Assembly: GCA_014695325.1 (NCBI GenBank)
Contig: JACJNZ010000039.1
Coordinates: forward strand, 992,001 to 1,056,000
Source: Cyanobacteria bacterium FACHB-502
GTDB lineage: Bacteria; Cyanobacteriota; Cyanobacteriia; Elainellales; Elainellaceae
Reading direction: 5' to 3'
Length of the DNA stretch: 64,000 nt
Shown here piece by piece: positions 1-64,000 of the stretch (position 1 is the first letter of the stretch; each line of letters begins with the position of its first letter). The position numbers were made by a program, and so were the translations under genes. A model generated the notes under the pieces. It was given only the letters and a program-made list of their open reading frames with translations, was not told the DNA's origin and made no database searches.

Positions 1-512
1 ACCGAGAAGCCCTGAGACTCGGCATATTCCTGAATCGCTGCGCCAATGTCACCAATTTTCGCGTTGGGTTTGACTTCGCGGATTCCGCGCCATAAGCATT
101 CTTCCGTCACTTCGACCAGCTTACGAGCGATCGGGGAAGGAGTGCCCACAAAAAAGGTTTTCGACGTATCGCCGTGATAACCGTCCACCAGGGGCGTGAC
201 ATCGATATTAATAATGTCACCATCCCGTAAAATCTGCTTGATGTTGGGGATGCCGTGACAGACTACTTCATTCACACTCGTACAGATCGATCGCGGAAAG
301 GGATTGCTACTGCCGTTCGGATAGCCCAAAGGCGCGCTTTTTGCCCCTCGCTTTTGCGTCCATTCTTCTGCCGCGTCGTTGAGTTCCTGAGTCGTGACTC
401 CGGGCTTTACCATTGGCTCCAGATATGCCAGCAGCTCAGCTGCCGTTTGCCCCGCCTGTCGCATCTTTTCGATCTCCCGACTGGACATAAGGACGATCGG
501 TTCGTTATCCAT
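1..512 (-). CDS. map: Methionine aminopeptidase, type I (partial, 5' part)
   Basis: The reverse strand reads an open frame from an ATG at 512 off the left edge, giving about 170 residues of the N-terminal part. The protein removes the initiator methionine from nascent proteins in the cytosol and is a two-metal enzyme. Visible family segments are SICTSVNEVVCHGIP, then INIDVTPLVDGYHGDTSKTF, which carries the first two metal-binding aspartates. An AGGA lies a few bases before the chosen ATG; a second in-frame ATG at 488 is possible. The C-terminal metal-binding histidine and glutamates lie outside the window, so integrity cannot be judged. Confidence 0.93.
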   Translation of the reverse strand, partial: MDNEPIVLMSSREIEKMRQAGQTAAELLAYLEPMVKPGVTTQELNDAAEEWTQKRGAKSAPLGYPNGSSNPFPRSICTSVNEVVCHGIPNIKQILRDGDIINIDVTPLVDGYHGDTSKTFFVGTPSPIARKLVEVTEECLWRGIREVKPNAKIGDIGAAIQEYAESQGFS

Positions 513-664
513 GAATTCCTGCCGCTGCTTTAAGGTCTCTTTTCTCTACTCTAGCGGTTTCAGAAATTAGACACAAACGGAAAAGGCAATGCAAAGTAGG
601 ATTATTCTTTCTCGCCAACTCATTTCACGCAGCAGTGCAGCTTTACTAATTTGATTTGTGAACC

Positions 665-2323
665 CTAGTGCCAGACAAACACTTGCGCCTCGTATTCGCC
701 GAGGTCGATCGTCAACAAACCATTCTTGGCTTCAATGTCGTAGTTTTTCGTCCATTCGTGCCACATTCCATCTTCAGGAAAATGGGAAATTTGGTAACCT
801 GCGAGAAACTGATCGGAGAGGTTGACGACGACGACAATCCGTGAGCCTTCTTCGTTCCAGCGCACATAGGCAAAAACCTTGGCATCAGGATTTCCGTGAA
901 AGAAATCAATGTTGGTTGTATGCAGGGCGCGGTTGTTTTTCCGCAGCGCGATCAATCCCTGATAGTACTTAAACAAACCCAGATTCTCTTCGTTTTTCAA
1001 CAGCGTCCAGTCCAGTTTGGCGGGGTCGGTTGTTTTCAGTTTGTATTCACCAAACTCTTCGCCCATCCAGAGCATTGGCACACCTACAGAAGTCATCACC
1101 AGCACTGCACCCAGCTTGCGGCGACGAAAGGCTGCTTCGCCTAAAATTCCTCGATCGCCAAAATCTGCCATCACGTGATTGTGATCGTGGTTTGACAGAT
1201 AGTGAATTACGTTCGTCACGCCCAGAAAACCCTGACGTTTGGGATCGATCGCATCCTTCAGCCGTTCCAGGTCGAACATATCGCCGAGAATATGGGGCAG
1301 GACGGTGTGGTAAAAGCTGTCGTGCCAGCAGCCATCCATCGGACCATCTACATTGGTAATCGCAGGATTTTCAGGAATGTATTCGGCAATGTTGTAAAAC
1401 GGTTTCGCGCCTGCGGTTTGCTTGGCTTCCTGCACAATCCAGTGCAAGAAGTCAAAGTTAGCAATTTGACGGGCAGCATCATATCGAATGCCATCCAGGT
1501 GATACTCGGATACCCAATAGCGCACAGTATCACCGACAAAGCGACGCGCCGGATAGGTTTGCAGGTTTTCGTCGTAATGCTCGTAGTTGAACTCTGGTCC
1601 CCAATTGAACTCTGCGTCTTTGGGATCGTGGTGATACCAGTAGTCGTGATCGATTTGGGTTAGGGGAGATGATGACTCGGAGTGGTTATAAATTCCGTCC
1701 ATGATGACGCGAATTCCGCGAGCGTGGCATTCGTCAATCATCTGCTTCAGTTCTGCGGTTGTGCCGTAGCTTGTCTCAGGGGCGAAGAAGTGGCGCGGAT
1801 TGTAGCCCCAGCTATAGCTCCCCGGATATTCCTTTACAGGCATTAGCTCGATCGCATTAATTCCCAATTCACACAAATAGTCGAGCTTTTCGATGACGTG
1901 CTTGTATTTACCACGCGGATAGGGATCATCTTCGCCGCCTGAAAAATCGGCAATGTGCATCTCATAAATCACCAGTTCGTGATCGGCGGGCAGCGGGCGA
2001 TCGTCATATTGCCACACATATGTATCAACAATTCGCTCACCGTCTTTGACATGAGCAATGCTGTTTTCCTCTGCACTCATGCCGTTAATATCAGTTGCGT
2101 AAGGGTCAGTGACAGTAACCCACTGATCCGGCTCAAAAAACCAGGACCTTGACTGCACTTTAAACTTGTATTCATACGACCCGTCCTTCAGATCAACAGT
2201 GACGCGAAAATAGCCGTCATCCCCCTTCTGCATCGGGATTTCTTGCCAATCTGAAAAAGACCCAATCAGCGCAGCCCCATTGTTATACGGAGCAAAAAGT
2301 TTGAATTCAATAGGGCTTGCCAT
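665..2323 (-). CDS. GH13 alpha-amylase-family glucan enzyme with N-terminal CBM48-like domain
   Basis: This is a 552-residue protein of glycoside hydrolase family 13, acting on alpha-1,4/1,6-glucans. Residues 1-80 form a CBM48/E-set-like domain (IEFKLFAP, then GSFSDWQ). The TIM barrel follows with the four GH13 motifs: DGIYNH (about 209-214), DGIRYDAARQ with nucleophile Asp282, IAEYIPEN with acid/base Glu314, and SNHDH with Asp380. The domain order resembles branching enzymes and trehalohydrolase-like proteins, but the exact specificity cannot be read. The frame is open upstream to 2506; ATG 2323 is chosen because CAGGA sits five bases before it and because the family fold starts there. Confidence 0.85.
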   Translation of the reverse strand: MASPIEFKLFAPYNNGAALIGSFSDWQEIPMQKGDDGYFRVTVDLKDGSYEYKFKVQSRSWFFEPDQWVTVTDPYATDINGMSAEENSIAHVKDGERIVDTYVWQYDDRPLPADHELVIYEMHIADFSGGEDDPYPRGKYKHVIEKLDYLCELGINAIELMPVKEYPGSYSWGYNPRHFFAPETSYGTTAELKQMIDECHARGIRVIMDGIYNHSESSSPLTQIDHDYWYHHDPKDAEFNWGPEFNYEHYDENLQTYPARRFVGDTVRYWVSEYHLDGIRYDAARQIANFDFLHWIVQEAKQTAGAKPFYNIAEYIPENPAITNVDGPMDGCWHDSFYHTVLPHILGDMFDLERLKDAIDPKRQGFLGVTNVIHYLSNHDHNHVMADFGDRGILGEAAFRRRKLGAVLVMTSVGVPMLWMGEEFGEYKLKTTDPAKLDWTLLKNEENLGLFKYYQGLIALRKNNRALHTTNIDFFHGNPDAKVFAYVRWNEEGSRIVVVVNLSDQFLAGYQISHFPEDGMWHEWTKNYDIEAKNGLLTIDLGEYEAQVFVWH

Positions 2324-2679
2324 ATAGTTCCTGAGCAAAAGTGCATTGTTTTTAATAAGAGCATTTTCCGGGAAGAAATTTATTTCTGTAAATCCAGCGA
2401 AAGAGATAAGACTTCGAGCAGAGAGTTTTCCGGCTAGGGTGGCTTGAGCGAGATCTGTCCTACTGTAGAGGGCGAACGATTTTTCTTCACGCAAAATGGA
2501 AAGCAAGATAAAGCCGATCGAGTCAGCAGGGGCTTTTATCTGCGTTCTGTTTTTATCTTCTGCACTGCAACAAAGCGCGTTTCGTTTGGTGCAGCAACTT
2601 ATGTTTAGCGCAGCAAATCATTAGTTCATTTGAAGCGAACGTTAAATCGAATTGTTGAAGCAAATTTGAGGAAGATTTT
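2324..2679. other. Divergent intergenic region between GH13 gene and holin-like gene
   Basis: About 350 bases separate two divergently transcribed genes, so both promoters should lie here. Part of it is an open but probably untranslated N-terminal extension of the GH13 frame. No clear sigma-70 pair, operator or RNA gene was recognised. Confidence 0.4.
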
Positions 2680-3054
2680 ATGTTGGGAGCTTTTTTTACA
2701 ACTTTAGCGACCGCACTAAGCCTGTTAGTTGTTGATCTGGTTGTGCCTGGTGTTGATCTTGACAACTTTGTTGCCGCAATGGTGGCAGCTGTGGCGATCG
2801 GGTTTGTGAATGCGGTGATTCGTCCGATTATTGCTACCCTCTCTTTGCCGATTAACTTCCTGACGCTCGGTGCGTTTTCTCTGGTGGTTAACGGACTGTG
2901 CCTCTGGTTGGCAGCCGCCTTTGTCCCTGGTTTCTCGGTTCACGGTTTGCTGGGGCTCATTCTGGCTCCGGTAATTCTCTCCTTTGTGAACACATTCCTG
3001 AGCAAGTATTTTGCAGAGCGCAATCCGAATCTGGATCTCAAGAGTCAGGCTTAA
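2680..3054 (+). CDS. Phage holin family 4-like small membrane protein
   Basis: This 124-residue protein has four hydrophobic segments (about 3-24, 30-52, 58-80 and 85-110) and a short polar tail. The hydrophobic pattern with the motif FVNAVIRPIIATLSLP matches the Phage_holin_4_2 / DUF360 family, which is common as single chromosomal genes in cyanobacteria without prophage context. Physiological function is unknown; the holin name comes from sequence family only. GAGGAAG lies 6-12 bases before the ATG. A strong terminator follows 50 bases after the stop, so the gene is probably monocistronic. Confidence 0.8.
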   Translation: MLGAFFTTLATALSLLVVDLVVPGVDLDNFVAAMVAAVAIGFVNAVIRPIIATLSLPINFLTLGAFSLVVNGLCLWLAAAFVPGFSVHGLLGLILAPVILSFVNTFLSKYFAERNPNLDLKSQA

Positions 3055-3104
3055 TGCTGACGGATTCGGAACGCAGCAAGACAGATTGGTGAATGCGATA
3101 GCAT

Positions 3105-3132
3105 GGCACTCAGTTTCCTGAGTGCCTTTTTT
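3105..3132 (+). terminator. Rho-independent terminator after the holin-like gene
   Basis: A perfect 9-base-pair stem (GGCACTCAG / CTGAGTGCC) with a TTTC loop is followed by six T. It sits 50 bases after the stop codon at 3054. Confidence 0.95.
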
Positions 3133-3244
3133 GTTTCTCATTTTGTCTCTCAAAATTTCTCTTGCCTGCAATCTATCCCAGGAGGTTTGACGATCGCCCT
3201 TGAACTCCATATGTTTGGAGACGGTAGTCGCAGGCTATTTAAGG

Positions 3245-3320
3245 ATTACTGCTTGGGAGTTACTTGAGGATTGCTGTCTGAGCATCACTGTTTAAAGATC
3301 ACCACTGTTTGAGGATCACA
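3245..3320 (+). repeat. Degenerate short tandem repeat running into a start codon
   Basis: The leader of the next gene consists of related words of about 17 bases: GGATTACTGCTTGG, GAGGATTGCTGTCTGAG, CATCACTGTTTAAAGATCAC, CACTGTTTGAGGATCAC. The last unit contains the GAGG that serves as ribosome binding site for the GTG at 3323. Confidence 0.6.
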
Positions 3321-3322
3321 TT

Positions 3323-4654
3323 GTGGATAGCATTTTGCAGCGTGCTGGTGAATTAAAGCAGGCTCTTTCAGATTATGTACTTGATGCTGAAGGAGACCTT
3401 GCAACTGCGCTAGAGGCATTCAGTGCAGAACAAATGAAGCGATCGAAACAGCAAGATATGCACCAGCGCAGTCTAGTGATCGATCGATTTATTGCAGAAG
3501 GCTATGCCGGCGATAAAACGCCGATTGATTTATTCATCCAGGACGAAGCTGAGCTTTCGGAAGACGATCGGCAACTCGTTCAACATTGGCGACGCGGCTT
3601 TGTGGGGGTGTTTGCAATTCAGCACGTCCATGACGATGGCTTTTTATTAATGAACTGGCTCACTGCTAAAGTTTATCGAGTTTATTTCACGCCGATTGAT
3701 CATCCTGCCAAAATGCAGCGACTTAAAGAAGGCGAAATTATCCTTACTCAAATTGCGCCTGTTACTCGTGAGGGCTGGATGTTTTTTAGTCCTCCGGTAC
3801 AGATGGGAAAACTAGGCAAGCCCAAACTTGCAGTCGCGATCGGCAACTTCAAAGACAATTATAAAAACCATTTATATAGCGATGCTCCAGATCTATTAGC
3901 CGAAGCCTGGAAATCGGTTGAGAAATATCATCAAGAATTCACCGACTTTTTTGGTGCGGCTGAAATTACAATGCCGGGCTATCAGCTTAATAAAAAGTTA
4001 GCTGAGTTTCAGGAAGTCATAACGCAAAGGCGACTTACCGACGCTGGAATTGATGATTCTAAGAGCCTGGAAGAATTAACGGCTGAAGCGGGCGTGACTC
4101 AGGAAGAAATTGCAGAAGCCGCAACCTCAATGGGGGCAGATGCAAAGGAAGTTGCCCAATTTTTTGACGGCAAGGGCAAAGCCAAAATGGTTACTCCAAA
4201 AGTCGATTTGCCCGATCGCCTGAAAAAAGCAGAACAAGTGACGGTTTTAACGCATCCGCGCTGGGGACAGGTTTTTCTACCGACCTACCATCAGTTTTGC
4301 AGCCTGCTAGAGGCAGAAGATTGGACAGCAATTCCTAACGGTCAGGATTTAGTGAATCGCTATTTGCGCGATCCTGAAGTTCCAGCTTTTGTCTGGTATC
4401 ATCTTGCGCAGCTCTATCCAAAGCAATTAGAGATTGTGCTGCGATCGGCACTCGACCGTCCTCAACTTAACCTTGAAACAGATTTGGTTAACTTGTTACA
4501 GGAATTTGATAAATCGATCGAAACAGAGCTGCCAGAAATTGCCAGTGTTCCTATTCATCTGCACAACCTTTTTCAAGAAGCAATTCAGGAGCTAAGCAAA
4601 GAAAAAAGTAAAGAAAAGCCTAAGGGAAAACGCAAAATTGGAGCTGGATTTTAG
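3323..4654 (+). CDS. Conserved hypothetical protein, 443 aa
   Basis: I do not recognise a named family. The 443-residue product is soluble (no signal peptide or membrane helix), acidic in its first half, and rich in Glu, Lys and Gln. Residues about 90-180 are beta-rich (GFVGVFAIQHVHDDGFLLMNW, then VYRVYFTPIDHPA), residues about 210-285 are predicted helical, and the C-terminus ends in a Lys-rich tail (KEKSKEKPKGKRKIGAGF). The start is GTG at 3323 with GAGG eight bases upstream. The spacer before it is a degenerate repeat. It is a single gene between a terminator and the GlsB-like gene. Similar cyanobacterial proteins without assigned function probably exist, but that is recollection of the type, not a search. 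Confidence 0.7.
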   Translation: MDSILQRAGELKQALSDYVLDAEGDLATALEAFSAEQMKRSKQQDMHQRSLVIDRFIAEGYAGDKTPIDLFIQDEAELSEDDRQLVQHWRRGFVGVFAIQHVHDDGFLLMNWLTAKVYRVYFTPIDHPAKMQRLKEGEIILTQIAPVTREGWMFFSPPVQMGKLGKPKLAVAIGNFKDNYKNHLYSDAPDLLAEAWKSVEKYHQEFTDFFGAAEITMPGYQLNKKLAEFQEVITQRRLTDAGIDDSKSLEELTAEAGVTQEEIAEAATSMGADAKEVAQFFDGKGKAKMVTPKVDLPDRLKKAEQVTVLTHPRWGQVFLPTYHQFCSLLEAEDWTAIPNGQDLVNRYLRDPEVPAFVWYHLAQLYPKQLEIVLRSALDRPQLNLETDLVNLLQEFDKSIETELPEIASVPIHLHNLFQEAIQELSKEKSKEKPKGKRKIGAGF

Positions 4655-4744
4655 CGACAGTTTTATACCCTACGGCAGAAAAGAAATCTGGAGCAACTTG
4701 ATAATCTAAGAATAGAAAGCTTGTGATGACATAGAGGTTGAATC

Positions 4745-5014
4745 ATGAATATTCTTGCTTGGATTTTGTTAGGTCTATTAGCTGGTGCAATTGCAAAGGC
4801 AATTTATCCCGGCAATCAGGGCGGCGGTATTTTCGGCACGATTATCCTGGGGATTATTGGTGCTTTTGTTGGTGGTAGCCTTTACGCCCTGCTCACGACT
4901 GGATCGCTTTCCCTTACCGCAGCAGGTCTGAGCATTCCTGGTCTGATTGTTGCAATTATTGGAGCGATCGTTGCCCTGTTCATCTGGGGTTTGCTGACCC
5001 GTCGTGCGGTATAA
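4745..5014 (+). CDS. GlsB/YeaQ/YmgE family stress-response membrane protein
   Basis: This 89-residue hydrophobic protein has three membrane segments. It shows the family's glycine pattern: LAWILLGLLAGAIAKAIYPG near the N-terminus, GGIFGTIILGIIGAFVGG in the middle and a C-terminal helix ending in LLTRRAV. These were formerly called transglycosylase-associated proteins; members are usually stress-induced small inner-membrane proteins of unresolved mechanism. GAGGTTG precedes the ATG by a few bases. No partner gene is evident; a hairpin follows about 140 bases downstream. Confidence 0.9.
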   Translation: MNILAWILLGLLAGAIAKAIYPGNQGGGIFGTIILGIIGAFVGGSLYALLTTGSLSLTAAGLSIPGLIVAIIGAIVALFIWGLLTRRAV

Positions 5015-5152
5015 GCAGTCATCAAGCAACAAATTCACTGTTGTTTGTCTGGTCGATGTAAAGCAGCTTCCTAGGGAAGCGATCGGCTTTTAGTTCATTC
5101 GCAAATTGCACGAGTATCTCAAGTTTGTCGAGTTGTCTAATTGTTTCTGCTT

Positions 5153-5191
5153 AGGGTTCAGCTCTCATCACTCTGGTGAGAACTGGACCCT
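5153..5191. other. 18-bp near-perfect hairpin in the 5015-5324 gap
   Basis: Arms 5153-5170 and 5174-5191 pair over 18 positions (AGGGTTCAGCTCTCATCA with TGGTGAGAACTGGACCCT) with two G-U pairs and one mismatch around a three-base loop. An A/T-rich stretch with only four consecutive T follows. It could terminate the GlsB-like transcript or be a structured RNA or leader element of the 5325 operon. Nothing else was recognised in the 310-base gap. Confidence 0.55.
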
Positions 5192-5324
5192 ATAATTTTA
5201 TTGGTTTAAGTTGACTTGAATGGATTTAGGCGATATCAGAAGCGATATCAAATTTGATTAATCATTGATTATTTTGATTTGTTTGTTTATTCATCCGTTT
5301 TAAAAGGCAGAGGCTTAACAAATC

Positions 5325-6200
5325 GTGAGACGTTTAACGCTTCCCAGTTGGCAAGAGTGGCGATCGGAATTAGCGGATGTCGTGCGGGGATTGGCAGGAG
5401 GATTTTTATTTGGCATTCCCCTGATATACACGATGGAAGTGTGGTGGATCGGATCTTATGCCGATGCAGGTGGACTGCTAGGGGTGCTGGCATCGACGTA
5501 TGTGATCGTGTTTTTGCTCAACAGAACTGATGGATTTCGGCAGCAGTATCCTGACCAGATACGGAAAGCTTTGACAGACAGCGTTGAAGCCTTGGCGATC
5601 GGCATTGTTTGCGTAACCTGGGTGCTGATTTTGCTTCAAGAAATCACCTGGGATACGTCGGTGAATGAGGCAGTTGGCAAGATTGTGTTTGAAAGTGTTC
5701 CATTTGCGATCGGCGTAGGGCTGGCGCGATCGATTTTGCAGGGCAATCGGGGTGGGAACGATGAAGAAAACGATTCAGGGCAGCCACCTCGTTCTCAAGG
5801 CTCTAACTCAACCCTGACTGATATTGGAGCCACGCTAATCGGCAGTATTTTTATTGGGTTTAGTATTGCTCCGACCGATGAAGTGCCGATGCTGGCGGCA
5901 GCAATTTCTCCTCCCTGGCTGCTGGTGGTGATTGGCATGTCGCTGCTGGTATCCTACTGTATTGTGTTCGCGGCAGGCTTTACAACTCAGAAGCGCAGGC
6001 TTCAAGAGGGAGGGTTATTTCAGCGTCCATTCACTGAAACGATCGTCTCCTACCTGCTTTCCCTCAGTACGGCTGCCATCATGCTTTACTTTTTTCATCG
6101 GCTCGATTTTAGCGACCCCTGGAATTCCTGGCTGGAGCAGACCTTGCTATTAGGACTTCCAGCTACGATCGGCGGCGCAGCAGGACGAATTGCAATATGA
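5325..6200 (+). CDS. TIGR02587-family integral membrane protein
   Basis: This 291-residue protein has about seven to eight hydrophobic segments, with a polar cytoplasmic-type loop at about 145-165 (GGNDEENDSGQPPRSQGSN). Motifs such as GGFLFGIPLIYTMEVWW and FIGFSIAPTDEVPMLA fit the family annotated as TIGR02587 membrane protein (DUF2391). The function of the family is unknown. The start is GTG at 5325 with AGAGG eleven bases upstream. The stop overlaps the next start by four bases (ATGA at 6197-6200), so the pair is translationally coupled. Confidence 0.82.
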   Translation: MRRLTLPSWQEWRSELADVVRGLAGGFLFGIPLIYTMEVWWIGSYADAGGLLGVLASTYVIVFLLNRTDGFRQQYPDQIRKALTDSVEALAIGIVCVTWVLILLQEITWDTSVNEAVGKIVFESVPFAIGVGLARSILQGNRGGNDEENDSGQPPRSQGSNSTLTDIGATLIGSIFIGFSIAPTDEVPMLAAAISPPWLLVVIGMSLLVSYCIVFAAGFTTQKRRLQEGGLFQRPFTETIVSYLLSLSTAAIMLYFFHRLDFSDPWNSWLEQTLLLGLPATIGGAAGRIAI

Positions 6201-6607
6201 AAAACACGATTAGACCCAAACCCCAAGCCCAGCGACGAATTTCGGCTGAGCAGGTTACGTTTACAATCGCCTGCCTGATCCTGGGGACAATCATCAGTCT
6301 GGTACTGCTAGCATGGGCAACCGAGAAAGATATCCCTCCAGTGCTATCGGTGCAAACTCAGCTTGGAGAAGTGCGCGAAGCAGCGGGACAGTTTTATGTG
6401 CCTTATCAAGTCACCAATACAGGCGGCAAAACTGCTGAATCAGTCCAGGTGATGGGAGAGCTAGAAATCAACGGCGTGACCGAATCTGGGGATCAAACAA
6501 TCGACTTTCTCTCCAGGAATGAAGTGGAAGAGGGCGCGTTTGTCTTTAGCCGCGATCCGCGTCAGGGGGAGTTGAGCATTCGCATTGCCAGCTACAAACT
6601 GCCTTAG
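6197..6607 (+). CDS. TIGR02588-family single-pass protein
   Basis: This 136-residue protein has one N-terminal membrane helix (about 22-44, ITIACLILGTIISLVLLAW-like) followed by a beta-rich extracytoplasmic domain (QFYVPYQVTNTGGKTAESVQ). It matches the TIGR02588 hypothetical family, which is typically found directly after TIGR02587 genes. The four-base overlap with the upstream gene supports a two-protein membrane complex. The fold of the exported part resembles a small immunoglobulin-like or CARDB-like domain (inference). Function is unknown. Confidence 0.8.
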   Translation: MKNTIRPKPQAQRRISAEQVTFTIACLILGTIISLVLLAWATEKDIPPVLSVQTQLGEVREAAGQFYVPYQVTNTGGKTAESVQVMGELEINGVTESGDQTIDFLSRNEVEEGAFVFSRDPRQGELSIRIASYKLP

Positions 6608-6616
6608 CAGTCCTTG

Positions 6617-7846
6617 CTATCGAACCAGCAGTAAACCCACCTGGAGCAACCCGATCACAAAGCCGAGAACGCCGCCCAAATTCACAATCGCCTGCAATTC
6701 ATTTTTCACAATGCCCTGAATTGCCAGCTCCAGGTCGGCGGCAGAAGTCGATTTGACGCGATCGATAATGACCTGATCGATATTGAGAATCGGAATAACC
6801 TGAGCCACCAGCGATTCGAGATCGCGTTCCAGATAGCGTTCCAGAATCAGTGCTAGTTCATAGCTGATGGGATGCAGCGAGCTGGAAACGACTTCCGAAG
6901 TGCGCAGGCGAGTCAGCAGCAGGTTGGCAACTTCGTTCCAATCAATCGAATCACTCATGCCCTGAAGCAGATCTGAGCCTTTGTCCTGAAGATACAGCCG
7001 GATCTCATCACGCATAGTTTTGCGGATTTGGCGCACGGTGGCGACGGGCAGGTTTTGCAGAGACAGGTTTTGCAGCATTTCCTTTAGCCGATCGCGTACC
7101 CCCAGCGATTGAACCAGTTCATCGAGCCGCACGTTGCTGCTTTCTCGCTCATCCAGGCAGTAAGTTCGCAACCGGGTCAGCGCGTTTCGCACCCCAAACA
7201 GGTTTGCCACCACCCAGTACGTGCCGCTTGTCTTTTCCCGAAAGCCTTCATCGATCACTCTAATATTGCGATCGGTGAGAAAATCAACAATCAACTGCCG
7301 CAGCACATCCGGCGGAATGACAGATTGCAGGAGCCAGTCGGCAACTTGTTCTGCCTGGGGTTCAGTTAGCCGCAGTTCCAGCAACACCTGGTCAAAAAGC
7401 TGATTGAGCTGCGCTTCTAAAAAGTCTTCTTGCCGCGCCAGCACTTTGACCACTCTGGGCAAAGACTGACCTACCAGGTCGTGCAGCACGTTTGCCACGA
7501 TCGCCGCCGCTTTTTCCTGGTTTCTGTCCTGCACCTGATCAAGCGCGAGTTTCAGTAGCCACTCGATCGCTCCCTGAATCCGCTCGGTTTGCAGCAACTT
7601 ACGAGCCAGATTTTGCAGTTCTTCTGGTGTCAGCAGCGATCCCATAATCGTATCGGCAATTCGCTTTGCCAGCCGTTCCTGGTTACTGGGAATCAGCCCC
7701 GGCGTAAACGGCAGCTTGCGTCCCCCCAAATATAACGGCCGATAGGGACGAAACAGCATCTTGATTGCCAGATCGTTGGTGAAGTAACCAATTACACCAC
7801 CGACGATCGGGGGAGCAGCCAGAGTCCAGAGGGTTGTGAAGTCCAC
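6617..7846 (-). CDS. DUF445 family membrane protein
   Basis: This is about 409 residues from a GTG at 7846, or 434 residues if translation begins at the GTG at 7921 inside menG. The N-terminus carries [23 protein letters not shown] and [20 protein letters not shown], typical of DUF445 (PF04286). A long helical middle (about 60-370) and a C-terminal membrane helix ([19 protein letters not shown]) follow. The family has two terminal membrane anchors around a coiled helical body; its function is unknown. The short start is preferred because the conserved N-terminus begins there, though neither start has a good ribosome binding site. It is convergent with the TIGR02588 gene and close behind menG. 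Confidence 0.85.
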
Positions 7847-7898
7847 AGTCGGAAAAAGAAGGGGTAGGTAAAGGGGGATAGATCTTGAAGATAAAATC

Positions 7899-8615
7899 TT
7901 ATTTCGTTGCAACGAGAACACCCATCATGCCACTGGCGATCGGATAGTGAACTGCATGGCAAAATCCGGCAGCTTTGGCAAGCGCAACCTGCTCAGACCC
8001 AAGCGGAAAGCGATCGAGGCTGGGATTGATGTAGGCATACTCGTCACGTAAGCCAAACTGGGCTGCCGCCGGAACCACGAGATGATCCAGATACCACTGC
8101 TGAAAAGTTCGCATCGTCGAGTTGCCAGCGCGATGAAAGTCCAGAATGGCAACTTTTGCCCCCGGTTTCAGCACTCGGTACAGTTCGCTCAAGCTTTTGG
8201 GAATATCCGTGACGTTTCGTAATCCGTAGCCCATTGTCGCTGCATCAAACGTTTCTGCTTCGAAGGGTAAATCGAGCGCATCACCTTCCTGCCAGACGAT
8301 CGGTGCAGTGCGACTGCTGAGAACGGTTTTTTGATGGGCGATCTCAAGCTGGGCGCAGGCAAAATCCACGCCATAGACCTTTCCCATTCCGCCCACCTGC
8401 CGCGCAAGCAACCGAGCCAAGTCGCCACTACCGCAGCATACATCAAGGCAGCGATCGCCCACCTGCGCATCGCTCCATTTAACCGTCATTTGTTTCCAGA
8501 CACGATGCAGCCCCAAACTCAGCCAGTCGTTGAGCTGGTCATATGCCGGGGCAATGCGATCGAACAAGGCGCGAACGTCTTGTGCAGGGGGCGGGGCGGG
8601 GGAAGGCGAAGTCAC
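7899..8615 (-). CDS. menG: Demethylphylloquinone / 2-phytylnaphthoquinone methyltransferase (UbiE/MenG family)
   Basis: This is a 238-residue class I SAM-dependent methyltransferase. The SAM motif I reads [16 protein letters not shown], followed by the acidic GVDF, then [25 protein letters not shown] and [12 protein letters not shown], all diagnostic of the UbiE/COQ5 family. In cyanobacteria the orthologue performs the last C-methylation of phylloquinone, the electron carrier of photosystem I. The start is a GTG at 8615 without a visible Shine-Dalgarno sequence. It is probably cotranscribed with the DUF445 gene, which it nearly touches or overlaps depending on that gene's start. Confidence 0.93.
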
Positions 8616-8712
8616 AGCGATGCAAAAATAACTACTCCTTGATCCTACACAGGAAGACTGGCTGCAAGCACAGTGAACCGCAACCGATAAACCCTACCTT
8701 TAACGGTGGAAA

Positions 8713-8744
8713 ACCGAAGGAGAGACAAAGCCTCAGCCTTCGGT
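8713..8744 (-). terminator. Hairpin after the receiver-GAF gene, likely terminator
   Basis: An 8-base-pair perfect stem (ACCGAAGG / CCTTCGGT) encloses 16 bases. Read on the minus strand it is followed by TTTT. It lies 48 bases past the stop of the gene at 8792 and before menG. Confidence 0.55.
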
Positions 8745-8791
8745 ACAAAGAGCACGATAAAATCAGGAAAAAATTAAGCAGGAAAAGTTAG

Positions 8792-9709
8792 CTAGCAGGG
8801 CGAAGCACAGGTGAGGATAATGCCAACGAGCGTAGAAACCGCTTCTAGCAGCGTCAGATGATGGGGCTGGAGTGGGTAAGACTGCTGCCATTGAAGCGAA
8901 AGAACTGCCAAAACTTCATCGGATACCCGCTCCTTGGGCAGAACTGGAATTACCAGACGCAGCGGCACATCTGCTGTTTTGTCATTAGCAATTTGCAGGC
9001 TCTGCGTCTCGATTGCTGCCTGAACTAACGGATCATCGACCAGCTCATCCTGGGCTGCGGCAAGGTCTGACTCTTCCAGGCAATACACTCCGGCGGTGCT
9101 GAGCGTCTTCTGTTTAATTCGCTGCAAAACACAGCGATCGGCAGATAGCACACGACCACAGGCGGCAGCAACCCGCTGAAGATACTCCTGATGAGTCGAA
9201 GACTGCCCAATTTGAGCGATCTGAGTGAGCAGTGCTGTTTGAGCCTGTACCCAATGCAGTGCCTCAGTTCGCTGCTTGAGCTGCTCATAAGCCTCGGTTG
9301 CCCGATAAACGACCTGCTTGAGTTCCTCTGGTTCCCAGGGTTTGGTGATGTAGCGGTAGACCTGTCCAGAGTTGATTGCTTCAACCAGATCTTCAATATC
9401 CGTGAATCCAGTGAGAATAATCCGCATTGTGTCGGGAAACTGAGGCGTGGTACGGCTCAAAAACTCAGTCCCCTTCATTTCTGGCATTCGCTGGTCAGAA
9501 ATAATCACAGCAACTTCACCCTGCTGCGCCAAAATCTCAAGAGCAACAACGCCGCTTTCTGCGCGTAGAACTTCGTACTCGCGTCGAAAGGTTCGATACA
9601 GCAGATCTAAATTATCGGGTTCGTCATCGACCACCAGCATCCTGGGTTTCTTCGATTGCTTCAGGCTCATGATTGCATGGTAAGCGTCAGGGGAAATTAG
9701 ATTCGTCAT
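8792..9709 (-). CDS. Response regulator, receiver plus C-terminal GAF-like domain
   Basis: From the ATG at 9709 the product has about 305 residues; the frame is open to 9823 and a third ATG exists at 9670. The receiver domain begins RMLVVDDEPDNLDLLYRTF, with the phosphorylated Asp in VIISDQRMPEMKG and the conserved Lys in YITKPWEPEEL. This sequence is typical of receivers also found with HD-GYP proteins. Residues about 160-300 form a GAF-like domain (AACGRVLSADRCVLQRI, then VIPVLPKERVSDEVLAVLSLQW) without an obvious bilin cysteine. No DNA-binding output is present, so it probably acts by protein contact. The cognate kinase is not adjacent. Start choice is uncertain because no strong ribosome binding site is visible. 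Confidence 0.85.
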   Translation of the reverse strand: MTNLISPDAYHAIMSLKQSKKPRMLVVDDEPDNLDLLYRTFRREYEVLRAESGVVALEILAQQGEVAVIISDQRMPEMKGTEFLSRTTPQFPDTMRIILTGFTDIEDLVEAINSGQVYRYITKPWEPEELKQVVYRATEAYEQLKQRTEALHWVQAQTALLTQIAQIGQSSTHQEYLQRVAAACGRVLSADRCVLQRIKQKTLSTAGVYCLEESDLAAAQDELVDDPLVQAAIETQSLQIANDKTADVPLRLVIPVLPKERVSDEVLAVLSLQWQQSYPLQPHHLTLLEAVSTLVGIILTCASPC

Positions 9710-9870
9710 AGGGCATGATCCGGGAGCGCAAGTTAGTTGCTTGCTTAACGCGAGGAGAGCTGGTTTAGGCTTACTGTAACAATCAGTTTTAGTTGGTGCA
9801 CTGCGTAGATCTGCGGGATTCATGCAAGGAGGTTTACGATCGCTTCAACCCCTCGGTAATTTCTACAGGG

Positions 9871-9960
9871 GCTCACCGTTGCTCACTGTTAATTACCGTT
9901 ACTTACTCCTGCTCACTGCCGCTCACTGTTAATTATTTTTAATTAACGCTGCTTACTGTT
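9871..9960 (+). repeat. Decamer repeat GCTYACYGTT before the dipeptidase gene
   Basis: Five in-register copies of a 10-base word occur at 9871, 9881, 9911, 9921 and 9951 (GCTCACCGTT, GCTCACTGTT, GCTCACTGCC, GCTCACTGTT, GCTTACTGTT), separated by AT-rich variants. The array ends seven bases before the ATG at 9968, leaving no room for a normal ribosome binding site. Confidence 0.75.
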
Positions 9961-9967
9961 AATCGCC

Positions 9968-10702
9968 ATGAAGCCCTATCAGCAAATTCCTATTCTTGAA
10001 TGCGGCGAACCGCTCTTGCCAATTCCAATCGAAGCGTTTGCACTAGAGCAGCCCCATGCTTACATCAAGCTGGGTGCGCCCTACGGCAATAAGTCACCCT
10101 ACTTTTTACGACAGGGTGTATTAAAGCAACTGCATCAGGCACAGACTTTGCTGCAAACGCTGCGGCCTGGCTGGCGAATTCAGATTTTTGATGCCTATCG
10201 TCCGATCGCGGTGCAGCAGTTTATGGTGGACTATACCTTTACCGCAACCCTGGCAGAACGCGGATTAACGCTTGCCCAACTCACCAAATCAGAGCAAGCC
10301 AAAATCTGGCAGGAAGTGTATCAATTTTGGGCAGTTCCCAGTGCGAACTCTGCCATGCCGCCACCTCATAGCACCGGAGCTGCGATCGATGTCACGCTGG
10401 TCGATGAGATGGGGCAAACGGTAGACATGGGTTCTGCGATCGATGAGCTGTCGCCGCGCTCCTATCCCAATCATTTTGCCGATATCGCAGTCTGGCAAGC
10501 CCGCAGTCCTGACGTGACTCTAGAAACAGCGGCTCGATTTCACGCCCATCGTCAGCTTTTGCAGCAGGTCATGGGAGAAGCAGGATTTTTGCAGCATCCT
10601 AACGAGTGGTGGCACTTCTCCTGGGGCGATCAACTCTGGGCATGGCAAATGCAGCAGGCTAATCCAAGGCGATCGTGGGCTGCCTGCTATGGCAGAGTTT
10701 GA
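9968..10702 (+). CDS. ddpX: D-alanyl-D-alanine dipeptidase (VanX/DdpX type, peptidase M15D)
   Basis: This 244-residue zinc peptidase hydrolyses D-Ala-D-Ala. Catalytic motifs are visible: DAYRP with Arg78, PHSTGAAIDVTLVD with zinc ligands His134 and Asp141, and NEWWHFSW with catalytic Glu213 and zinc ligand His216. There is no signal peptide, so it is cytoplasmic as in VanX/DdpX. No VanH or VanA genes are nearby, so a role in D-Ala-D-Ala recycling is more likely than glycopeptide resistance. The start codon follows directly on a decamer repeat. A three-copy 14-base repeat lies shortly after the stop. Confidence 0.92.
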   Translation: MKPYQQIPILECGEPLLPIPIEAFALEQPHAYIKLGAPYGNKSPYFLRQGVLKQLHQAQTLLQTLRPGWRIQIFDAYRPIAVQQFMVDYTFTATLAERGLTLAQLTKSEQAKIWQEVYQFWAVPSANSAMPPPHSTGAAIDVTLVDEMGQTVDMGSAIDELSPRSYPNHFADIAVWQARSPDVTLETAARFHAHRQLLQQVMGEAGFLQHPNEWWHFSWGDQLWAWQMQQANPRRSWAACYGRV

Positions 10703-10730
10703 GTTTGCTGTTCGTTTCAAAATTCCCCAA

Positions 10731-10772
10731 GTTTGAGGGATTTAGTTTGAGGGATTTAGTTTGAGGGATTTA
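10731..10772 (+). repeat. Three perfect tandem copies of a 14-mer
   Basis: GTTTGAGGGATTTA is repeated exactly at 10731-10744, 10745-10758 and 10759-10772. It lies 28 bases after the ddpX stop and about 70 bases before the 3' end of the convergent lipoprotein gene. Perfect identity points to recent expansion. Confidence 0.95.
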
Positions 10773-10843
10773 AGGAGCAATGCAGGATTTCCGCGCCCTC
10801 AGCATCCTCTTAACAAACTCTTACAAATCGCCTACTGAATTCA

Positions 10844-11335
10844 CTATTGAGGATTGGCACAATAGCGATTCACTTCTTCGACGAGCGGAGCTTCTTTGTC
10901 GGTCGCTGTTTTAAGTGAGTTAAAGGCTTGCTGAGCCGCCTGAGAATTGCTTGCAGTTGCACTAGAGACTAGTTCACGAGTTGCACCGCTAATTTCGGAA
11001 TACATCGCGACAAAGCGAGATTTAAACTCGGTCAAACGCTGATCGCCAAATTCTAAAGCTTCCATTTCTCCCCGCGCTTGGTCTGCTGCTGCCGCAATTC
11101 GGTTCATCGCTCCGACGTTATTTGCAGGATTTGTCGTGGAATTGCCAGCATCGGGAGAAGCAGCCGTGCTCTGGGTGACGGACTGCACCTGAGCAACCGC
11201 CTCGTTCGCAACGCTAATGAGCTGATTACACTGAGAAACTTTTCCTTCGCTACAGCTTATGACTAAAAAAGCAACGGCAGCGATCGTCAAAGTCAACCAG
11301 ATGCCCCTCCGCAAACGAAACAGAGAACAAACCAT
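10844..11335 (-). CDS. Small predicted lipoprotein, helical
   Basis: This is a 163-residue product from the ATG at 11335, preceded by GGGGAAG at good spacing. The N-terminus is basic (CSLFRLRRG) followed by a hydrophobic stretch and a lipobox ending in VISC, so it should be lipidated and membrane-anchored. The mature part is Ala/Ser/Gln-rich and predicted to be all helical (QCNQLISVANEAVAQVQ, then ARGEMEALEFGDQRLTEFK), ending EVNRYCANPQ. Two cysteines remain in the mature chain (about 57 and 160) and could pair. It resembles cyanobacterial hypothetical lipoproteins with no known function. Confidence 0.75.
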   Translation of the reverse strand: MVCSLFRLRRGIWLTLTIAAVAFLVISCSEGKVSQCNQLISVANEAVAQVQSVTQSTAASPDAGNSTTNPANNVGAMNRIAAAADQARGEMEALEFGDQRLTEFKSRFVAMYSEISGATRELVSSATASNSQAAQQAFNSLKTATDKEAPLVEEVNRYCANPQ

Positions 11336-11561
11336 ATCTACTTCCCCTAGACGGTTAAGAAACAGCAAGCACAACTTGCACTAATTTTGCAACAGTCTAG
11401 CTGTATTGCTCAGTATAGCCGCTTCATATGATAGTTCTCTTTGGCTGCGATACCTGTTTGCATCCTAGTCAAGCGCTTACAAGCTCTTGTATCAGCAAGT
11501 CATGACCGTTTCTTGCAGCGTTCGTTAAAACGATGTGCACCAATCCCTTCTAGCGGACGGC

Positions 11562-12038
11562 TCAAGCATCTGCCGGATTAAGCTGAGCCATTGCCCAGGT
11601 GGTGTAAGTGCCGATCGGACTCCAAAGCAGATAGGGAATGAGCAACACTGCTGCCCAGCCAGCGATCGGTAACACGAATAAGGTCAATATAATTCCCCAG
11701 AAGAACCCGGTTGCGCCAATGATCGCGCCCGTAATCAGGCTACGGCGAAGTTCCATTATTGGGTTATATGCCAGGGTGAGAATCTCCAGCAGCAAATAGC
11801 CGCCCATCAACAGCCAGGTTCTAGAACTGCCTGGATCTTTTTCCCACACGATATAAGCAGACCATGCAGCACAGATAAAAACCGTCGTCCAGATGAAGGG
11901 AATTGCTGCCTCAAAGGTAAGCCACCGGGGACGCCGCAGCCGCCTGAACCACTGAAGTCCTCCCGGCGGGTTGAGACTTCCCCCAATTCCTACAACTACC
12001 AGGGTCACTCCCCCAATCACCAGCCAGGACGGAAGCAT
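11562..12038 (-). CDS. TspO/MBR family membrane protein
   Basis: This 158-residue protein has five hydrophobic segments. The family's aromatic/proline pattern is visible: RRPRWLTFEAAIPFIWTTVF, AWSAYIVWEKD, LLEILTLAYNP, and a final helix with WSPIGTYTTWAMAQLNP. TspO proteins bind tetrapyrroles and act in stress responses; in cyanobacteria they are membrane proteins linked to tetrapyrrole and pigment homeostasis. The position just upstream of the divergent phycocyanin operon is suggestive but not proof of a joint role. The identification rests on pattern, and the sequence is a somewhat diverged member. Confidence 0.72.
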   Translation of the reverse strand: MLPSWLVIGGVTLVVVGIGGSLNPPGGLQWFRRLRRPRWLTFEAAIPFIWTTVFICAAWSAYIVWEKDPGSSRTWLLMGGYLLLEILTLAYNPIMELRRSLITGAIIGATGFFWGIILTLFVLPIAGWAAVLLIPYLLWSPIGTYTTWAMAQLNPADA

Positions 12039-12789
12039 AGAGTTATCCTTTCGCGATCGCTAATCGTTTTCAAGCAAACTTCGTTTCTCACGCTGCCAGA
12101 TCAAACCGCTGTTGGAATCGCTCCAAGGAATTATCCTTTGCCTACCCACTACTGACTCACCGCCTCACCGCTATTTCTGACAAAGAAGAAATATTTATCC
12201 AGGCTGCTGTATCGCAGAATGCCTTTACCAAACTTAAATTCTACCGAAGGAATATGCTTCAAATAACTTAACACAATAGCTTCCACCAGTTTTCCTGATA
12301 AAACATGTGAATGCCTGTACTTCAAACCTTTCTCGCCATCGACTTAAAAAAAGCGCAATTTACACAACTTAATAATCTTTAGGTTGTGTGAAAAGAAAAG
12401 TAACGCTTTGTCGGAGTTAATTGCGTTGAAATGCTGATGAAAAGGGAATTCTCGCCGCTTATCTCTATTCCGAGACGGTTCTCAATAACTCGTAACAAAT
12501 TCTGCCTCGACAGCATTGTATAAGAATACCTGGAGGGCAAAAATGACAGACTAATCGCTACCCAAGCTGCTTTGTACAACGCCTTTTGGTTTCTCATATA
12601 AATGTGAAGTTGTTCTCAGATTTCTCTTAGCTTTCCATTATGTTGAGATGAGGGCTGAGACAAACTAAGAGGTCAATCAGAGAGCTGAAGCGAATCTGTG
12701 ATTTCTCCTTCAGGTTGCTTAGCCAGCTTGAACCTAAATCAGGTTTAATCCAAACCGAACTTAACTAAAACAATTAGGAGATTGAGTCC
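12039..12789. other. Long divergent upstream region of the phycocyanin operon
   Basis: About 750 bases without a convincing gene lie between tspO and cpcB. Visible elements are an inverted repeat ACACAAC/GTTGTGT at 12362-12389, a ribosome-binding-site-led mini ORF of three codons at 12543-12554, a promoter-like pair at 12572-12602, and two overlapping small hairpins at 12731-12756. The AGGAG for cpcB is at 12776-12780. Confidence 0.5.
12572..12602 (+). promoter_or_regulatory. Candidate sigma-70 promoter for cpcB
   Basis: TTGTAC (12572-12577) and TATAAA (12597-12602) are spaced by 19 bases, slightly long. It would give a leader of about 180 bases, in keeping with the long leaders of known cpc operons. 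Other TA-rich hexamers nearby (12532, 12640) are alternatives. Confidence 0.35.
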
Positions 12790-13308
12790 ATGCTAGATGC
12801 ATTCGCCAAGGTTGTTTCTCAAGCCGACGCTAAGGGTGAGTTCCTGAGCACTTCTCAGCTCGATGCACTGACCAGTCTGGTCAGAGAAGGCAACAAGCGT
12901 CTGGACACCGTAAACCGGATCACCAGCAATGCTTCCACGATCGTTGCTAACGCAGCTCGCGCTCTGTTTGAAGAACAGCCTCAGCTCATCCAGCCGGGCG
13001 GAAACGCATACACCAACCGCCGCATGGCTGCTTGCTTGCGCGACATGGAAATCATCTTGCGCTATGTGACCTATGCTACTCTGGCTGGCGATTCCAGCGT
13101 TCTGGACGATCGTTGCCTGAACGGTCTGCGTGAGACCTACCAAGCTCTGGGTGTTCCCGGTGGTTCTGTAGCTGCTGGCGTTCAGAAGATGAAGGAAGCT
13201 GCTGTTTCACTCGCTAACGACCCCAGTGGCATCACCAAGGGCGATTGCTCCGCGCTGATGTCTGAAGTGGCTAGCTACTTCGATCGCGCTGCTGCGGCTG
13301 TTGCTTAA
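12790..13308 (+). CDS. cpcB: C-phycocyanin beta subunit
   Basis: This 172-residue protein has the standard length. It pairs with CpcA to form the alpha-beta monomer of phycobilisome rods. Phycocyanobilin attachment cysteines are at 82 (RMAACLRD) and 153 (ITKGDCSAL); Cys109 is the usual free cysteine. Asn72, the conserved gamma-N-methylation site, is present ([10 protein letters not shown]). The sequence around Cys82 ([20 protein letters not shown]) is of the phycocyanin rather than the phycoerythrocyanin type. AGGAG lies nine bases before the ATG. It is the first gene of an operon that runs to 21160. Confidence 0.97.
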
Positions 13309-13417
13309 TTTGTTCTTTGTCAGTGTCCTCGGTTTATTTGCTGTGTTCAGTGACCGATGACAAACCTTTGTCTCAACGCAAACATTTCAAGGATTACAAA
13401 TTTAGGGAGATAATCAC

Positions 13418-13906
13418 ATGAAGACACCCATTACCGAAGCCATCGCTGCTGCTGATACCCAAGGTCGTTTCCTCAGCAACGCTGAAATGACCCAGGTGTA
13501 CGGTCGTTACGAGCGTGCTGCCGCGTCTCTGGAAGCTGCTCGCACTCTGACCAGCAACGCTCAACAGCTGGTCGACAGCGCAGCTAATGCAGTGTATCAA
13601 AAGTTCCCCTACACGACTCAAACTCAGGGATCTAACTTCGCTGCTGATGCTCGCGGTAAGGCTAAGTGCTCTCGCGATATCGGCTACTACCTCCGCATGG
13701 TAACCTACTGCCTCGTTGCAGGTGGTACGGGTCCCATGGATGAGTACCTGGTTGCTGGTTTGGACGAAATCAACCGCACCTTTGACCTGTCTCCGAGCTG
13801 GTATGTGGAAGCTCTGAAGCACATCAAGGCTAACCACGGTATCACAGGTCAAGCTGCTGTTGAAGCAAATGCCTACATCGACTACGCGATCAACGCTCTA
13901 AGCTAA
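13418..13906 (+). CDS. cpcA: C-phycocyanin alpha subunit
   Basis: This 162-residue protein has the normal length. It binds one bilin at Cys84 ([13 protein letters not shown]), with the conserved Arg86 and Asp87 that clamp the chromophore. The C-terminus [10 protein letters not shown] is family-typical. The chromophore is attached by the CpcE/CpcF lyase encoded downstream. AGGGAGA precedes the ATG. The gene follows cpcB by 109 bases. A stable hairpin begins 11 bases after the stop and probably separates abundant cpcBA mRNA from the rest of the operon. Confidence 0.97.
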
Positions 13907-13916
13907 TTGATCGTGC

Positions 13917-13975
13917 AGCCCGGAAAGGTATGCGGTTGCTGGTTGTTTGCTAGCGATGGTTTATCTTTCCGGGCT
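13917..13975 (+). other. Stem-loop after cpcA (attenuation or mRNA stability element)
   Basis: There is an 11-base-pair perfect stem, AGCCCGGAAAG (13917-13927) with CTTTCCGGGCT (13965-13975), and a 37-base loop. No T run follows, so it is more likely a partial terminator or RNase barrier than a full terminator. In known cpc operons a hairpin here yields a short abundant cpcBA transcript. The remaining part of the 345-base gap to cpcC shows nothing distinctive. Confidence 0.75.
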
Positions 13976-14251
13976 TAGTGTATCTACAGGTATTCGAGTA
14001 TTTGAGAATGTTCGTCTATCTGAAGATATTTAGGGGAAAGGGATGAGGAATGGAGGATGAAGGGCAAGCCTGCTCGGAACCCCAAACGATCGGCTCTATT
14101 TTCCTTCAATTAGAAAATGCTGTATTGCCTTTTTAAAATTTAACTCGCAATTTGTTTCATTTTCCTTTCCTTCTTCGTTCCTTAGCCTCGTCTTGCTTGT
14201 TGGCATTCTCGCTCTGTTAAGACAGAACAGATAAGTTGGAGGAGATAACCT

Positions 14252-15118
14252 ATGGCTGTGACAACAGCAGCGTCCCGGTTGGGCACGTCGGCATTTAGCG
14301 ATTCGGCACGGGTAGAACTGCGTCCTACTTCGACCAGGGAGGATGTAGAAAATGTGATTCGTGCCGTCTATCGGCAGGTGTTGGGCAACGATTATTTGAT
14401 GAAGTCAGAGCGTCTGACCAGTGCAGAGTCTCTGCTGCGCGATCGCAAGATCTCAGTGCGAGAGTTTGTGCGCTGCGTGGCGAAGTCAGAACTGTATAAA
14501 GAGAAGTTCCTTTACCCCAACTTCCAGACGCGCGTGATCGAACTCAATTACAAGCATTTGTTGGGTCGCGCTCCTTACGATGAGAGCGAAGTGATCAATC
14601 ACCTGGATCTTTACGAGAACCAGGGATTTGATGCTGAGATTGATTCCTACGTTGATTCGGAAGAGTACCAGTCGAACTTCGGCGAGAATATTGTGCCCTA
14701 CTACCGGGGCTTCGATGTTCATACCGGGTCGAGAACGGTAGGTTTTAACCGGATGTTCCGTTTGTATCGTGGCTATGCCAACAGCGATCGTGCCCAAACC
14801 GAGCGCAACAACTCGCGTCTGGCACGGGAACTGGCGCAAAATAAAACTTCGTCGATTATGGCTCCTTCGAGCAGCAACGGCGGTTGGTCCCACTATCGGG
14901 CATCAAACGATGTTGCGCCTGCAAAGTGCCTAGGCGGCTCGGTTGCAGGTGACGAAGCCCGAATGTATCGCTTGGAAGTGGCGGGACTGCGAGGCTCTGG
15001 CTATCCCAGTGTTCGGCGTAGCAGCACAGCATACCTGGTTCCCTACAATCAGATGCTTCCCAAGATGCAGCAAATCCACCGTCAGGGCGGCAGGATTGTG
15101 AGCGTTTCGCCTGCGTAA
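14252..15118 (+). CDS. cpcC: Phycobilisome rod linker, CpcC type
   Basis: This 288-residue linker joins phycocyanin hexamers in the rod. Residues about 20-175 form the PBS linker (Pfam00427) domain, with [42 protein letters not shown], the signature [12 protein letters not shown] and [21 protein letters not shown]. Residues about 230-288 form a CpcD-like domain ([12 protein letters not shown] ... [18 protein letters not shown]). GGAGGAG precedes the ATG. Only one CpcC-type gene is present; heterocystous relatives often have two. No pec linker is seen here. Confidence 0.96.
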
Positions 15119-15291
15119 TCCGTCTGTCAGGCTAGCATAGCGTGTTGGGCGATGGGTTTTAGGGTCGCTTTTCCCATTGCTCTGGTTTATTCCTCAGGTG
15201 AGCCGCTGCTTTGGAGAAAAGGGGTTTAGCCTGTCGCTCTGCACGCACTTCAGCTTTTATTTCAACAGCTCATTCAGGAGGTATTCGACTC

Positions 15292-15552
15292 ATGTTTGGA
15301 CAAGCTGCGGTTGGTGGTTCAGCAAATAGCCCCTCTGGAAGCCGGATGTTCCGTTATGAGGTGGTCGGTCTGCGTCAAAACGAAGAAAACGATCGCAATA
15401 ACTATTCGATTCGTCGGAGCGGCAGCGTGTTTATCACTGTGCCCTATAACCGGATGAACGAAGAAATGCAGCGCATTTTGCGAATGGGCGGCAAGATTGT
15501 CAATATCGAGCCTTTGTCGGCAGAAGAGTCGGCGCAGGCGTCGGCAAATTGA
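15292..15552 (+). CDS. cpcD: Rod-capping linker, CpcD
   Basis: This 86-residue protein caps the distal end of phycocyanin rods and limits rod length. The CpcD fold is visible: MFRYEVVGLRQNEEND, SVFITVPYNRMNEEMQRI and RMGGKIVNIEPL. The start is the ATG at 15292 because AGGAGG lies ten bases upstream and because the homologous region begins there; an upstream in-frame codon at 15211 is less likely. It follows cpcC by 173 bases in the operon. Confidence 0.95.
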   Translation: MFGQAAVGGSANSPSGSRMFRYEVVGLRQNEENDRNNYSIRRSGSVFITVPYNRMNEEMQRILRMGGKIVNIEPLSAEESAQASAN

Positions 15553-15691
15553 TTGGGCAGCGGCAGTCAGCCTGCCGTTTCCCCAGTGGGGGAGGTGCTT
15601 TGCAACGATTCAGCTTTAAGGGTCTTGATCTCACTCGTTAAGCTAAATCGCTTCTAGGCGGGCAGTTTGCCTGCATATTGGTGCGTGTTTC

Positions 15692-16540
15692 ATGCTGGAA
15701 TCTTCAATCGATCGGAATAATCCTTCTGAGCCCGGCGGCTCCCCAGGCGACCTCACAATCGAACAGGCAATTGCTAATTTGACCCATCCTGACCTGAGCT
15801 TGCGGTACTACGCTGCCTGGTGGCTGGGCAAATTTCGCGTTAAAGAGCCTGCGGCAGTCGATGCGCTCGTTACAGCCTTACAGGACGAGTCCGATCGCAC
15901 CGAGTTGGGCGGCTATCCGCTGCGACGAAATGCGGCAAGGGCATTGGGTAAGCTAGACGATCGACGGGCGGTTCCGGGGTTAGTAGCGTGTTTGTCCTGC
16001 GAAGATTTTTATGTTCGCGAGTCAGCCGCACAGTCTTTAGGAATGCTTGGCGATGCGTCGGCAGTTCCAGCTCTGTTGCCACTTTTGCAAGGCGGTCTGG
16101 AGGCGGCTCAGCCTGTTCCGGGTCGTCCTCACTTGGCAGAACCGATCGAGGCAGTCATGGAAGCTCTGGGGGCACTCGCGCCCGGAACCCCGTGGCAGCA
16201 AGAAGCAATCGACTTTATTCAGCCTTTCCTAGCTCATTCGCTGGGACGAGTACAGTATGCCGCTGCCCGCGCCATGTATCAGCTCACCGATGAGGCGCAG
16301 TATGGCGATCGATTGGTCGCTGCCCTTTCCGGAAGCGATATCAATTTGCGTCGCGCTGCGTTGTCTGACCTGGGAGCAGTAGGCTATCTGCCTGCGGCTG
16401 AAGCAATTGCCACGGCTGCCGCTGAAAATAGCTTCAAGCTGTTCTCGTTGAAAGGCTTGCTGGAACATCAGGTTCGATCGGGAGCTGCTCTGTCGCCGGA
16501 CGCGCTGAAACTGATGGATTTGATGGACAGTTTGCTGTAG
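15692..16540 (+). CDS. cpcE: Phycocyanobilin:CpcA lyase, subunit CpcE
   Basis: This is a 282-residue HEAT-repeat protein. With CpcF it attaches phycocyanobilin to Cys84 of CpcA in the cytosol. Repeats are visible as ALQDESDRTELGGYPLRRNA, ARALGKLDDRRAVPGLVACL, CEDFYVRESAAQSLGMLGD and SLGRVQYAAARAMYQLTDEA. The early segment NLTHPDLSLRYYAAWWLGKF is characteristic of CpcE. The length matches the family (about 275). The ribosome binding site is weak, and the gene follows cpcD by 139 bases. Operon context makes a PecE alternative unlikely. Confidence 0.94.
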   Translation: MLESSIDRNNPSEPGGSPGDLTIEQAIANLTHPDLSLRYYAAWWLGKFRVKEPAAVDALVTALQDESDRTELGGYPLRRNAARALGKLDDRRAVPGLVACLSCEDFYVRESAAQSLGMLGDASAVPALLPLLQGGLEAAQPVPGRPHLAEPIEAVMEALGALAPGTPWQQEAIDFIQPFLAHSLGRVQYAAARAMYQLTDEAQYGDRLVAALSGSDINLRRAALSDLGAVGYLPAAEAIATAAAENSFKLFSLKGLLEHQVRSGAALSPDALKLMDLMDSLL

Positions 16541-16623
16541 CAAGCGGGATATCCTCCCTACAACAAACCTGTCAAATTGGCTCACTCGTTTAAGTCTCTA
16601 TTCCCGATTCCTCACCTTTTCTG

Positions 16624-17277
16624 ATGTTTTCTTGCCCGATGACAATCTCTAACTCCGTTAATGCCCAGCCGCTGATTGATGCGATCGATCAGGCAGATTC
16701 GCCCGAACGATTGGTTGGTGCGGTGCAGGCATTGGCAGCAGCCCAGCAGGAGGCAGGCATTCCGACGCTGATTCGCGCTCTGGGATTTAATAATCCGGGG
16801 GCTGCGGCGATCGCAGTGCGGGGTCTGGTGCAAATGGGCGCGATCGCAGTTCAGCCCTTGCTCGACCTGGTGGACGACTACAACTATGGCGCAAGAGCCT
16901 GGACGATTCGGGCACTAGTGGGTATTGGCGATCCGCGTGCGCTAGAGGTATTGCTGGCGGCGGCTGAAGCAGATTTTGCGCCGAGTGTGCGGCGGGCTGC
17001 AACTAGGGGACTCGGTTCTCTTCGCTGGGACTGGCTCCCTGAAGACAACAGGGCATCGGTTCAAGAACAGGTGATGACCTCGCTGATAAAAATTAGCCAG
17101 GACTCCGACTGGTCTTTGCGCTATGCAGCAATCGGGGCACTGGAGGTACTGGCAGGTGCAGCCAATTCTTTGCATCCGGCGATCGAACAGCAGTTGCGGC
17201 AAATTGCGGAGCAGGATGCAGATTTAGCAGTACAGGCAAGAAGCCAGAAAGCACTCCGGGAACTGGCAGGCAAGTAG
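16624..17277 (+). CDS. cpcF: Phycocyanobilin:CpcA lyase, subunit CpcF
   Basis: This 217-residue (or 212 from ATG 16639) HEAT-repeat partner of CpcE is encoded directly after it. CpcF-type sequence is clear: AGIPTLIRALGFNNPGAAAI, then QPLLDLVDDYNYGARAWTIR, then PSVRRAATRGLGSLRWDWLP. The CpcE-CpcF heterodimer performs stereospecific bilin ligation to the phycocyanin alpha chain. Neither start has a convincing Shine-Dalgarno sequence; the second ATG yields a more typical N-terminus. A pyrimidine-rich stretch separates it from the cpcG group. Confidence 0.93.
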   Translation: MFSCPMTISNSVNAQPLIDAIDQADSPERLVGAVQALAAAQQEAGIPTLIRALGFNNPGAAAIAVRGLVQMGAIAVQPLLDLVDDYNYGARAWTIRALVGIGDPRALEVLLAAAEADFAPSVRRAATRGLGSLRWDWLPEDNRASVQEQVMTSLIKISQDSDWSLRYAAIGALEVLAGAANSLHPAIEQQLRQIAEQDADLAVQARSQKALRELAGK

Positions 17278-17343
17278 CTTATTTCCACTCCCTATTCCCC
17301 CTTTCCTACTCCCCCCTTTGTACACAAAACACTAGGTTAAACA

Positions 17344-18183
17344 ATGTCGATCCCTCTTCTCAAAGTTACTCCTAAGACCCAGAATCAGCGTGTGGAGGGC
17401 TACGATGTCCCCGATGAGGACGACCCTACCCTTTACCGCCTGAGCCACGCCATCTCGGATACTGACGTAAACGAGATCATCTGGGCAGCTTATCGGCAGA
17501 TTTTTAGCGAACATCTGGTTCTGGAAAGCTATCGCCAGCCTGCGCTGGAATCTCAGTTGCGGAACCGGGCGATTTCAGTGCGAGAGTTCATTCGAGGGCT
17601 GGGCAAGTCGGACGTATACCGCGATGAGATTGCTGACCTGAACTCGAACTATCGCATTGTCGATCTCACCTTCAAGCGGTTTTTAGGACGGGCATCCTAC
17701 AGTAAAGATGAGCAGATTGCTTGGTCGATCGTGATTGCGACCAAAGGACTGCACGGCTTTATTGATGCAGTGGTGGACAGCGACGAGTACAGGCAAAACT
17801 TTGGCGATGATGTGGTTCCTTATCAGCGTCGCCGGATGGAAGGTCGCCCGTTTAACCTGACCAACCCGCGCTATAGCGACTACTGGCGGAACCGAATGCT
17901 GGAAATGGAGCTGCAAACTCGCTCCTACTACCAAGTACGGCAGTATCAATCCGGCAACCTCGATCGCAAAGTTATTCGTCAAGCAGTGTCGCCGATGTTC
18001 TTTAACATGGCGCAGTCGCTCCTAATTCCGCAGCAGGATTCGCAGCGGGACGTGGCGCGGGCAACTTCCAGCACGATTAAGGTTCCTGATTCGAGCCGCA
18101 GTGCAGGTGAAGTAAAGCCGACGGTGAAGGCAACCAATGTGGCATTGCCCTACCGCTATCTGTACAACATGCCAAAGGTTTAG
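17344..18183 (+). CDS. cpcG1: Phycobilisome rod-core linker, CpcG (copy 1)
   Basis: This 279-residue protein attaches a rod to the allophycocyanin core. The N-terminal PBS linker domain (about 20-180) has EIIWAAYRQIFSEHLVLES, LRNRAISVREFIRGLGKSD, FKRFLGRASYSKDEQIAW and DSDEYRQNFGDDVVPYQRRR. The C-terminal extension (about 190-279, including SYYQVRQYQSGNLDRKVIRQ) should contact the core. It has no membrane helix. It is the longest and most classical of the four paralogues in this array. It starts 66 bases after cpcF. Confidence 0.95.
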   Translation: MSIPLLKVTPKTQNQRVEGYDVPDEDDPTLYRLSHAISDTDVNEIIWAAYRQIFSEHLVLESYRQPALESQLRNRAISVREFIRGLGKSDVYRDEIADLNSNYRIVDLTFKRFLGRASYSKDEQIAWSIVIATKGLHGFIDAVVDSDEYRQNFGDDVVPYQRRRMEGRPFNLTNPRYSDYWRNRMLEMELQTRSYYQVRQYQSGNLDRKVIRQAVSPMFFNMAQSLLIPQQDSQRDVARATSSTIKVPDSSRSAGEVKPTVKATNVALPYRYLYNMPKV

Positions 18184-18415
18184 AGGAGTTTGTAGGTGGG
18201 TGGCAAGACGGTCGAGATCCCTTAAATCCTGCTTAAAAAGGGAGAACTTTGAGCCATACAGCCTCCTATTTGCTTAAGGGCTATCTGCATCGGGTACTTA
18301 CCTCTTTATAAAAGGGGGACTAGAAGGGATCTTCAGCCCTTCTCACATCCATCCGCCTTTCCTCATCGGCTCTCATCATTTACTTTTATTCCTTTATTTC
18401 CTCTTTAGTAACACC
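18184..18415. repeat. Spacer with degenerate copies of the CCCTAAAT...GGGACTTTGAGCC repeat
   Basis: The stretch 18217-18256 (ATCCCTTAAATCCTGC then AAAAAGGGAGAACTTTGAGCC) and a second one around 18305-18345 resemble the dispersed repeat whose best copies lie at 39058 and 41581. Both arms could pair. It separates cpcG1 from cpcG2. Confidence 0.5.
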
Positions 18416-19159
18416 ATGACCATTCCTCTGCTTGAATACACCCCCTCCTCACGGAATCATCGAGTTCCGGGCTATGAGGTTCCTGGTGAAGACACGCCCT
18501 ACATCTATCGGCTTGAAGACTGCACGGATAACACGGATCTGGAAGCAATGATCTGGGCAGCTTATCGTCAGGTTTTTAGCGAGCACGTTATCCTGCGCAG
18601 CAGCCGTCAGAGTGATCTGGAGTCTCAGCTCAAGAATCGATCGATCACCGTACGCGACTTTGTACGAGGTCTGGCAAAGTCAGAAACTTTCCGCAGATTG
18701 GTAGTGGAAACAAACTCCAACTATCGGATTGTGGAAGTGTGCCTGAAGCGATTGCTGGGTCGTGCTCCCTATAACGAAGACGAGAAGCGTTCCTGGTCGA
18801 TCAAAATTGCCACGCTTGGCTTTGATAGCTTTGTGGATGCGCTGGTAGACAGCGAAGAGTACAGCACCAACTTCGGCGACACGACCGTTCCCTATCAGCG
18901 TCGTCGCTACAAGGATCGTCCGTTTAACCTGGTGACACCTCGCTATGGCGATTACTGGCGCGATCGCCTGGAAACCGAGCGGTATAAGTGGGGCGATGTG
19001 AAAAACTTCCTGGACATGGCGCGATCGATCAAGATTACGCCGAAGCAAATGACTCCGGTGAGTACCAAGAATATTCAAATTCCTGATACCAGCCGCGACA
19101 CCAAACCCCAGGACACGCGGGTTTCGATTAGCACCACAGCGGGCTTTCCGGTACGGTAA
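18416..19159 (+). CDS. cpcG2: Phycobilisome rod-core linker, CpcG (copy 2)
   Basis: This 247-residue paralogue of the preceding gene has the same linker domain ([59 protein letters not shown]). Its C-terminal tail is shorter and different: [19 protein letters not shown], then [16 protein letters not shown]. It has no membrane helix. It presumably binds a different position or face of the core than CpcG1. The numbering is by order here and does not imply orthology with other species' CpcG2. Confidence 0.94.
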
Positions 19160-19527
19160 AGGGTGAAATAGAGCAGTTTGAGCACCAGTCAATTGATTCA
19201 ATTCATCGATTAATTGAATTGATGGATAGGGTTGAAGACATGGAAAGCGGAACGATCGCATGAATCATTCTGCGAATCAAACACTCTGACCTTTTCCTGC
19301 TCCAAGTTACTCGTTTGCTGAATCAATTCTGTCAGGGTAGTTTGCGGACTGCCCCGACCTAAGGGATAAACGTCCCCGACTATCACACCTGCACTCAAGA
19401 ACGTCTTTGACTGAGTCTCTTGCCTGCTGCCTGGAGAAACTGAATTCGATCGCCGCAAGAGATTTCTACTGCTCCTCCGACATCGAACATTTAGACTCGT
19501 TCATTGCAGTTCATTAGGAGAATCGGT
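19160..19527. other. Gap between cpcG2 and cpcL with a small inverted repeat
   Basis: ATTCAATT (19196-19203) pairs with AATTGAAT (19212-19219), extendable with two G-U pairs, just after the cpcG2 stop. The rest of the 368 bases has no gene; AGGAG for cpcL is near its end. A separate promoter for the last two linkers is possible but not identified. Confidence 0.45.
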
Positions 19528-20265
19528 ATGACTTTGCCTCTGCTTGAGTATAAGCCCACTACCCAGAACCAAAGAGTTTCCAGCTTTGGAACGGCTGACC
19601 TGAACGAGGACACTCCTTATGTTTTTCGCCTGGAAGCCGCAACCACACCTATTGAGCAAGAAGCTCTGATTCGCGCTGCCTATCGGCAGGTGTTTAATGA
19701 GCAGGAAATGCTCCAGTTTAACCGTCATGTTGCGCTGGAAACGCAGCTTAAGAATCGATCGATCGACGTGCGCGATTTCATTCGGGGACTGGCAAAATCT
19801 GAGCGGTTTTATCAGCTAGTGGTTGAGCCAAACAATAACTATCGCCTGGTCGAAATCTGCCTGAAGCGATTGCTGGGTCGTGCTCCCTACAATAGCGAGG
19901 AAGAAATCGCCTGGTCGATACAAATTGCGACGAAGGGCTGGCATCAGTTTGTTGATGCGCTAATTGACAGCGAGGAATATACTCGCACCTTTGGCGATAT
20001 GGTCGTTCCTTATCAGCGGAAACGCTTAAGCGATCGCCCCTTTAGCTTTACGCCTCGCTATGGAGCCGATTACCGGGACAAACTGCCCCAGCCAAAGCCA
20101 TACGTGCCAACCCCTCGGTTTGAGCTGGATTTCGATCGACCCTTTGACCTGGCTCGATTCCTAGCAGGGATTAACTGGGGGCGTGTGAGTGGAGTGCTGC
20201 TGCTGCTGGTTCTGGTTTGTACGATCACGCTGCTCGCCTCCAGTCTGACAGGAGCAATTGGCTAA
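19528..20265 (+). CDS. cpcL: CpcL-type membrane-anchored rod linker
   Basis: This 245-residue linker contains the CpcG-type PBS domain ([58 protein letters not shown]). A proline-rich hinge (about 185-200) and a C-terminal membrane helix (about 219-241, [20 protein letters not shown]) follow. Linkers of this build (CpcL, older names CpcG2/CpcG3) anchor core-less phycocyanin rods to the thylakoid and feed photosystem I. The start ATG 19528 has AGGAG nearby; an in-frame upstream ATG at 19504 is less likely. Its N-terminus is closest to the next gene, suggesting tandem duplication. Confidence 0.93.
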
Positions 20266-20398
20266 AGCCAGAGAAGCGGCTAAGGCTATTCATTTCGCGC
20301 CATTCCACGGGATAATAAGCCAAGGGACGCTGCGCCGCACAGCCCCAAAATGAGATAACCCGATTTTGCACATCACGATTACACAAGGGAGATCTAGC

Positions 20399-21160
20399 AT
20401 GGCATTGCCCTTGCTTAAATACAGACCAACCACACAAAATCACCGTGTTGAGAGCTTTGGCACGGCAGATCAAAACGAAGATACACCTTACATCTATCGC
20501 CTTGAGGATGCTGCCTCCGCTTCGGAGATGCAGGAAGTGATCTGGGCTTCCTACCGTCAGGTGTTTAGCGAGCATCAAACGCTCAAGTTCAACCGTCACT
20601 CTGCGCTGGAGTCTCAGCTCAAGAACCGGGCGATTACGACACGCGATTTTATTCGTGGCTTAGCCAAGTCTGAGCGGTTTTACAGCCAGGTCGTTGAGGT
20701 CAACGATAACTATCGTCTGGTCGATATCTGCCTGAAACGGCTGCTCGGTCGTTCTGCCTACAATGAGGACGAAAAAATCGCTTGGTCGATCAAAGTGGCA
20801 ACGCTGGGCTTCTATGGCTTTATTGATGCACTGCTCGACAGCGAAGAATATACCCAGGCATTTGGCGACAACACCGTGCCTTACCAGCGCAAGCGGATGG
20901 AAGGTCGTCCGTTTAATCTAGTGACTCCCCGCTACGGTGAGGGCTTCCGCGAAACCGTAGGAACCGTCAAGACCGACTGGCGTTTTGTGGTGGAGAAGTT
21001 TTACAACCGCAAATTCCAGGAGCGTCAGTTGCAGGAAGGCGATCCGCGCAAGTATCGCGACATGGCATCTTCGATCGGTGCAAAAGGGAACTATTCCCAA
21101 TCTTTGCGGGCATCGGATATCGACTACTTGAACAAAGTGCCCTACCGCGGTAAACGCTAA
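20399..21160 (+). CDS. cpcG4: Phycobilisome rod-core linker, CpcG (copy 4)
   Basis: This 253-residue protein has the PBS linker domain ([56 protein letters not shown]). Its first 35 residues strongly resemble those of CpcL ([20 protein letters not shown]), but the C-terminus is soluble and basic ([19 protein letters not shown] ... [11 protein letters not shown]). It is therefore a rod-core linker. AAGGGAGA precedes ATG 20399. It is the last gene of the cpc operon, with a terminator 80 bases downstream. Confidence 0.94.
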
Positions 21161-21239
21161 GGTGTTGCGTTGAACTGATCACTCGCCGATCGTTCTGATT
21201 ATTTATTTGCTGGGTCTGGCTACTCTCTAGATTCGATCG

Positions 21240-21265
21240 CCTTTTGTAATCTACAGAAGGTTTTT
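21240..21265 (+). terminator. Terminator of the cpc operon
   Basis: CCTTTTGTA (21240-21248) pairs with TACAGAAGG (21252-21260) over nine base pairs with one G-U and a three-base loop, followed by TTTTT. It lies 80 bases after the cpcG4 stop. Confidence 0.88.
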
Positions 21266-21346
21266 GAGTCAGGGAGCAGCGAGACCCAGTTCTAGTTTTA
21301 GCTCTAGTTTAGAGATTTGCAGCAAATCACAAAAAGCAGCAGACCT

Positions 21347-21366
21347 AAAAAAGGGGCAGTTGCCCC
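21347..21366 (-). terminator. Terminator of the membrane protein gene at 21432
   Basis: Read on the minus strand, GGGGCA / TGCCCC form a short perfect stem followed by six T (21347-21352). It faces the cpc terminator across about 80 bases, closing a convergent gap. Confidence 0.85.
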
Positions 21367-21431
21367 ATTCATAAATCACAAATTGCACGGATCAGTAGAA
21401 GGACAAAATCAAACCCAAACAAATTTATTCA

Positions 21432-21845
21432 TTAGGACTGGTGGTGCATTTGCTGATCGATGTAAAAATTTAATGCTTCTCGTCCCATTTGTTTACCAAT
21501 GCGTGACCAGAGGAATCCTCCAGCAAGCGGGGTTACGAGCAGCGTAATGATCCAGGCAAACACGGTTGATACCCCAACAGTCATGAGGGTGGCTGCCAGC
21601 CCAACCCCTATACCCAGCAAAACGCCCGCAAAGGGAAAAGCTACCTGAAGCCGAATCCAGCGCGAGAAAGACCCAACATTGGGGTTTTTGTACCAGCGTC
21701 CCATTTCGGCGCGAACCGATGCAGCGAAGGCTAAGCCGGATGTGAGGCAAATAAATAAACCGGCTGCCAGCAGAAAATAGGGAGGTTCGGAGAGTTTGGC
21801 ACTAAAGAAGTTTTCAAGCTGATTAGGGTCAACAAAGGAATTCAT
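21432..21845 (-). CDS. Small hypothetical membrane protein
   Basis: From ATG 21845 the product has 137 residues (144 from an upstream ATG). Three hydrophobic segments are clear: about 23-45 (YFLLAAGLFICLTSGLAFA), 68-90 (FPFAGVLLGIGVGLAATLM) and 95-117 (FAWIITLLVTPLAGGFLW). A basic loop RAEMGRWYKNPN follows the first helix, and the tail is polar and ends in HHQS. No family is recognised. A terminator directly downstream and the isolated position suggest a monocistronic gene. Confidence 0.65.
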   Translation of the reverse strand: MNSFVDPNQLENFFSAKLSEPPYFLLAAGLFICLTSGLAFAASVRAEMGRWYKNPNVGSFSRWIRLQVAFPFAGVLLGIGVGLAATLMTVGVSTVFAWIITLLVTPLAGGFLWSRIGKQMGREALNFYIDQQMHHQS

Positions 21846-21902
21846 AATGCAATACCAACACAGCAAAATAAGGTTGACAAAGGCAGAGTGAAAATTTCAA
21901 TG

Positions 21903-21930
21903 GGGTGGGCAGCTGTTCACTAACCCACCC
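21903..21930. other. GC-rich hairpin between 21845 and 22074
   Basis: GGGTGGG (21903-21909) pairs perfectly with CCCACCC (21924-21930) around 14 bases. It lies 144 bases past the stop of the minus-strand gene at 22074 and upstream of the gene at 21845. No T run follows on either strand, so it is either a weak terminator or a leader structure. Confidence 0.5.
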
Positions 21931-22073
21931 TGCTTAGACCCGTGAGCGATCGGTAATTGCTGGCTGTTCTACTTAGATTCAGCACTTCAGATCAACCCAC
22001 TGAACCAATCAACAAAACACAACAAGCGAAAGAATTAATCCTGAACCATCCGCTGTTTGTTTTGTTGTCTTTT

Positions 22074-22901
22074 TTAGAATCTGGAACCCGGTCGCGTGGA
22101 TTCAGTTTCACGATGGACAGTTGCCTGACGAGATTTGCGCGTCAAGCCAATTAGTCCCAGCAGACCGAGTAAGCCTAACCAGCCCAGGTTGTTATTTCGA
22201 TCGCCACGGACGTTTCGATAGGTCGTGGTCGTCGTGGTTGTCGTTGGACTTTCAGTTACAGGGCTGGGAGAAGCCGTCGGTGAAATAATCACCGTGGTCG
22301 AAGAATTGCCGGGCGTTGTGCTGGTCGTGCCGGAGCCGGAAGTGGTTCCAGAGGTTCCGGTCGTTTCGTTCGTTCCGGGTATTCCAGAGGTTCCGGTGGT
22401 TCCGGTGGTTCCGGTACCTGTTGTGCCAGTCGTTCCCGTGCCAGAGGTTCCTGTATCAGAAGTGCCAGAAGTCCCAGAAGTGCCAGACGAACCGGGAGAA
22501 GTCAGCGTTCCGGTGGATCCAGGTGCGATCGAGGGGCTATTGGTTGAGCCGCCCGTCCCGGTTCCGGTTGCCCCAGTCCCTGTTGAGCCAGAAGTGCCAG
22601 AAGTCCCAGTCGTTCCTGGTGAGCCATAGGTGCTACCTGCTGTCCCGGCTGAGCCAGAAGTGCCAGAAGTTCCGGTCGTTCCTGTTCCGGTCGTTCCTGT
22701 TCCAGTTCCAGAGGTTCCAGTCGTTCCTGTTCCAGTTCCAGAGGGTCCGGTGGTTCCCGTAGTGGTTGCCGTTCCAGAGGTTCCGGTGCTACCTGCACCA
22801 CCTGAGGTTTGTGCCAGCCCAGTAGTTGTGAGCGGAAATGCGAGTAATCCGATCGCAAACGTACTGACCCAAACTTGATTTTTTAGATTCGTTCGATTCA
22901 T
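22074..22901 (-). CDS. Secreted Thr/Gly/Ser-rich repeat protein with WGxxGxxG-type C-terminal anchor
   Basis: This 275-residue protein starts with a signal peptide (about 1-30, [20 protein letters not shown]). Residues about 31-200 are a low-complexity repeat of G-T-S-G-T units with occasional Pro and Asn, then a Pro/Ser/Thr stretch. The C-terminus has [18 protein letters not shown] followed by TRKSR, resembling the WGxxGxxG-CTERM anchor common in cyanobacterial surface proteins. It is therefore likely exported and retained at the envelope. The repeat would be flexible and a candidate for glycosylation. The repeat DNA (22290-22830) gives long open frames in other phases, which are artefacts. 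Confidence 0.75.
22290..22830 (-). repeat. Intragenic low-complexity repeat coding for G-T-S-G-T units
   Basis: Words such as CCAGAGGTTCCGGT and GTCGTTCCTGTTCCAG recur in irregular 9- to 18-base multiples on the plus strand. All are in frame with the secreted protein. Copy number is likely to vary between strains. Confidence 0.85.
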
Positions 22902-23187
22902 TGCTGTCTTTTTCCTCTTGTCAATCTTCGTATCAATCGCCGGATTGATTGCGGTTTAGTTCAGCGATTTGATCGACGCACAAATTCCTGACTCAAGCTG
23001 AAAATTTGCCGATACCGCAGCTTTTTCACGTTGAATTAAAGTTCAACCTTTCTACGATTGCAATCAAAATAACAAAACCGATCGCCTCATACGTCTACCG
23101 AGAGAACTGCATGGTTAAGCGATCGGTTATATCAAAAGGAACACTACTGTACACCAGAGCGATGTACTGATAGTTGAGCAAGGGAAT
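22902..23187. other. Gap between the repeat protein and ndhK
   Basis: This 286-base gap contains the ndhK terminator-like hairpin at 23076-23128. Otherwise it is AT-rich with no gene; it should also hold the promoter of the repeat protein. Confidence 0.4.
23076..23128 (-). terminator. Terminator-like hairpin after ndhK
   Basis: AACCGATCGC (23076-23085) is the perfect complement of GCGATCGGTT (23119-23128), with a 33-base loop. Reading the minus strand, the stem is followed by TTTGTTATTTT. It lies about 60 bases after the ndhK stop. Both arms contain a HIP1-like core. Confidence 0.6.
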
Positions 23188-23988
23188 TTACATGTCTTCT
23201 ACGGAACCCTCGACTCTAGAAGTATCTAGATTGCGCTCTTCGCTGCGAATGCGCTCACTGCCGCGGAACACCTGAGTTTGCAGTGCAGGCGGCATTTCTG
23301 TGCCCAGTGCTGCCGCAATTTGCTCAGGCGGCTTATTTCGACTGTCAGCTCGCAGGTAGTTGCCGTCGTGAATTGCTGAAATTGGCTTCATTTTATGGGT
23401 GGTGGTGTAGTAACGATGCGTTTGACCTTTCACCCCACGTTCCTGCACCGTTTCTGCCGAAATTTTCTTTCGCAGTTTGATGATCGCATCCATGATTGCT
23501 TCTGGGCGCGGCGGGCAACCGGGAATATAGACATCGATCGGCAAAATCTTGTCTGCTCCACGAATCGCTGTTGGCGAGTCTGCGCTAAACATCCCACCTG
23601 TGATCATGCAGGCTCCCATCGCGATCACGTATTTCGGATCGGGCATCTGCTCATACAGGCGCAGGGTCGGCTGTGCCATCTTCATATTTAGCGTACCTGC
23701 CAGAATGATCAGGTCTGCCTGTCTCGGAGAAGCTCTGGGGATCAGACCGTAGCGATCGAAGTCAAAACGCGAACCAATCAAGGCAGCGAACTCAATAAAG
23801 CAGCAGGCGGTTCCATACAGCAGAGGCCAAAGACTCGAAAGTCGCGCCCAGTTGTGCAAATCGTCTACGGTCGTCAGAATGACGTTTTCCGAAAGCTGCG
23901 TGGTGATACTTGGATAGGTGGCGGGATTCACAATCAGATCTGAGCCACTGGGTTCAGACGGTTGACCCGATCGAGACGGATTGGTCAT
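23188..23988 (-). CDS. ndhK: NAD(P)H-quinone oxidoreductase subunit K
   Basis: From ATG 23988 the product has 266 residues; the frame is open to 24078. NdhK is the subunit carrying iron-sulfur cluster N2 at the quinone end of NDH-1. Its ligands are visible: the CysCys pair in GTACCFIEF, Cys in MGACMITGG and Cys in PGCPPRPEA. The C-terminal tail after about residue 190 ([20 protein letters not shown], then a polar extension) is typical of cyanobacteria. ndhC should precede it and ndhJ follow it, but neither is adjacent: upstream is a 2H phosphoesterase and downstream a low-complexity protein. It is either a dispersed single gene or a second copy. Confidence 0.95.
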
Positions 23989-24132
23989 CATAACTGCACT
24001 TATACGCAGAGAGAGGCGATCGAAAAAACGCAGATGACTTCCAGCAGTCGCTCGCTTCATCGCAAAACTAAAAAGCAAGACTTAACCACGGATAGGCAGC
24101 CGCCTCTCTACCCTATTTGCTATGTCCGGGTT

Positions 24133-24783
24133 TTACCTTCTATCCAAAGGGGTAGTTCCAGCCTCAGCACAATGCGAACCTGTTTCTCCATTAGGAGAAT
24201 TGGACTGAAACTCAAACGCTTCAACCAGTTCCCAGGGTCCACCTTTGTAGTACCACAGCAACAGCCCTTCACCAAACCCGCTCAGCGGTTGCCACGCTCT
24301 TGCAGCCTGTTCGTATTGGGGTTTAGCCACCTCAGGCGAAACCTTGTTTTGAATCGTGACGTGCGGCTTGTACTTTTGCCGATCCTGCGGCGTTAACTCT
24401 GAGTGCCAGTCCGCCATAAGCTGGTGCTGCAACTGTATTAATTCGGGAGCCTCGATCTCAGCCGCAAAGCCCCTGCCAAGAAAGCGCAGCGTCGGAAAAG
24501 CCAGGGGAAATCGAGCCGTATTCGCACAGGCGATTTGCAGCGTCTCGCGGATGCTGGTTTCCTGATTCCCGGGGAGGGCATGAAACAGCGTTACGTGGGC
24601 AGGCAAAAAATTGCGATGGCTGGGGAAATATTCCTGTCGGAGTTGATTGAGCCGATCGAAGCTAGCGGAATCCAGTTTGAGCGTTAGCACGAGCGGCAAG
24701 GCATCGATCGCGCCGGCAGGGAAACTGCCTGGCATTGCCTGCTGATTAGAATCAGGGGCATAGAAGATAGGTTGATGAGCCAT
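24133..24783 (-). CDS. 2'-5' RNA ligase / 2H phosphoesterase family protein
   Basis: This 216-residue soluble protein has the two HxT motifs of the 2H superfamily, AHVTLFHAL (about 62-70) and PHVTIQNKV (about 144-152), roughly 80 residues apart as expected. Members cleave or join 2'-5' phosphodiester or cyclic phosphate bonds in RNA or nucleotides; the substrate here is unknown. The start ATG 24783 is preceded by GGGAGGAG on the coding-strand complement at distance, so spacing is not ideal. The last 20 residues are polar and variable. Position upstream of ndhK on the same strand may place both in one transcript. Confidence 0.85.
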   Translation of the reverse strand: MAHQPIFYAPDSNQQAMPGSFPAGAIDALPLVLTLKLDSASFDRLNQLRQEYFPSHRNFLPAHVTLFHALPGNQETSIRETLQIACANTARFPLAFPTLRFLGRGFAAEIEAPELIQLQHQLMADWHSELTPQDRQKYKPHVTIQNKVSPEVAKPQYEQAARAWQPLSGFGEGLLLWYYKGGPWELVEAFEFQSNSPNGETGSHCAEAGTTPLDRR

Positions 24784-25265
24784 GTTGGGAGGAGCTTTTG
24801 CTGAAATTGGCTAGAGTGCTTGAACCTTGAGTGCCTGAACAGTAGTTGCTCAAATAGCTGCTGCGCTGTAAAGCTTTGAACCAGTGTTTTCCAGAGAAAA
24901 GGATGATCAATCACCCAATCCTTACTTCACCAGCAAACTTTATTTCTTCTTTATTTTTAACGTTGTTTTTTACATTAATTCTGACACCGACATCACACCA
25001 GCGCTAATGATTACTCCTTATTTACGCAGCAGTTCTATAAGAGTGAATAAGCCTGTTGGAAGATGAAGCAATGCCTCTATAACCAGGGCGACATTAAAGT
25101 AAAACTCCTCATTCTTTAGGCTTCTCGAAGACAAGCACAGGTTAGAACTCTAGACAGACTGCAAACATCAAAACGGTAAACTAGGATGAACTCATCAATC
25201 GTAATTCGATTGCACCCGATTTCAACAAGTACGAAGTTAACAAGCACAACCTAAGGAGCTTAATC
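24784..25265. other. Upstream region of the hli gene
   Basis: This 482-base AT-rich divergent gap has no convincing gene. Direct word repeats (CTTGAACCTTGAGTGCCTGAAC) occur near 24819. TTTACATT at 24969 resembles one half of an HLR1 (RpaB) site, but the second half is poor. AAGGAG for hli is eight bases before its ATG. Confidence 0.35.
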
Positions 25266-25460
25266 ATGGAAACTCGTTCTACCGATCTACCCCCCGTTGC
25301 TAAGGCTTACAACCAGGTCGACCGCAATGCTTTTGTCTTCGGCTGGAATCCCCAGGCAGAATTGTGGAATGGTCGTTTAGCAATGATCGGTTTCGCTGCA
25401 TACCTGCTGTGGGATCTGGGCGGTTATAGCGTCGTGCGTGACCTGCTTCACCTGTCCTAA
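25266..25460 (+). CDS. hli: High-light-inducible protein (one-helix CAB/ELIP/HLIP)
   Basis: This 64-residue protein has one membrane helix with the chlorophyll-binding signature ELWNGRLAMIGFAAYLL (about 36-52). Hlips bind chlorophyll and carotenoid, quench excess energy and accompany chlorophyll synthesis and photosystem II assembly. The N-terminal segment AYNQVDRNAFVFGWNPQAE is longer than in minimal Hlips. AAGGAG gives a clear start. Induction by strong light is expected for the family; no regulatory site is certain here. The nearby carotenoid ketolase gene could belong to the same photoprotective response. Confidence 0.93.
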   Translation: METRSTDLPPVAKAYNQVDRNAFVFGWNPQAELWNGRLAMIGFAAYLLWDLGGYSVVRDLLHLS

Positions 25461-25498
25461 TACTTTGATTCGGGACTCATCAGATAGGGTGATGAAAG

Positions 25499-25674
25499 GT
25501 ACCAGTTCTTTCAATATTGTGAACTGAAAAAAGTAGATTTGCGAAGCAATCAAAGGAAGAAACAAGTCAGTCTAGCAGGGTTGGAACGCAACTTTAATCT
25601 GGCTAAAGACCAATGACTTGCTTTATTGCTCTATCGCCTTTTGCAATTAGCAAATCCTAAGAAAGAACTGGTAC
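25499..25674. repeat. Element bounded by a 14-bp perfect inverted repeat
   Basis: GTACCAGTTCTTTC (25499-25512) and GAAAGAACTGGTAC (25661-25674) are exact complements 148 bases apart. The total of 176 bases would suit a miniature inverted-repeat element, but no target duplication is obvious. A smaller internal pairing CAGTTC/GAACTG (25503-25526) also exists. Confidence 0.6.
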
Positions 25675-25914
25675 GTCCTGAAGCAGAGCTTTGGTTTTAT
25701 TCAACCTACAAATTTTGCTTATCGATCGCGTCCTTCAAAAATCATTGCCCTGAGTCTCTGACCGGAGAGGCAGGAAACCAACAGAGAGATCGCTAGTTTG
25801 ATTGATTGCGATTGGCTTAGGGCTATGCTTAACTATTTATGTTAAGTTTTGTAAATAAACTCGAGCGATCCTTACAAGCAACCCTTGATAGAGACGAAAT
25901 CTCCCTGGTAGCTA

Positions 25915-25959
25915 TTCCAGTAGAGATTATTTCAGTAGAAATTGATTTGGTAGAGATTC
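25915..25959 (+). repeat. Three 15-bp tandem units before crtW
   Basis: TTCCAGTAGAGATTA, TTTCAGTAGAAATTG and ATTTGGTAGAGATTC follow in exact 15-base register, and a partial fourth unit AGTAGAGA runs into the AAGGAG ribosome binding site of crtW. Confidence 0.8.
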
Positions 25960-25980
25960 AGTAGAGAAAGGAGTAGAAGA

Positions 25981-26754
25981 TTGACTGGCGCATCGTACAA
26001 CTATCCGCATCCAAGTGAGATTGAGCAAAAAGCCGCTTCCGAGTCATCGCTGGCGCTCATAATCGCGCTTGGGGTTATTGGCATCTGGGCAGCCAGCCTC
26101 ATCGGTCTGCTCTCGCTTAATCTGAATCAAATCCCCGGCTGGGTTATCCCGGCAATGATGCTCTGGCAGATGTTCCTCTACACGGGACTGTTTATTACTG
26201 CCCACGATGCGATGCACGGCGCGCTTTTCCCATCGAATATTAAAGTGAACAACACGATCGGAACGCTGTGCGTGTTGCTCTACGGCTTATTCTCCTATAA
26301 GAAGCTGCTGAAAAAGCACTGGATGCACCACCACCATCCGGCTAGCGAACTTGATCCCGATTTTCACGACGGCAAGCATAAAAACCCGATCGTCTGGTAT
26401 CTGCACTTTATGCAGGGTTACTGGAGTTGGCGGCGGCTAGTTGGGCTGATGGTGATTTTTAACCTGGCAGAGTTCTGTCTGCACATTCCTGAGAAAAATT
26501 TGGTGCTGTTTTGGGTCATTCCGTCGATCGCAAGCTCGCTTCAGCTCTTCTTCTTCGGGACGTTTCTGCCGCATCGAGAACCCGAAGGCGGTTATCCCAG
26601 TGCCCATCGTGCCAAAACTTTCGCACTACCAACCCTGCTCTCGTTCCTAGCTTGCTACCACTTTGGCTATCACGAAGAGCATCATGAGTATCCGCGTGTT
26701 CCCTGGTGGAGGCTGCCGAAAGTCCATCATGCAAGACTGCAAAATGCCCTGTAG
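25981..26754 (+). CDS. crtW: Beta-carotene ketolase, CrtW type
   Basis: This 257-residue di-iron membrane enzyme adds 4-keto groups to beta-carotene (echinenone, canthaxanthin). Histidine motifs are complete: HDAMHG (about 75-80), HWMHHHH (about 113-119), FLPHR (about 198-202) and HEEHHEYP with PWWRLP (about 225-240). Four hydrophobic segments surround them. The start is TTG at 25981; AAGGAG lies at normal distance and no ATG is available, so the TTG is well supported. Weak initiation at TTG may keep expression low. A terminator with a 180-base 3' leader follows. Confidence 0.94.
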   Translation: MTGASYNYPHPSEIEQKAASESSLALIIALGVIGIWAASLIGLLSLNLNQIPGWVIPAMMLWQMFLYTGLFITAHDAMHGALFPSNIKVNNTIGTLCVLLYGLFSYKKLLKKHWMHHHHPASELDPDFHDGKHKNPIVWYLHFMQGYWSWRRLVGLMVIFNLAEFCLHIPEKNLVLFWVIPSIASSLQLFFFGTFLPHREPEGGYPSAHRAKTFALPTLLSFLACYHFGYHEEHHEYPRVPWWRLPKVHHARLQNAL

Positions 26755-26931
26755 CCACTTGGCTACAGCGGAGCAACTCTATCAAGTTTGCGTCGGGTTC
26801 AATGCTTGAAGCCTAGACAAAGCATGGATAGAGCATAAATATCGATTGATATTGATCGATTTCCTGCCTGAAGGTTTTCTTTATTTCTACTCCTGATTAC
26901 GATTTGATTTAATGCAAGACTGCTTTCCTGA

Positions 26932-26953
26932 GTCCGCAACTGCGGGCTTTTTT
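26932..26953 (+). terminator. Rho-independent terminator after crtW
   Basis: GTCCGCA (26932-26938) pairs with TGCGGGC (26941-26947), seven base pairs with one G-U, followed by six T. Confidence 0.85.
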
Positions 26954-27013
26954 ATGTCTATGCTCAAGCCAGGGCGATCGGCAACGGTTCTGCCTTCCTG
27001 CTGAATCATCGGG

Positions 27014-27202
27014 TTAGAAGACTGCCAGAGCAAGCTCACTAATTTTCTCAATATTTCTCCGCAACCTTGATAGACTATTCCAAGTGTCGAAAGATTGATG
27101 AAAGCGAATGCGCTCATCGTCGGGATGGCTTGTCTGGAAACAAAAGCGTTTATCAAGAACGTTGAAGACGGGCATTGCGCTATCCCATCTAGTCATCTCC
27201 AA
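27014..27202 (-). CDS. Doubtful small ORF, 62 aa
   Basis: The frame encodes a polar sequence with protein-like composition (FQTSHPDDERIRFHQSF, SRLRRNIEKISELALAVF), unlike most shadow frames. It lies in a gene-free gap divergent from the radical SAM gene. There is no clear ribosome binding site and no family is recognised. It may be a gene remnant or chance. Confidence 0.2.
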   Translation of the reverse strand: MEMTRWDSAMPVFNVLDKRFCFQTSHPDDERIRFHQSFDTWNSLSRLRRNIEKISELALAVF

Positions 27203-27229
27203 ACCCTAGAAGTTTACCTCTAGAAACCT

Positions 27230-28228
27230 ATGCCGCCCCTCATTGCCAACTACTATCTGACCTACCGCTGCAATGCTCGCTGCCACTTCTGCGACATTTG
27301 GGCACTGGAGCCAAAGCAGGAGGCAAGCCTGGAAACGATCGAGCATAATCTGCGCGACTTGAGGCGATTAGGCGTGAGGTATGTGGATTTTACCGGGGGT
27401 GAACCGCTGCTGCGTCATGATGTTGGGCAAATCTATCAGACTGCAAAACAGCTTGGCTTCACAACCAGCATGACCACTAATACGATCCTCTACCCCAAGA
27501 AGGCAAAGGAAATTCAGGGATTAGTAGATTTCCTCAACTTTTCGCTAGATGGCGCAGACGCAGAAACCCACGACCACTCCAGAGGCGTGAAAATCTTCGA
27601 TACGCTAGTTGAGTCCGTTCAACTTGCCCTATCGCTCGGCGAATATCCGGTGCTGAATCACACGGTGACGGCTCAAAACTACGATCGCATCGGCGGGGTG
27701 GCAGAGCTGGGGCAAAAGCTGGGGGTGCGGGTCTGGCTCAACCCGGCATTTACGGCACACAGCAATTACAACAGCAAGAAAAATCCGACACCAGAGATTG
27801 CTCAGGCAATCGAGTCAACTGCCAGAAGGTATAGAAATGTTGGCTACAATAAGGCTGCTCTGGCATTTATCGAGGCGGGCGGCAACGATACGCAAAACCC
27901 ACGCTGTAAAGCGGTGGATGCAGTCATCGCCATTTCGCCACACGATGAGCTATTGCTGCCTTGCTATCACTTTGCTCAAACCGGAGTGCCGATCGAGGGT
28001 CGGCTCTATGAGCTGTATCGGGAATCGGAAACGGTTGAGGAATATCGTCAGTCGCAGGGCAAGCTATCGGTATGCGAAGGCTGCACGGTCTGGTGTTACC
28101 TGATCCCCAGCTTTTTCAAGGGCGTTGACAAATACTGGTTTCTCAATCAAATGACCTATGCCGGCGAATTCCTGGCGCGAAAGCGATTCCTTCAGCGATC
28201 CAATAAGAATGAACTCACTCCTGTCTAA
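27230..28228 (+). CDS. Radical SAM protein with C-terminal extra cysteines
   Basis: This 332-residue protein has the radical SAM cluster motif CNARCHFC with cysteines 14, 18 and 21, and the SAM-binding FTGGEPLLR (about 55-63). Further cysteines occur late in the chain (NPRCKAVDAV, LLPCYHF, and Cys282, Cys285 and Cys289 in CEGCTVWC), suggesting an auxiliary iron-sulfur cluster as in SPASM-like proteins. The substrate is unknown. The 3' end overlaps the next gene by 20 bases, so the two are cotranslated and probably act in one pathway. It is unrelated in sequence to the HemN type. No ribosome binding site is obvious. Confidence 0.88.
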   Translation: MPPLIANYYLTYRCNARCHFCDIWALEPKQEASLETIEHNLRDLRRLGVRYVDFTGGEPLLRHDVGQIYQTAKQLGFTTSMTTNTILYPKKAKEIQGLVDFLNFSLDGADAETHDHSRGVKIFDTLVESVQLALSLGEYPVLNHTVTAQNYDRIGGVAELGQKLGVRVWLNPAFTAHSNYNSKKNPTPEIAQAIESTARRYRNVGYNKAALAFIEAGGNDTQNPRCKAVDAVIAISPHDELLLPCYHFAQTGVPIEGRLYELYRESETVEEYRQSQGKLSVCEGCTVWCYLIPSFFKGVDKYWFLNQMTYAGEFLARKRFLQRSNKNELTPV

Positions 28229-29627
28229 TCTTCCTGAACCCCTAGATGACAATGACTTGGACGATTCTCTCACCAGCAGTCATTTATTCGATCGAGGCAT
28301 GGAAGGACGAAGACAAAAAGCAGCCGTTGCAATCACGATGATTTGGGGCGGCACGATCGCTCTGCATCTGCTATCTTGGGGCATCTGGCTGGTTTGGGGT
28401 TTAACCACGCTTATGAGCATTCATGCGCTGCGAGTGCTGCTGGCGCGTCCGCTTCCCCCGGCGAAGCTGCTATCGAGCGACGATCCCGAAGCCTGTCCCT
28501 ATGTCTCGATGCTGGTTGCTGCAAAAAATGAGGAAGCCGTGATTGGCTCTCTGGTTAAAGATTTATGCAGCCTGGATTATCCGAGTAGCCGCTACGACCT
28601 GTGGATCATTGACGACAACAGCACCGATCGCACCCCGCAGGTTCTAGAAAAACTGGCACAGGACTATCCGCAGCTTCATGTAGTTCGACGTTCTGCTAAT
28701 GCGGGAGGGGGAAAATCGGGTGCGCTGAACGAAGTCTGGGAACTGACGCAGGGCGATATTATTGCCGTCTTTGATGCTGATGCCCAGGTTCCGAAGGAGC
28801 TTTTGCGACGGGTTGCGCCATTGTTTGACCGCGAAACGATTGGGGCAGTGCAAGTGCGGAAGGCGATCGTGAATGGATTGACCAACCTCTGGACACGCGG
28901 ACAGACTGCAGAAATGGCGTTTGATAGCTATGTGCAGCAGCAGCGGATCGCGATCGGCGGCATTGGCGAACTGCGGGGCAACGGTCAATTTGTGCGGCGA
29001 GCTGCCCTGGAACACTGCGGCGGCTGGAACGAGGAAACGATTACTGACGATCTCGATCTGACGCTGCGGCTGCACCTGAATCGCTGGGAAATTGATCTGC
29101 TGATGACTCCTCCCGTTGGTGAAGAAGGCGTCACCACGGCAACCGCGCTCTGGCATCAGCGCAACCGCTGGGCAGAAGGCGGCTATCAGCGATACCTGGA
29201 CTACTGGCGACTGCTGGTTCGCAACCGCATGGGCACGACAAAATCGATCGACCTGCTGATGTTCATGATGTCGCAGTACCTTCTACCCACTGCCTCTGTA
29301 CCAGATATGCTGATGGCGATCGTCCGCAGTACGCCTCCGGTGCTGGCTCCGATCACCAGTCTGATGATCACGTTCTCGCTGATCAATCTGTTTCTGGGCA
29401 TTCGGGCAACACAAAAGGAAACGGTGCGATCGCAAAGCGCGGCGGGTACAGCCCGGTCGAGAAGACTGCCGATCGGGGTAGCAAATGCAATGGCGCAAAC
29501 CCTGTTCGGAACACTCTATATGCTGCACTGGATTCCAGTAATGGCAAGCACGACGCTGCGAATGGCTGTTCGTCCGAAGCGGCTCAAGTGGGTTAAAACA
29601 GTGCATCACGGCTCAAAGCAGGGCTAG
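28209..29627 (+). CDS. GT2 glycosyltransferase, likely beta-monoglucosyldiacylglycerol synthase (MgdA-like)
   Basis: This is 472 residues from ATG 28209 (an upstream in-frame start at 28158 lies inside the radical SAM gene). Two N-terminal membrane helices precede the GT-A domain. Motifs are DDNSTDRT (nucleotide binding), DADAQVP (DxD), TDDLDLTLRLH and the processive-type QRNRWAEGG. C-terminal membrane helices follow. The architecture and length match the cyanobacterial enzyme that makes monoglucosyldiacylglycerol, the precursor of galactolipids (Synechocystis Sll1377), but other membrane GT2 proteins look alike. A weak terminator follows. Confidence 0.8.
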   Translation: MNSLLSNLPEPLDDNDLDDSLTSSHLFDRGMEGRRQKAAVAITMIWGGTIALHLLSWGIWLVWGLTTLMSIHALRVLLARPLPPAKLLSSDDPEACPYVSMLVAAKNEEAVIGSLVKDLCSLDYPSSRYDLWIIDDNSTDRTPQVLEKLAQDYPQLHVVRRSANAGGGKSGALNEVWELTQGDIIAVFDADAQVPKELLRRVAPLFDRETIGAVQVRKAIVNGLTNLWTRGQTAEMAFDSYVQQQRIAIGGIGELRGNGQFVRRAALEHCGGWNEETITDDLDLTLRLHLNRWEIDLLMTPPVGEEGVTTATALWHQRNRWAEGGYQRYLDYWRLLVRNRMGTTKSIDLLMFMMSQYLLPTASVPDMLMAIVRSTPPVLAPITSLMITFSLINLFLGIRATQKETVRSQSAAGTARSRRLPIGVANAMAQTLFGTLYMLHWIPVMASTTLRMAVRPKRLKWVKTVHHGSKQG

Positions 29628-29686
29628 ATGTCCGCTGTTCGCTTAATTGTTAGCTCAATAGAAAAATTAAATTGGAGCGGTTGGTT

Positions 29687-29704
29687 GCGATCGATCGCTT
29701 TTTT
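29687..29704 (+). terminator. Possible terminator after the glycosyltransferase gene
   Basis: The palindrome GCGATCGATCGC (29687-29698) is followed directly by six T. The stem is short (four to five pairs), so efficiency is doubtful. Confidence 0.45.
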
Positions 29705-29797
29705 GTTGCGCTTTTGCCCATGTTCTGTCGCGGAGAAGACCGGGGAAAGCGAAAATCTGATGTTACAGAGGAAATACTGCCTGCTGTGAAGAGCAAT

Positions 29798-30526
29798 TTA
29801 GGGCGATCGCCAGTCGGGAGGCAGCGTGGCAAAATCGAGGCGAGCATTCGTTAGATTCGTTCCGGTGAGGTCTGCTTCGGATAAATCAGCGTAGCGTAGA
29901 TCGGCTCCGGTAAAATTTGCATCTCGCAGATTCGCATTGCGAAGGATGGCTCCATAAAGGCTGGCATTGGTAAAGTTAGCTTCCTGCAAGTTGGCATTGC
30001 TTAAGTCAGCGTCGCGAAGTTCTGCGTCCTGGAGCTGTGCCTCGGTGAGATTTGCTCTGGATAGGCTGCTGTGCAGCATCTGTGCCTCTTGAAGGTTAGC
30101 GTTTCGCAGGTCTGCTTCGCCTAGATCTGCCCCCTGCAACTGTGCCTCCTGAAAATTGGCATTTCGCAGCATTGCCCGCACCAGCATGGCATTGATCAAA
30201 ATTGCTTTAGTGAACTTTGCCTGTCTGAGATTTGCACGAGTCAAATCAATCCGGCTCAGGTCACGGCCTTGCAGGTCAACTTGCTCCAGGATACAGTCTG
30301 GGCAACGATTGGTCTGATTAATGCGATCGATCGGCGGCAGCGTAGGGCGAATCGGCAGCGCGATCAAGGGTTTGTCTTCTGATGATTCTGTCCCCGACGG
30401 CTCCGGCGGCATGACTGTAAACCGAAGGGCGATCGGCACGATGGCAAGCAGAATTGCGGCGATCGGCAGGAGAATTTGAACGTTCATTACAGGTCTAATA
30501 TCGGTTTTAATATCAATTACTTTCAT
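29798..30526 (-). CDS. Pentapeptide-repeat protein with N-terminal membrane anchor
   Basis: This 242-residue protein has an N-terminal hydrophobic segment (about 17-38, LLPIAAILLAIVPIALRF) and a Pro-rich linker. About 30 A(D/N)LXX repeats run from residue 80 to 235 (QGADLGEADLRNANLQEAQ and similar), forming a right-handed beta-helix. Cys75 and Cys78 (NRCPDCIL) precede the repeats. It is probably an exported, membrane-tethered helix; function unknown. It lies 12 bases after the CheW-like gene and is probably the last gene of the phototaxis operon. ATG 30487 is an alternative start. Confidence 0.85.
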   Translation of the reverse strand: MKVIDIKTDIRPVMNVQILLPIAAILLAIVPIALRFTVMPPEPSGTESSEDKPLIALPIRPTLPPIDRINQTNRCPDCILEQVDLQGRDLSRIDLTRANLRQAKFTKAILINAMLVRAMLRNANFQEAQLQGADLGEADLRNANLQEAQMLHSSLSRANLTEAQLQDAELRDADLSNANLQEANFTNASLYGAILRNANLRDANFTGADLRYADLSEADLTGTNLTNARLDFATLPPDWRSP

Positions 30527-30538
30527 GGCTTGTGCTTA

Positions 30539-31099
30539 TCACGATCGTTCAATAGGGGAAGACGCAGGCAGGGATTCCCGCGAGGTTGCGCTTTGCAATA
30601 ATCGAACCTCAAAAAGTTGCTCCAGGTTCAGGAAAAACATTGGCTCTGAATCCGCGGGTGTGACCAGGGCACTGACACAGCGAATGCCGCTTTCGAGCAA
30701 ATAGGTGGGCGGCACGGGGGCGAAGGCAGATCGGGGAACGCGACGCAAAACCGGAAGCGCATCCAGCCGAATTCCCATGAGTTCCCCTTCCCGGTAGTCA
30801 AGGATCAGCAGATGGGGCTGGGCGGCAGGCATTTCTTCTGAGTCGGCGGGTGGAAGAGTGGGGGAAAGATCGGTGAAAATCCGCGATCGAATGTCCATCA
30901 CCACAATCTCTTGATTCTGATAGTGGGTCAGGCTGAGGCTCCCATTCGCCGACTGACCATACACCTGCTGAAGCGGAATGACGCGCTGCACCACCAGAAT
31001 CGGCAGAGCAAACCACAATTGCTGAAGTTGAAAGGTGATCAGCGGCTGGATTGCATCTGAGCGACGGTGGAGAACGCGGCGGGAGAGGAAGGAGGACAT
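30539..31099 (-). CDS. CheW-like protein (second adaptor of the Pix operon)
   Basis: This 186-residue product from ATG 31099 shows a CheW-type beta-domain: FQLQQLWFALPILVVQRVIPLQQVY, QEIVVMDIRSRIF, LLILDYREGELMGIRLDALP, and a C-terminal FFLNLEQLF. CheW proteins link receptors to the CheA kinase. The frame extends upstream into pixL, but that part is a shadow of pixL. There is no Shine-Dalgarno sequence; the leader is a C-rich tract on the coding strand. It comes after pixL and is additional to PixI in this operon, so it may adapt a different receptor. Confidence 0.75.
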   Translation of the reverse strand: MSSFLSRRVLHRRSDAIQPLITFQLQQLWFALPILVVQRVIPLQQVYGQSANGSLSLTHYQNQEIVVMDIRSRIFTDLSPTLPPADSEEMPAAQPHLLILDYREGELMGIRLDALPVLRRVPRSAFAPVPPTYLLESGIRCVSALVTPADSEPMFFLNLEQLFEVRLLQSATSRESLPASSPIERS

Positions 31100-31145
31100 T
31101 GGGGGGTGGAGGGGTGAGGAGATGAGGGAGCGGAGGGATATCGAT
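31085..31145 (+). repeat. Purine-skewed spacer tract
   Basis: The plus strand between pixL and the CheW-like gene is almost only G and A with a few T (GGGGTGGAGGGGTGAGGAGA and similar). It shares words with tracts at 34431, 38150 and 60880 and, in the opposite orientation, 38398 and 61590. Confidence 0.6.
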
Positions 31146-31148
31146 CCA

Positions 31149-34100
31149 TCAACCAGCGGGAGTAAGCTCAAGCAGACGTTCCAGAGTTTGGAGGAGGCTT
31201 TGCTCGTTGTAGGGTTTGGAGAAGTAGGCGGATGCGCCGAGGTTGATCGCAAGTTGGCGGTGTTTGGTTCCGCTGCGAGAGGTGAGCATGGCGATCGGAA
31301 TTTGTTCGAGGTGGGGGTCTGACTTAATGCGTGCCAGGAAGCCGTAGCCGTCGAGACGGGGCATTTCGATGTCGCAGATGACGGCTTCGACGTGCAGCCC
31401 AGAAGAAAGTTGGTCGAGGGCATCTTGTCCGTCTCTGGCTTGGGCGACGCTATATCCGGCTTTTTCGAGGGTGAGTGCCAGGTATTTGCGAACGTTGATT
31501 GAGTCGTCTACGATCAGCACGGTTGGCTGAGTTCTCGGCAGCATTCTCCCTGGGGTTCCAGGCAACATTCCCGCGACCATTCCCGGAATCATTCCTGGGA
31601 GCATTCCCGCAGACGACAAATTGATTGATTGCTCGGCAGTTCCTCCCAGGGGCAATCTGCCATTCATGCCATTCACAGGGGACAGGGCGGGATAGGCAGA
31701 TTGAGCATCGACGACCGATCGTTCGCAGCTTGCGATCCAGTGCAGCAGTTCGGGCAGGTTCACCAGAGGCACAATCCGTCCGTCTCCCAGAATCGTACAG
31801 TTGCTCATACCGGGCGGCATTGGAAAACCGCCTTCGACCTGACGAATGGCAACTTCCTGTTCTCCCCAAGAGCGATCGATCTGAATTCCAGCGGGCTGAT
31901 TGCCCTGATTCACAAGCAAGACGGTGGGGACGGTAATCGCAGGCGGGGTTTCCAGGTCGTCCTGATAGCGAGGATGGTTGAACATAAGCCACTGAGAGAG
32001 GCGTACCAATTGAACCATCGTGTTTTCCCAGGTGAAGGCTTCGCTGCCTGCTGTCTTGATAATTTGTTCGGGTTGCAGCAAGATCATTTCCTGGATCGAG
32101 TCGGTGGGGAACGCCAGCAGCATTCCGTTGCTTTCCACAATCAAAACCCGCGTCACCGACAGAGTATAGGGAACGGACAGAATAAACGTTGTGCCCCTGC
32201 CAGCCTGCGTGTTGACCTTAATTTCGCCCTGAATCTGCCGCAGCCGATCACGCACGACATCCATGCCTACACCGCGACCGGAAAGGGCGGTGACCCGATC
32301 GCTCGTGCTGAATCCTGGCTCAAAAATCAAGGACAATAATTCTTCATCGCTGGCAGCTGCAAGCAGAGTTTCATCCAAGCCCATTTGCTGCGCCTTTGCA
32401 CGGATTTTCTCGATCGGAATGCCGCCGCCGTCGTCGTGAATCGTGATAATCGTGCGGCTATTGCGGTGGCTCGCAGTAATTTCGATCGTGCCTTGCTCTG
32501 GTTTACCGTTTGCCCGTCGGGCTTCTGGCGTTTCAATGCCGTGATCAAAGGCATTGCGAAGCAGGTGCATCAGCGGATCGCTCAACGCTTCGAGAATATT
32601 GCGCTCGATCAGCGTCCCTTCTCCATGCAGCACCAGCTCAACGGACTTACCGTATTGCAGCGATAGCTCTCGCAGTGCCTTCGGAAAACGGTTCGTAATA
32701 TCCGACAGCGGACGCATCCTCACCTGGGTCATGCGAGTGCGGAGCTGACGCGATGTTTTATTGAGTTCTCGCGCCGTTTGCTCGGTATCTTCCAGGCTGA
32801 GATCAATATCGCTGGCGACTTCCTGAATTTGCACGATCGTTTCCATCACTTCCTGCGACAGCAAATGCACATCGCTGTAGCGATCCATTTCCAGACTGTC
32901 GAAACCGTTCAGTCTTGTATTCAGTGCACTGTCTGCTGAGGGCAGGAGCGGAGTTTGATAAGGAATTAGATTCAAGGTTGAGTCGGACGATCGCAGGGCA
33001 GGCGGCAGGCTGGATTCGGTTTGAACCCCAACGCGATCGTATTCATCTCTTAAATGTGTATTTGACTGTTCTAAAACTTGAACACGCTCGTTCAAAATTT
33101 GAATCAAACCGCGTAAACGCTTCAGGTGTAAATCAAGCCCGTTTCGTTCGATCGTCAGCTCACCAAACAAATCGCTTAATTGGTCGAGCTGCTTCACCGG
33201 AACTCTCACCGTGTTCTCTCCGGTATCTTTCGCAGCCGTGGGAGAAGACGTATCTACGCTAATTTCTGCAAATCGTGCTTCCGATCGAACTCCGGCTTTA
33301 CTCGAAGCTGGTGCGTTTGCTGTAACTTCAGGAATCGTTGGGGAAACGATCGCGGAGTTCTCTGGCTGGGTTGCCGTAACCTCGACGGTGGCAGGGCGTG
33401 AGTCTGAAGCCGCTTCGTTCAGCACAGAGTCCTTCACAGAGTCGAAAATCGGATCATCGATCGCAAATCCCTCGAGCAGTGCAGCATCAGCTTCAGCAAC
33501 TGCGGCAGCGTCCGTTACTGCAAAATCTGATTTATCCCAATGATGTGCTTCCGCTGCAAAGGGTTCAGCTTCAAAAGGCTCAGCTTCAAATTGATGAACT
33601 GAAACCTCAAAACCTGCCGCTTGATCCAGGTTCCAGATTGAATCCGGCATCGAATCTGTTAAATCGGGCACTTCAATCGCCGTTGGCAGTGCTTCTCTTT
33701 GACCGATCATGACCAGAGCTTGCGATCGTCGCCAAGCCTGTAATGCGATCGGGGCGATGTCCTCAATGCGATCGGGGGCGGCGGCAATGTGAGCGGCAAT
33801 CGACCCACAAAGCTGAGTAAAGTTTTCAAGCTGAAGCATTTCGCCCAGTCCGCCCAGTTCTTGCGCCAGAATTTCTAGCTCCTCACGCAGACAGGGATTG
33901 TTTTCGCTCAAAACGGCTTCGAGGCGGGTCAAACAGCCCTCTACCTCGGTTTCAAACAAGAGCGGGACAATGTCATGCCCATCCTCTGGCGACAGCATCG
34001 ACTGAGCATCTTCGTCTTCTGGATCGCCCAAGCGATCGTGAAGCTGCTCAAAAATGGGCATCGCCTCTCGCTCTAGCCAGGCGGGATCAAGCACGATTTG

Positions 34101-34430
34101 CTGTCTGTCGCAGTCAATGACGTGCCGCATACAGTCCACCCCAGACAACAGCAGTCCCTCTAGCTCTGCATCGAGGGCGATCGTCTGCCGCTGAATTTTG
34201 AGCACCTTGAGCGAGTCTTCGAGCCGATGCGCGAGCTGACTCAGGGCGGTAAAGCCCATCATGCCCGCTCCCCCCTTGATCGAATGAGCCGATCGGAGGG
34301 CTGCATTGACTTTTTCAACATGAACCCCGTAATGGGCAAGTCCGAGCAGGGCTTCATCCAGCGTATTCAAATATTCTCGCGCTTCGTCAAGAAACTGAAG
34401 TTGGATTGCGAGTTCCTTATCCTGTGACAT
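31149..34430 (-). CDS. pixL: CheA-like hybrid histidine kinase, PixL type
   Basis: This 1093-residue kinase of the phototaxis system has the following domains in order: Hpt (about 1-110; His49 in RSAHSIKGGAG), a long acidic variable region, a dimerisation helix pair near 440-480, a HATPase (LLRNAFDHGIE, HDDGGGIP, SGRGVGMDVV), a CheW-like regulatory domain (TRVLIVESNGMLLAFPTDSI), and a C-terminal receiver (VLIVDDSINVRKYLA with phospho-Asp near 1020 in CDIEMPRLDG). This is the CheA-REC layout of Synechocystis PixL. It should phosphorylate PixG and PixH in response to PixJ. There is no Shine-Dalgarno sequence; a pyrimidine tract precedes the ATG. Confidence 0.93.
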   Translation of the reverse strand: MSQDKELAIQLQFLDEAREYLNTLDEALLGLAHYGVHVEKVNAALRSAHSIKGGAGMMGFTALSQLAHRLEDSLKVLKIQRQTIALDAELEGLLLSGVDCMRHVIDCDRQQIVLDPAWLEREAMPIFEQLHDRLGDPEDEDAQSMLSPEDGHDIVPLLFETEVEGCLTRLEAVLSENNPCLREELEILAQELGGLGEMLQLENFTQLCGSIAAHIAAAPDRIEDIAPIALQAWRRSQALVMIGQREALPTAIEVPDLTDSMPDSIWNLDQAAGFEVSVHQFEAEPFEAEPFAAEAHHWDKSDFAVTDAAAVAEADAALLEGFAIDDPIFDSVKDSVLNEAASDSRPATVEVTATQPENSAIVSPTIPEVTANAPASSKAGVRSEARFAEISVDTSSPTAAKDTGENTVRVPVKQLDQLSDLFGELTIERNGLDLHLKRLRGLIQILNERVQVLEQSNTHLRDEYDRVGVQTESSLPPALRSSDSTLNLIPYQTPLLPSADSALNTRLNGFDSLEMDRYSDVHLLSQEVMETIVQIQEVASDIDLSLEDTEQTARELNKTSRQLRTRMTQVRMRPLSDITNRFPKALRELSLQYGKSVELVLHGEGTLIERNILEALSDPLMHLLRNAFDHGIETPEARRANGKPEQGTIEITASHRNSRTIITIHDDGGGIPIEKIRAKAQQMGLDETLLAAASDEELLSLIFEPGFSTSDRVTALSGRGVGMDVVRDRLRQIQGEIKVNTQAGRGTTFILSVPYTLSVTRVLIVESNGMLLAFPTDSIQEMILLQPEQIIKTAGSEAFTWENTMVQLVRLSQWLMFNHPRYQDDLETPPAITVPTVLLVNQGNQPAGIQIDRSWGEQEVAIRQVEGGFPMPPGMSNCTILGDGRIVPLVNLPELLHWIASCERSVVDAQSAYPALSPVNGMNGRLPLGGTAEQSINLSSAGMLPGMIPGMVAGMLPGTPGRMLPRTQPTVLIVDDSINVRKYLALTLEKAGYSVAQARDGQDALDQLSSGLHVEAVICDIEMPRLDGYGFLARIKSDPHLEQIPIAMLTSRSGTKHRQLAINLGASAYFSKPYNEQSLLQTLERLLELTPAG

Positions 34431-34545
34431 AGGGGAGGGGTGGGGAGTGGAGGGATGAGGGAATGGGGTGGGAATGAGAGGCTAGGGGGCGATTTAGGGA
34501 ACGGTTTAGGGACACTTTAGGGGGCACTTTGGGGGCGATCGTTTC
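34431..34545 (+). repeat. Purine-skewed spacer tract before pixL
   Basis: The plus strand reads GGGGAGGGGTGGGGAGTGG, then GAGGGATGAGGGAATGGGG, followed by four variants of TTTAGGG(A/G)(G)C-type words (34492-34540). On the pixL coding strand this is a C/T-rich leader. Confidence 0.6.
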
Positions 34546-34621
34546 TCAAACCTCCTCTGGTCAATAATTTGGGGGTTGTAGGGTAAGCAGTGCCTACCCC
34601 ACAGATTCGCCAACAACAGGG

Positions 34622-37600
34622 TTACTCGACTTCAAATGCACCCACAGACGCCTGCAATTCCTGGGCGATCGTCACGGTTTCGCGGATCGCGTCGGAGACT
34701 TGAATTGAGGATTTTGAGGTCTGCTTGGAGACTTGTGCCACCTGTTCAATCAAGCGAGACACGGCAGAAGAGGTTTCTACCTGCGAAACGGTGGCTTCTG
34801 AGATCGACTGCACTAGATTGTCGATTTCGCGGGAAACTGCCAGAATTTGACCGAGGCTCTGCTTGGCGTTTTCGACCAGATGGGTTCCCTCGACCACCTG
34901 GGCGGTGCTTTGCTCCATGGCTTCCACCACCTGGCTAGTTTCGCGCTGAATGGTCGCGACGATTTTTTCAATCTCCTGGGTGGCGTTGGCAGAGCGGGCT
35001 GCCAGTTCTCCGACTTCTTCGGCAACCACGGCAAAGCCCTGTCCTTCTTCGCCTGCGCGGGCTGCTTCGATTCCGGCGTTGATGGCGAGCAGGTTGGTTT
35101 GCAGTGCGATCTGGTTAATCAGCGACACCACTTTGGAGATTTGCTGAGAGGATTCGCCCAGTCGCTTTACTTTCTTAGCGGTTTCGCCGATCGTCTCCCG
35201 CAGGCTGAGAATGTTTTGCACAGTCAGATCCATTGCGCTGCCGCTGGTTTCTGCGGTGCTGGAGGCGGTGCGGGCAACTTCGGCGGCTTGGCGGGCACTG
35301 GTTGCCACCTGACGAATCGAGACGGTCATTTGCTCAACCGATTGGATGATTTGCGTTGTTTCGTCTGCCTGCTTCAGGGCTTCTTCTGCCAGACGGCGAA
35401 CCGCGCCTTCGTTTTCACCCAGCGAACTGTTAACCTGCTCAACGGACTGTTTGACTTTAGTGACAATCTGCCGCAGGTTTTCCACGATCGAGTTAAAGAA
35501 GTCTGCAACCGTGCCAATTTCTCCCGCTGTGACGTTTGCCCGCACGGTCAGATTGCCTCTGGCGGCTCCTTCGACTTCGCTCAGCAGTTCGATGAGCTGC
35601 ATTTGCAGAGCTTCTTTCTGCCGCCGCTGCTCCTCGGAAAGCACTTCGGCTGCCTGACGGGCCTCTTCTTTTTGCTGGAACAGGTCTGCCTGCTCGAGCG
35701 CAAATCCCAGCTCTTTGCTGCTCTTCTTCATCAGCGTGATTTCGCTTTCCTTCCAGCAGCGCGGTTCGCTGCAATGATGGGCAATCAGCAATCCGATCAA
35801 TTCGTTTTTGATCAAAATGGGCGCGACCAGATTTGCCTTGACCTTAAACTGCTCAAGCTGCCCGATATGGCAAGGGGTAAGCCCAGCTTCATAGATATTA
35901 TTGGTTGCCTGAACCCGACCGAGTCGATATTTTTCCACGTAGCGATCGGCAAAGCAGGGGTCCGCAATCCGCGCCCCTAATGCAGGCGGAAATTCTCGCA
36001 CAACGGACTCTGCCACAAAGGTTCCTGCCCAGTTTGCATCAAACAAATACACGCCCACGCGATCGGCTTCCAGGGCTTCCCGCATTTCCCGGACGACGAC
36101 ATCGAAAATGTCTTGACGGTGAATAAACTGCCGCATTCGAGAAACGATCGTATTCACAAGCTGCTCTTGCTGAGCCGTTGTTTCCTGTTGTCGCAGCAGC
36201 ATTGCCTGAGTCAGGGCATAGCCAATTTGCGTCGTGATTTGCTGCATCAGATCAATGTCTCCTGGCTGCCACAGACGCGGACCCGAACACTGATGCACAC
36301 ACAGCAAGCCAACCAGAGTTTCCCCTGCCAGAACGGGCGCAACGAGATTTGCCTTGACTTCCAACCGCTCTAAAATTTCGCAGTGGCAGCGCGAGAGCTT
36401 TGTCTCGTCGACATTGTCCATTTGCGAAATCTTGCCTGTTTTGTATCGCTGCACCGTTCCGGGGGTTAGAGGGTCATAGATTTCCTGTCCCAGCGATTTG
36501 ATCCAGCGATCGCCTACGGATTCTGAGACGATTTTGCCGCTGGTCATGTCTTCGTTAAACCGATACATCACAATCCGATCGGCTTTGAGCAGCTCTCGAA
36601 TCGCGTCGAGCGGCGCAGACAAAATGTAATCAACATTAAGCGACTGACGAATCTGGGTGGTGATGCGGCTGAGCAACTGGATTCGCTCGGTCGTGTTTTG
36701 CTGATCGGTGTATTGCTGTTTGAGCAGCGATTCTGATGCGGTCACGCTATCTGCCAGCGTATTAAACGTCTGCATTAGTTGACCGACTTCATCGTTCGAT
36801 TCCACCCGGGCCCGTGCCGATCGATCGCCTGCCGCAAATCGCCGGGTGACTTCTCGCAGTGACTCGATCGGTCGAGCAATCGAGCGTCCAAGCAGCGTTC
36901 CCAGTGCCACATCTGCTGCAATTGCCACGACTGCCACCCCAAGCTGAAGCAGCAGAATTTGCCACAGCAATCGGTTCAACGCTGACTCAGACGTGCCGCG
37001 CACCAGAATCGCGATCGGTTCACCCTTAGGATTGGGTAACGCTTTTGCCGCAACGGTGTAGGTTTGTCCGTTGACCCGGATGCGATCGGTCACCGCCTCA
37101 CCGACAGTCTGTTTGGGTTGCAGGGCATCTGCAGCTCGCTGCAAAATTTGGGGATCTGAAAGCGGAACATTTGCCTGCGCTGCTTCGAGATCGGTTGAAT
37201 TGCCCAGATCAAGGCTGGTTGCCAGCTTAAATTCTCCGTTAGGCTGCCGCGCATAAACGGCACTATAGCCATTCTCAAAGGCAGCAATCGACTCTTCGAC
37301 GATCGGCTGTTTTACCACATCTCCGGCAACCAGTGCACCAATAGTCGTGTCTCGCTCCGGGTCACGCACAGGCGTCACCACATAGCGAATCAGCCTGTCC
37401 TGTTCTTTCAGCTCAGCCGGAAGCGGCGGATTCTCTTTCTTTAATTCTTCGGCACTGACCAACGCATTTGCGCTGACCTGACGCGGTGAAGCGAGAACCT
37501 GACTCACCAATCCCTGCGGGTCAAATTTTTCGCCCTGACGATCGGCATTTGCGCTGGCAATGATCCGTCCATCGATGCCAACCAGCGTCGCGTACTCAAT

Positions 37601-38131
37601 GTTGCGGGCTGCAATCTCATTGCTCAGAGTGCGCTTGAGTTCTTCTTCCTGTTCCCCAGAGAGCGATCGTCCGTTTACCCTGTCCCTCGCTGCATTAATA
37701 ATCAGCGGGTTGTCTGACTGCCCCCGAAACCCAAATCCCATTTGATTGGTTTTGACTTCGTAGGACAGCCGCTCGACCGTCGCCTCCGATTTTGCCTGGT
37801 TTGCGAGCTGAGCTCGTCCGCCTGCAATCAGCAGCAGCGCTCCCACTCCCACCAGCCCAAGCACTGCAATTAGCTCGGATGTCAGCAGTGCAAACCTCTG
37901 CTTGCGCCGCACGGGTAAATTGCGAAACCAATGATCCGCCTGAACCCGGTTCATCTCAAGCGGAAGACTGACCTGCGATCGCCCCGAATTCAACGATGGT
38001 AGTTTTCGGTTGGTTTCAGCAGAAACAGCAGGAACAGACTCAATTTCCGATGGCTCTGACCCGATCGGTTCCAGATCATCTTTGTCAGGCGGAAACTGTC
38101 CGTTGGAAAGGGGACGGGGCTGGATGGTCAT
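34622..38131 (-). CDS. pixJ: Phototaxis photoreceptor / methyl-accepting protein, PixJ type with DXCF cyanobacteriochrome GAF
   Basis: This 1169-residue membrane receptor has a disordered N-terminus, TM1 (about 84-105), an extracytoplasmic sensor region (106-388), TM2 (about 390-415), HAMP (about 416-468), GAF1 (about 490-645), GAF2 (about 660-815), a second HAMP-like segment (852-893) and an MCP signalling domain (about 900-1165; tip [17 protein letters not shown]). GAF2 has Cys726 in DPCF, the DXCF motif, and canonical Cys754 in TPCHIGQL, as in blue/green cyanobacteriochromes of PixJ. GAF1 also has a Cys-His (Cys582, SRCHCE), which is unusual. It should sense light direction and drive PixL. 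Confidence 0.95.
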
Positions 38132-38149
38132 GAGCGCGATACCTCAGGA

Positions 38150-38300
38150 ATGGAATGGGGAGAACAGAATAGAGAGAATGGGGAGATCAAGAGGTGGGCG
38201 ATCGGGGGATGGGCAGACGAGGGGAGACAGTAAAGGGGAAAACAGTGAATTAGGCGCGATCGATTTGGAGATTGGGAAATAAACGGAGAATAAACGGGAA
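38150..38300 (+). repeat. Purine-skewed spacer tract before pixJ
   Basis: The plus strand is strongly A/G-rich with words AATGGGGAGA, AGAGAATGGGGAGATCAAGA and ACGAGGGGAGACAG, then AATAAACGG(A/G)(G)A(A)-type duplications at 38278-38306. It lies in the 340-base gap between pixI and pixJ, with the CT-rich tract at the other end. Confidence 0.5.
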
Positions 38301-38397
38301 ATAAATTAGGAAACAGGAGCGAATTTATAAATCAGTGAACAGACTTTTAACAAACAGGCAACAACACTGACAGAAAATAACACCTATAAATGGCTCC

Positions 38398-38471
38398 TAA
38401 TGCCTTTCACCCCTTCACATCCCTAGCTCCCCATCTCCCCCATCTCCTCATCCCCTCACCCACTCATCCCT
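38398..38471 (+). repeat. Pyrimidine-skewed spacer tract after pixI
   Basis: The plus strand reads CCCCATCTCCCCCATCTCC then TCATCCCCTCACCCACTCAT; nearly identical words occur at 61610-61680. It is the same family as the purine tracts but in reverse orientation. Confidence 0.6.
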
Positions 38472-38981
38472 CTACGCCACCCGCAGCACAGACGCCTGCA
38501 CGATCGCCTCTGCCTCTAGCACTAGCAGCACTTCCTGTCGATCTGAAAGCTGCTGAAGGGCACAGCCGCGCAGGTAGGGAACAAGCGATGCGGCAATTTG
38601 CCCAAGGGGAGATTGAATTTGATCGGATTGCAGGCGAACTGATCCTTCGACCCGGTGAACTGCCACACCTAAGGGAATATTGCCGACCTGCAACAGGACG
38701 ATCGTGTATTGCTGAGTCGAAACATCCAGCAGGGAAACGCCGAGAAGCTGCGCCAGATCGATCGTCCAGCTAATTCGGCTGCGTCGATTGAGTAAGCCCA
38801 GCATTACCGGGTGCATATTAGGCATTGGAGTAAGCCGACGCGCAGGCAGCACCAAAGCTTCCTGGATCGACTGCATTGAAATGACGGCTGGAATTTCCGG
38901 GGTGAGCCAGAATTTGAGATAGGCATCGCCCGTTTGTTTTTGCGATCGACTTTCGGTCAGCGCAAGCTTTGCAATTTCCAT
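38472..38981 (-). CDS. pixI: CheW-like adaptor, PixI type
   Basis: This 169-residue protein has a CheW domain: YLKFWLTPEIPAVISMQSIQE, MHPVMLGLLNRRSRISWTIDLAQLLG, QYTIVLLQVGNIPLGVAVHRVEG and a C-terminal VLLVLEAEAIVQASVL. It couples the PixJ receptor to the PixL kinase. The gene lies between pixH and pixJ as in Synechocystis (pixG-H-I-J). No ribosome binding site is visible upstream of ATG 38981. A 256-base gap containing a dispersed repeat separates it from pixH. Confidence 0.88.
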   Translation of the reverse strand: MEIAKLALTESRSQKQTGDAYLKFWLTPEIPAVISMQSIQEALVLPARRLTPMPNMHPVMLGLLNRRSRISWTIDLAQLLGVSLLDVSTQQYTIVLLQVGNIPLGVAVHRVEGSVRLQSDQIQSPLGQIAASLVPYLRGCALQQLSDRQEVLLVLEAEAIVQASVLRVA

Positions 38982-39057
38982 GAGTGAAAAGAGCTGAAAA
39001 GGAAGGAGAAGAGAAACTGCGGAGAGATTGTTTGAGAAGTCTCAAAGGAACTACATC

Positions 39058-39119
39058 GCCCCCTAAATTCCCCAACTTTTGACTTGCCGCTCTAAAAGAG
39101 CGAGGGGGAACCTTGAGCC
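39058..39119. repeat. Dispersed hairpin repeat, copy A
   Basis: The sequence starts GCCCCCTAAATTCCCCAAC, continues TTTTGACTTGCCGCTCTAAA and ends GAGCGAGGGGGAACCTTGAG. An inner hairpin GCTCT/AGAGC is enclosed by a C-run and G-run pairing (TTCCCC / GGGGGAA). Copy B at 41581 is about 80 percent identical. It sits between pixH and pixI. Confidence 0.8.
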
Positions 39120-39237
39120 GCTAAACGTTCTGGTGGCAGGTGACAAATGCCTGGTGACAAATGAAAGCTTGCAAGGCTTGGTTCATCCAGAATTGACTCG
39201 TTAGGGAGGCGGTTCGGAAGATTACTCAAATAGCCGC

Positions 39238-39615
39238 TTAGCCAGAAACCGATTTAATTGCACGAATGAACTGTTCACGGGTAAAGGGTTTGGTGATGTA
39301 GGCATCTGCGCCTTGTTTCATGCCCCATAGCCGATCGATTTCCTGGTCTTTTGAGCTGCAAATCACGATCGGAACTCGTTCGGTGACAGGATGCTTTCGC
39401 AAGGTCCGGCAGAGTTCAAAGCCGCTCATTCCCGGCATCACCACATCGGTGACAATGACATCGGGCTTTTGTTCGATCGCTTTATCCAGAGCTTCTTTTG
39501 CGGTTCCTGCACCAATGACGGAATAGCCGCCTTCTCGCAGGTAATGGCTCATTAACTCCATTTCTGAATGAGTATCTTCAACGATTAGAATCGTTCCCAT
39601 GATCGTGTTATTCAT
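39238..39615 (-). CDS. pixH: CheY-like response regulator, PixH type
   Basis: This 125-residue single-domain receiver has ILIVEDTHSEMELMSHYL at the acidic pocket, the phospho-acceptor in VIVTDVVMPGMSGFELCRTL, then CSSK and ITKPFTREQF. It should receive phosphate from PixL and modulate pilus retraction or extension. ATG 39600 (MGTILIVEDT) is an alternative start five codons later. It follows pixG by 40 bases. Confidence 0.9.
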   Translation of the reverse strand: MNNTIMGTILIVEDTHSEMELMSHYLREGGYSVIGAGTAKEALDKAIEQKPDVIVTDVVMPGMSGFELCRTLRKHPVTERVPIVICSSKDQEIDRLWGMKQGADAYITKPFTREQFIRAIKSVSG

Positions 39616-39655
39616 GCGTTCTCAGATATGAATTTGTTGGATGGCAGTTCTGGCT

Positions 39656-40822
39656 TCAGGTCAGATGCTTAAACACCATCTTCATCAGGTCAGACTGAGT
39701 AAAGGGTTTCGTGAGATAGCCTGAAGCACCAACTAGACGAGCTTTGGCGCGATCGATAAATCCGGTATTACCCGTGACCATAATGATGGGCGTGGCTCGA
39801 AAGGTCGGATGCTTTCGCAACAGAGAACATAACTCATAGCCGTCTAAGCTAGGCATGGTTACGTCTAGCAAAATCAAATCCGGTTTACTGCGGATGATCT
39901 GCATCAGTGCCCGCACCGGATCACTAATCAACACAACAGAGAACATCTTGTCGTCCAGAAACGCATTAATTGCCTGAAGCACCGTGGGGCTATCGTCAAT
40001 GCAGGCAATCGTATAAGTCGTTTTGGCAGAGTTTGGGCGAGGCTGTGCTGCCCCGTAGTTTGGAGCGGGTAATCCGTTTGGCGCAATCTTTTGGGCAAAG
40101 GGCGATGACCCGTTGCGATCCAGCGGTGCAGCGGTGAGCGCCTCCGATCGCGGTTCGGGCTGCCTGGATTCAAGCGGTCTTGCCTCAGATTGTCTTGCCT
40201 CAGATTGTCTTGCCTCAGATTGTCTTGCCTCAGACGGTCTTGCCTCAGGCGATCGAGACGGTTCGCTAAACCGATTTTCAGCAGGAACCGATCGCGGCTT
40301 TTGCTGCTGCACCGATTCCACGATCGCTTTCAGATCGAGCTGGCAAAACTGCGGCAGTTGGGCAGGCAATTGATCGGCTTCGATGAGTTCATAGCTTCCA
40401 GTCTGCACTGCCAGCAAAGAATCAAGCACTTCTCGTGCCAGTCCCTCGATCAGCTCTGCGGCTTGTTCCGGCAGGAGAAACTGCTGTTCGATCAGCCAGG
40501 TAATTGCCTGATAGTCAGGGAGGACTTTCTCGTCTCGATCGCGCACAGACTCAAACAGTAGCCGCACTTGGACGCGAATAGCACTGACCAAACTGGGAAC
40601 CTTGAGACTGAGACGACGCAAATGGCGATCGAGACGGATAAACGGTTCGGCAGAGCTGGATGCGTAAACCAGTTTGCCCTGCTCTAAGTAGAGTGACCAG
40701 ATGGTGGAATTGCTCACAACTTGCAAACAGCCGCTTGCCTGACGGCTAATCATTTGAGCCAGGAGACTGAGTGGATGGAGCGTTTGGGGCGATCGATAGG
40801 TTCCCATACGGATGGTCTGCAT
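39656..40822 (-). CDS. pixG: PatA/PixG-type response regulator (PATAN domain plus receiver)
   Basis: This 388-residue protein has an N-terminal PATAN/DUF4388 domain (about 1-180; LAQMISRQASGCLQVVSNST ... ATWLIEQQFLLPEQAAELIE-type helices), a charged repetitive linker (about 185-260) and a receiver (about 265-388; IACIDDSPTVLQAINAFL, phospho-Asp in LILLDVTMPSLDGYELC, LTKPFTQSDL). PatA-type regulators act on pilus motors in phototaxis. The linker contains a perfect 15-base tandem repeat coding for S-E-A-R-Q. GGAG lies six bases before the ATG. It is the first gene of the operon. Confidence 0.92.
   Translation of the reverse strand: MQTIRMGTYRSPQTLHPLSLLAQMISRQASGCLQVVSNSTIWSLYLEQGKLVYASSSAEPFIRLDRHLRRLSLKVPSLVSAIRVQVRLLFESVRDRDEKVLPDYQAITWLIEQQFLLPEQAAELIEGLAREVLDSLLAVQTGSYELIEADQLPAQLPQFCQLDLKAIVESVQQQKPRSVPAENRFSEPSRSPEARPSEARQSEARQSEARQSEARPLESRQPEPRSEALTAAPLDRNGSSPFAQKIAPNGLPAPNYGAAQPRPNSAKTTYTIACIDDSPTVLQAINAFLDDKMFSVVLISDPVRALMQIIRSKPDLILLDVTMPSLDGYELCSLLRKHPTFRATPIIMVTGNTGFIDRAKARLVGASGYLTKPFTQSDLMKMVFKHLT
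40183..40242 (-). repeat. 15-bp tandem repeat inside pixG (SEARQ linker)
   Basis: CCTCAGATTGTCTTG occurs exactly three times at 40183, 40198 and 40213, with an imperfect fourth at 40228 (CCTCAGACGGTCTTG) and a partial fifth. It is in frame, adding five residues per copy to the PATAN-receiver linker. Confidence 0.95.
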
Positions 40823-41008
40823 TGAATACTCCGTTCGTCAAAGGGGGCAGAAATCACAAACTGTTGAAAAGAACCAAACATTGGAGACAAACCGAATGGA
40901 AGGCAATTTCAAACAGCTAGGGTGACGAGAATGCACACCGCTTAAGAGAAATGAGGGTGAGGAACTGCGTAATCTGTGAGTGACTAGCAGATGCCTGATT
41001 GCAAATAC

Positions 41009-41056
41009 AGATCTGCGAAACCAGATCTATAGAACAAGATCTGCGAAACCAGATCT
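41009..41056. promoter_or_regulatory. Two identical 20-bp palindromic units upstream of pixG
   Basis: AGATCTGCGAAACCAGATCT occurs exactly at 41009-41028 and 41037-41056, start to start 28 bases. Each unit is itself an inverted repeat (AGATCTG/CAGATCT). They lie about 190-235 bases upstream of the pixG start, a plausible operator arrangement. Confidence 0.55.
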
Positions 41057-41457
41057 AAAAATGACACTTGAATAAAGCTTGGTAAGATGCAGTGGTTTCG
41101 GCAGCGCTGAATTGGCGGTAGTGTTTTCCCTGTTTCCTGCACTCCAGTAACCGATTAGGAGGCAAGAGCCGAACCTGATGTGCAAATCTCTTTCATACCC
41201 ATTAAGCGTATCAGCTTTCGATGTAAGAGTTATTGACGCTTGATAAAGATAGCCAGAAAAAAGATAAAGAAGATATAAGATTGCAAGGGAGAATCTGCCT
41301 GAATACAAGCACTTGAACGATCCGCATTAACTTCGACAATCCAACTAGAATCCATTTGATCAGGATAAAAGTTTCCTGTTTTTACTCCATTTTATGAACT
41401 CCTAACCAATCAAAAATGAACTCAGCAAGACATTTGTAAGATATCCGCAAGGCAATG

Positions 41458-41489
41458 ACCTCGATCGAATCAATACACGCGATCGAGGT
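41458..41489. other. 10-bp perfect inverted repeat, extendable to 13
   Basis: ACCTCGATCG (41458-41467) and CGATCGAGGT (41480-41489) pair around a 12-base loop, with further pairing outward through one G-U. No T run follows on either strand, so it is not an ordinary terminator. It lies about 200 bases after the bcsA stop. Confidence 0.6.
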
Positions 41490-41580
41490 TATCGATGATA
41501 CAAAAATAAATTCACAGCAGAATGCAATTGGATTTGATCGGGGGTTAGGGATGGTTGAGGGGTCGCAGGAGTATTCCATT

Positions 41581-41640
41581 GCCCCCCTGAATCTCCCAAC
41601 TTTTGACTTGTCGCTCTAAAAAAGCAAAGGGAAACTTTGA
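41581..41640. repeat. Dispersed hairpin repeat, copy B
   Basis: Begins GCCCCCCTGAATCTCCCAAC and ends AAGCAAAGGGAAACTTTGA; it shares the central ACTTTTGACTTG(T/C)CGCTCTAAA with copy A. It ends 43 bases before the bcsA stop codon end. Confidence 0.8.
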
Positions 41641-41682
41641 ACGTGAGCAAAGCTAGCTCGGTTCTGCCACTTACCTATCCCA

Positions 41683-44340
41683 CTAACTCAACAACCTTAA
41701 AATCCGCCGAATCTTCTCCCGTTGCTGGCGATCGAGCGACTCTGGGAAGGAAAGCTCCATAATAATGTGCTGCGAGGCAACAGCGACGGCTTGCTGTCCT
41801 TCGGAATGAATTGTTTCGGGGTCAGGGAGCAGGCTGGGCAGCACTTCGATACTTTGCACCTGTGCCAGCACGGTTTGCGGCAGCGGGTCGTATCCTTCGC
41901 GGCTGATCATAAGCGAGAGAATTGGCTGCTCAGTGCCAAGGGTTTCCAGTTTGGGCAGGGTGCGATCGACAAACTCAAGCCGCAGATCGCGTGTGCCGAT
42001 TTCGGTTACTTTTGCCGTATAAATTTCATCTTCCCAGCCTTCCCAGAAAATTTGCGCCCAGCCGCGCACCTGTTTTCGCACTTTCATGCCCACTTCGGGC
42101 TTCAGATCGCGAAAGGCACGGATAAGACTGGTGGCAATGAACTTGAGCGATTGAATCGGTTTATCAATTTGCGATCGCTGCTGCGAATACCATTCCCGCA
42201 CGTCGGCATATAGGACGATCGTGAGATCATCTTGCTGCTCCCGGGTGGGGCTGACAAAATCAACGGACAGCAGAGTTTGCAGAGCATCGGTCGCAATACC
42301 GCGCACAATTCTGGCATCGAGCAGTGCCCTTGCACCGTAGTCGCCGATCAGTTCGACGCGCACCTCGTCCGAGACGTTGGGCCACTCATCAAGCAGGATT
42401 TGTGCGCCCGTTTCGCTGACGTTGGTGGTTCTGCCAATCCATCGCTGTCCGTCGCTGTGAATAATCGCGATCAGGCGGCGGGGCATCCGGTGGGAACGGC
42501 GAAGCTGGGGTTGCTCAAAGGCGGCAATGCAGGCAGCCATCACCAGCAGCAGGTTAAACAGACACCAGAGCGAGTTGATCAGCACTGCCTGGGTTTCCTG
42601 CGGACTGAGGATCAGCCAGAAGGGGATCGCCAGCAGCGAAGCTCCGGTAATTCCGCCCAGCATTACCAGATAGCGGATCGAATCGAGGTCAAAGCTCCGC
42701 TCGTTGACGGTTAATCCTTTGCTAGTAACGTTAAAGCTGCCCAGCTTGGGATTGATTAATGCCAGCAGCGTCACAATACCTGCCTGAAACGACATGGCAA
42801 ACTCGTAGATCTCATTCCAGAAGGAAAAGCGAACGTGCTTATAGGGAATGTGATTTGTTTGCATTGACAAAATAATATGCGGCAGCGCGTACGCCAGCGT
42901 TTCCAGCCCCAGTCCTTTTACCGAGTTGATGCCAAACAGCAAAAAGAACGTGGGAGCGATCGCATACATCACCCTGGGAAAGCCAAAAAAGAAGTGCATT
43001 GTCGCGCTGAAATAGCAAAGTCGCTGCGACATTCTGAGTTTGAGTTTGCGGTTGAACAAAGGATTTTCGAGCCGCAAGATTTGCGCCATGCCCCGCGCCC
43101 AGCGCACCTGCTGTCCCACAAACGAGGAAAAGGTTTCAGGAGCCAGCCCTGCGACCATAATCTTGTCGTAGTAAACGCTCTTATAGCCGATCGAATGCAG
43201 CCGCAGTGAAGTGTGGCAGTCTTCAGTAACAGTCTCGGTGGCAATGCCGCCCACTTCCAAAATCGCTTCCCGCCGAATCACAGCTGCCGAGCCGCAAAAG
43301 AAAGCTGCATTCCAGAAATCGTTACCTTTTTGCAGCACTTTATAAAACAGCTCGTTGCCCACGGGAACCTGACCGTTCGTGTACAGATTGCGCTCAAACG
43401 GATCGGGGTTATAAAACCAGTGCGGCGTTTGCACCAGGGCAACCTGCGGATCAAAAAAGAAGCCGACTGTTTTCTGTAAAAAACCGCGAATCGGGATGTG
43501 ATCGCAGTCGAGAATCATGACCAGATCGCCTTTTGTTCTGTGCAGTGCCGTGTTGATGTTTCCGGCTTTGGCGTGATCGTTGTTGTCGCGAGTGAGCATT
43601 GTGCAGCCCAGTTCCTCGCACATTTGCTGCAGTTCTGCCCGTCGCTGCCGAAACTTTTCTGCTCGTCCGTCATCCAAAACGTACACTCGCTTTTTATCGG
43701 CGGGGTAATCGACCCCTAATGCCGCTAAAGCTGTTTTCCGCACGATCTCCACATCTTCGTTGTAAGTGGGAATGTAGATATCAACGGTAAACCATTCTTC
43801 TTGCGGAAAGAGGGAGAGATCGATCGGTTTACGATCGCGAATTTTCAGCGTTTGGAAATAGGCAAGAAACAGCGTCAGAATGCCGTATAGCTCGGCGGCA
43901 AACAGCAGCAGCGAGAATACCGTATCGACCCAGGAGTCGAAGTTGAGCGTATAGCTGACTCGGTAATAAAAATACCGCAGCGTGGTCAGAATGCTCAGCA
44001 GCATCAGCAGCAGGTGCAGCGCGTCGTCTGATTTGCTTTTCGGACGTTCTGCCAGATAAAGAAACCAGCGTCCCACTGTGACCACACAAGCTCCTAACAA
44101 AGCCTGCTGCCAGAAGTTAGGGCGAATGGTAATAAACGGCATGAAAAACAGAATCAGACAAATCAGCAGCAGCACCAACTGCGATCGACCGAGCCATTTC
44201 AACACGCTGTTTACCGAATCCGGCAGCCGATCGACCAGCAGCGTCGTAAACCGATCATTGACTTGCTCCAGTTGCCGATCAGCGCGACGAGAAGCCTCCG
44301 CATTCCTGAACTTATGTTTGGGTTTCATCCAGCGAATCAT
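41683..44340 (-). CDS. bcsA: Cellulose synthase catalytic subunit with PilZ domain
   Basis: This 885-residue membrane GT2 enzyme polymerises UDP-glucose into beta-1,4-glucan. N-terminal helices are followed by the glycosyltransferase domain with DDG (223-225), DCD (278-280), FFCGS (347-351), TED (372-374) and QQVRW (410-414). C-terminal helices and a PilZ domain with RRSHR (614-618) and NVSETG (640-645) come next, the residues that bind cyclic di-GMP. About 180 residues follow PilZ, longer than minimal BcsA. It starts three bases after bcsB. Activation by cyclic di-GMP is expected from the family. Confidence 0.94.
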   Translation of the reverse strand: MIRWMKPKHKFRNAEASRRADRQLEQVNDRFTTLLVDRLPDSVNSVLKWLGRSQLVLLLICLILFFMPFITIRPNFWQQALLGACVVTVGRWFLYLAERPKSKSDDALHLLLMLLSILTTLRYFYYRVSYTLNFDSWVDTVFSLLLFAAELYGILTLFLAYFQTLKIRDRKPIDLSLFPQEEWFTVDIYIPTYNEDVEIVRKTALAALGVDYPADKKRVYVLDDGRAEKFRQRRAELQQMCEELGCTMLTRDNNDHAKAGNINTALHRTKGDLVMILDCDHIPIRGFLQKTVGFFFDPQVALVQTPHWFYNPDPFERNLYTNGQVPVGNELFYKVLQKGNDFWNAAFFCGSAAVIRREAILEVGGIATETVTEDCHTSLRLHSIGYKSVYYDKIMVAGLAPETFSSFVGQQVRWARGMAQILRLENPLFNRKLKLRMSQRLCYFSATMHFFFGFPRVMYAIAPTFFLLFGINSVKGLGLETLAYALPHIILSMQTNHIPYKHVRFSFWNEIYEFAMSFQAGIVTLLALINPKLGSFNVTSKGLTVNERSFDLDSIRYLVMLGGITGASLLAIPFWLILSPQETQAVLINSLWCLFNLLLVMAACIAAFEQPQLRRSHRMPRRLIAIIHSDGQRWIGRTTNVSETGAQILLDEWPNVSDEVRVELIGDYGARALLDARIVRGIATDALQTLLSVDFVSPTREQQDDLTIVLYADVREWYSQQRSQIDKPIQSLKFIATSLIRAFRDLKPEVGMKVRKQVRGWAQIFWEGWEDEIYTAKVTEIGTRDLRLEFVDRTLPKLETLGTEQPILSLMISREGYDPLPQTVLAQVQSIEVLPSLLPDPETIHSEGQQAVAVASQHIIMELSFPESLDRQQREKIRRILRLLS

Positions 44341-44343
44341 GCG

Positions 44344-46782
44344 TTAACGCTCCTGCCCGATTACTTTCTTGAGATAAACCTGCGTCACCGCATACAGAAT
44401 CAGCGTAGCTGCTACAAACCCCGGAGCCAGCACATACCAGTTGCTCTGAAACACCTTGAACCACTCCTGCCAGCCGCCCTCGGTAATGATTTCGCGCTGT
44501 GGAGACTGCCGCAAGAACTCCAGTCGATAATCCGACGGATCAAAGGGTGAAGGGTTCTCGGTATTCCTGCTGATCAGCACCGTGTCGCCTTCGATCTGGC
44601 TAAACAGAAAATCGCGCTGCATCACCGACTGCACCTGCTGAAGCCCAGTGTCTGTTTGTCCGGTGAGAGCCACCACGACGCGCTCTGAGTTCCAGGGCGA
44701 CAAAATCGATCGAATCAATCCTTCGGCATCGGGGGCGGTCTGCGTTTGATTGCCTGCCCACTGGCGCGTCAACTGTCCTTGCAGCGCAAAGCCCTGAGAC
44801 TGGAACACCTCCGGTAAGGGAAACCGTGCCTGGGTTCCGATGCCAATCAAGTGACGATCGCGCTGGATCTCCTTGGGCAATTGGGTTTTACGGTACACCT
44901 GAAACTGAATTGCATCGGCACGGGTGAGCCGTCCCAGACGTTCGCTGGTTTCCAGCAGCAGATCCAGATCTTTTTGGTTCGGCTGTTCGGGCAGGACGAT
45001 CGCCAGCTTTGACATATCCTGCGGAGCCGCAAACGGATATCCCGACTGCATTAGCTTCAGATCAGGCAGGCGCGTCACATTTTCCCGCCGCAAATCAAAC
45101 GACGTATCGCTGTGAATTGTGCCCCAGAGCTGCTGATCCGTTACCCGACTGCACGATCGCCGCTCACGCGGATCGAGCCGGAAGTTGACCTGCATTTTCG
45201 AGGTGGGTTTCACCGAGCCTTCGGGCAGATCAATTTTCAGGATTTGGCGATTTGCCCCGTCTACCGAAGTGAGTCGATCGCCGCCCAAGGGCACTCCGTC
45301 GAGCTGCACTTCCACCTGTGACGTCAGCGGGTTCACCTGCGGACCATAGCTATACACCAGCGTCATGCTGCTGCCTGTGAGAATCTGCTCGTCCGGCAGG
45401 GCGCGGAAGTCAAACTCTAACGCCGGGGCATGGGAGCCGCGCACCGTCACATCAGCGTAGGGCTGATCGTTATAGGTGCGAAGATCGCTCAGCTTGAACT
45501 GCTCTTGAGTCGGCAAATAGCCCTGCCATTCCCGCAACGGTGGAGCCGCGATCGACTGAGTTTCCTCAATCAGCATGACGCTGCCTGTCGCAATGGCGCG
45601 ATCGGGACGCTGCACCAATGCCTGCACAGCCTTCGCTACACCCACATCACCGTTTCCAGTTGCCACCAGCACGGGCACGCGATCACTATCGGTGGTCGTC
45701 AGCATCAGCACCCCCACATCCGGCGGCAGCACCTTGCCCTGAGCATCCCGAAGCTGATTTTGCTGAATCGCCAGCGGCAAATCCAGATCGGCGATCGCAG
45801 GCTGGCTTTCCGGTGTGCCAATCACGATCAGCCGCTCGTTTTTCTTAATCTGATCGATCGCCTCGATCGTGCGGCTATCTACTTCTCGATAACGGGCATA
45901 TTGTCCGATCGCGGTCTGAAGCCGAGCCGTGGGAGTGAGCCAGCTTTCGTCGATCGTTCTGGGCAACAAAAAGGCAATTTGCGGCGCATCCAGACTCAGA
46001 ACATCCAGGAACGGATAGGGATAACGGCTGAAATTGAGCGGAACCGACTGCGGATCGACGGCAAAGACCAGCTTGGAGTCGGGCAAAATTTCTGTCCACA
46101 GTGACGGATCGTAGGGGTCTTGGGTACAGGTGGGCGAATTGTTTTGCAGCGCAGCGATCGTCACCTCGTTATAGTCTTGCAGCAGGCTCACGGGCACGTT
46201 AAACAGACTGGTGGTAATCTTGTTTTCCGGCTGATTCAGCGGCACACTGCCCACACTGGTTCCGTTGACCAATACCGTGAGATTCGATCGCGTCGCATAC
46301 AGGGCGGGCGAATGACGATAGCGCAATTGCAGCTTCACGCTTTTCGTTTCCCAATCACGCGGACGGGTAAAACGCAGCCTTGCCTCGCTGTAAATGCTTT
46401 CTAACCGCAGCCGATTGCCCACGATCGGACTCCGGCTAAACTCCAGCACGTATTCGCTCAAATCCGCAGGGGCGACGATCGGATCAGGAGCATTCTTGGG
46501 CAGCGCAAAGGCGGAAGATTTTACAGGTTGGCTAGCAGGCGCGTTGCCAGACGGTGCAGGGGATTTTGTTTCGGTTGCCGTCGCAGTCAAACTGAGAACA
46601 CTCAGCGTCAAACTACAGCTAAACAGACCGACATAAAGGAGCGATCGTCGCCAGAAACGCTTCAGGAAATGTTTTGGAAGATGGATGAATGAATGCGATC
46701 GATGATGAGCCGAAGATGCAGAGGATGCACAAGACTCGATGCAGTTTCCCTGGTGGGGTAGACGGTGACGGAAATCTCTCAT
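44344..46782 (-). CDS. bcsB: Cellulose synthase regulatory/periplasmic subunit BcsB
   Basis: This 812-residue protein has a basic N-terminus and hydrophobic signal/anchor (about 46-70), then a large exported domain and one C-terminal membrane helix (about 785-805, NWYVLAPGFVAATLILYAV). It matches the BcsB layout: paired carbohydrate-binding and flavodoxin-like halves (LRLESIYSEARLRFTRPRDW; LQLRYRHSPALYATRSNLTV; DVGVAKAVQALVQRP). It guides the glucan from BcsA through the periplasm and is needed for BcsA activity. The N-terminal 40 residues before the anchor are unusually polar, so the true start may be later. A decamer repeat lies in its leader. Confidence 0.88.
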   Translation of the reverse strand: MRDFRHRLPHQGNCIESCASSASSAHHRSHSFIHLPKHFLKRFWRRSLLYVGLFSCSLTLSVLSLTATATETKSPAPSGNAPASQPVKSSAFALPKNAPDPIVAPADLSEYVLEFSRSPIVGNRLRLESIYSEARLRFTRPRDWETKSVKLQLRYRHSPALYATRSNLTVLVNGTSVGSVPLNQPENKITTSLFNVPVSLLQDYNEVTIAALQNNSPTCTQDPYDPSLWTEILPDSKLVFAVDPQSVPLNFSRYPYPFLDVLSLDAPQIAFLLPRTIDESWLTPTARLQTAIGQYARYREVDSRTIEAIDQIKKNERLIVIGTPESQPAIADLDLPLAIQQNQLRDAQGKVLPPDVGVLMLTTTDSDRVPVLVATGNGDVGVAKAVQALVQRPDRAIATGSVMLIEETQSIAAPPLREWQGYLPTQEQFKLSDLRTYNDQPYADVTVRGSHAPALEFDFRALPDEQILTGSSMTLVYSYGPQVNPLTSQVEVQLDGVPLGGDRLTSVDGANRQILKIDLPEGSVKPTSKMQVNFRLDPRERRSCSRVTDQQLWGTIHSDTSFDLRRENVTRLPDLKLMQSGYPFAAPQDMSKLAIVLPEQPNQKDLDLLLETSERLGRLTRADAIQFQVYRKTQLPKEIQRDRHLIGIGTQARFPLPEVFQSQGFALQGQLTRQWAGNQTQTAPDAEGLIRSILSPWNSERVVVALTGQTDTGLQQVQSVMQRDFLFSQIEGDTVLISRNTENPSPFDPSDYRLEFLRQSPQREIITEGGWQEWFKVFQSNWYVLAPGFVAATLILYAVTQVYLKKVIGQER

Positions 46783-46817
46783 GATGGGAGAAGGAAATCA
46801 GTAAAGGAAAGACGGAC

Positions 46818-46876
46818 AAGAAACACGCACAGAAAACACAAGAAACACATAGGAAACACACAAAACACGCAAAACC
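46818..46876. repeat. Decamer repeat in the bcsB leader
   Basis: In exact 10-base register from 46821: AAACACGCAC, AGAAAACACA, AGAAACACAT, AGGAAACACA, CAAAACACGC. On the coding strand this is a GT-rich segment ending about 38 bases before the bcsB start. Confidence 0.75.
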
Positions 46877-46897
46877 AAATCAGAGGGGCATCAGCCG

Positions 46898-49240
46898 CTA
46901 ATATCGCTCCCAGCTCGGCTGAAATCCGCGTCGCCGCAGCAAATCAACTTGAAGCTGATCCAGGCGTTGCGAAGCACTTCCCCGTTGGGGATAATCCTCG
47001 ATCGGTGAATCGGTTGCTTCATCGGACTGATTCATTTCGCGAAGCTGATTCAGGGCAGAAACGGGCCGATCTTGCGCCAAACTCAATTCCGCCAGTAGGC
47101 GACGAACCTCTGGATCGTTGGGTCTGAGGGCAAGGACGCGATCGAATAAAGTTTGGGCTTCGCCAAGCTGTCGCTGTTCAAACCGCACACCCCCCAGAGC
47201 CAGCAGCGCGTCGGGGTTGTTAGGCTGTTGGGTCACAATCGTTTCGTATGCCCGTCCTGCCTGGTTCAAGTTGCCAAGCTGCTGTGCCAGTTCGCCCTGC
47301 AAAAAGTAAAGGTTAATATCGTTGGGATTCGCGGCAAGTAGTTCATTGACTCTGGCAGTGGCGCGATCGGCATCCCGGTTTGCCCAGAGCTGTACCCAGC
47401 GGCGATTAATGCCCTGATTATTCGGATCGATCGTTAGCAGCTCGTCGTATAGCGGTTCGCGATCGGCTTCTGCAGGCAGCGTACTCACCAGCATGAATAG
47501 CTCTGGCGGAACCTGGGTCGATTGCGCGGCAGACCATTGATTTAAAACCGCTTCGGCATCGGCTTTGGAAATTTGCTTCAGCGAATAGGCAATGCTGGCG
47601 CGTCCAAGTTGGCTAGTCAGGTCATCGGGATTTCGGGCAAGGAGCTGATCGTAAATTTTCAGCGCGTCTTCCGATCGCCCCTGCATTAGCCGCACCCCTG
47701 CTAAACCACGCATCGCATCTTCATAGATTTTGAGCTGGAGCGGTTGTGCTTCGGTAGTAGCAATCAGCTTGCCATAGCGGTTCGCGCTGCCGTCCAGGTT
47801 GCCTTCCTGTCGCTCCAGTTCTGCCAGCAGCAGTTCCACACCCAAATCTGCCTCGCCTTTTGGCGTTGCCCGATAGTCTGCCACCGCCGATCGCGTTCCG
47901 TCGAAATTCCCTTGCTCTAGCGCAATCTGCGCCAAGCGGAAATAGAGAAACGGTACGTTCCCCGCCACATCCCGCAGCGATTGATAAATGGGCAGCAGCA
48001 CCGGAGCGGGAGGAGTGAGTCGATTTAGCCCGATTGCAATGGCGTGACGTTCGACCGTCGAAGTGGGAAGCGTTGTGAGAATCGTTTGCAGCTTTTGTTC
48101 AAGCTGAGTACGCGAAATCTGGCGCAAATCATAGGCAGCAATTTCTCGCTTCACCTGCAAGCTCACTCGCTGGGGCTGCTGGGCAATCAGGCGATCGTAC
48201 AGAGCGATTCCCTCCGCTAAGGCAAGCTGCGACTCGCTCATCACATCGGCGACTTCCAGCAACAGTCCAGGTGCAGGATTCGTCGTTTCGCTGAGTGCCC
48301 GCCGATACAGGGCAACGGCTGCCTCGTAGGGTTCTGCATCTGCCACCGTTCGTCCGATCGCACTCAAAGCTCTGGCAAGGGGTAATCGGGCAGCTTTTTG
48401 GTCGCGCAGCGGTTCCAGTACGCCAAATGCCTGCTCCATCTGCTGATTCATCGCATAAGACACTGCCAGAGCCGATCGCATTTCCATTGCCGCTTGATCC
48501 AGTGATCGAATTGACCTGAGCCGAGCTTCAAGAACTTGGAGCGCCTGAGGCACTTCTCCGGTTGCCTGAAGCGTTTGGGCGTAGGCAGCGATCGCTTGAT
48601 TTGGAACGGTTGCCCCACTTGCCAGATAGCGATCGAACAAGCTGCGCCCGGTGGTGTAATTGCCGCTGTAGGTATAAATTTGCGCTGCTTGCAAAACGGT
48701 TTCCGGCTGCACGGATTCTGCCAGCAAAATTTCATAGTCGCCGATCGCCGCTTCAAACTGTCCCTGATAGCCATACAGCAAGGCACGTTGCGCCCGGCGG
48801 GAACGATCGTTTGGATTCAGGTTGAGCAGCGTCGTCAGGGCATTAATGCCAGCCTGGTTCCACTCTGAACGATAGCTCCCCAGCAAGCCGATCGCTGCTA
48901 GTGCCTGCCCATTATTGGGGTCTTGCTGAATCACCTGCTGATAGGCGTTCCAGGCGTTGCTGTCTTGTCCGGCACGTTGGTAGGCAATGGCTAAGCCCAA
49001 GCGAGCTTCCAGCGATCGAGGATTGCGCTGAAGTGCCTGCCGAAAGGCGGTAATAGCATCGTTCACCCAGCCGCGATCGAGCAGCACATAGCCCTGACGA
49101 GTCACCGGATCAGCCGATTGTGCCAGAGCAGGCAGCGTAACGGTGAACGGGAAAATCAAAGCAGGCAGAATGCCCAGCAGCCAGATCAGACGAATATTGC
49201 TGAATTTATTGCTGAATTGATGCTTCACCGATCGCTTCAT
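46898..49240 (-). CDS. TPR-repeat periplasmic protein (BcsC N-terminal-like scaffold)
   Basis: This 780-residue protein has a signal peptide (about 1-41, LPALIFPFTVTLPALAQS) followed by continuous tetratricopeptide repeats (AITAFRQALQRNPRSLEARL, AWNAYQQVIQQDPNNGQALA, GRAYETIVTQQPNNPDALLA, AQTLFDRVLALRPNDPEVRR). It has no beta-barrel. In enterobacteria BcsC joins such TPRs to an outer-membrane barrel in one chain; here the barrel seems to be the upstream gene, overlapping by four bases (ATGA). It should bridge the peptidoglycan space and guide cellulose to the exit pore. The chain ends in a short basic tail (LRRRGFQPSWERY). Confidence 0.85.
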   Translation of the reverse strand: MKRSVKHQFSNKFSNIRLIWLLGILPALIFPFTVTLPALAQSADPVTRQGYVLLDRGWVNDAITAFRQALQRNPRSLEARLGLAIAYQRAGQDSNAWNAYQQVIQQDPNNGQALAAIGLLGSYRSEWNQAGINALTTLLNLNPNDRSRRAQRALLYGYQGQFEAAIGDYEILLAESVQPETVLQAAQIYTYSGNYTTGRSLFDRYLASGATVPNQAIAAYAQTLQATGEVPQALQVLEARLRSIRSLDQAAMEMRSALAVSYAMNQQMEQAFGVLEPLRDQKAARLPLARALSAIGRTVADAEPYEAAVALYRRALSETTNPAPGLLLEVADVMSESQLALAEGIALYDRLIAQQPQRVSLQVKREIAAYDLRQISRTQLEQKLQTILTTLPTSTVERHAIAIGLNRLTPPAPVLLPIYQSLRDVAGNVPFLYFRLAQIALEQGNFDGTRSAVADYRATPKGEADLGVELLLAELERQEGNLDGSANRYGKLIATTEAQPLQLKIYEDAMRGLAGVRLMQGRSEDALKIYDQLLARNPDDLTSQLGRASIAYSLKQISKADAEAVLNQWSAAQSTQVPPELFMLVSTLPAEADREPLYDELLTIDPNNQGINRRWVQLWANRDADRATARVNELLAANPNDINLYFLQGELAQQLGNLNQAGRAYETIVTQQPNNPDALLALGGVRFEQRQLGEAQTLFDRVLALRPNDPEVRRLLAELSLAQDRPVSALNQLREMNQSDEATDSPIEDYPQRGSASQRLDQLQVDLLRRRGFQPSWERY

Positions 49241-51012
49241 TGAAAAGCCCTCCCCAGATCGCTCAGCGTGAAGTCTGCCCGCACCCGAAATCCCAGAATT
49301 GTTTCTGAGAAACTATTCCTGGCTTGTGCAGTAAATCCGGCACGTAAATAAGGCAGTAGCCGCGCATCGTAAAATAGCTCCACCACGTCAGGCAGGTCGT
49401 CGTTCCGCCGTTTCCGCAGTCCCTCGTTGGAAAGATCACGTCCATAAGCCAGACCGAGGCGATCGTCTGGCAAAAACAAATCAAGCAAATTAAACCCAAA
49501 GCTGTAGGTTTCGCCGCCGCGCTCCAGATCGAGGTTGTCATACCAGCCGTATCGGGCAAATAGCCCTAAGCGAATCGACGGCACAAAATACTCGGCGTTG
49601 ATGCCGTATGCCTGCTCTCGATCGCCCGATCGCAATCCAAAGTCATTGTCGCCGCGATCGAACTGAAAAATTTCGCGAAAGCCGCTATCGTCTCCGGCAT
49701 CTTCCGCCGTTAAATAAGTGCCGCGCAAAATCAAGTTTTGAATCCGCACCGCTGCCTCAGCTGCAAAGCCATCGAGCGCAAAATCTCCCAGATCGCGACG
49801 CGAAGAAAATCCGGCAGCGCGAAGCTCCAAGTGATCGGTCACAGTCCAATTCACCAACACCCCTGGACGCGACGACAATCCTGCGGCTGCCAGAGCGGGA
49901 TTCGTTTGAAAAATCGGATTAAAAAACTGCGTGACGCCATCTTTCGCAAAGCTGTTGCGATCGAAATAGGAAGTGTAATCGAGCAAGCCAACCGCAAACC
50001 GCAGCGTCGGGATTTCGCTGGGCGACACCGCAACATACAGTTCATTCAAATTCAGCCCGGATTCTGGCGAATCGGTAAAAGTGTCCCCCGTCACCAGATC
50101 CACCGTTCCCCCTACCAGCAGATTAGGCGTAATAGCATAGCTTGCCGTGGTTCTTGCCCGTGCCGAGAATTCATCGCCCTGAACCACGATCGCTCCCTGA
50201 AGCTGAACAAACGGCGCGCCTAACAAAGCACTGCCGCCCTGAGCAATTGACTCGCCATCCGCAGGGGAAAGGTTTGGGTCGCTGTACTGAGCTTCCGTAT
50301 TAGATTGAGCGATATTAGCTTGAGCGATCGAGATCGTATCCGGTTGATTCGCGGTTTCTGTCTCTGCCGTAATTCTCTCTTCGTTCAACCTAGATAGATC
50401 TGAATCGGATTGATCTGGCTCCGATCGATTCAAACTTAATTCTTCGAATTCATCGATCGCTTCATTGCCAAATTCATTACCTTTTTCTTCATAACTAACC
50501 AAATTAGCATCAAGGTATATTCCTAACGGATCGATCGCAGAATACTCTCCAGCATCATTACTATGATTTATGGACTGATTTACAGCTTCGTTCAATAATT
50601 CTAAAGCGTCTGATTCAGTCACTTCTGCAATTTCACTCAACTGATCATTGGCATTATTCACAGGTTGAGCATTCGCAGCCGGAAGATTTAATTGGACGAT
50701 CGCAGTTTGAGCATTCGCGTTCTGAACATTCCAAGCATTCTGAGCATTAATAATCTGGGCATTTGCATTCTGGGCATTTGCATTCTGGGCATTCACAGCT
50801 TGGGCATTCGCAGTCTGGGAGACTACGGCCTCTAGTCCGAGCAGAGCCAGAGTACTCAGGGCAGTGATGCCTGTCCAAAACACTGGATGCCAGCCACCTG
50901 CCAATGGAATGACTTGATGTGCAGCCTGACGGGAACCATCAACCCTCGCTTTTAAGAAGTGAGTTGGATTGGAATCAGAAGATAAAGTCATGATTTTCAA
51001 CAAAACGTTCAT
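49237..51012 (-). CDS. Predicted outer-membrane beta-barrel protein, likely cellulose exit pore
   Basis: This 591-residue protein has an N-terminal hydrophobic segment (about 44-66), then an Asn-Ala-Gln repeat region (67-120), an acidic linker (120-265) and a C-terminal domain of alternating short amphipathic strands (VQLQGAIVVQGDEFSARARTT, LRFAVGLLDYTSYFDRNSF, VLVNWTVTDHLELRAAGFSS, IRLGLFARYGWYDNLDLERG). The strand pattern indicates a barrel of about 14-16 strands. It is the first gene of the bcs operon. Role inferred from position; a general porin is the alternative. The start is uncertain (ATG 51012 or 50991). Confidence 0.72.
   Translation of the reverse strand: MNVLLKIMTLSSDSNPTHFLKARVDGSRQAAHQVIPLAGGWHPVFWTGITALSTLALLGLEAVVSQTANAQAVNAQNANAQNANAQIINAQNAWNVQNANAQTAIVQLNLPAANAQPVNNANDQLSEIAEVTESDALELLNEAVNQSINHSNDAGEYSAIDPLGIYLDANLVSYEEKGNEFGNEAIDEFEELSLNRSEPDQSDSDLSRLNEERITAETETANQPDTISIAQANIAQSNTEAQYSDPNLSPADGESIAQGGSALLGAPFVQLQGAIVVQGDEFSARARTTASYAITPNLLVGGTVDLVTGDTFTDSPESGLNLNELYVAVSPSEIPTLRFAVGLLDYTSYFDRNSFAKDGVTQFFNPIFQTNPALAAAGLSSRPGVLVNWTVTDHLELRAAGFSSRRDLGDFALDGFAAEAAVRIQNLILRGTYLTAEDAGDDSGFREIFQFDRGDNDFGLRSGDREQAYGINAEYFVPSIRLGLFARYGWYDNLDLERGGETYSFGFNLLDLFLPDDRLGLAYGRDLSNEGLRKRRNDDLPDVVELFYDARLLPYLRAGFTAQARNSFSETILGFRVRADFTLSDLGRAFQ
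50653..50814 (-). repeat. Asn-Ala-Gln-coding low-complexity repeat
   Basis: The plus strand repeats (T)TCTGGGCATTTGCA-like 15-base words between 50745 and 50814, coding N-A-Q-N-A units right after the export signal of the barrel protein. A weaker copy continues to 50653. Confidence 0.8.
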
Positions 51013-51588
51013 GGCAAATTCAGCCCAGGATGAAGGAGCAAAAGGGCAAACGACCCTTATTCCTGGAGCTAGAGTGCGATAGCCAGTTCACGCTGCGCTG
51101 ATGCACACCCGATGCTCAGTCAGCGATATCAACCATCACTTAAAACCATCATTTAAGATGAGACGATCGAATTAGGAACACGCGATCAAAGAGATCCGAA
51201 GCTTGAAGTTCAGCAGAAATGGCGATCGAGAAGTCTGTACTGCAAATCTCAGTAGATAGATGCTTTAGCCGCAGTACAGCCGATATGAAACAGTCTGCCG
51301 GGGAGATGCCACCACTTCCTCCCGATCGGGTCAACCGGATAAATCAGCAAAGGATTCAATCCGTGAACCAGCATGGGAAAAATACTGAGGACACAGTTCT
51401 AGAGAGGAATTGGGCGATAATTACACCCGTATAAGAACTGAACCTAAAGTAAATATTAATCGCTTATGCAGCGTTCCCTCTGAAGAGGATGTGAAAAAAG
51501 CGCCATCCTCAATGAAGATGCCGCGAACTAGAACTTTATAAAGACGTAGACTTCCCTGGGTTCCCTTAAAAATTAAGGTTTAAACCTG
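51013..51588. other. Gap upstream of the cellulose operon
   Basis: This 576-base gap has no convincing gene. It contains a 13-base imperfect tandem duplication (51133-51158, CCATCACTTAAAA / CCATCATTTAAGA) and overlapping palindromes at 51564-51587 next to arfB. The bcs promoter should lie within about 300 bases of 51012 but was not identified. Confidence 0.4.
51564..51587 (-). terminator. Overlapping palindromes after arfB, possible terminator
   Basis: AGGTTTAAACCT (51576-51587) is a perfect 12-base palindrome and overlaps CCTTAA-AAA-TTAAGG (51564-51578). On the minus strand they directly follow the arfB stop. The two structures exclude each other. T content is moderate. Confidence 0.4.
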
Positions 51589-52008
51589 CTATAGATCGTC
51601 TGCCACTTTGCCGCGGAGTGCCTTGATGTGCGATCGTTTGCTTTTGCTCTCCAAACGTTTTTGTTTTGCGCTAAACGTTGGTCTGCTGGCTTTGCGCGGT
51701 TTTGGCAAGACGATCGCGCTTTTAATCAGCTCTTGCAGCCGTTCGAGTGCCTCTTCGCGGTTTTGCTCCTGGGTGCGGTGCTGCTGCGCCTTGATCACGA
51801 TCACACCATCTTTGGTAATGCGCTGATCGCTGAGCTGCAATAGCCGTTCCTTGTACGATTCCGGCAGCGAAGAAGCCCCAATATCAAAGCGGAGATGAAT
51901 CGCAGTGGCGACTTTATTCACGTTTTGCCCGCCCGCGCCCTGGGAGCGAACCGCACTCATGTCAATCTCGTCTTCGGGGATGCTAACGCTGTTGGTGATC
52001 TGGAGCAT
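51589..52008 (-). CDS. arfB: Alternative ribosome-rescue peptidyl-tRNA hydrolase ArfB
   Basis: This 139-residue protein has the release-factor GGQ motif in RSQGAGGQNVNKV (about 22-34) and a basic C-terminal tail (KPRKASRPTFSAKQKRLESK, then KRSHIKALRGK) that enters the empty mRNA channel. ArfB (YaeJ) frees peptidyl-tRNA from ribosomes stalled without a stop codon. Length and tail match the family and exclude a full release factor. It overlaps nothing and follows the HAD gene by 20 bases on the same strand. Confidence 0.93.
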   Translation of the reverse strand: MLQITNSVSIPEDEIDMSAVRSQGAGGQNVNKVATAIHLRFDIGASSLPESYKERLLQLSDQRITKDGVIVIKAQQHRTQEQNREEALERLQELIKSAIVLPKPRKASRPTFSAKQKRLESKSKRSHIKALRGKVADDL

Positions 52009-52028
52009 GACTTGCGAATAGGTTGAGA

Positions 52029-52703
52029 CTATCGATCGACGGCTTGCGCTAAAGGAGACTCTTCATAGTGTTGCAGCAAATCTGCCGGATCATCATAAAT
52101 CGCGATCGCCCCCGACAGATCCTCATCGCTGAAGCCGCCCGTCCGAAAGGCAATCACGCCCACGCCTGCCTTCGCCGCCGATTCCACATCATAGGGTGTA
52201 TCGCCTAGCATAATCACGCGATCGGCTTTGAGATCCGCTTTTTCCAGAGCCACTTCCACAATATCCGGGGCAGGCTTCGAGGCTTCCGCATCGCTGGAGG
52301 TGGTGAACTCGTCCAGCAAATCCTCCACACAAGCCGCTTTGAGCAACACACCCATTTCCTGCTCGGAGGCAGAGCTGGCAATAATCAGGTGCAAATCGGC
52401 TGCCTGCATTCGCTGCACCAGTTCTCGCGCTCCGGGCGTTGCGGTTAAATGGGAGCCAAACTTGTCGAGAATCAGCTCTTTGCGGCGATCGGCGATCTCT
52501 TTGCCCACGCCTTCCTCAGCGTCTAGCCCGGGAACTAAACGTGGCACAACCTGATCGCCCCCCATGCCAATCAGCGGACGCACTCGATCAAAGGACACCT
52601 CGTAGCCATAAGCCGCAAACGCCTCAACCCAAGCTTGAGCATGAGCATCGTTGCTTAACACCAGCGTTCCGTCCACATCCAAAATTACTCCGTCTAACGG
52701 CAT
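52029..52703 (-). CDS. HAD-superfamily phosphatase (phosphoglycolate-phosphatase/beta-phosphoglucomutase-like)
   Basis: This 224-residue protein from ATG 52703 has AAGGG about eight bases upstream; a GTG three codons earlier is less suited. HAD motifs are present: DVDGTLV (nucleophile Asp and general acid), SSAS (motif II), the Lys in ASKPAPD, and GDTPYDVESAAKAG (motif IV). The alpha-helical cap between motifs I and II places it in subclass I. The substrate is a small phosphorylated metabolite; the residues seen do not decide which. It probably forms a short operon with arfB. Confidence 0.88.
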   Translation of the reverse strand: MPLDGVILDVDGTLVLSNDAHAQAWVEAFAAYGYEVSFDRVRPLIGMGGDQVVPRLVPGLDAEEGVGKEIADRRKELILDKFGSHLTATPGARELVQRMQAADLHLIIASSASEQEMGVLLKAACVEDLLDEFTTSSDAEASKPAPDIVEVALEKADLKADRVIMLGDTPYDVESAAKAGVGVIAFRTGGFSDEDLSGAIAIYDDPADLLQHYEESPLAQAVDR

Positions 52704-52845
52704 CAGCTTCACCCTTTATGCATCACTTTAGGCATTACTATTTGATGTTGCCAAAAGGACTGCGACTTGACCTCTTTCGGAGTAGAGAAGGATCAAACGA
52801 TTCGGGCGATCGTCTCTCTGTCACTTTGCAGAGCAATACTTTAGC

Positions 52846-53535
52846 TTAAACCTGCCCCTGACACTGCTGCCAGAGCCGATCGATCGTCACAAACTGATAG
52901 CCGCGATCAAGCAGTTGCGGAATGAAATAATCCACAGTGGCGGCTGCATCTTCTCCACCTGTATAGCCATCGTGCAGCACAATCACAGACCCATTGCGGC
53001 TCTGGGTTAAAACTCGCTGAGCAGCGATCGACACTCCGGGTCTTGTCCAATCTTCGGGAACCACGCTCCACATCACCGGGCGATAGTTCCACTGCTGCAA
53101 CGCGCTTAAGATTTTAGGCGTGAACACTCCATTCGGCGGGCGTACATCGCGAATTTGGGCAGTGGCGCTCGGATCAAGCCCACAAGTTTCGCCGATGATT
53201 TGCTGAGTGCAATCGAGCGACTGCTTGAGCTGAGGCAGCCTCATTTGGGTAAACATCGTATGATCGTAGCCGTGAATTGCTACCCCGTGTCCCGCTTGCC
53301 AAACAGTTCGCGCCACTTCAGGAAACCGCTCGACCAGCAGCCCCAGCCAAAAGAAGCTCGCTTTGATCTGATAGCGATCGAGCACTTCCAGCACTTGAAG
53401 CGTATGTTGTGGGTGAGGACCATCATCAAACGTGAGAGCAATCCAGGGCGAATCGGTGCTGCCCTGCCACAAACAGGCGGGAAAAGCAGGGTACAAAACT
53501 TTGTGCAGGATGGGATAAAGCGGAGCGAACTGCAT
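52846..53535 (-). CDS. Polysaccharide deacetylase family protein (NodB domain)
   Basis: This 229-residue protein (a TTG start at 53556 would add seven residues) has the NodB motifs: TFDDGPHP (motif 1, Asp base and metal ligand), HGYDHTMF (motif 2, metal histidines), RPPNGVF (motif 3), DWTRPG (motif 4) and VIVLHDG (motif 5). Members remove acetyl groups from N-acetylated sugars of peptidoglycan or exopolysaccharide. The N-terminus (FAPLYPILHKVLYPAFPACLW) is only mildly hydrophobic, so export is uncertain. No ribosome binding site is evident. Confidence 0.9.
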   Translation of the reverse strand: MQFAPLYPILHKVLYPAFPACLWQGSTDSPWIALTFDDGPHPQHTLQVLEVLDRYQIKASFFWLGLLVERFPEVARTVWQAGHGVAIHGYDHTMFTQMRLPQLKQSLDCTQQIIGETCGLDPSATAQIRDVRPPNGVFTPKILSALQQWNYRPVMWSVVPEDWTRPGVSIAAQRVLTQSRNGSVIVLHDGYTGGEDAAATVDYFIPQLLDRGYQFVTIDRLWQQCQGQV

Positions 53536-53644
53536 AACTGAAGCGGTATGAATCAAATTTTGGTGGCAGAACGACTGAAACTGCCTTGCTTCTTTTCATC
53601 CTAACGAATTCAGCCTAACGAATTTAGCAATTTACCTACTACCC

Positions 53645-54088
53645 TCAACACGCAGTACACCAGTTTTGACGCACCCGAGCAGAATGCACCAGCGATTTCA
53701 GCACATCCTGATCGATCGGCTTGACGAGAAACCCATCCACGCCGGGATTGTCTTCCTGACGCAGCCAGCTTGGAGCATGGGAATCGGTTAGTCCCACGAT
53801 CGTCATACTGCACTGATCGTTCATAGTGCGAAATCGATGCACCATAGGGCGTGACCAATCGTAGGGGCTTCCTGCCAGAATCACAAGACAGGGAGAAATT
53901 TGCTGTGCCTTCCACATTGCCTGCTCCGGGGAATGGGTCCACTCCACCGGACATCGGAGCTGAGCCAAGAGGGTATCGAGTCGCTGAAGATTGTCCGAGC
54001 CTTGGTTTAAAACCAGGACGTGGTTTTGAGTTACGCTCTTTTCTGTTGCAATCATTTTTCTGTTGCAATCATGTTCTATTGCAATCAT
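53645..54088 (-). CDS. Receiver-like protein lacking the phospho-acceptor aspartate
   Basis: This 147-residue protein resembles a CheY-type receiver: HVLVLNQGSDNLQRLDTLL in place of the acidic pocket, PCLVILAGSPYDWSRPMV where the phospho-Asp should stand, then TIVGLTDSHA and DGFLVKPIDQDVL with the conserved Lys. The acidic pocket residues and the acceptor Asp are missing, so it cannot be phosphorylated normally. The first 20 residues (IAIEHDCNRKMIATEK) arise from a tandem duplication carrying start codons; ATG 54055 is an equally good start. Function is unknown. Confidence 0.68.
   Translation of the reverse strand: MIAIEHDCNRKMIATEKSVTQNHVLVLNQGSDNLQRLDTLLAQLRCPVEWTHSPEQAMWKAQQISPCLVILAGSPYDWSRPMVHRFRTMNDQCSMTIVGLTDSHAPSWLRQEDNPGVDGFLVKPIDQDVLKSLVHSARVRQNWCTAC
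54039..54087 (-). repeat. Three 16-17-bp copies of a start-codon-bearing repeat
   Basis: TTTTCTGTTGCAATCA occurs at 54039-54054 and 54056-54071, and TGTTCTATTGCAATCA at 54072-54087. On the minus strand each copy supplies ATGATTGCA or ATG-like starts, in shifting frames. Confidence 0.9.
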
Positions 54089-54641
54089 AGTGTGAACAAA
54101 TTGTTGACAAATTGGCAGATATCAATAGCACAGGTGGCTCTCGGCTAATATAGCTCGCCACCCAACCCGCACTTTCTACCAAAAGTCACCAAGATCATTG
54201 AACTGATTAGATTTAACGCCTATCTTTCTGATAAATCAGTTTTCGTTTTTCTTAGCTATTCAGGATAGAAACTTATCAATCGATCGGGAAGTGAGATCGA
54301 AGTTTTGTAAAAGAGTTTATCAATAAGGAAAGGGGGTTAATTTCTATCTCTCAGAATAGAAACTAATTAAAACTTTTTCCTCAAAGTCTGTTTGAGGCAT
54401 TGCTCATGTTTTACATCCATGTTTTACATCGCCCCTGAATTTTCGATCCTGCAATACAGCGTCCCCTCTTCTAAACGTCCCCTTTTCTAAGGGAAGTTGA
54501 GGAGATCTAAGCCGATCGAGCCACAGGTTCCAGCCCCTTCCGTGCGCTACCTCACCCTGTTGTTCGGTCGTGCGGATTTGAGGCAAGCTCCGATTCTAAG
54601 GGGGATTACGGCTTCAAGGGGAATTACGGCTTCAAGGAGGA
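54089..54641. other. Gap between the receiver-like gene and manC
   Basis: This 553-base gap has no gene. It contains a partial dispersed repeat head (CATCGCCCCTGAATTTTCG near 54428), repeated CGTCCCCTTTTCTAA words (54451-54490) and a tandem duplication next to manC at 54601-54647. Confidence 0.4.
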
Positions 54642-54647
54642 TTACAG
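54601..54647. repeat. Tandem duplication reaching into the manC stop codon
   Basis: GGGGATTACGGCTTCAA (54601-54617), GGGGAATTACGGCTTCAA (54618-54635) and GGAGGATTACAG (54636-54647). The last unit includes the manC stop codon (TTA on the plus strand at 54642). Confidence 0.85.
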
Positions 54648-55694
54648 TAAGTCTGACAGATCAGACTGTTCCTGGACCTTTTTCAAGACCTGCTTAATAT
54701 CCTGAGTTCGGTCTTTGCGGGCGATCAGCGTTACTTTGCCTTCTCGCACAATAACCAGATCTTCTAAGCCGATCGTCACAATCAGATCCTCTGGATTGCT
54801 GGCATAAAGCAGAGTATCGCTAGTATCCAAACCAACGTGTCGCGCCAGCTCTACATTGGGCTGATCAGTCTGGTGCAGCAGCCGATCGATCGCGTTCCAG
54901 TCGCCCAGGTCATCCCACTCAAAAGTGACTGGAAGCACATAAGCACGATCGGTTTTTTCCATCACAGCATAGTCAATGCTGAGCTTGGGCAGGTTGGGAT
55001 AGACCGCTGAGCCTTCCTGTTCCAGCAGATTCATCATTTCGGGCGCGTGGGTTCGCAGTTCTGCCAGCATTACGCCTGCCGGAAAAATAAACATTCCGCC
55101 GTTCCAGCTATAGCGCCTGGTCGCAAGAAAAGATTCTGCTGTTGCCAAATTTGGCTTTTCGGTAAAGCGGCTCACCTTGAAGCCAGGACAGTTCTGAAAT
55201 AGCCCGACTTTTTCACCCTGCTCGATGTAGCCGTATCCGGTGGAAGGATGGGTGGGGGTAATGCCGAGGGTAGCGATCGCCTGATGAGTGGTTGCCAGTT
55301 CTTCTGCGGCTGCCAGCGTTTGATAAAAAGTGTCCTGGTTACCAATCCAGTGGTCTGCCGGGAAAAAGCCGATCGTTTCCTGTTCGCCATAGCGTTTGGC
55401 AATTTCGAGCGTTGCCCAGGCAACCGCAGGAGCCGTATCGCGCCCTTCGACTTCTGCCAGCAGGTTTTCAGCGGGCAGGTCGGGCAATTGTTCCCTAACG
55501 CCGTCTGCGAGATGGGCTGCAGTGATGACCCATAATCCTTCCCAGCCGTTAGCCAGATCCAGAAGGCGATCGGCAGTGGTTTGCAGGAGACTTTTGCCGC
55601 TTCCGTCCAGGCTCAAGAACTGCTTGGGACGCGCTTTGCGGCTCAGGGGCCAGAATCGCTCTCCTTTTCCGCCAGCCAAAATTACGGGAATCAT
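54642..55694 (-). CDS. manC: Mannose-1-phosphate guanylyltransferase
   Basis: This 350-residue nucleotidyltransferase makes GDP-mannose from mannose-1-phosphate and GTP. The signature is ILAGGKGERFWPLSR with KPKQF-type ARPKQFLSL; VEGRDTAPAVAW, FFPADHWIG, STGYGYIEQGE and RFTEKPNLATA follow. It is the monofunctional short type without the phosphomannose isomerase domain. GDP-mannose feeds fucose, lipopolysaccharide and exopolysaccharide synthesis, fitting with the envelope genes nearby. The stop codon is embedded in a tandem duplication. Confidence 0.94.
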   Translation of the reverse strand: MIPVILAGGKGERFWPLSRKARPKQFLSLDGSGKSLLQTTADRLLDLANGWEGLWVITAAHLADGVREQLPDLPAENLLAEVEGRDTAPAVAWATLEIAKRYGEQETIGFFPADHWIGNQDTFYQTLAAAEELATTHQAIATLGITPTHPSTGYGYIEQGEKVGLFQNCPGFKVSRFTEKPNLATAESFLATRRYSWNGGMFIFPAGVMLAELRTHAPEMMNLLEQEGSAVYPNLPKLSIDYAVMEKTDRAYVLPVTFEWDDLGDWNAIDRLLHQTDQPNVELARHVGLDTSDTLLYASNPEDLIVTIGLEDLVIVREGKVTLIARKDRTQDIKQVLKKVQEQSDLSDLL

Positions 55695-56188
55695 GACAGT
55701 CCGACCAACGCTTTGAGGTTTCGCCCCATCCTATCAAGGATTGCTCAACGAGGCGAATTCTCTTGCCGATCGCTTTATCGCATCTTCATCGATCGCTGAT
55801 TTTCCCTCTGTAGATAGACTCAGAAATCCTGAAAGATGGCTCGGCTTGCCGCTGATGAAGGAAGGCGATCGATCTGGCTTCAGGGTATAATCTGCTCGAT
55901 TAGTAATAAAAATACATAGTTCAGAATCAAAGCATCATTCAAAACGTGAATCAATCAGAACACGAAGCAACCAGAACACGAAGCAACATGCAAATTTATC
56001 TTGCCAAATTCGAGTAAGTTTCTGGAATTGAGAGCTGAGGCAGTGATTCTATTTGATTGTCTCTCTTGTATCTGTTCATCGTTCCTGAAGTGAGCGGTTT
56101 GAAATGAACAGTCTGAAATGAGTAGTTTAGCCATTCTTTAAACAGCGATTTACCAGGTGGCGTTGGAGTTAAGGGTCAAAGCAGTCGA
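55695..56188. other. Divergent gap between manC and the LCP gene
   Basis: This 494-base gap has no gene. A perfect 16-base tandem duplication (CAGAACACGAAGCAAC at 55957 and 55973) and related GAA(A)TGA-type words near 56090-56125 are present. Promoters of both flanking genes should lie here. Confidence 0.4.
55957..55988 (+). repeat. Perfect 16-bp tandem duplication
   Basis: CAGAACACGAAGCAAC is repeated exactly at 55957-55972 and 55973-55988, about 200 bases before the LCP gene. Confidence 0.95.
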
Positions 56189-57658
56189 GTGTCAAAAACC
56201 TACAGGTATCAAACTGACATGGGTGATGGAGTAAGCAAGCCGGAACAGGTATTACAGCGGACAAGCGAAGCAAACACCCTTGAGGCAAAGCCCCCAGCGG
56301 TGGACACTTTCCAGGAACACAGTCAGGCACAAGCCCGACCCACTCTCTCTGCTGAGGATGCCCAGCCGCCCGCCGAGCTGAGCCAACGATCGCCTTTTTG
56401 GCGGCACCTGAGACGGGGAGCACTTTTGGGTCTAACCGCAGTGACTTCAGCGGCGATCGGGGCAATGGCAGCGTTCACCGTTCCCCTGAGCCCGAGCGTT
56501 GCGCCTGCCCCGGAAAAAACGACAGACTCCCCCTGGAAATCAGCCTTGCGCTACCAGATCACGCAGCCAGTCAATATTCTGGTAATGGGAATTGATTTGC
56601 CGCTCGATCTACCCGACAATCGCTCCTCCAGCAATGTCTTTGCCGGGCGCAGCGATACGATGCTGCTGGTGCGAATTGATCCCGCGCAAAACACCGTCAA
56701 TCTGCTCTCAATTCCTAGAGATACCCAGGCTTATATTCCGGGCGAGGGCACGGAGAAAATTAACTATGCGAATGCGCTGGGTGGTCCAGAAACGGCGGCA
56801 AAGGTGGTCAGCAGTACGCTCAACGGGGTGACGATCGATCGCTATGTGCGCGTGAGTACGGGCGCGTTTCGAGAACTGGTCGATCTGCTGGGCGGCGTTC
56901 GCGTCTTTGTGCCGGAGCGAATGGAATATAAAGATGACACTCAAAAGCTCAAGATCGATCTGCAACCGGGGTGGCAAACCCTGAACGGCAGCCAGGCAGA
57001 AGGCTTTGCCCGATTCCGTCAAGATAGCAATGGCGACATTGGGCGAGTGCAGCGACAGCAGCAGCTCATTCGTGCCCTGCGAGAACGGCTGACCAATCCC
57101 ACGTTGGTCACTCGCATCCCGCAAATCGTCCAGCTTTTCCAGAAATACATCGACACCAACCTTTCGCTGGAAGAGATGATGGCACTTGCCTCAACGGGGC
57201 TGAACCTGGAGCAGGAAAATCTGCACATGGTAATGTTGCCAGGTCGCTTTAGTACGCCAGACGAGTACGCTGCAAGCTACTGGCTAATGGATGCTGCTGG
57301 ACGAGACCAGGTGATGCAGGAATACTTTAACGTGGGCGCATACACGGTCACCAATCCCCAGACCGATCGCGCCGATCTGCGAATTGCCATTCAAAATGCC
57401 TCTAGTGATTCTAATCTGGGCAGCAAAGTTGCCGCCTATCTTCAGTCCAAGGGCTTTAATCAGGTTTATGTGGTCGAAGACTGGCCCGATCGCCTAGAGC
57501 AGACCCAGATTATTGCTCAGCGCGGCGACCTTCGCAGTGCCTCAGACCTGGAAACCGTGATGGGGACGGGTCAGGTAGTGGCTGCATCAACGGGTGACCT
57601 GCAATCGGATCTCACGATTCGGGTGGGCGACGATTGGGCAAAGCGATCAGGCATTTAG
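56189..57658 (+). CDS. LytR-CpsA-Psr (LCP) family glycopolymer ligase with LytR_C domain
   Basis: This 489-residue protein has a cytoplasmic tail, one membrane helix (about 77-97, GALLGLTAVTSAAIGAMAAF) and an extracytoplasmic LCP domain (about 125-330; ILVMGIDLPLD, GRSDTMLLVRIDP, SIPRDTQAYIPGEG, KINYANALGG, ARFRQDSNGDIGRVQRQQQL). A C-terminal LytR_C domain follows (about 385-480; LRIAIQNASSDSNLGSKVAA). LCP enzymes transfer lipid-linked glycans to peptidoglycan or other acceptors. The conserved Arg and Asp residues that bind pyrophosphate and Mg are present. The GTG at 56189 lacks a clear ribosome binding site; ATG 56219 is an alternative. Confidence 0.9.
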   Translation: MSKTYRYQTDMGDGVSKPEQVLQRTSEANTLEAKPPAVDTFQEHSQAQARPTLSAEDAQPPAELSQRSPFWRHLRRGALLGLTAVTSAAIGAMAAFTVPLSPSVAPAPEKTTDSPWKSALRYQITQPVNILVMGIDLPLDLPDNRSSSNVFAGRSDTMLLVRIDPAQNTVNLLSIPRDTQAYIPGEGTEKINYANALGGPETAAKVVSSTLNGVTIDRYVRVSTGAFRELVDLLGGVRVFVPERMEYKDDTQKLKIDLQPGWQTLNGSQAEGFARFRQDSNGDIGRVQRQQQLIRALRERLTNPTLVTRIPQIVQLFQKYIDTNLSLEEMMALASTGLNLEQENLHMVMLPGRFSTPDEYAASYWLMDAAGRDQVMQEYFNVGAYTVTNPQTDRADLRIAIQNASSDSNLGSKVAAYLQSKGFNQVYVVEDWPDRLEQTQIIAQRGDLRSASDLETVMGTGQVVAASTGDLQSDLTIRVGDDWAKRSGI

Positions 57659-57690
57659 GAATGGTTGGGTCGCGATAGGAGCAAAAAGAT

Positions 57691-58197
57691 ATGAAAAAAC
57701 TGCTGCAATGTTTACTGAGTCTGGTGCTGGTTGTAGGACTCGCTTGTCTGTGGGTGCTGCTGAACGCGACTCCGGCAATTGCCCTTACCGATACAGTGAA
57801 CTACAACAACGCCAATCTCAACCAGGAGAACTTTGCCCGCGCCGATTTTCACGGCAAAGCGTTTGTCTCCGCCGAGATGCGCGCAGCGAACTTTGAGGGC
57901 GCCGACCTTTCAGACGCAATTTTAACCAAGGGGGTGCTGCTCGATGCTAACCTGCGGGAAGCTAACCTGACTGGAGCACTGCTCGATCGCGTCTTCCTGG
58001 TGGGGGCAGATTTAACCAATGCGCTGCTGATTGGCGTAACGGCAACCCGCACTAGCTTTCAGAATGTGACAGTGACCGGGGCGGATTTTACCGATGCGAT
58101 TCTCGATCGCTTTGAAATCTCAGAACTCTGCAAGCGAGCAGACGGCGTGAACCCGGTGACTGGGGTTTCAACACGAGACAGTTTGGGCTGTCCTTAG
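57691..58197 (+). CDS. Lumenal-type pentapeptide-repeat protein
   Basis: This 168-residue protein has a signal peptide (about 1-32, cleaved near ATPAIA) and a core of A(D/N)LXX repeats (about 40-140; [33 protein letters not shown]). The C-terminus [16 protein letters not shown], then SLGCP, with two cysteines, is characteristic of the thylakoid-lumen TL15/TL17-like pentapeptide proteins shared with plants. The role is unknown. It follows the LCP gene by 32 bases and may be cotranscribed with it. Confidence 0.88.
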
Positions 58198-58286
58198 GAA
58201 GGTTAGGGGTGGTTTGAGGCGTGTTCTCAGTGCTCCATCGCCCCAGAAATTTCCCAGTGCTAGGGGACTCTGAGAAGAACCATCTT

Positions 58287-58976
58287 TTAAGCTGAACCTT
58301 TTAGCCAGCGCATCAACGGCTCCCAGGCTAGGACATCCTCCAGAATTGATCGGTAGCCTTCGCTGTTCGGATGCAGACCGTCAGAGCAAAGGCGCGACTT
58401 CCACCAGGCTTCTCCCCGATTGATCCAGCAATCAAAGATATCCAGATAGGGAATCTCTCGTTCCAGGCAGGCGAGGCGAGTCGCTTCTTTGTAGCGGTGC
58501 TGGTCGGCGTGGTTGTAATAAAGGCAGTTGGCAAAGGGCATTTGCGCTTCGTCTACGGGAGTCATGCCGATAAAAAAGACCGGACAGAGTGGATTGGCGC
58601 AATCGAGCAGAACTGCAAGCTCAGTCTGAAACTGCTCGAAATCGGTCAGGTTTTTTCCGGTTAACCGCTGCACTCGCGAGGAGTCGTTTGTGCCGACTGA
58701 GAGAATAATGCCGTCGGGGAGGCGATGTCGTAGTTCACCACGCTGCCGAAACTCGGATTCGAGACGCTGGGACACCTGCCGCACTCCGTCCCCTCGAACG
58801 CCGAGATTATAAAGTGCGTGATCAGGTCCTTCAGGAGACATCCACTGTCGCCGCAATCGCTCGACCCAGCCCCCGCCTTCCGGGTCACCAAAGCCGTAAA
58901 TCACGCTGTCACCCAGCGCAACAATCCGCAGAGTAGGGCTGACAATCTGAACCGCAGGGCGAATGACTGTTTGCAT
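58287..58976 (-). CDS. SGNH/GDSL-family hydrolase
   Basis: This 229-residue protein has the catalytic blocks GDSV (about 22-25, Ser nucleophile), the Gly-block NLGVRGDG (oxyanion Gly), GTND (Asn) and DGLHPN (Asp and His dyad). There is no signal peptide, so it is probably a cytosolic esterase or acyl/acetyl hydrolase. The substrate is unknown. It is convergent with the pentapeptide gene; a short CCATCGCCCC ... GGGGACTCTGAG hairpin resembling the dispersed repeat lies between (58236-58276). Confidence 0.88.
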   Translation of the reverse strand: MQTVIRPAVQIVSPTLRIVALGDSVIYGFGDPEGGGWVERLRRQWMSPEGPDHALYNLGVRGDGVRQVSQRLESEFRQRGELRHRLPDGIILSVGTNDSSRVQRLTGKNLTDFEQFQTELAVLLDCANPLCPVFFIGMTPVDEAQMPFANCLYYNHADQHRYKEATRLACLEREIPYLDIFDCWINRGEAWWKSRLCSDGLHPNSEGYRSILEDVLAWEPLMRWLKGSA

Positions 58977-59167
58977 CTTGGGATTGAAACAGGGGGGTGA
59001 AACGGGCAGAGGGGCTAACCGCTAAACAGAACCGGGTAGGACGACCCGAACACTTCAGCAAGTTGCGTGTTGTTTATAACACTTCATGAATTTTAACCCC
59101 GTTGCTGTAAGTTGGATTGCGATCGATAACTTTTCTGTATCGATCGCCTGACTCCCTATTCTGGAAG

Positions 59168-60811
59168 TTAGCTCACAACTTCGGGGTATCTTAGACACTT
59201 TTCCTGATACAGGCTGACAATCCGGGCAGTCACCTCAGCCACTGTCAGATGGTCGGTGTTGATCTCGATCGCATCAACGGCTTTTCGCAAGGGGGCAAGC
59301 TTGCGGGTACTGTCTTTTCGATCGCGATCGGCGATAGCGTGTTCCAGTTCCGGCAGGCTAACGAGGGGCTGTCCTTGTCGCTTCAGGTCTTCGAGGCGGC
59401 GGCGTGCCCGTTCCTGAACTGAAGCGGTGAGGAAAATCTTCAGTTCGGCATCGGGGAAAACATAAGTGCCAATGTCGCGGCCGTCCATCACAATGCCGCC
59501 CCGTCGTCCATAAGCCTGCTGACGCTTGACCAGTTCGTGGCGGACAGTGGGCAGAGCAGCAATGGCAGAAACCTGAGCAGTGACTTCCAGAGTACGGATT
59601 GCCTGGGTCACTTCTTCGCTGTTAAACCAGACCCGCAGGGCATAGGGGGCATTGGCTGAACCCTGAGGAACTGCCTGTTCAAGCTGGATTTCAGACTGGC
59701 TCACCAGTTCCGCGATCGCAGGTTCATCGTCGATCGCAATATCCGATCGCAGCACTGACCAGGTTACAGCACGATACATTGCCCCGGTATCAAGGTAGAG
59801 CAAGTTCAATTGCTGTGCCACAAGACGCGCCACGGTGGATTTTCCGGCTCCGGCGGGTCCATCAAGAGCGACGATCGGCTGACGGTTTCGCAGCAGCACA
59901 TTATCAATCAGGCGAGTCGAGCCAAGCCGGGCAGCAATGGCGAGGAGGGCGGTGTCTTCAACTTGCTCTAAAGGTTTCATGGTGTCGGGGTGAACGAGTT
60001 CAATATATTCTGGCTGAACGGAGGGAACGATGGAGAGGTGTGCCTGCACTGCCCGGATCAAATCTTCACGCAACTGCCTGCCTTCTTCAAAAACCTGCTC
60101 TGCTTTTTGCAAACTTCGATACAAAATACTGGCTTGCGATCGTTCCTCTGGAGAAAGATACCGATTTCGGGAACTTAGGGCAAGCCCATCCGCTTCGCGC
60201 ACGATCGGACAGGCGACGATCTCCACAGGCAGGTTTAAGTCTTCTCGAATGCGGCGAATAATGGCGACCTGCTGCGCGTCTTTCTGCCCGAAATAGGCGC
60301 GATCGGGCTGCACAATATTTAACAGTTTCGTCACCACTGTTGCCACCCCCTGAAAATGACCCGGACGCGATGCCCCACACAGCCCTGTCATCATTACCGC
60401 TGGGGGAATCACCTGCGTCACCGCACTGGCAATCGGTGGAAATGAAGTTCCGTACAGCTCGCTGGCGGAGGGCGCAAAAATCACGTCCACACCCGCTTCC
60501 TGGCAAAGTCGCCCATCCTGCTCCAGCGTTCGGGGATATCGCTGAAAGTCCTCGTTTGGACCAAACTGAAGCGGATTCACAAAAATGCTGACCACAACGC
60601 GATCGTTTTCCTGCCTTGCCTGGCGAATCAGGCTCAGGTGCCCAGCATGAAGTGCGCCCATTGTCGGTACGAGTCCGAAAGTTAAGGAATGACCCGGACG
60701 ATCGACTCCATTCTGCGGGAGCAGCGTCGATTGCTTCGCAGTTCCCTGAAGGGGTAATCGCTGTGCTTCTAGATAGCAGCGTAATCCGGCGATGGTGGTG
60801 AACAGGCGCAC
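59168..60811 (-). CDS. panC/cmk: Bifunctional pantoate-beta-alanine ligase / cytidylate kinase
   Basis: This 547-residue fusion is typical of cyanobacteria. The N-terminal PanC (about 1-300) has VPTMGALHAGHLSLIRQAR, FVNPLQFGPNED and YFGQKDAQQVAIIRR, and makes pantothenate for coenzyme A. The C-terminal Cmk (about 315-540) has the P-loop LDGPAGAGKSTVARLVA, then LDTGAMYRAVTW and GRDIGTYVFPDAELKIFLTA, and phosphorylates CMP. The start is GTG at 60811 with GGGGAGA eight bases upstream. All catalytic motifs of both halves are intact. A purine/pyrimidine tract lies upstream. Confidence 0.96.
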   Translation of the reverse strand: MRLFTTIAGLRCYLEAQRLPLQGTAKQSTLLPQNGVDRPGHSLTFGLVPTMGALHAGHLSLIRQARQENDRVVVSIFVNPLQFGPNEDFQRYPRTLEQDGRLCQEAGVDVIFAPSASELYGTSFPPIASAVTQVIPPAVMMTGLCGASRPGHFQGVATVVTKLLNIVQPDRAYFGQKDAQQVAIIRRIREDLNLPVEIVACPIVREADGLALSSRNRYLSPEERSQASILYRSLQKAEQVFEEGRQLREDLIRAVQAHLSIVPSVQPEYIELVHPDTMKPLEQVEDTALLAIAARLGSTRLIDNVLLRNRQPIVALDGPAGAGKSTVARLVAQQLNLLYLDTGAMYRAVTWSVLRSDIAIDDEPAIAELVSQSEIQLEQAVPQGSANAPYALRVWFNSEEVTQAIRTLEVTAQVSAIAALPTVRHELVKRQQAYGRRGGIVMDGRDIGTYVFPDAELKIFLTASVQERARRRLEDLKRQGQPLVSLPELEHAIADRDRKDSTRKLAPLRKAVDAIEINTDHLTVAEVTARIVSLYQEKCLRYPEVVS

Positions 60812-60879
60812 CGATCGATTCTCCCCGCGAAAGTCTCCGCCTTGTAGTGTACAAAATTACGGGCAGGAACCGCTTGGGC

Positions 60880-61000
60880 GGGGAAGTAGATGGGGAAGTA
60901 GGGGAATGGGGGGATGAAGGGGTGGAGTGGGATTATTTGTAAAGGGTGTTTGTAAAGGGAGCCGAGGGAGTTGGGGGAATCGAGGGAGGGAAACGGTTGG
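60880..61000 (+). repeat. Purine-skewed spacer tract before panC/cmk
   Basis: The plus strand reads GGGGAAGTAGATGGGGAAGT, then GGGGAATGGGGGGATGAAGG, then TTGTAAAGGGTGTTTGTAAAGGGAG-type words. It belongs to the same family as tracts at 31085 and 34431. Confidence 0.55.
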
Positions 61001-61004
61001 GACG

Positions 61005-61496
61005 TTAGGGTTTGACCATGCCGTCAGGTAGGATGGCTCCGGTAAGGTTTGCACCTTCTAGTTTTGCCTGGTCGAGTTTGGCTTCGCTGAGGTCGGCGTT
61101 TTGCAGGTTTGCGCCTGTAAGGTTTGCGTTGGTGAGGTCAGCGTTTCGGAGATAGGCTCCTTGCAGGTTTGCACCTTGCAGATTAGCGTTGCTGAAGTTG
61201 GCAGCGGAAAGTCCAGCACTGCTCAGATTTGCGCCTTGCAGGTTTGCGCTACTGAGATTGCCGCTATCGAGAAATGCTCCGCTCAGATCTGCTTGGCTGA
61301 GATTGGCACTGCTAAGGTTTGCGCCGTTGAGCTGGGCTTTTTTCAGGTCTGCCTGAGTCAAATCGATATTTTGCAGATCGCATTTTGCACATTTTTTCTC
61401 GCTCCTGAGCTGCTCTTGCGGAGAAGGTTTAGCACAGCTTGCAAGCAGAAGCAGGAGAGCGATCGAGAAAGGAAAGAATCGAAAATTACGTTTCAT
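61005..61496 (-). CDS. Pentapeptide-repeat lipoprotein
   Basis: This 163-residue protein from ATG 61496 has a signal ending in a lipobox (FSIALLLLLASC), then Cys-containing SEKKCAKCDLQNI and about 20 A(N/D)L(S/Q)X repeats (QLNGANLSSANLSQADLSGA, NLQGANLQGAYLRNADLTNA). It ends LPDGMVKP. It should be a lipid-anchored right-handed beta-helix. The CxKC pair before the repeats is shared with the protein at 29798 (NRCPDC), suggesting related subfamilies. An upstream GTG at 61526 is less likely. Confidence 0.86.
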   Translation of the reverse strand: MKRNFRFFPFSIALLLLLASCAKPSPQEQLRSEKKCAKCDLQNIDLTQADLKKAQLNGANLSSANLSQADLSGAFLDSGNLSSANLQGANLSSAGLSAANFSNANLQGANLQGAYLRNADLTNANLTGANLQNADLSEAKLDQAKLEGANLTGAILPDGMVKP

Positions 61497-61589
61497 ATCA
61501 GCTAATTCAACTTTTGAAAACTTCACGACACAGGAACATCCTTAAAATTGTTTGGGAAGTACCGAAAAATTGCTTGGGAAGTATCGAAG

Positions 61590-61685
61590 GTGCTGCATTG
61601 CCCCTAAATCCCTTATCTCCCTATCTCCCCATTCCCCTATCTCCTCACCTCCTCATCCACTCATCCCCCTATCCACCCCTTTCCC
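61590..61685 (+). repeat. Pyrimidine-skewed spacer tract at the futB 3' end
   Basis: The plus strand reads TTGCCCCTAAATCCC, then TCTCCCCATTCCCCTATC, then CCTCATCCACTCATCCCC; it partly covers the futB stop region. The word order closely matches 38420-38470. Confidence 0.6.
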
Positions 61686-63350
61686 CACCTGCCAACTCAG
61701 CAGCACCACCGGAATCACCCCCACCAGCACGATCGCTAGAGCCGGAGCAGCCGCTTCTGCCAGTCGTTCATCGGAAGCAAGCTTGTACACCTCCACAGCG
61801 AGCGTATCAAAGTTAAAGGGACGCACAATCAGCGTAGCGGGGAGTTCTTTCATCACGTCTACAAACACCAGCAGTGCGGCGGTAAGCAATCCGCTTCCCA
61901 TCAAAGGGGCGTGGATTTTCAGCAGGGTTTGGGTGGGGCTGTAGCCAAGCGATCGACTGGCTTCATCGAGATTCGGCTTAATTCGGCCCAGGTTAGACTC
62001 GACGGAATTAAAGGCAACGGTGAGAAACCGCACCAAATAGGCAAACACCAGCGCGGCGATCGTCCCACTCAGCAGTAGCCCAGTCGAGATGCCAAAGGTG
62101 GCTTGCATCCAGGCATCGATCCGGTTATCAAACTGACCGAGTGGAATCAGCACCCCGACTGCAATCACCGTGCCCGGAACCGCATAGCCGATCGCCGCCG
62201 TTCGCACTGCCAAATTCATGCCCCAACTCGGACGCAGCCGCAGCCCATACGCCAGAATCAACGCCAGCACTACCCCAATCGCCGCCGTAATCATCGACGC
62301 GAGAAAACTGTGACTCGCCAACTGCCAGAACCGATCGCTGAAATTCTTCGTGACGTTGCTCAACGCCATTTGCAGCAGCACGATCGCAGGCAGCAGAAAG
62401 CCCAATAACACCGGAAGCCCACAAATCGTCAGCGCAAGTATCGATCGCCAGCCCTGCAAAACGAAAGGGGACGATCGCTGATAGCGGCTAGAAGTCTGGT
62501 AATAGCGCGTTTGGCGGCGCGACAGTTGCTCTAAAATCAGCAGCAGCAGCACCACCCCCAGCAGCAGAGCCGAAAGCTGGGAAGCCGCAATTCGTTCGCC
62601 CATGCCAAACCAGGTGCGGTAAATGCCCACCGTAAAGGTATTGACGCCGAAATACTGTACTGCGCCAAAATCACTCAGGGTTTCCATCAAAGCCAGAGCT
62701 AAGCCTGCGACGATCGCCGGACGCGCCAGGGGCAAAGCGACCTTCCAAAAACTGCGCCAGGGGGAACAGCCAAGCAACCGACTGGCTTCCAGCGTGCAAA
62801 CCGACTGTTCCAGAAACGCCACCCGCGCCAGCAGATAAACGTAGGGATACAGCACCAGACTGAAGAGGACGATCGCGCCACCCACCGAGCGAATGGGCGG
62901 AAACCAGTAATCCCCTACTTCAGTCCAGCCAAACAAGCCGCGCAGAGTCATCTGCACCGGACCGTAAAATTCCAGCAGTTCTGTATAAACATACGCCATC
63001 AGATACGCCGGAACCGCCAGCGGCAACAGCAGTAGCCATTCCAGCGATCGGCTTCCGGGAAAGCGGCACATCGTTACACACCACGCTGTACTCACCCCGA
63101 TCGCCAGCACCCCCGCCCCCACACCCAGCATCAGCCAGAGGGAATTCATGAGGTAGCTTACCAGCACGGTCTCCGCAAGATGCTGCCAGACCTGACGCGC
63201 ATCGACAAACACACTGCTCAGCACCACCAGAATCGGCGTGGCAATCAGCAGTGCAATCAGGCAAACCGCGATCGTCCAGCCGTTCCAGAAGCGGGCAAAA
63301 CTTCGCAGCGTAGAGGAGGAAATGAAAGAAGACTCAGGAGAAACCGTCAC
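61653..63350 (-). CDS. futB: Iron(III) ABC transporter permease, FutB/FbpB type
   Basis: This 565-residue membrane protein has about 12 helices in two homologous halves. Each carries the EAA loop: LEASRLLGCSPWRSFWKVALPL (half one) and DEASRSLGYSPTQTLLKIHAPL (half two), the sites that dock the ATPase. The double-length permease is typical of the ferric iron FbpB/FutB class. The start is GTG at 63350 with no obvious ribosome binding site. It is divergent from the ATPase gene futC across a 122-base gap. The binding protein FutA is not in the window. Confidence 0.9.
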   Translation of the reverse strand: MTVSPESSFISSSTLRSFARFWNGWTIAVCLIALLIATPILVVLSSVFVDARQVWQHLAETVLVSYLMNSLWLMLGVGAGVLAIGVSTAWCVTMCRFPGSRSLEWLLLLPLAVPAYLMAYVYTELLEFYGPVQMTLRGLFGWTEVGDYWFPPIRSVGGAIVLFSLVLYPYVYLLARVAFLEQSVCTLEASRLLGCSPWRSFWKVALPLARPAIVAGLALALMETLSDFGAVQYFGVNTFTVGIYRTWFGMGERIAASQLSALLLGVVLLLLILEQLSRRQTRYYQTSSRYQRSSPFVLQGWRSILALTICGLPVLLGFLLPAIVLLQMALSNVTKNFSDRFWQLASHSFLASMITAAIGVVLALILAYGLRLRPSWGMNLAVRTAAIGYAVPGTVIAVGVLIPLGQFDNRIDAWMQATFGISTGLLLSGTIAALVFAYLVRFLTVAFNSVESNLGRIKPNLDEASRSLGYSPTQTLLKIHAPLMGSGLLTAALLVFVDVMKELPATLIVRPFNFDTLAVEVYKLASDERLAEAAAPALAIVLVGVIPVVLLSWQVGKGVDRGMSG

Positions 63351-63372
63351 AACAATCGACTCTTAATGTCTT

Positions 63373-63391
63373 AATGAGAATTACTTGCATT
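63373..63391. promoter_or_regulatory. Candidate Fur box in the futB-futC divergent gap
   Basis: AATGAGAAT-T-ACTTGCATT is a 9-1-9 imperfect inverted repeat; the left half matches the consensus AATGATAAT in eight of nine positions, the right half less. Its position in the only gap between two iron-transport genes supports it. Confidence 0.4.
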
Positions 63392-63472
63392 GACCCTTTA
63401 AACTATAAAAGCTAGTGCTGTTTCCGCAAACGCCTAGTTTACGATTTGTCGCTTCGCTCTGCCGTTTTATCT

Positions 63473-64000
63473 ATGATTCCAGCCTCGGTTTCTCCAGCTT
63501 CTGTTTTGCAGCTCGATCGCGTCAGCCGTCAGTTTGCCCTTAATGTACCGCCTGCGGTGTCGTCAGTGAGCCTGAGCCTGCCCACCGGGGAACTGCTGGC
63601 ACTGCTGGGTCCATCTGGCTGCGGCAAAACGACTTTGCTCAGGCTGATTGCCGGATTTGAAACGCCCCAAAGCGGGACGATCGAGATTGCGAATCAAACC
63701 GTTGCAGGTGCCGGCAAATGGCTACCCCCAGAAAAGCGCAGCGTTGGCATGGTGTTTCAGGACTACGCTCTGTTTCCTCACCTGACCGTGCAGCAAAATG
63801 TCGCCTTCGGGCTGCAAAACCACGCCAAACCCACCGAACTGGTGCAGCAGCGCGTCAAAGAGTCGATCGCCTTAGTTGGGCTAGAGGGCATGGAGCAGCG
63901 ATTTCCCCATCAGCTTTCGGGCGGTCAGCAGCAGCGAGTCGCTCTGGCGCGGGCACTGGCTCCCTATCCGTCGCTAGTTTTGCTCGATGAGCCGTTGAGC
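63473..64000 (+). CDS. futC: Iron(III) ABC transporter ATPase, FutC/FbpC type (partial)
   Basis: The first 176 residues of an ABC ATPase run off the right edge. Walker A is GPSGCGKTT, the Q-loop is VFQDYALFPHLTV, the signature is LSGGQQQRVALARAL, and Walker B is LVLLDEP. The sequence before Walker A (SVSLSLPTGELLALLGPSG) and the FPHLTV Q-loop are of the iron/spermidine/molybdate importer group. Divergence from futB points to ferric iron. The C-terminal regulatory domain is not seen. Confidence 0.92.
   Translation, partial: MIPASVSPASVLQLDRVSRQFALNVPPAVSSVSLSLPTGELLALLGPSGCGKTTLLRLIAGFETPQSGTIEIANQTVAGAGKWLPPEKRSVGMVFQDYALFPHLTVQQNVAFGLQNHAKPTELVQQRVKESIALVGLEGMEQRFPHQLSGGQQQRVALARALAPYPSLVLLDEPLS

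Follow-up and report, generated by a model that had tools for sequence, protein, structure and literature searches.

A cyanobacterial cellulose operon in which a TPR protein and an OprB-like barrel probably share the work of BcsC

Four adjoining minus-strand genes in a 64,000-nucleotide stretch of DNA from Cyanobacteria bacterium FACHB-502 (contig JACJNZ010000039.1; the whole stretch is referred to below as the window) quite probably encode a cyanobacterial Bcs cellulose system in which the work of BcsC is shared by two proteins, a TPR solenoid and a barrel of the OprB family. This reading draws on gene content, gene order, co-occurrence, the predicted fold of the barrel and the conservation of a tail in the TPR protein. 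The genetic coupling of a separate barrel gene to a stand-alone TPR gene is supported for many cyanobacterial cellulose operons.

The layout given in a preliminary description of this DNA is borne out by the ORF listing of the window. The four genes are transcribed in the order barrel, TPR, bcsB, bcsA (Table 1); the stop of the barrel gene and the start of the TPR gene overlap by 4 bases (ATGA at 49237–49240), the TPR gene and bcsB are spaced by 115 bases, and bcsB and bcsA by 3 bases (44341–44343). The bcsA product scores above the cut-off of TIGR03030 (CelA; 724.5 bits against 699.1) and carries a PilZ domain (PF07238, E 6.1e-11, 43 bits, cut-off 22.5), while the bcsB product reaches 332 bits with PF03170, the cut-off being 21. 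Judged by these domains, the locus comprises adjoining cellulose synthase genes of the BcsA–BcsB type, and the making and secretion of cellulose are predicted. A GH8 gene is absent from the window operon and is encoded elsewhere in the same genome.

Table 1. Features of the four-gene operon and their positions in the window
Feature	Position	Strand	Basis
bcsA, 885 aa, cellulose synthase with PilZ domain	41683..44340	-	TIGR03030, PF07238
bcsB, 812 aa, periplasmic co-catalytic subunit	44344..46782	-	PF03170 (E 8.1e-99, 332 bits)
Stand-alone TPR protein, 780 aa, probably periplasmic	46898..49240	-	ORF, TPR repeats in Pfam
C-terminal tail RRGFQPSWERY of the TPR protein, family signature	46901..46933	-	Kept in relatives
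Barrel gene, 591 aa, first gene of the operon; barrel part aa 263-591	49237..51012	-	ORF, relatives, AlphaFold2 model
Predicted 16-stranded OprB-like outer-membrane barrel, aa 263-591	49240..50226	-	Model, profile and fold matches
Loop following barrel strand 5, aa 346-380	49873..49977	-	Column information, 58 sequences
N-terminal part of the barrel protein, aa 1-262: signal-like stretch and Asn-Ala-Gln-rich linker	50227..51012	-	Sequence

The barrel protein itself matches nothing above cut-off in Pfam or NCBIfam, and nothing in PHROGs or among PDB sequences at E up to 1 apart from a ferritin (E 0.8), which was rejected as a chance match. In the genome of the window, a profile of the barrel retrieves no second gene at E up to 10. 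The structure prediction suggested in the preliminary description yields a 16-stranded barrel for aa 240-591 (AlphaFold2, mean pLDDT 86.3, pTM 0.84). A structural search with this model places OprB (4gey) on top (Z 26.9, rmsd 3.2 over 303 residues), the rows that follow scoring Z 23.2; BcsC is not among the 50 matches listed, which excludes nothing, and the same holds for a repeat search with a joined barrel–TPR model, where OprB is again first. At the sequence level, 42 of the 58 members of the barrel family reach E 0.1 or better with the OprB family PF04966 (the best 1.7e-13), and one relative, L057, reaches 43.2 bits against a cut-off of 22.9, whereas the window barrel protein, unlike these 42, has no PF04966 match of its own. 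According to the model, the window barrel has the OprB fold.

The most conserved part of the domain is the long loop that follows strand 5. Across the 58 sequences, aa 346-380 show a mean column information of 3.88, the other segments ranging from 2.40 to 3.83, with strand 13 coming nearest. By analogy with porins, this is probably an extracellular constriction loop. The linker preceding the barrel does carry the Asn-Ala-Gln stretch and acidic residues pointed out earlier, but these are not a conserved feature, since the linkers of 18 relatives are mostly rich in Pro, Ala or Ser, with a net charge from -29 to +57; the length also differs among relatives.

A fused BcsC elsewhere in the genome would have spoken against a two-gene exporter, and it was sought with the barrel domain BCSC_C (PF05420). 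The genome gives 0 matches, and the domain is also absent when the barrel protein is scanned against Pfam at E up to 1. Over 386 genomes of the phylum, BCSC_C finds eight weak, short or partial matches, two of them above cut-off (G263, from another class, and G101); none of the 16 genomes with a strong barrel has one above cut-off, the BCSC_C-like match in one of them (G338) being below it and far from the operon. Some BCSC_C matches lie in frames of about 400 aa, which may correspond to the ‘BcsC’ proteins that PMC4365693 names. The OprB-likeness of the barrel, together with the lack of a BCSC_C match, suggests that a carbohydrate porin seems to have been recruited into the role of the BcsC barrel.

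The barrel is closely tied to BcsB. In the 386 genomes, a strong barrel (E below 1e-100) occurs in 16, all of which encode full-length BcsB (E below 1e-80), against only one of the 370 others (G343). The preliminary description had considered that the 591-aa protein might belong to a carbohydrate porin family widespread without bcsA and bcsB; this is right as to the fold family, OprB, but not as to the subfamily, which was found strongly only together with full-length BcsB (16/16).

Gene order was compared in 80 loci picked by the barrel alone, the best 80 of 198 relatives, and scored on mechanical ORFs with the longest starts. The relatives include Nostoc sp. 106C as well as Calothrix and Leptolyngbya strains. 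Among these best 80 of 198, the TPR gene follows the barrel gene in 77 of the 77 loci where 1100 or more bases are available, the two genes overlap by 4 bases in 34 of 76, and of the 59 loci with at least 8500 bases, 55 have genes for BcsB and BcsA downstream in the same orientation. In L108, L110, L111 and L145, the barrel–TPR pair is kept with bcsB and bcsA not nearby, as would be expected if barrel and TPR protein form one unit. The usual order, barrel-TPR-GH8-bcsB-bcsA, is a mirror of bcsABZC; the reversed arrangement earlier proposed as a cyanobacterial layout is supported and widespread. The proposed pairing of barrel and TPR protein stands as genetic coupling (77/77), while a physical pairing would be a further step.

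The TPR protein is recognizable by its C-terminus. The tail RG[F/L]QPxW is present in 70 of 70 full-length TPR proteins, in most cases in the form RGFQPxWERY; a stricter scripted test was passed by 69 of the 70, L164 carrying WD, and in the remaining 10 of the 80 loci the TPR ORF is cut, broken or missing. A DNA pattern made from the tail finds 17 places in 15 of the 386 genomes (control 0), and all 17 are TPR genes adjoining a barrel gene. Two operons have no nearby barrel gene, L054, which is a second operon in the same genome as the window, and L055, and here the tail evidence is mixed, the tail being lost in L054 and kept in L055. Remnants of a barrel gene were sought beside L054 and in L055, and the best values (E 0.13 and 9.3) point to none.

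The model of the relative from L119 contains 41 helices, that is, about 20 TPRs. When barrel and TPR protein of L119 are modelled as one chain (stop read as Gln), both domains are confident (pLDDT 90.9), but a pTM of 0.61 means that their arrangement is not, and the last 14 residues score only 76 and 53 by block. Modelling the barrel with the TPR protein, which had been proposed as a check, therefore gave no confident relative arrangement, and docking of the tail is not supported by the model. Against PDB sequences, the TPR profile matches 42 at E up to 1e-10 with generic TPR proteins on top; BcsC is not named among these 42 and so is not singled out. By a simple pattern, a lipobox-like motif occurs in 1 of the 70 TPR proteins. 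The conserved tail may dock the solenoid onto the barrel or onto a lipoprotein.

Two further families accompany the barrel, and these, like the tail, are additions to what was first described for this DNA. The GH8 cellulase, which is BcsZ-like, is found in 16 of the 16 barrel genomes and in 3 of the 370 others. A division into two clean clades by GH8 presence was considered and dropped, as the BcsB tree does not separate them; loss of GH8 from the operon seems to have been repeated. A lipoprotein-like family, usually encoded divergently upstream of the operon and in the genome studied here elsewhere than at the window operon, occurs in 16/16 barrel genomes against 0/45 others. The first of these counts is partly circular, since 13 of the 15 barrel genomes searched together had supplied rows of the query alignment, and the query also contained a Moorena row close to G360; free of circularity are the own genome, G167 and the 0/45. 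The 45 are the first same-class non-barrel genomes listed and include G105, which has a weak 83-residue barrel match. The family matches nothing better than E 0.013 in Pfam and 0.0025 in NCBIfam.

Comparison with known exporters places the system closest to BcsC in content. BcsC of E. coli combines 19 TPRs with a 16-stranded barrel, its first TPR binding BcsB (PMC11379886), and here, as in the BcsC of E. coli and Komagataeibacter, a solenoid of similar repeat number goes with a predicted 16-stranded barrel; the operon likewise holds bcsA and bcsB, joined in most relatives by a gene for a GH8 cellulase. In contrast to BcsC, a single chain with the TPRs first, there are two genes with the barrel first, the barrel is OprB-like with no BCSC_C match, the gene order is mirrored, the TPR protein has a conserved tail, and a lipoprotein-like family co-occurs.

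AlgE, the alginate porin, has 18 strands. In the Pseudomonas alginate system, also synthase-dependent, a TPR protein (AlgK) and an outer-membrane porin (AlgE) are likewise separate, but the polymer differs and AlgK is described as a lipoprotein (PMC9734138), whereas a lipobox-like motif is exceptional among the TPR proteins here. PelB resembles the present system in having a 16-stranded barrel with TPRs plus a separate outer-membrane lipoprotein, PelC (PMC12141448); PelC forms a 12-member ring, and PelB is one chain, where here there are two proteins. The XcsAB–TolC model of Thermosynechococcus shares a cyanobacterial PilZ-type cellulose synthase, but as described it puts an HlyD-like protein in the place of BcsB, and the genes are not gathered in one operon (PMC12430437).

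Known members of the OprB family import small sugars. The present barrel is like these carbohydrate-selective porins in fold and, for most members, in sequence, but unlike them it is tied to cellulose operons, is coupled to a TPR gene, and has a long variable N-terminal linker and one long loop as its most conserved part. Its place in the OprB fold family would also suit an ordinary sugar porin, recovering, for example, cello-oligosaccharides released by GH8, with cellulose leaving elsewhere through, e.g., a TolC-like channel such as that proposed in other cyanobacteria (PMC12430437). This is improbable, because a strong barrel was not found without full-length BcsB in the 386 genomes, the TPR gene stays with it in every locus with room (77/77) even where bcsBA is not nearby, and no barrel genome has BCSC_C above cut-off.

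The preliminary description took the two genes for a BcsC split in two, which is probably not the case given an OprB-like barrel with no BCSC_C match. A true split, in which a fused ancestor broke up and the barrel drifted until BCSC_C no longer recognized it, its scores converging on OprB, would account for the BcsC-like content, with about 20 repeats against 19 and 16 strands (PMC11379886), but it appears still less probable than the sugar porin: the barrel gene precedes the TPR gene, whereas within BcsC the TPRs come first, a fused form is found in 0/80 loci (best 80 of 198 relatives), and OprB sequence affinity runs through 42/58 members.

In the Bcs family, BcsA makes the glucan and, together with BcsB, moves it over the inner membrane. 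If a solenoid and a recruited porin share the work of BcsC, the homologous BcsA, with its PilZ domain, would push the glucan through the inner membrane with BcsB; the periplasmic solenoid of about 20 TPRs would then take up the chain and convey it to the outer membrane, much as the 19 TPRs of BcsC do. The separate 16-stranded barrel, presumably a carbohydrate porin that was taken over to replace the BcsC barrel, would be the exit pore, passing cellulose and touching the TPR protein, whose tail might anchor the solenoid on the barrel or on the lipoprotein. The GH8 cellulase would trim stray chains, and the lipoprotein-like protein is a likely further outer-membrane part. A more elaborate picture, to which we give somewhat less than even weight, is a six-part envelope-spanning machine of BcsA, BcsB, GH8, the TPR solenoid, the recruited OprB-type barrel and a new outer-membrane lipoprotein, where the tail RGFQPxWERY would serve as a coupling plug between the solenoid and either the barrel or a PelC-like lipoprotein collar. 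If so, the tail would provide between separate proteins the link that is made within BcsC by the peptide bond.

The mechanism of cellulose secretion in cyanobacteria is called poorly defined in a 2025 review, where the operons of the phylum (type IV) are described as having no bcsB and the XcsAB–TolC model as put forward without experimental validation (PMC12430437). A survey of the phylum reports that very few strains have BcsB and that the BcsC barrel domain is absent from all those it covers (PMC4594306). For the BcsAB type, the present analysis names the exporter that had probably been missing; it occurs in many cyanobacteria, and the TPR tail offers a simple signature for locating it. A further suggestion from this analysis is that a general porin and a scaffold can be combined to rebuild a polysaccharide exporter. 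Such rebuilding may help explain cellulose producers with no identified BcsC, for example the ‘Rs’ system, which we take to be that of Rhodobacter sphaeroides. For this system, BcsC is given as not identified (PMC11379886). Gene-deletion and complex-assembly tests become possible, and a two-protein exporter would fill a gap in the understanding of how cyanobacteria secrete cellulose.

The four consecutive minus-strand genes that the preliminary description had claimed, in the order barrel, TPR, bcsB and bcsA, are borne out by the ORF map of the window, and both junctions claimed with them are present: the barrel and TPR genes have ATGA in common, a 4-base overlap, and 3 bases separate bcsB from bcsA. 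The bcsA product exceeds the NCBIfam equivalog-domain cut-off for cellulose synthase, and the TPR protein gives many kinds of TPR match, while for the barrel protein no family of its own reaches the cut-off in protein-family searches. The operon is adjoined on the bcsA side by what we take to be a chemotaxis/phototaxis-like cluster (31149-40822, minus; CheW-like, CheY-like and a methyl-accepting protein with GAF-like repeats) and is preceded upstream by what is presumably a polysaccharide-deacetylase-like protein with an FDDGPH motif (52846-53556, minus).

Table. Genes of the operon in the window and the lipoprotein-like gene of the same genome
Feature	Position	Strand	Remarks
Barrel gene	49237-51012	minus	591 aa, first transcribed
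TPR gene	46898-49240	minus	780 aa, second transcribed
bcsB	44344-46782	minus	812 aa, third transcribed; identified as BcsB by family match
bcsA	41683-44340	minus	885 aa, last transcribed; cellulose synthase and PilZ domain
Lipoprotein-like gene	G000:C34:882012-882749, outside the window		single copy; same contig as the operon, at a distance of about 150 kb

When named genomes were searched with the barrel alignment, 198 relatives emerged; the best 80 of them, all titled as cyanobacteria, are covered here, with the ORFs of their loci called mechanically from the longest start. Among these best 80 of 198, the reversed layout proposed for the window recurs: a TPR gene lies downstream of the barrel on the same strand in 77 of 77 loci whose sequence extends 1100 bases or more to the right of it, is the immediately next ORF in 76 of them (with the 4-base overlap in 34 of those 76), and bcsB and bcsA follow in 55 of the 59 loci with at least 8500 bases. 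The remaining four (L108, L110 and L111 from Moorena, L145 from Symplocastrum) carry the barrel–TPR pair alone, with no bcsB or bcsA found within roughly 10 kb downstream, and no ORF fusing barrel and TPR occurs in the 80 loci. The commonest order of labelled genes in the fetched neighbourhoods is barrel-TPR-GH8-bcsB-bcsA, the mirror image of the proteobacterial bcsA-bcsB-bcsZ-bcsC; its middle gene, of about 430 aa, matched Glyco_hydro_8 in each of the three examples scanned, with E-values from 2e-43 to 4e-42. GH8 is labelled in 44 of the 64 loci having barrel, TPR and bcsB; the other 20 are without it, like the window.

The genome under study has a second bcs cluster (L054:5538-14635, on contig C55), ordered TPR-GH8-bcsB-bcsA, where the barrel gene is absent and no barrel remnant was detected. 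The contig of the window carries another GH8 gene at a distance of about 640 kb. The window's operon thus probably borrows GH8 encoded elsewhere in the genome, and its barrel may also serve the second cluster.

Co-occurrence was followed in 386 genomes that sample the phylum evenly, including classes other than the window's, with identical genome number and handles in the barrel, BcsB and GH8 searches. The barrel protein matches 18 of the 386, 16 of them with E below 1e-100 across approximately its C-terminal 330 residues, the other two giving only weak matches of 59 and 83 residues. BcsB is full-length (E below 1e-80) in 17 genomes, namely the 16 strong barrel genomes and G343, a genome of another class; five further genomes give weak partial BcsB matches. 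GH8 cellulase is found in 19 genomes: these 16 strong barrel genomes plus another three. The 16 cover seven families and fifteen genera by the tool's labels and are kin to each other, hence not independent events. In G343, two bcsB-like genes stand in tandem (L077:9194-13935, contig C1), and a barrel of this kind is absent.

The outer-membrane barrel claimed for the 591-aa protein is upheld by an AlphaFold2 model of residues 240-591 from 58 sequences, which has 16 strands (mean pLDDT 86.3, pTM 0.84). Foldseek placed the Omp-Pst1 porin first by E-value and OprB second, with the higher TM-score for OprB; with a second aligner the top solved fold was Pseudomonas putida OprB (4gey; Z 26.9, rmsd 3.2, 303 residues), followed by rows at Z 23.2. 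At an E-value limit of 0.1, 42 of the 58 barrel relatives match the OprB family (best E 1.7e-13) and the window's own barrel does not. In the window's genome, the barrel profile matches the window's barrel gene only (E up to 10) and the OprB model picks another gene; therefore, these are distinct subfamilies. Conservation within the barrel peaks in the long loop that follows strand 5, with mean information 3.88 against 2.40 to 3.83 for the other segments. In porins, a loop of this kind folds into the pore, and by this analogy the conserved loop plausibly faces the substrate.

The TPR protein has a signal-like N-terminus, and the model of the TPR protein of the L119 relative shows a count of 41 helices, or about 20 repeats; 19 TPRs are given for E. 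coli BcsC in the available text of PMC11379886. Among 70 full-length TPR proteins (longer than 680 aa and scoring above 300 bits; in the remaining 10 of the 80 loci the TPR ORF is cut off, broken or missing), an A-x-A-Q-like cleavage pattern is found in 40 and a lipobox-like pattern in one, and all 70 end in RG[F/L]QPxW, the next residue being E in 69 and D in one. In an earlier set the tail was present in 20 of 21, two with I or Y replacing F, the sole exception being the L054 copy, which no barrel gene adjoins. The L055 copy, from another genome, keeps the tail despite having no nearby barrel gene, so that loss of the barrel coincides with loss of the tail in one of two cases. As a DNA pattern, RGFQPxW[D/E] gives 17 matches in 15 of the 386 genomes, each at the end of a TPR gene adjoining a barrel gene, and the reversed control gives none in the 386; the sixteenth barrel genome, G167, was missed because Gln follows the tail Trp.

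In a further family, of about 260-aa proteins, Cys occupies a lipobox-like position in all 40 rows of an alignment picked from 70 related ORFs (L061:4961-5776 and 69 others); the family has no convincing match in protein-family searches. Of the 67 loci reaching at least 1500 bases upstream of the barrel, 52 have a gene of this family there on the opposite strand (within 1.1 kb in 51, at 5.3 kb in one), one has it elsewhere, and 14 have no local copy, like the window. The family occurs in all 15 other barrel genomes and in none of 45 barrel-free genomes of the same class; as 13 of the 15 had contributed sequences to the query, the weight rests on the 45 negatives, the window's own genome and G167. 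The protein is likely a sixth part of the system and perhaps partners the barrel–TPR exporter. PelC, described in the available text of PMC12141448 as a lipoprotein ring beneath the PelB barrel, resembles it by analogy only.

A keyword search of open-licence literature found no description of the barrel–TPR arrangement, though an earlier one may exist. In the parts available, PMC4594306 reports that, of the cyanobacteria it analysed, very few have BcsB and none BcsC_C (PF05420), PMC12430437 places cyanobacteria among operons without bcsB and offers an unvalidated XcsAB-TolC export model, PMC7112194 classifies cellulose operons with "cyanobacteria" appearing once, in a reference, and PMC9693552 concerns a two-fragment bcsC from an acidobacterium, which the genome record treats as a pseudogene. 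BcsC-like barrels are named in five cyanobacteria in the accessible text of PMC4365693, with a suggested heterocyst role. Same-class genomes also gave short BCSC_C-like matches (L083, L086-L089) within open frames 376-466 aa long, possibly those same proteins; a BcsB match is absent in four of these five genomes, and G338, the fifth, has its BCSC_C-like match at a site remote from the operon.

If the solved E. coli system, where BcsZ activity is critical for secretion (PMC11379886, as far as available), is taken as the model, the BcsA product would exit BcsB, track the TPR groove and leave via the barrel. Since solenoid and barrel are not covalently linked here, something must hold the two together, and the conserved TPR tail would be the best candidate for such a contact. 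A model of the L119 barrel and TPR protein joined as one chain, the stop read as Gln (pLDDT 90.9, pTM 0.61; tail blocks 76 and 53), supports no particular arrangement of the two; thus, coupling through the tail is put forward as a hypothesis. The BcsAB cellulose system conserved in the window and its relatives is real, and its exporter is most likely an OprB-type (PF04966) barrel with a separate TPR protein bearing a signature tail.
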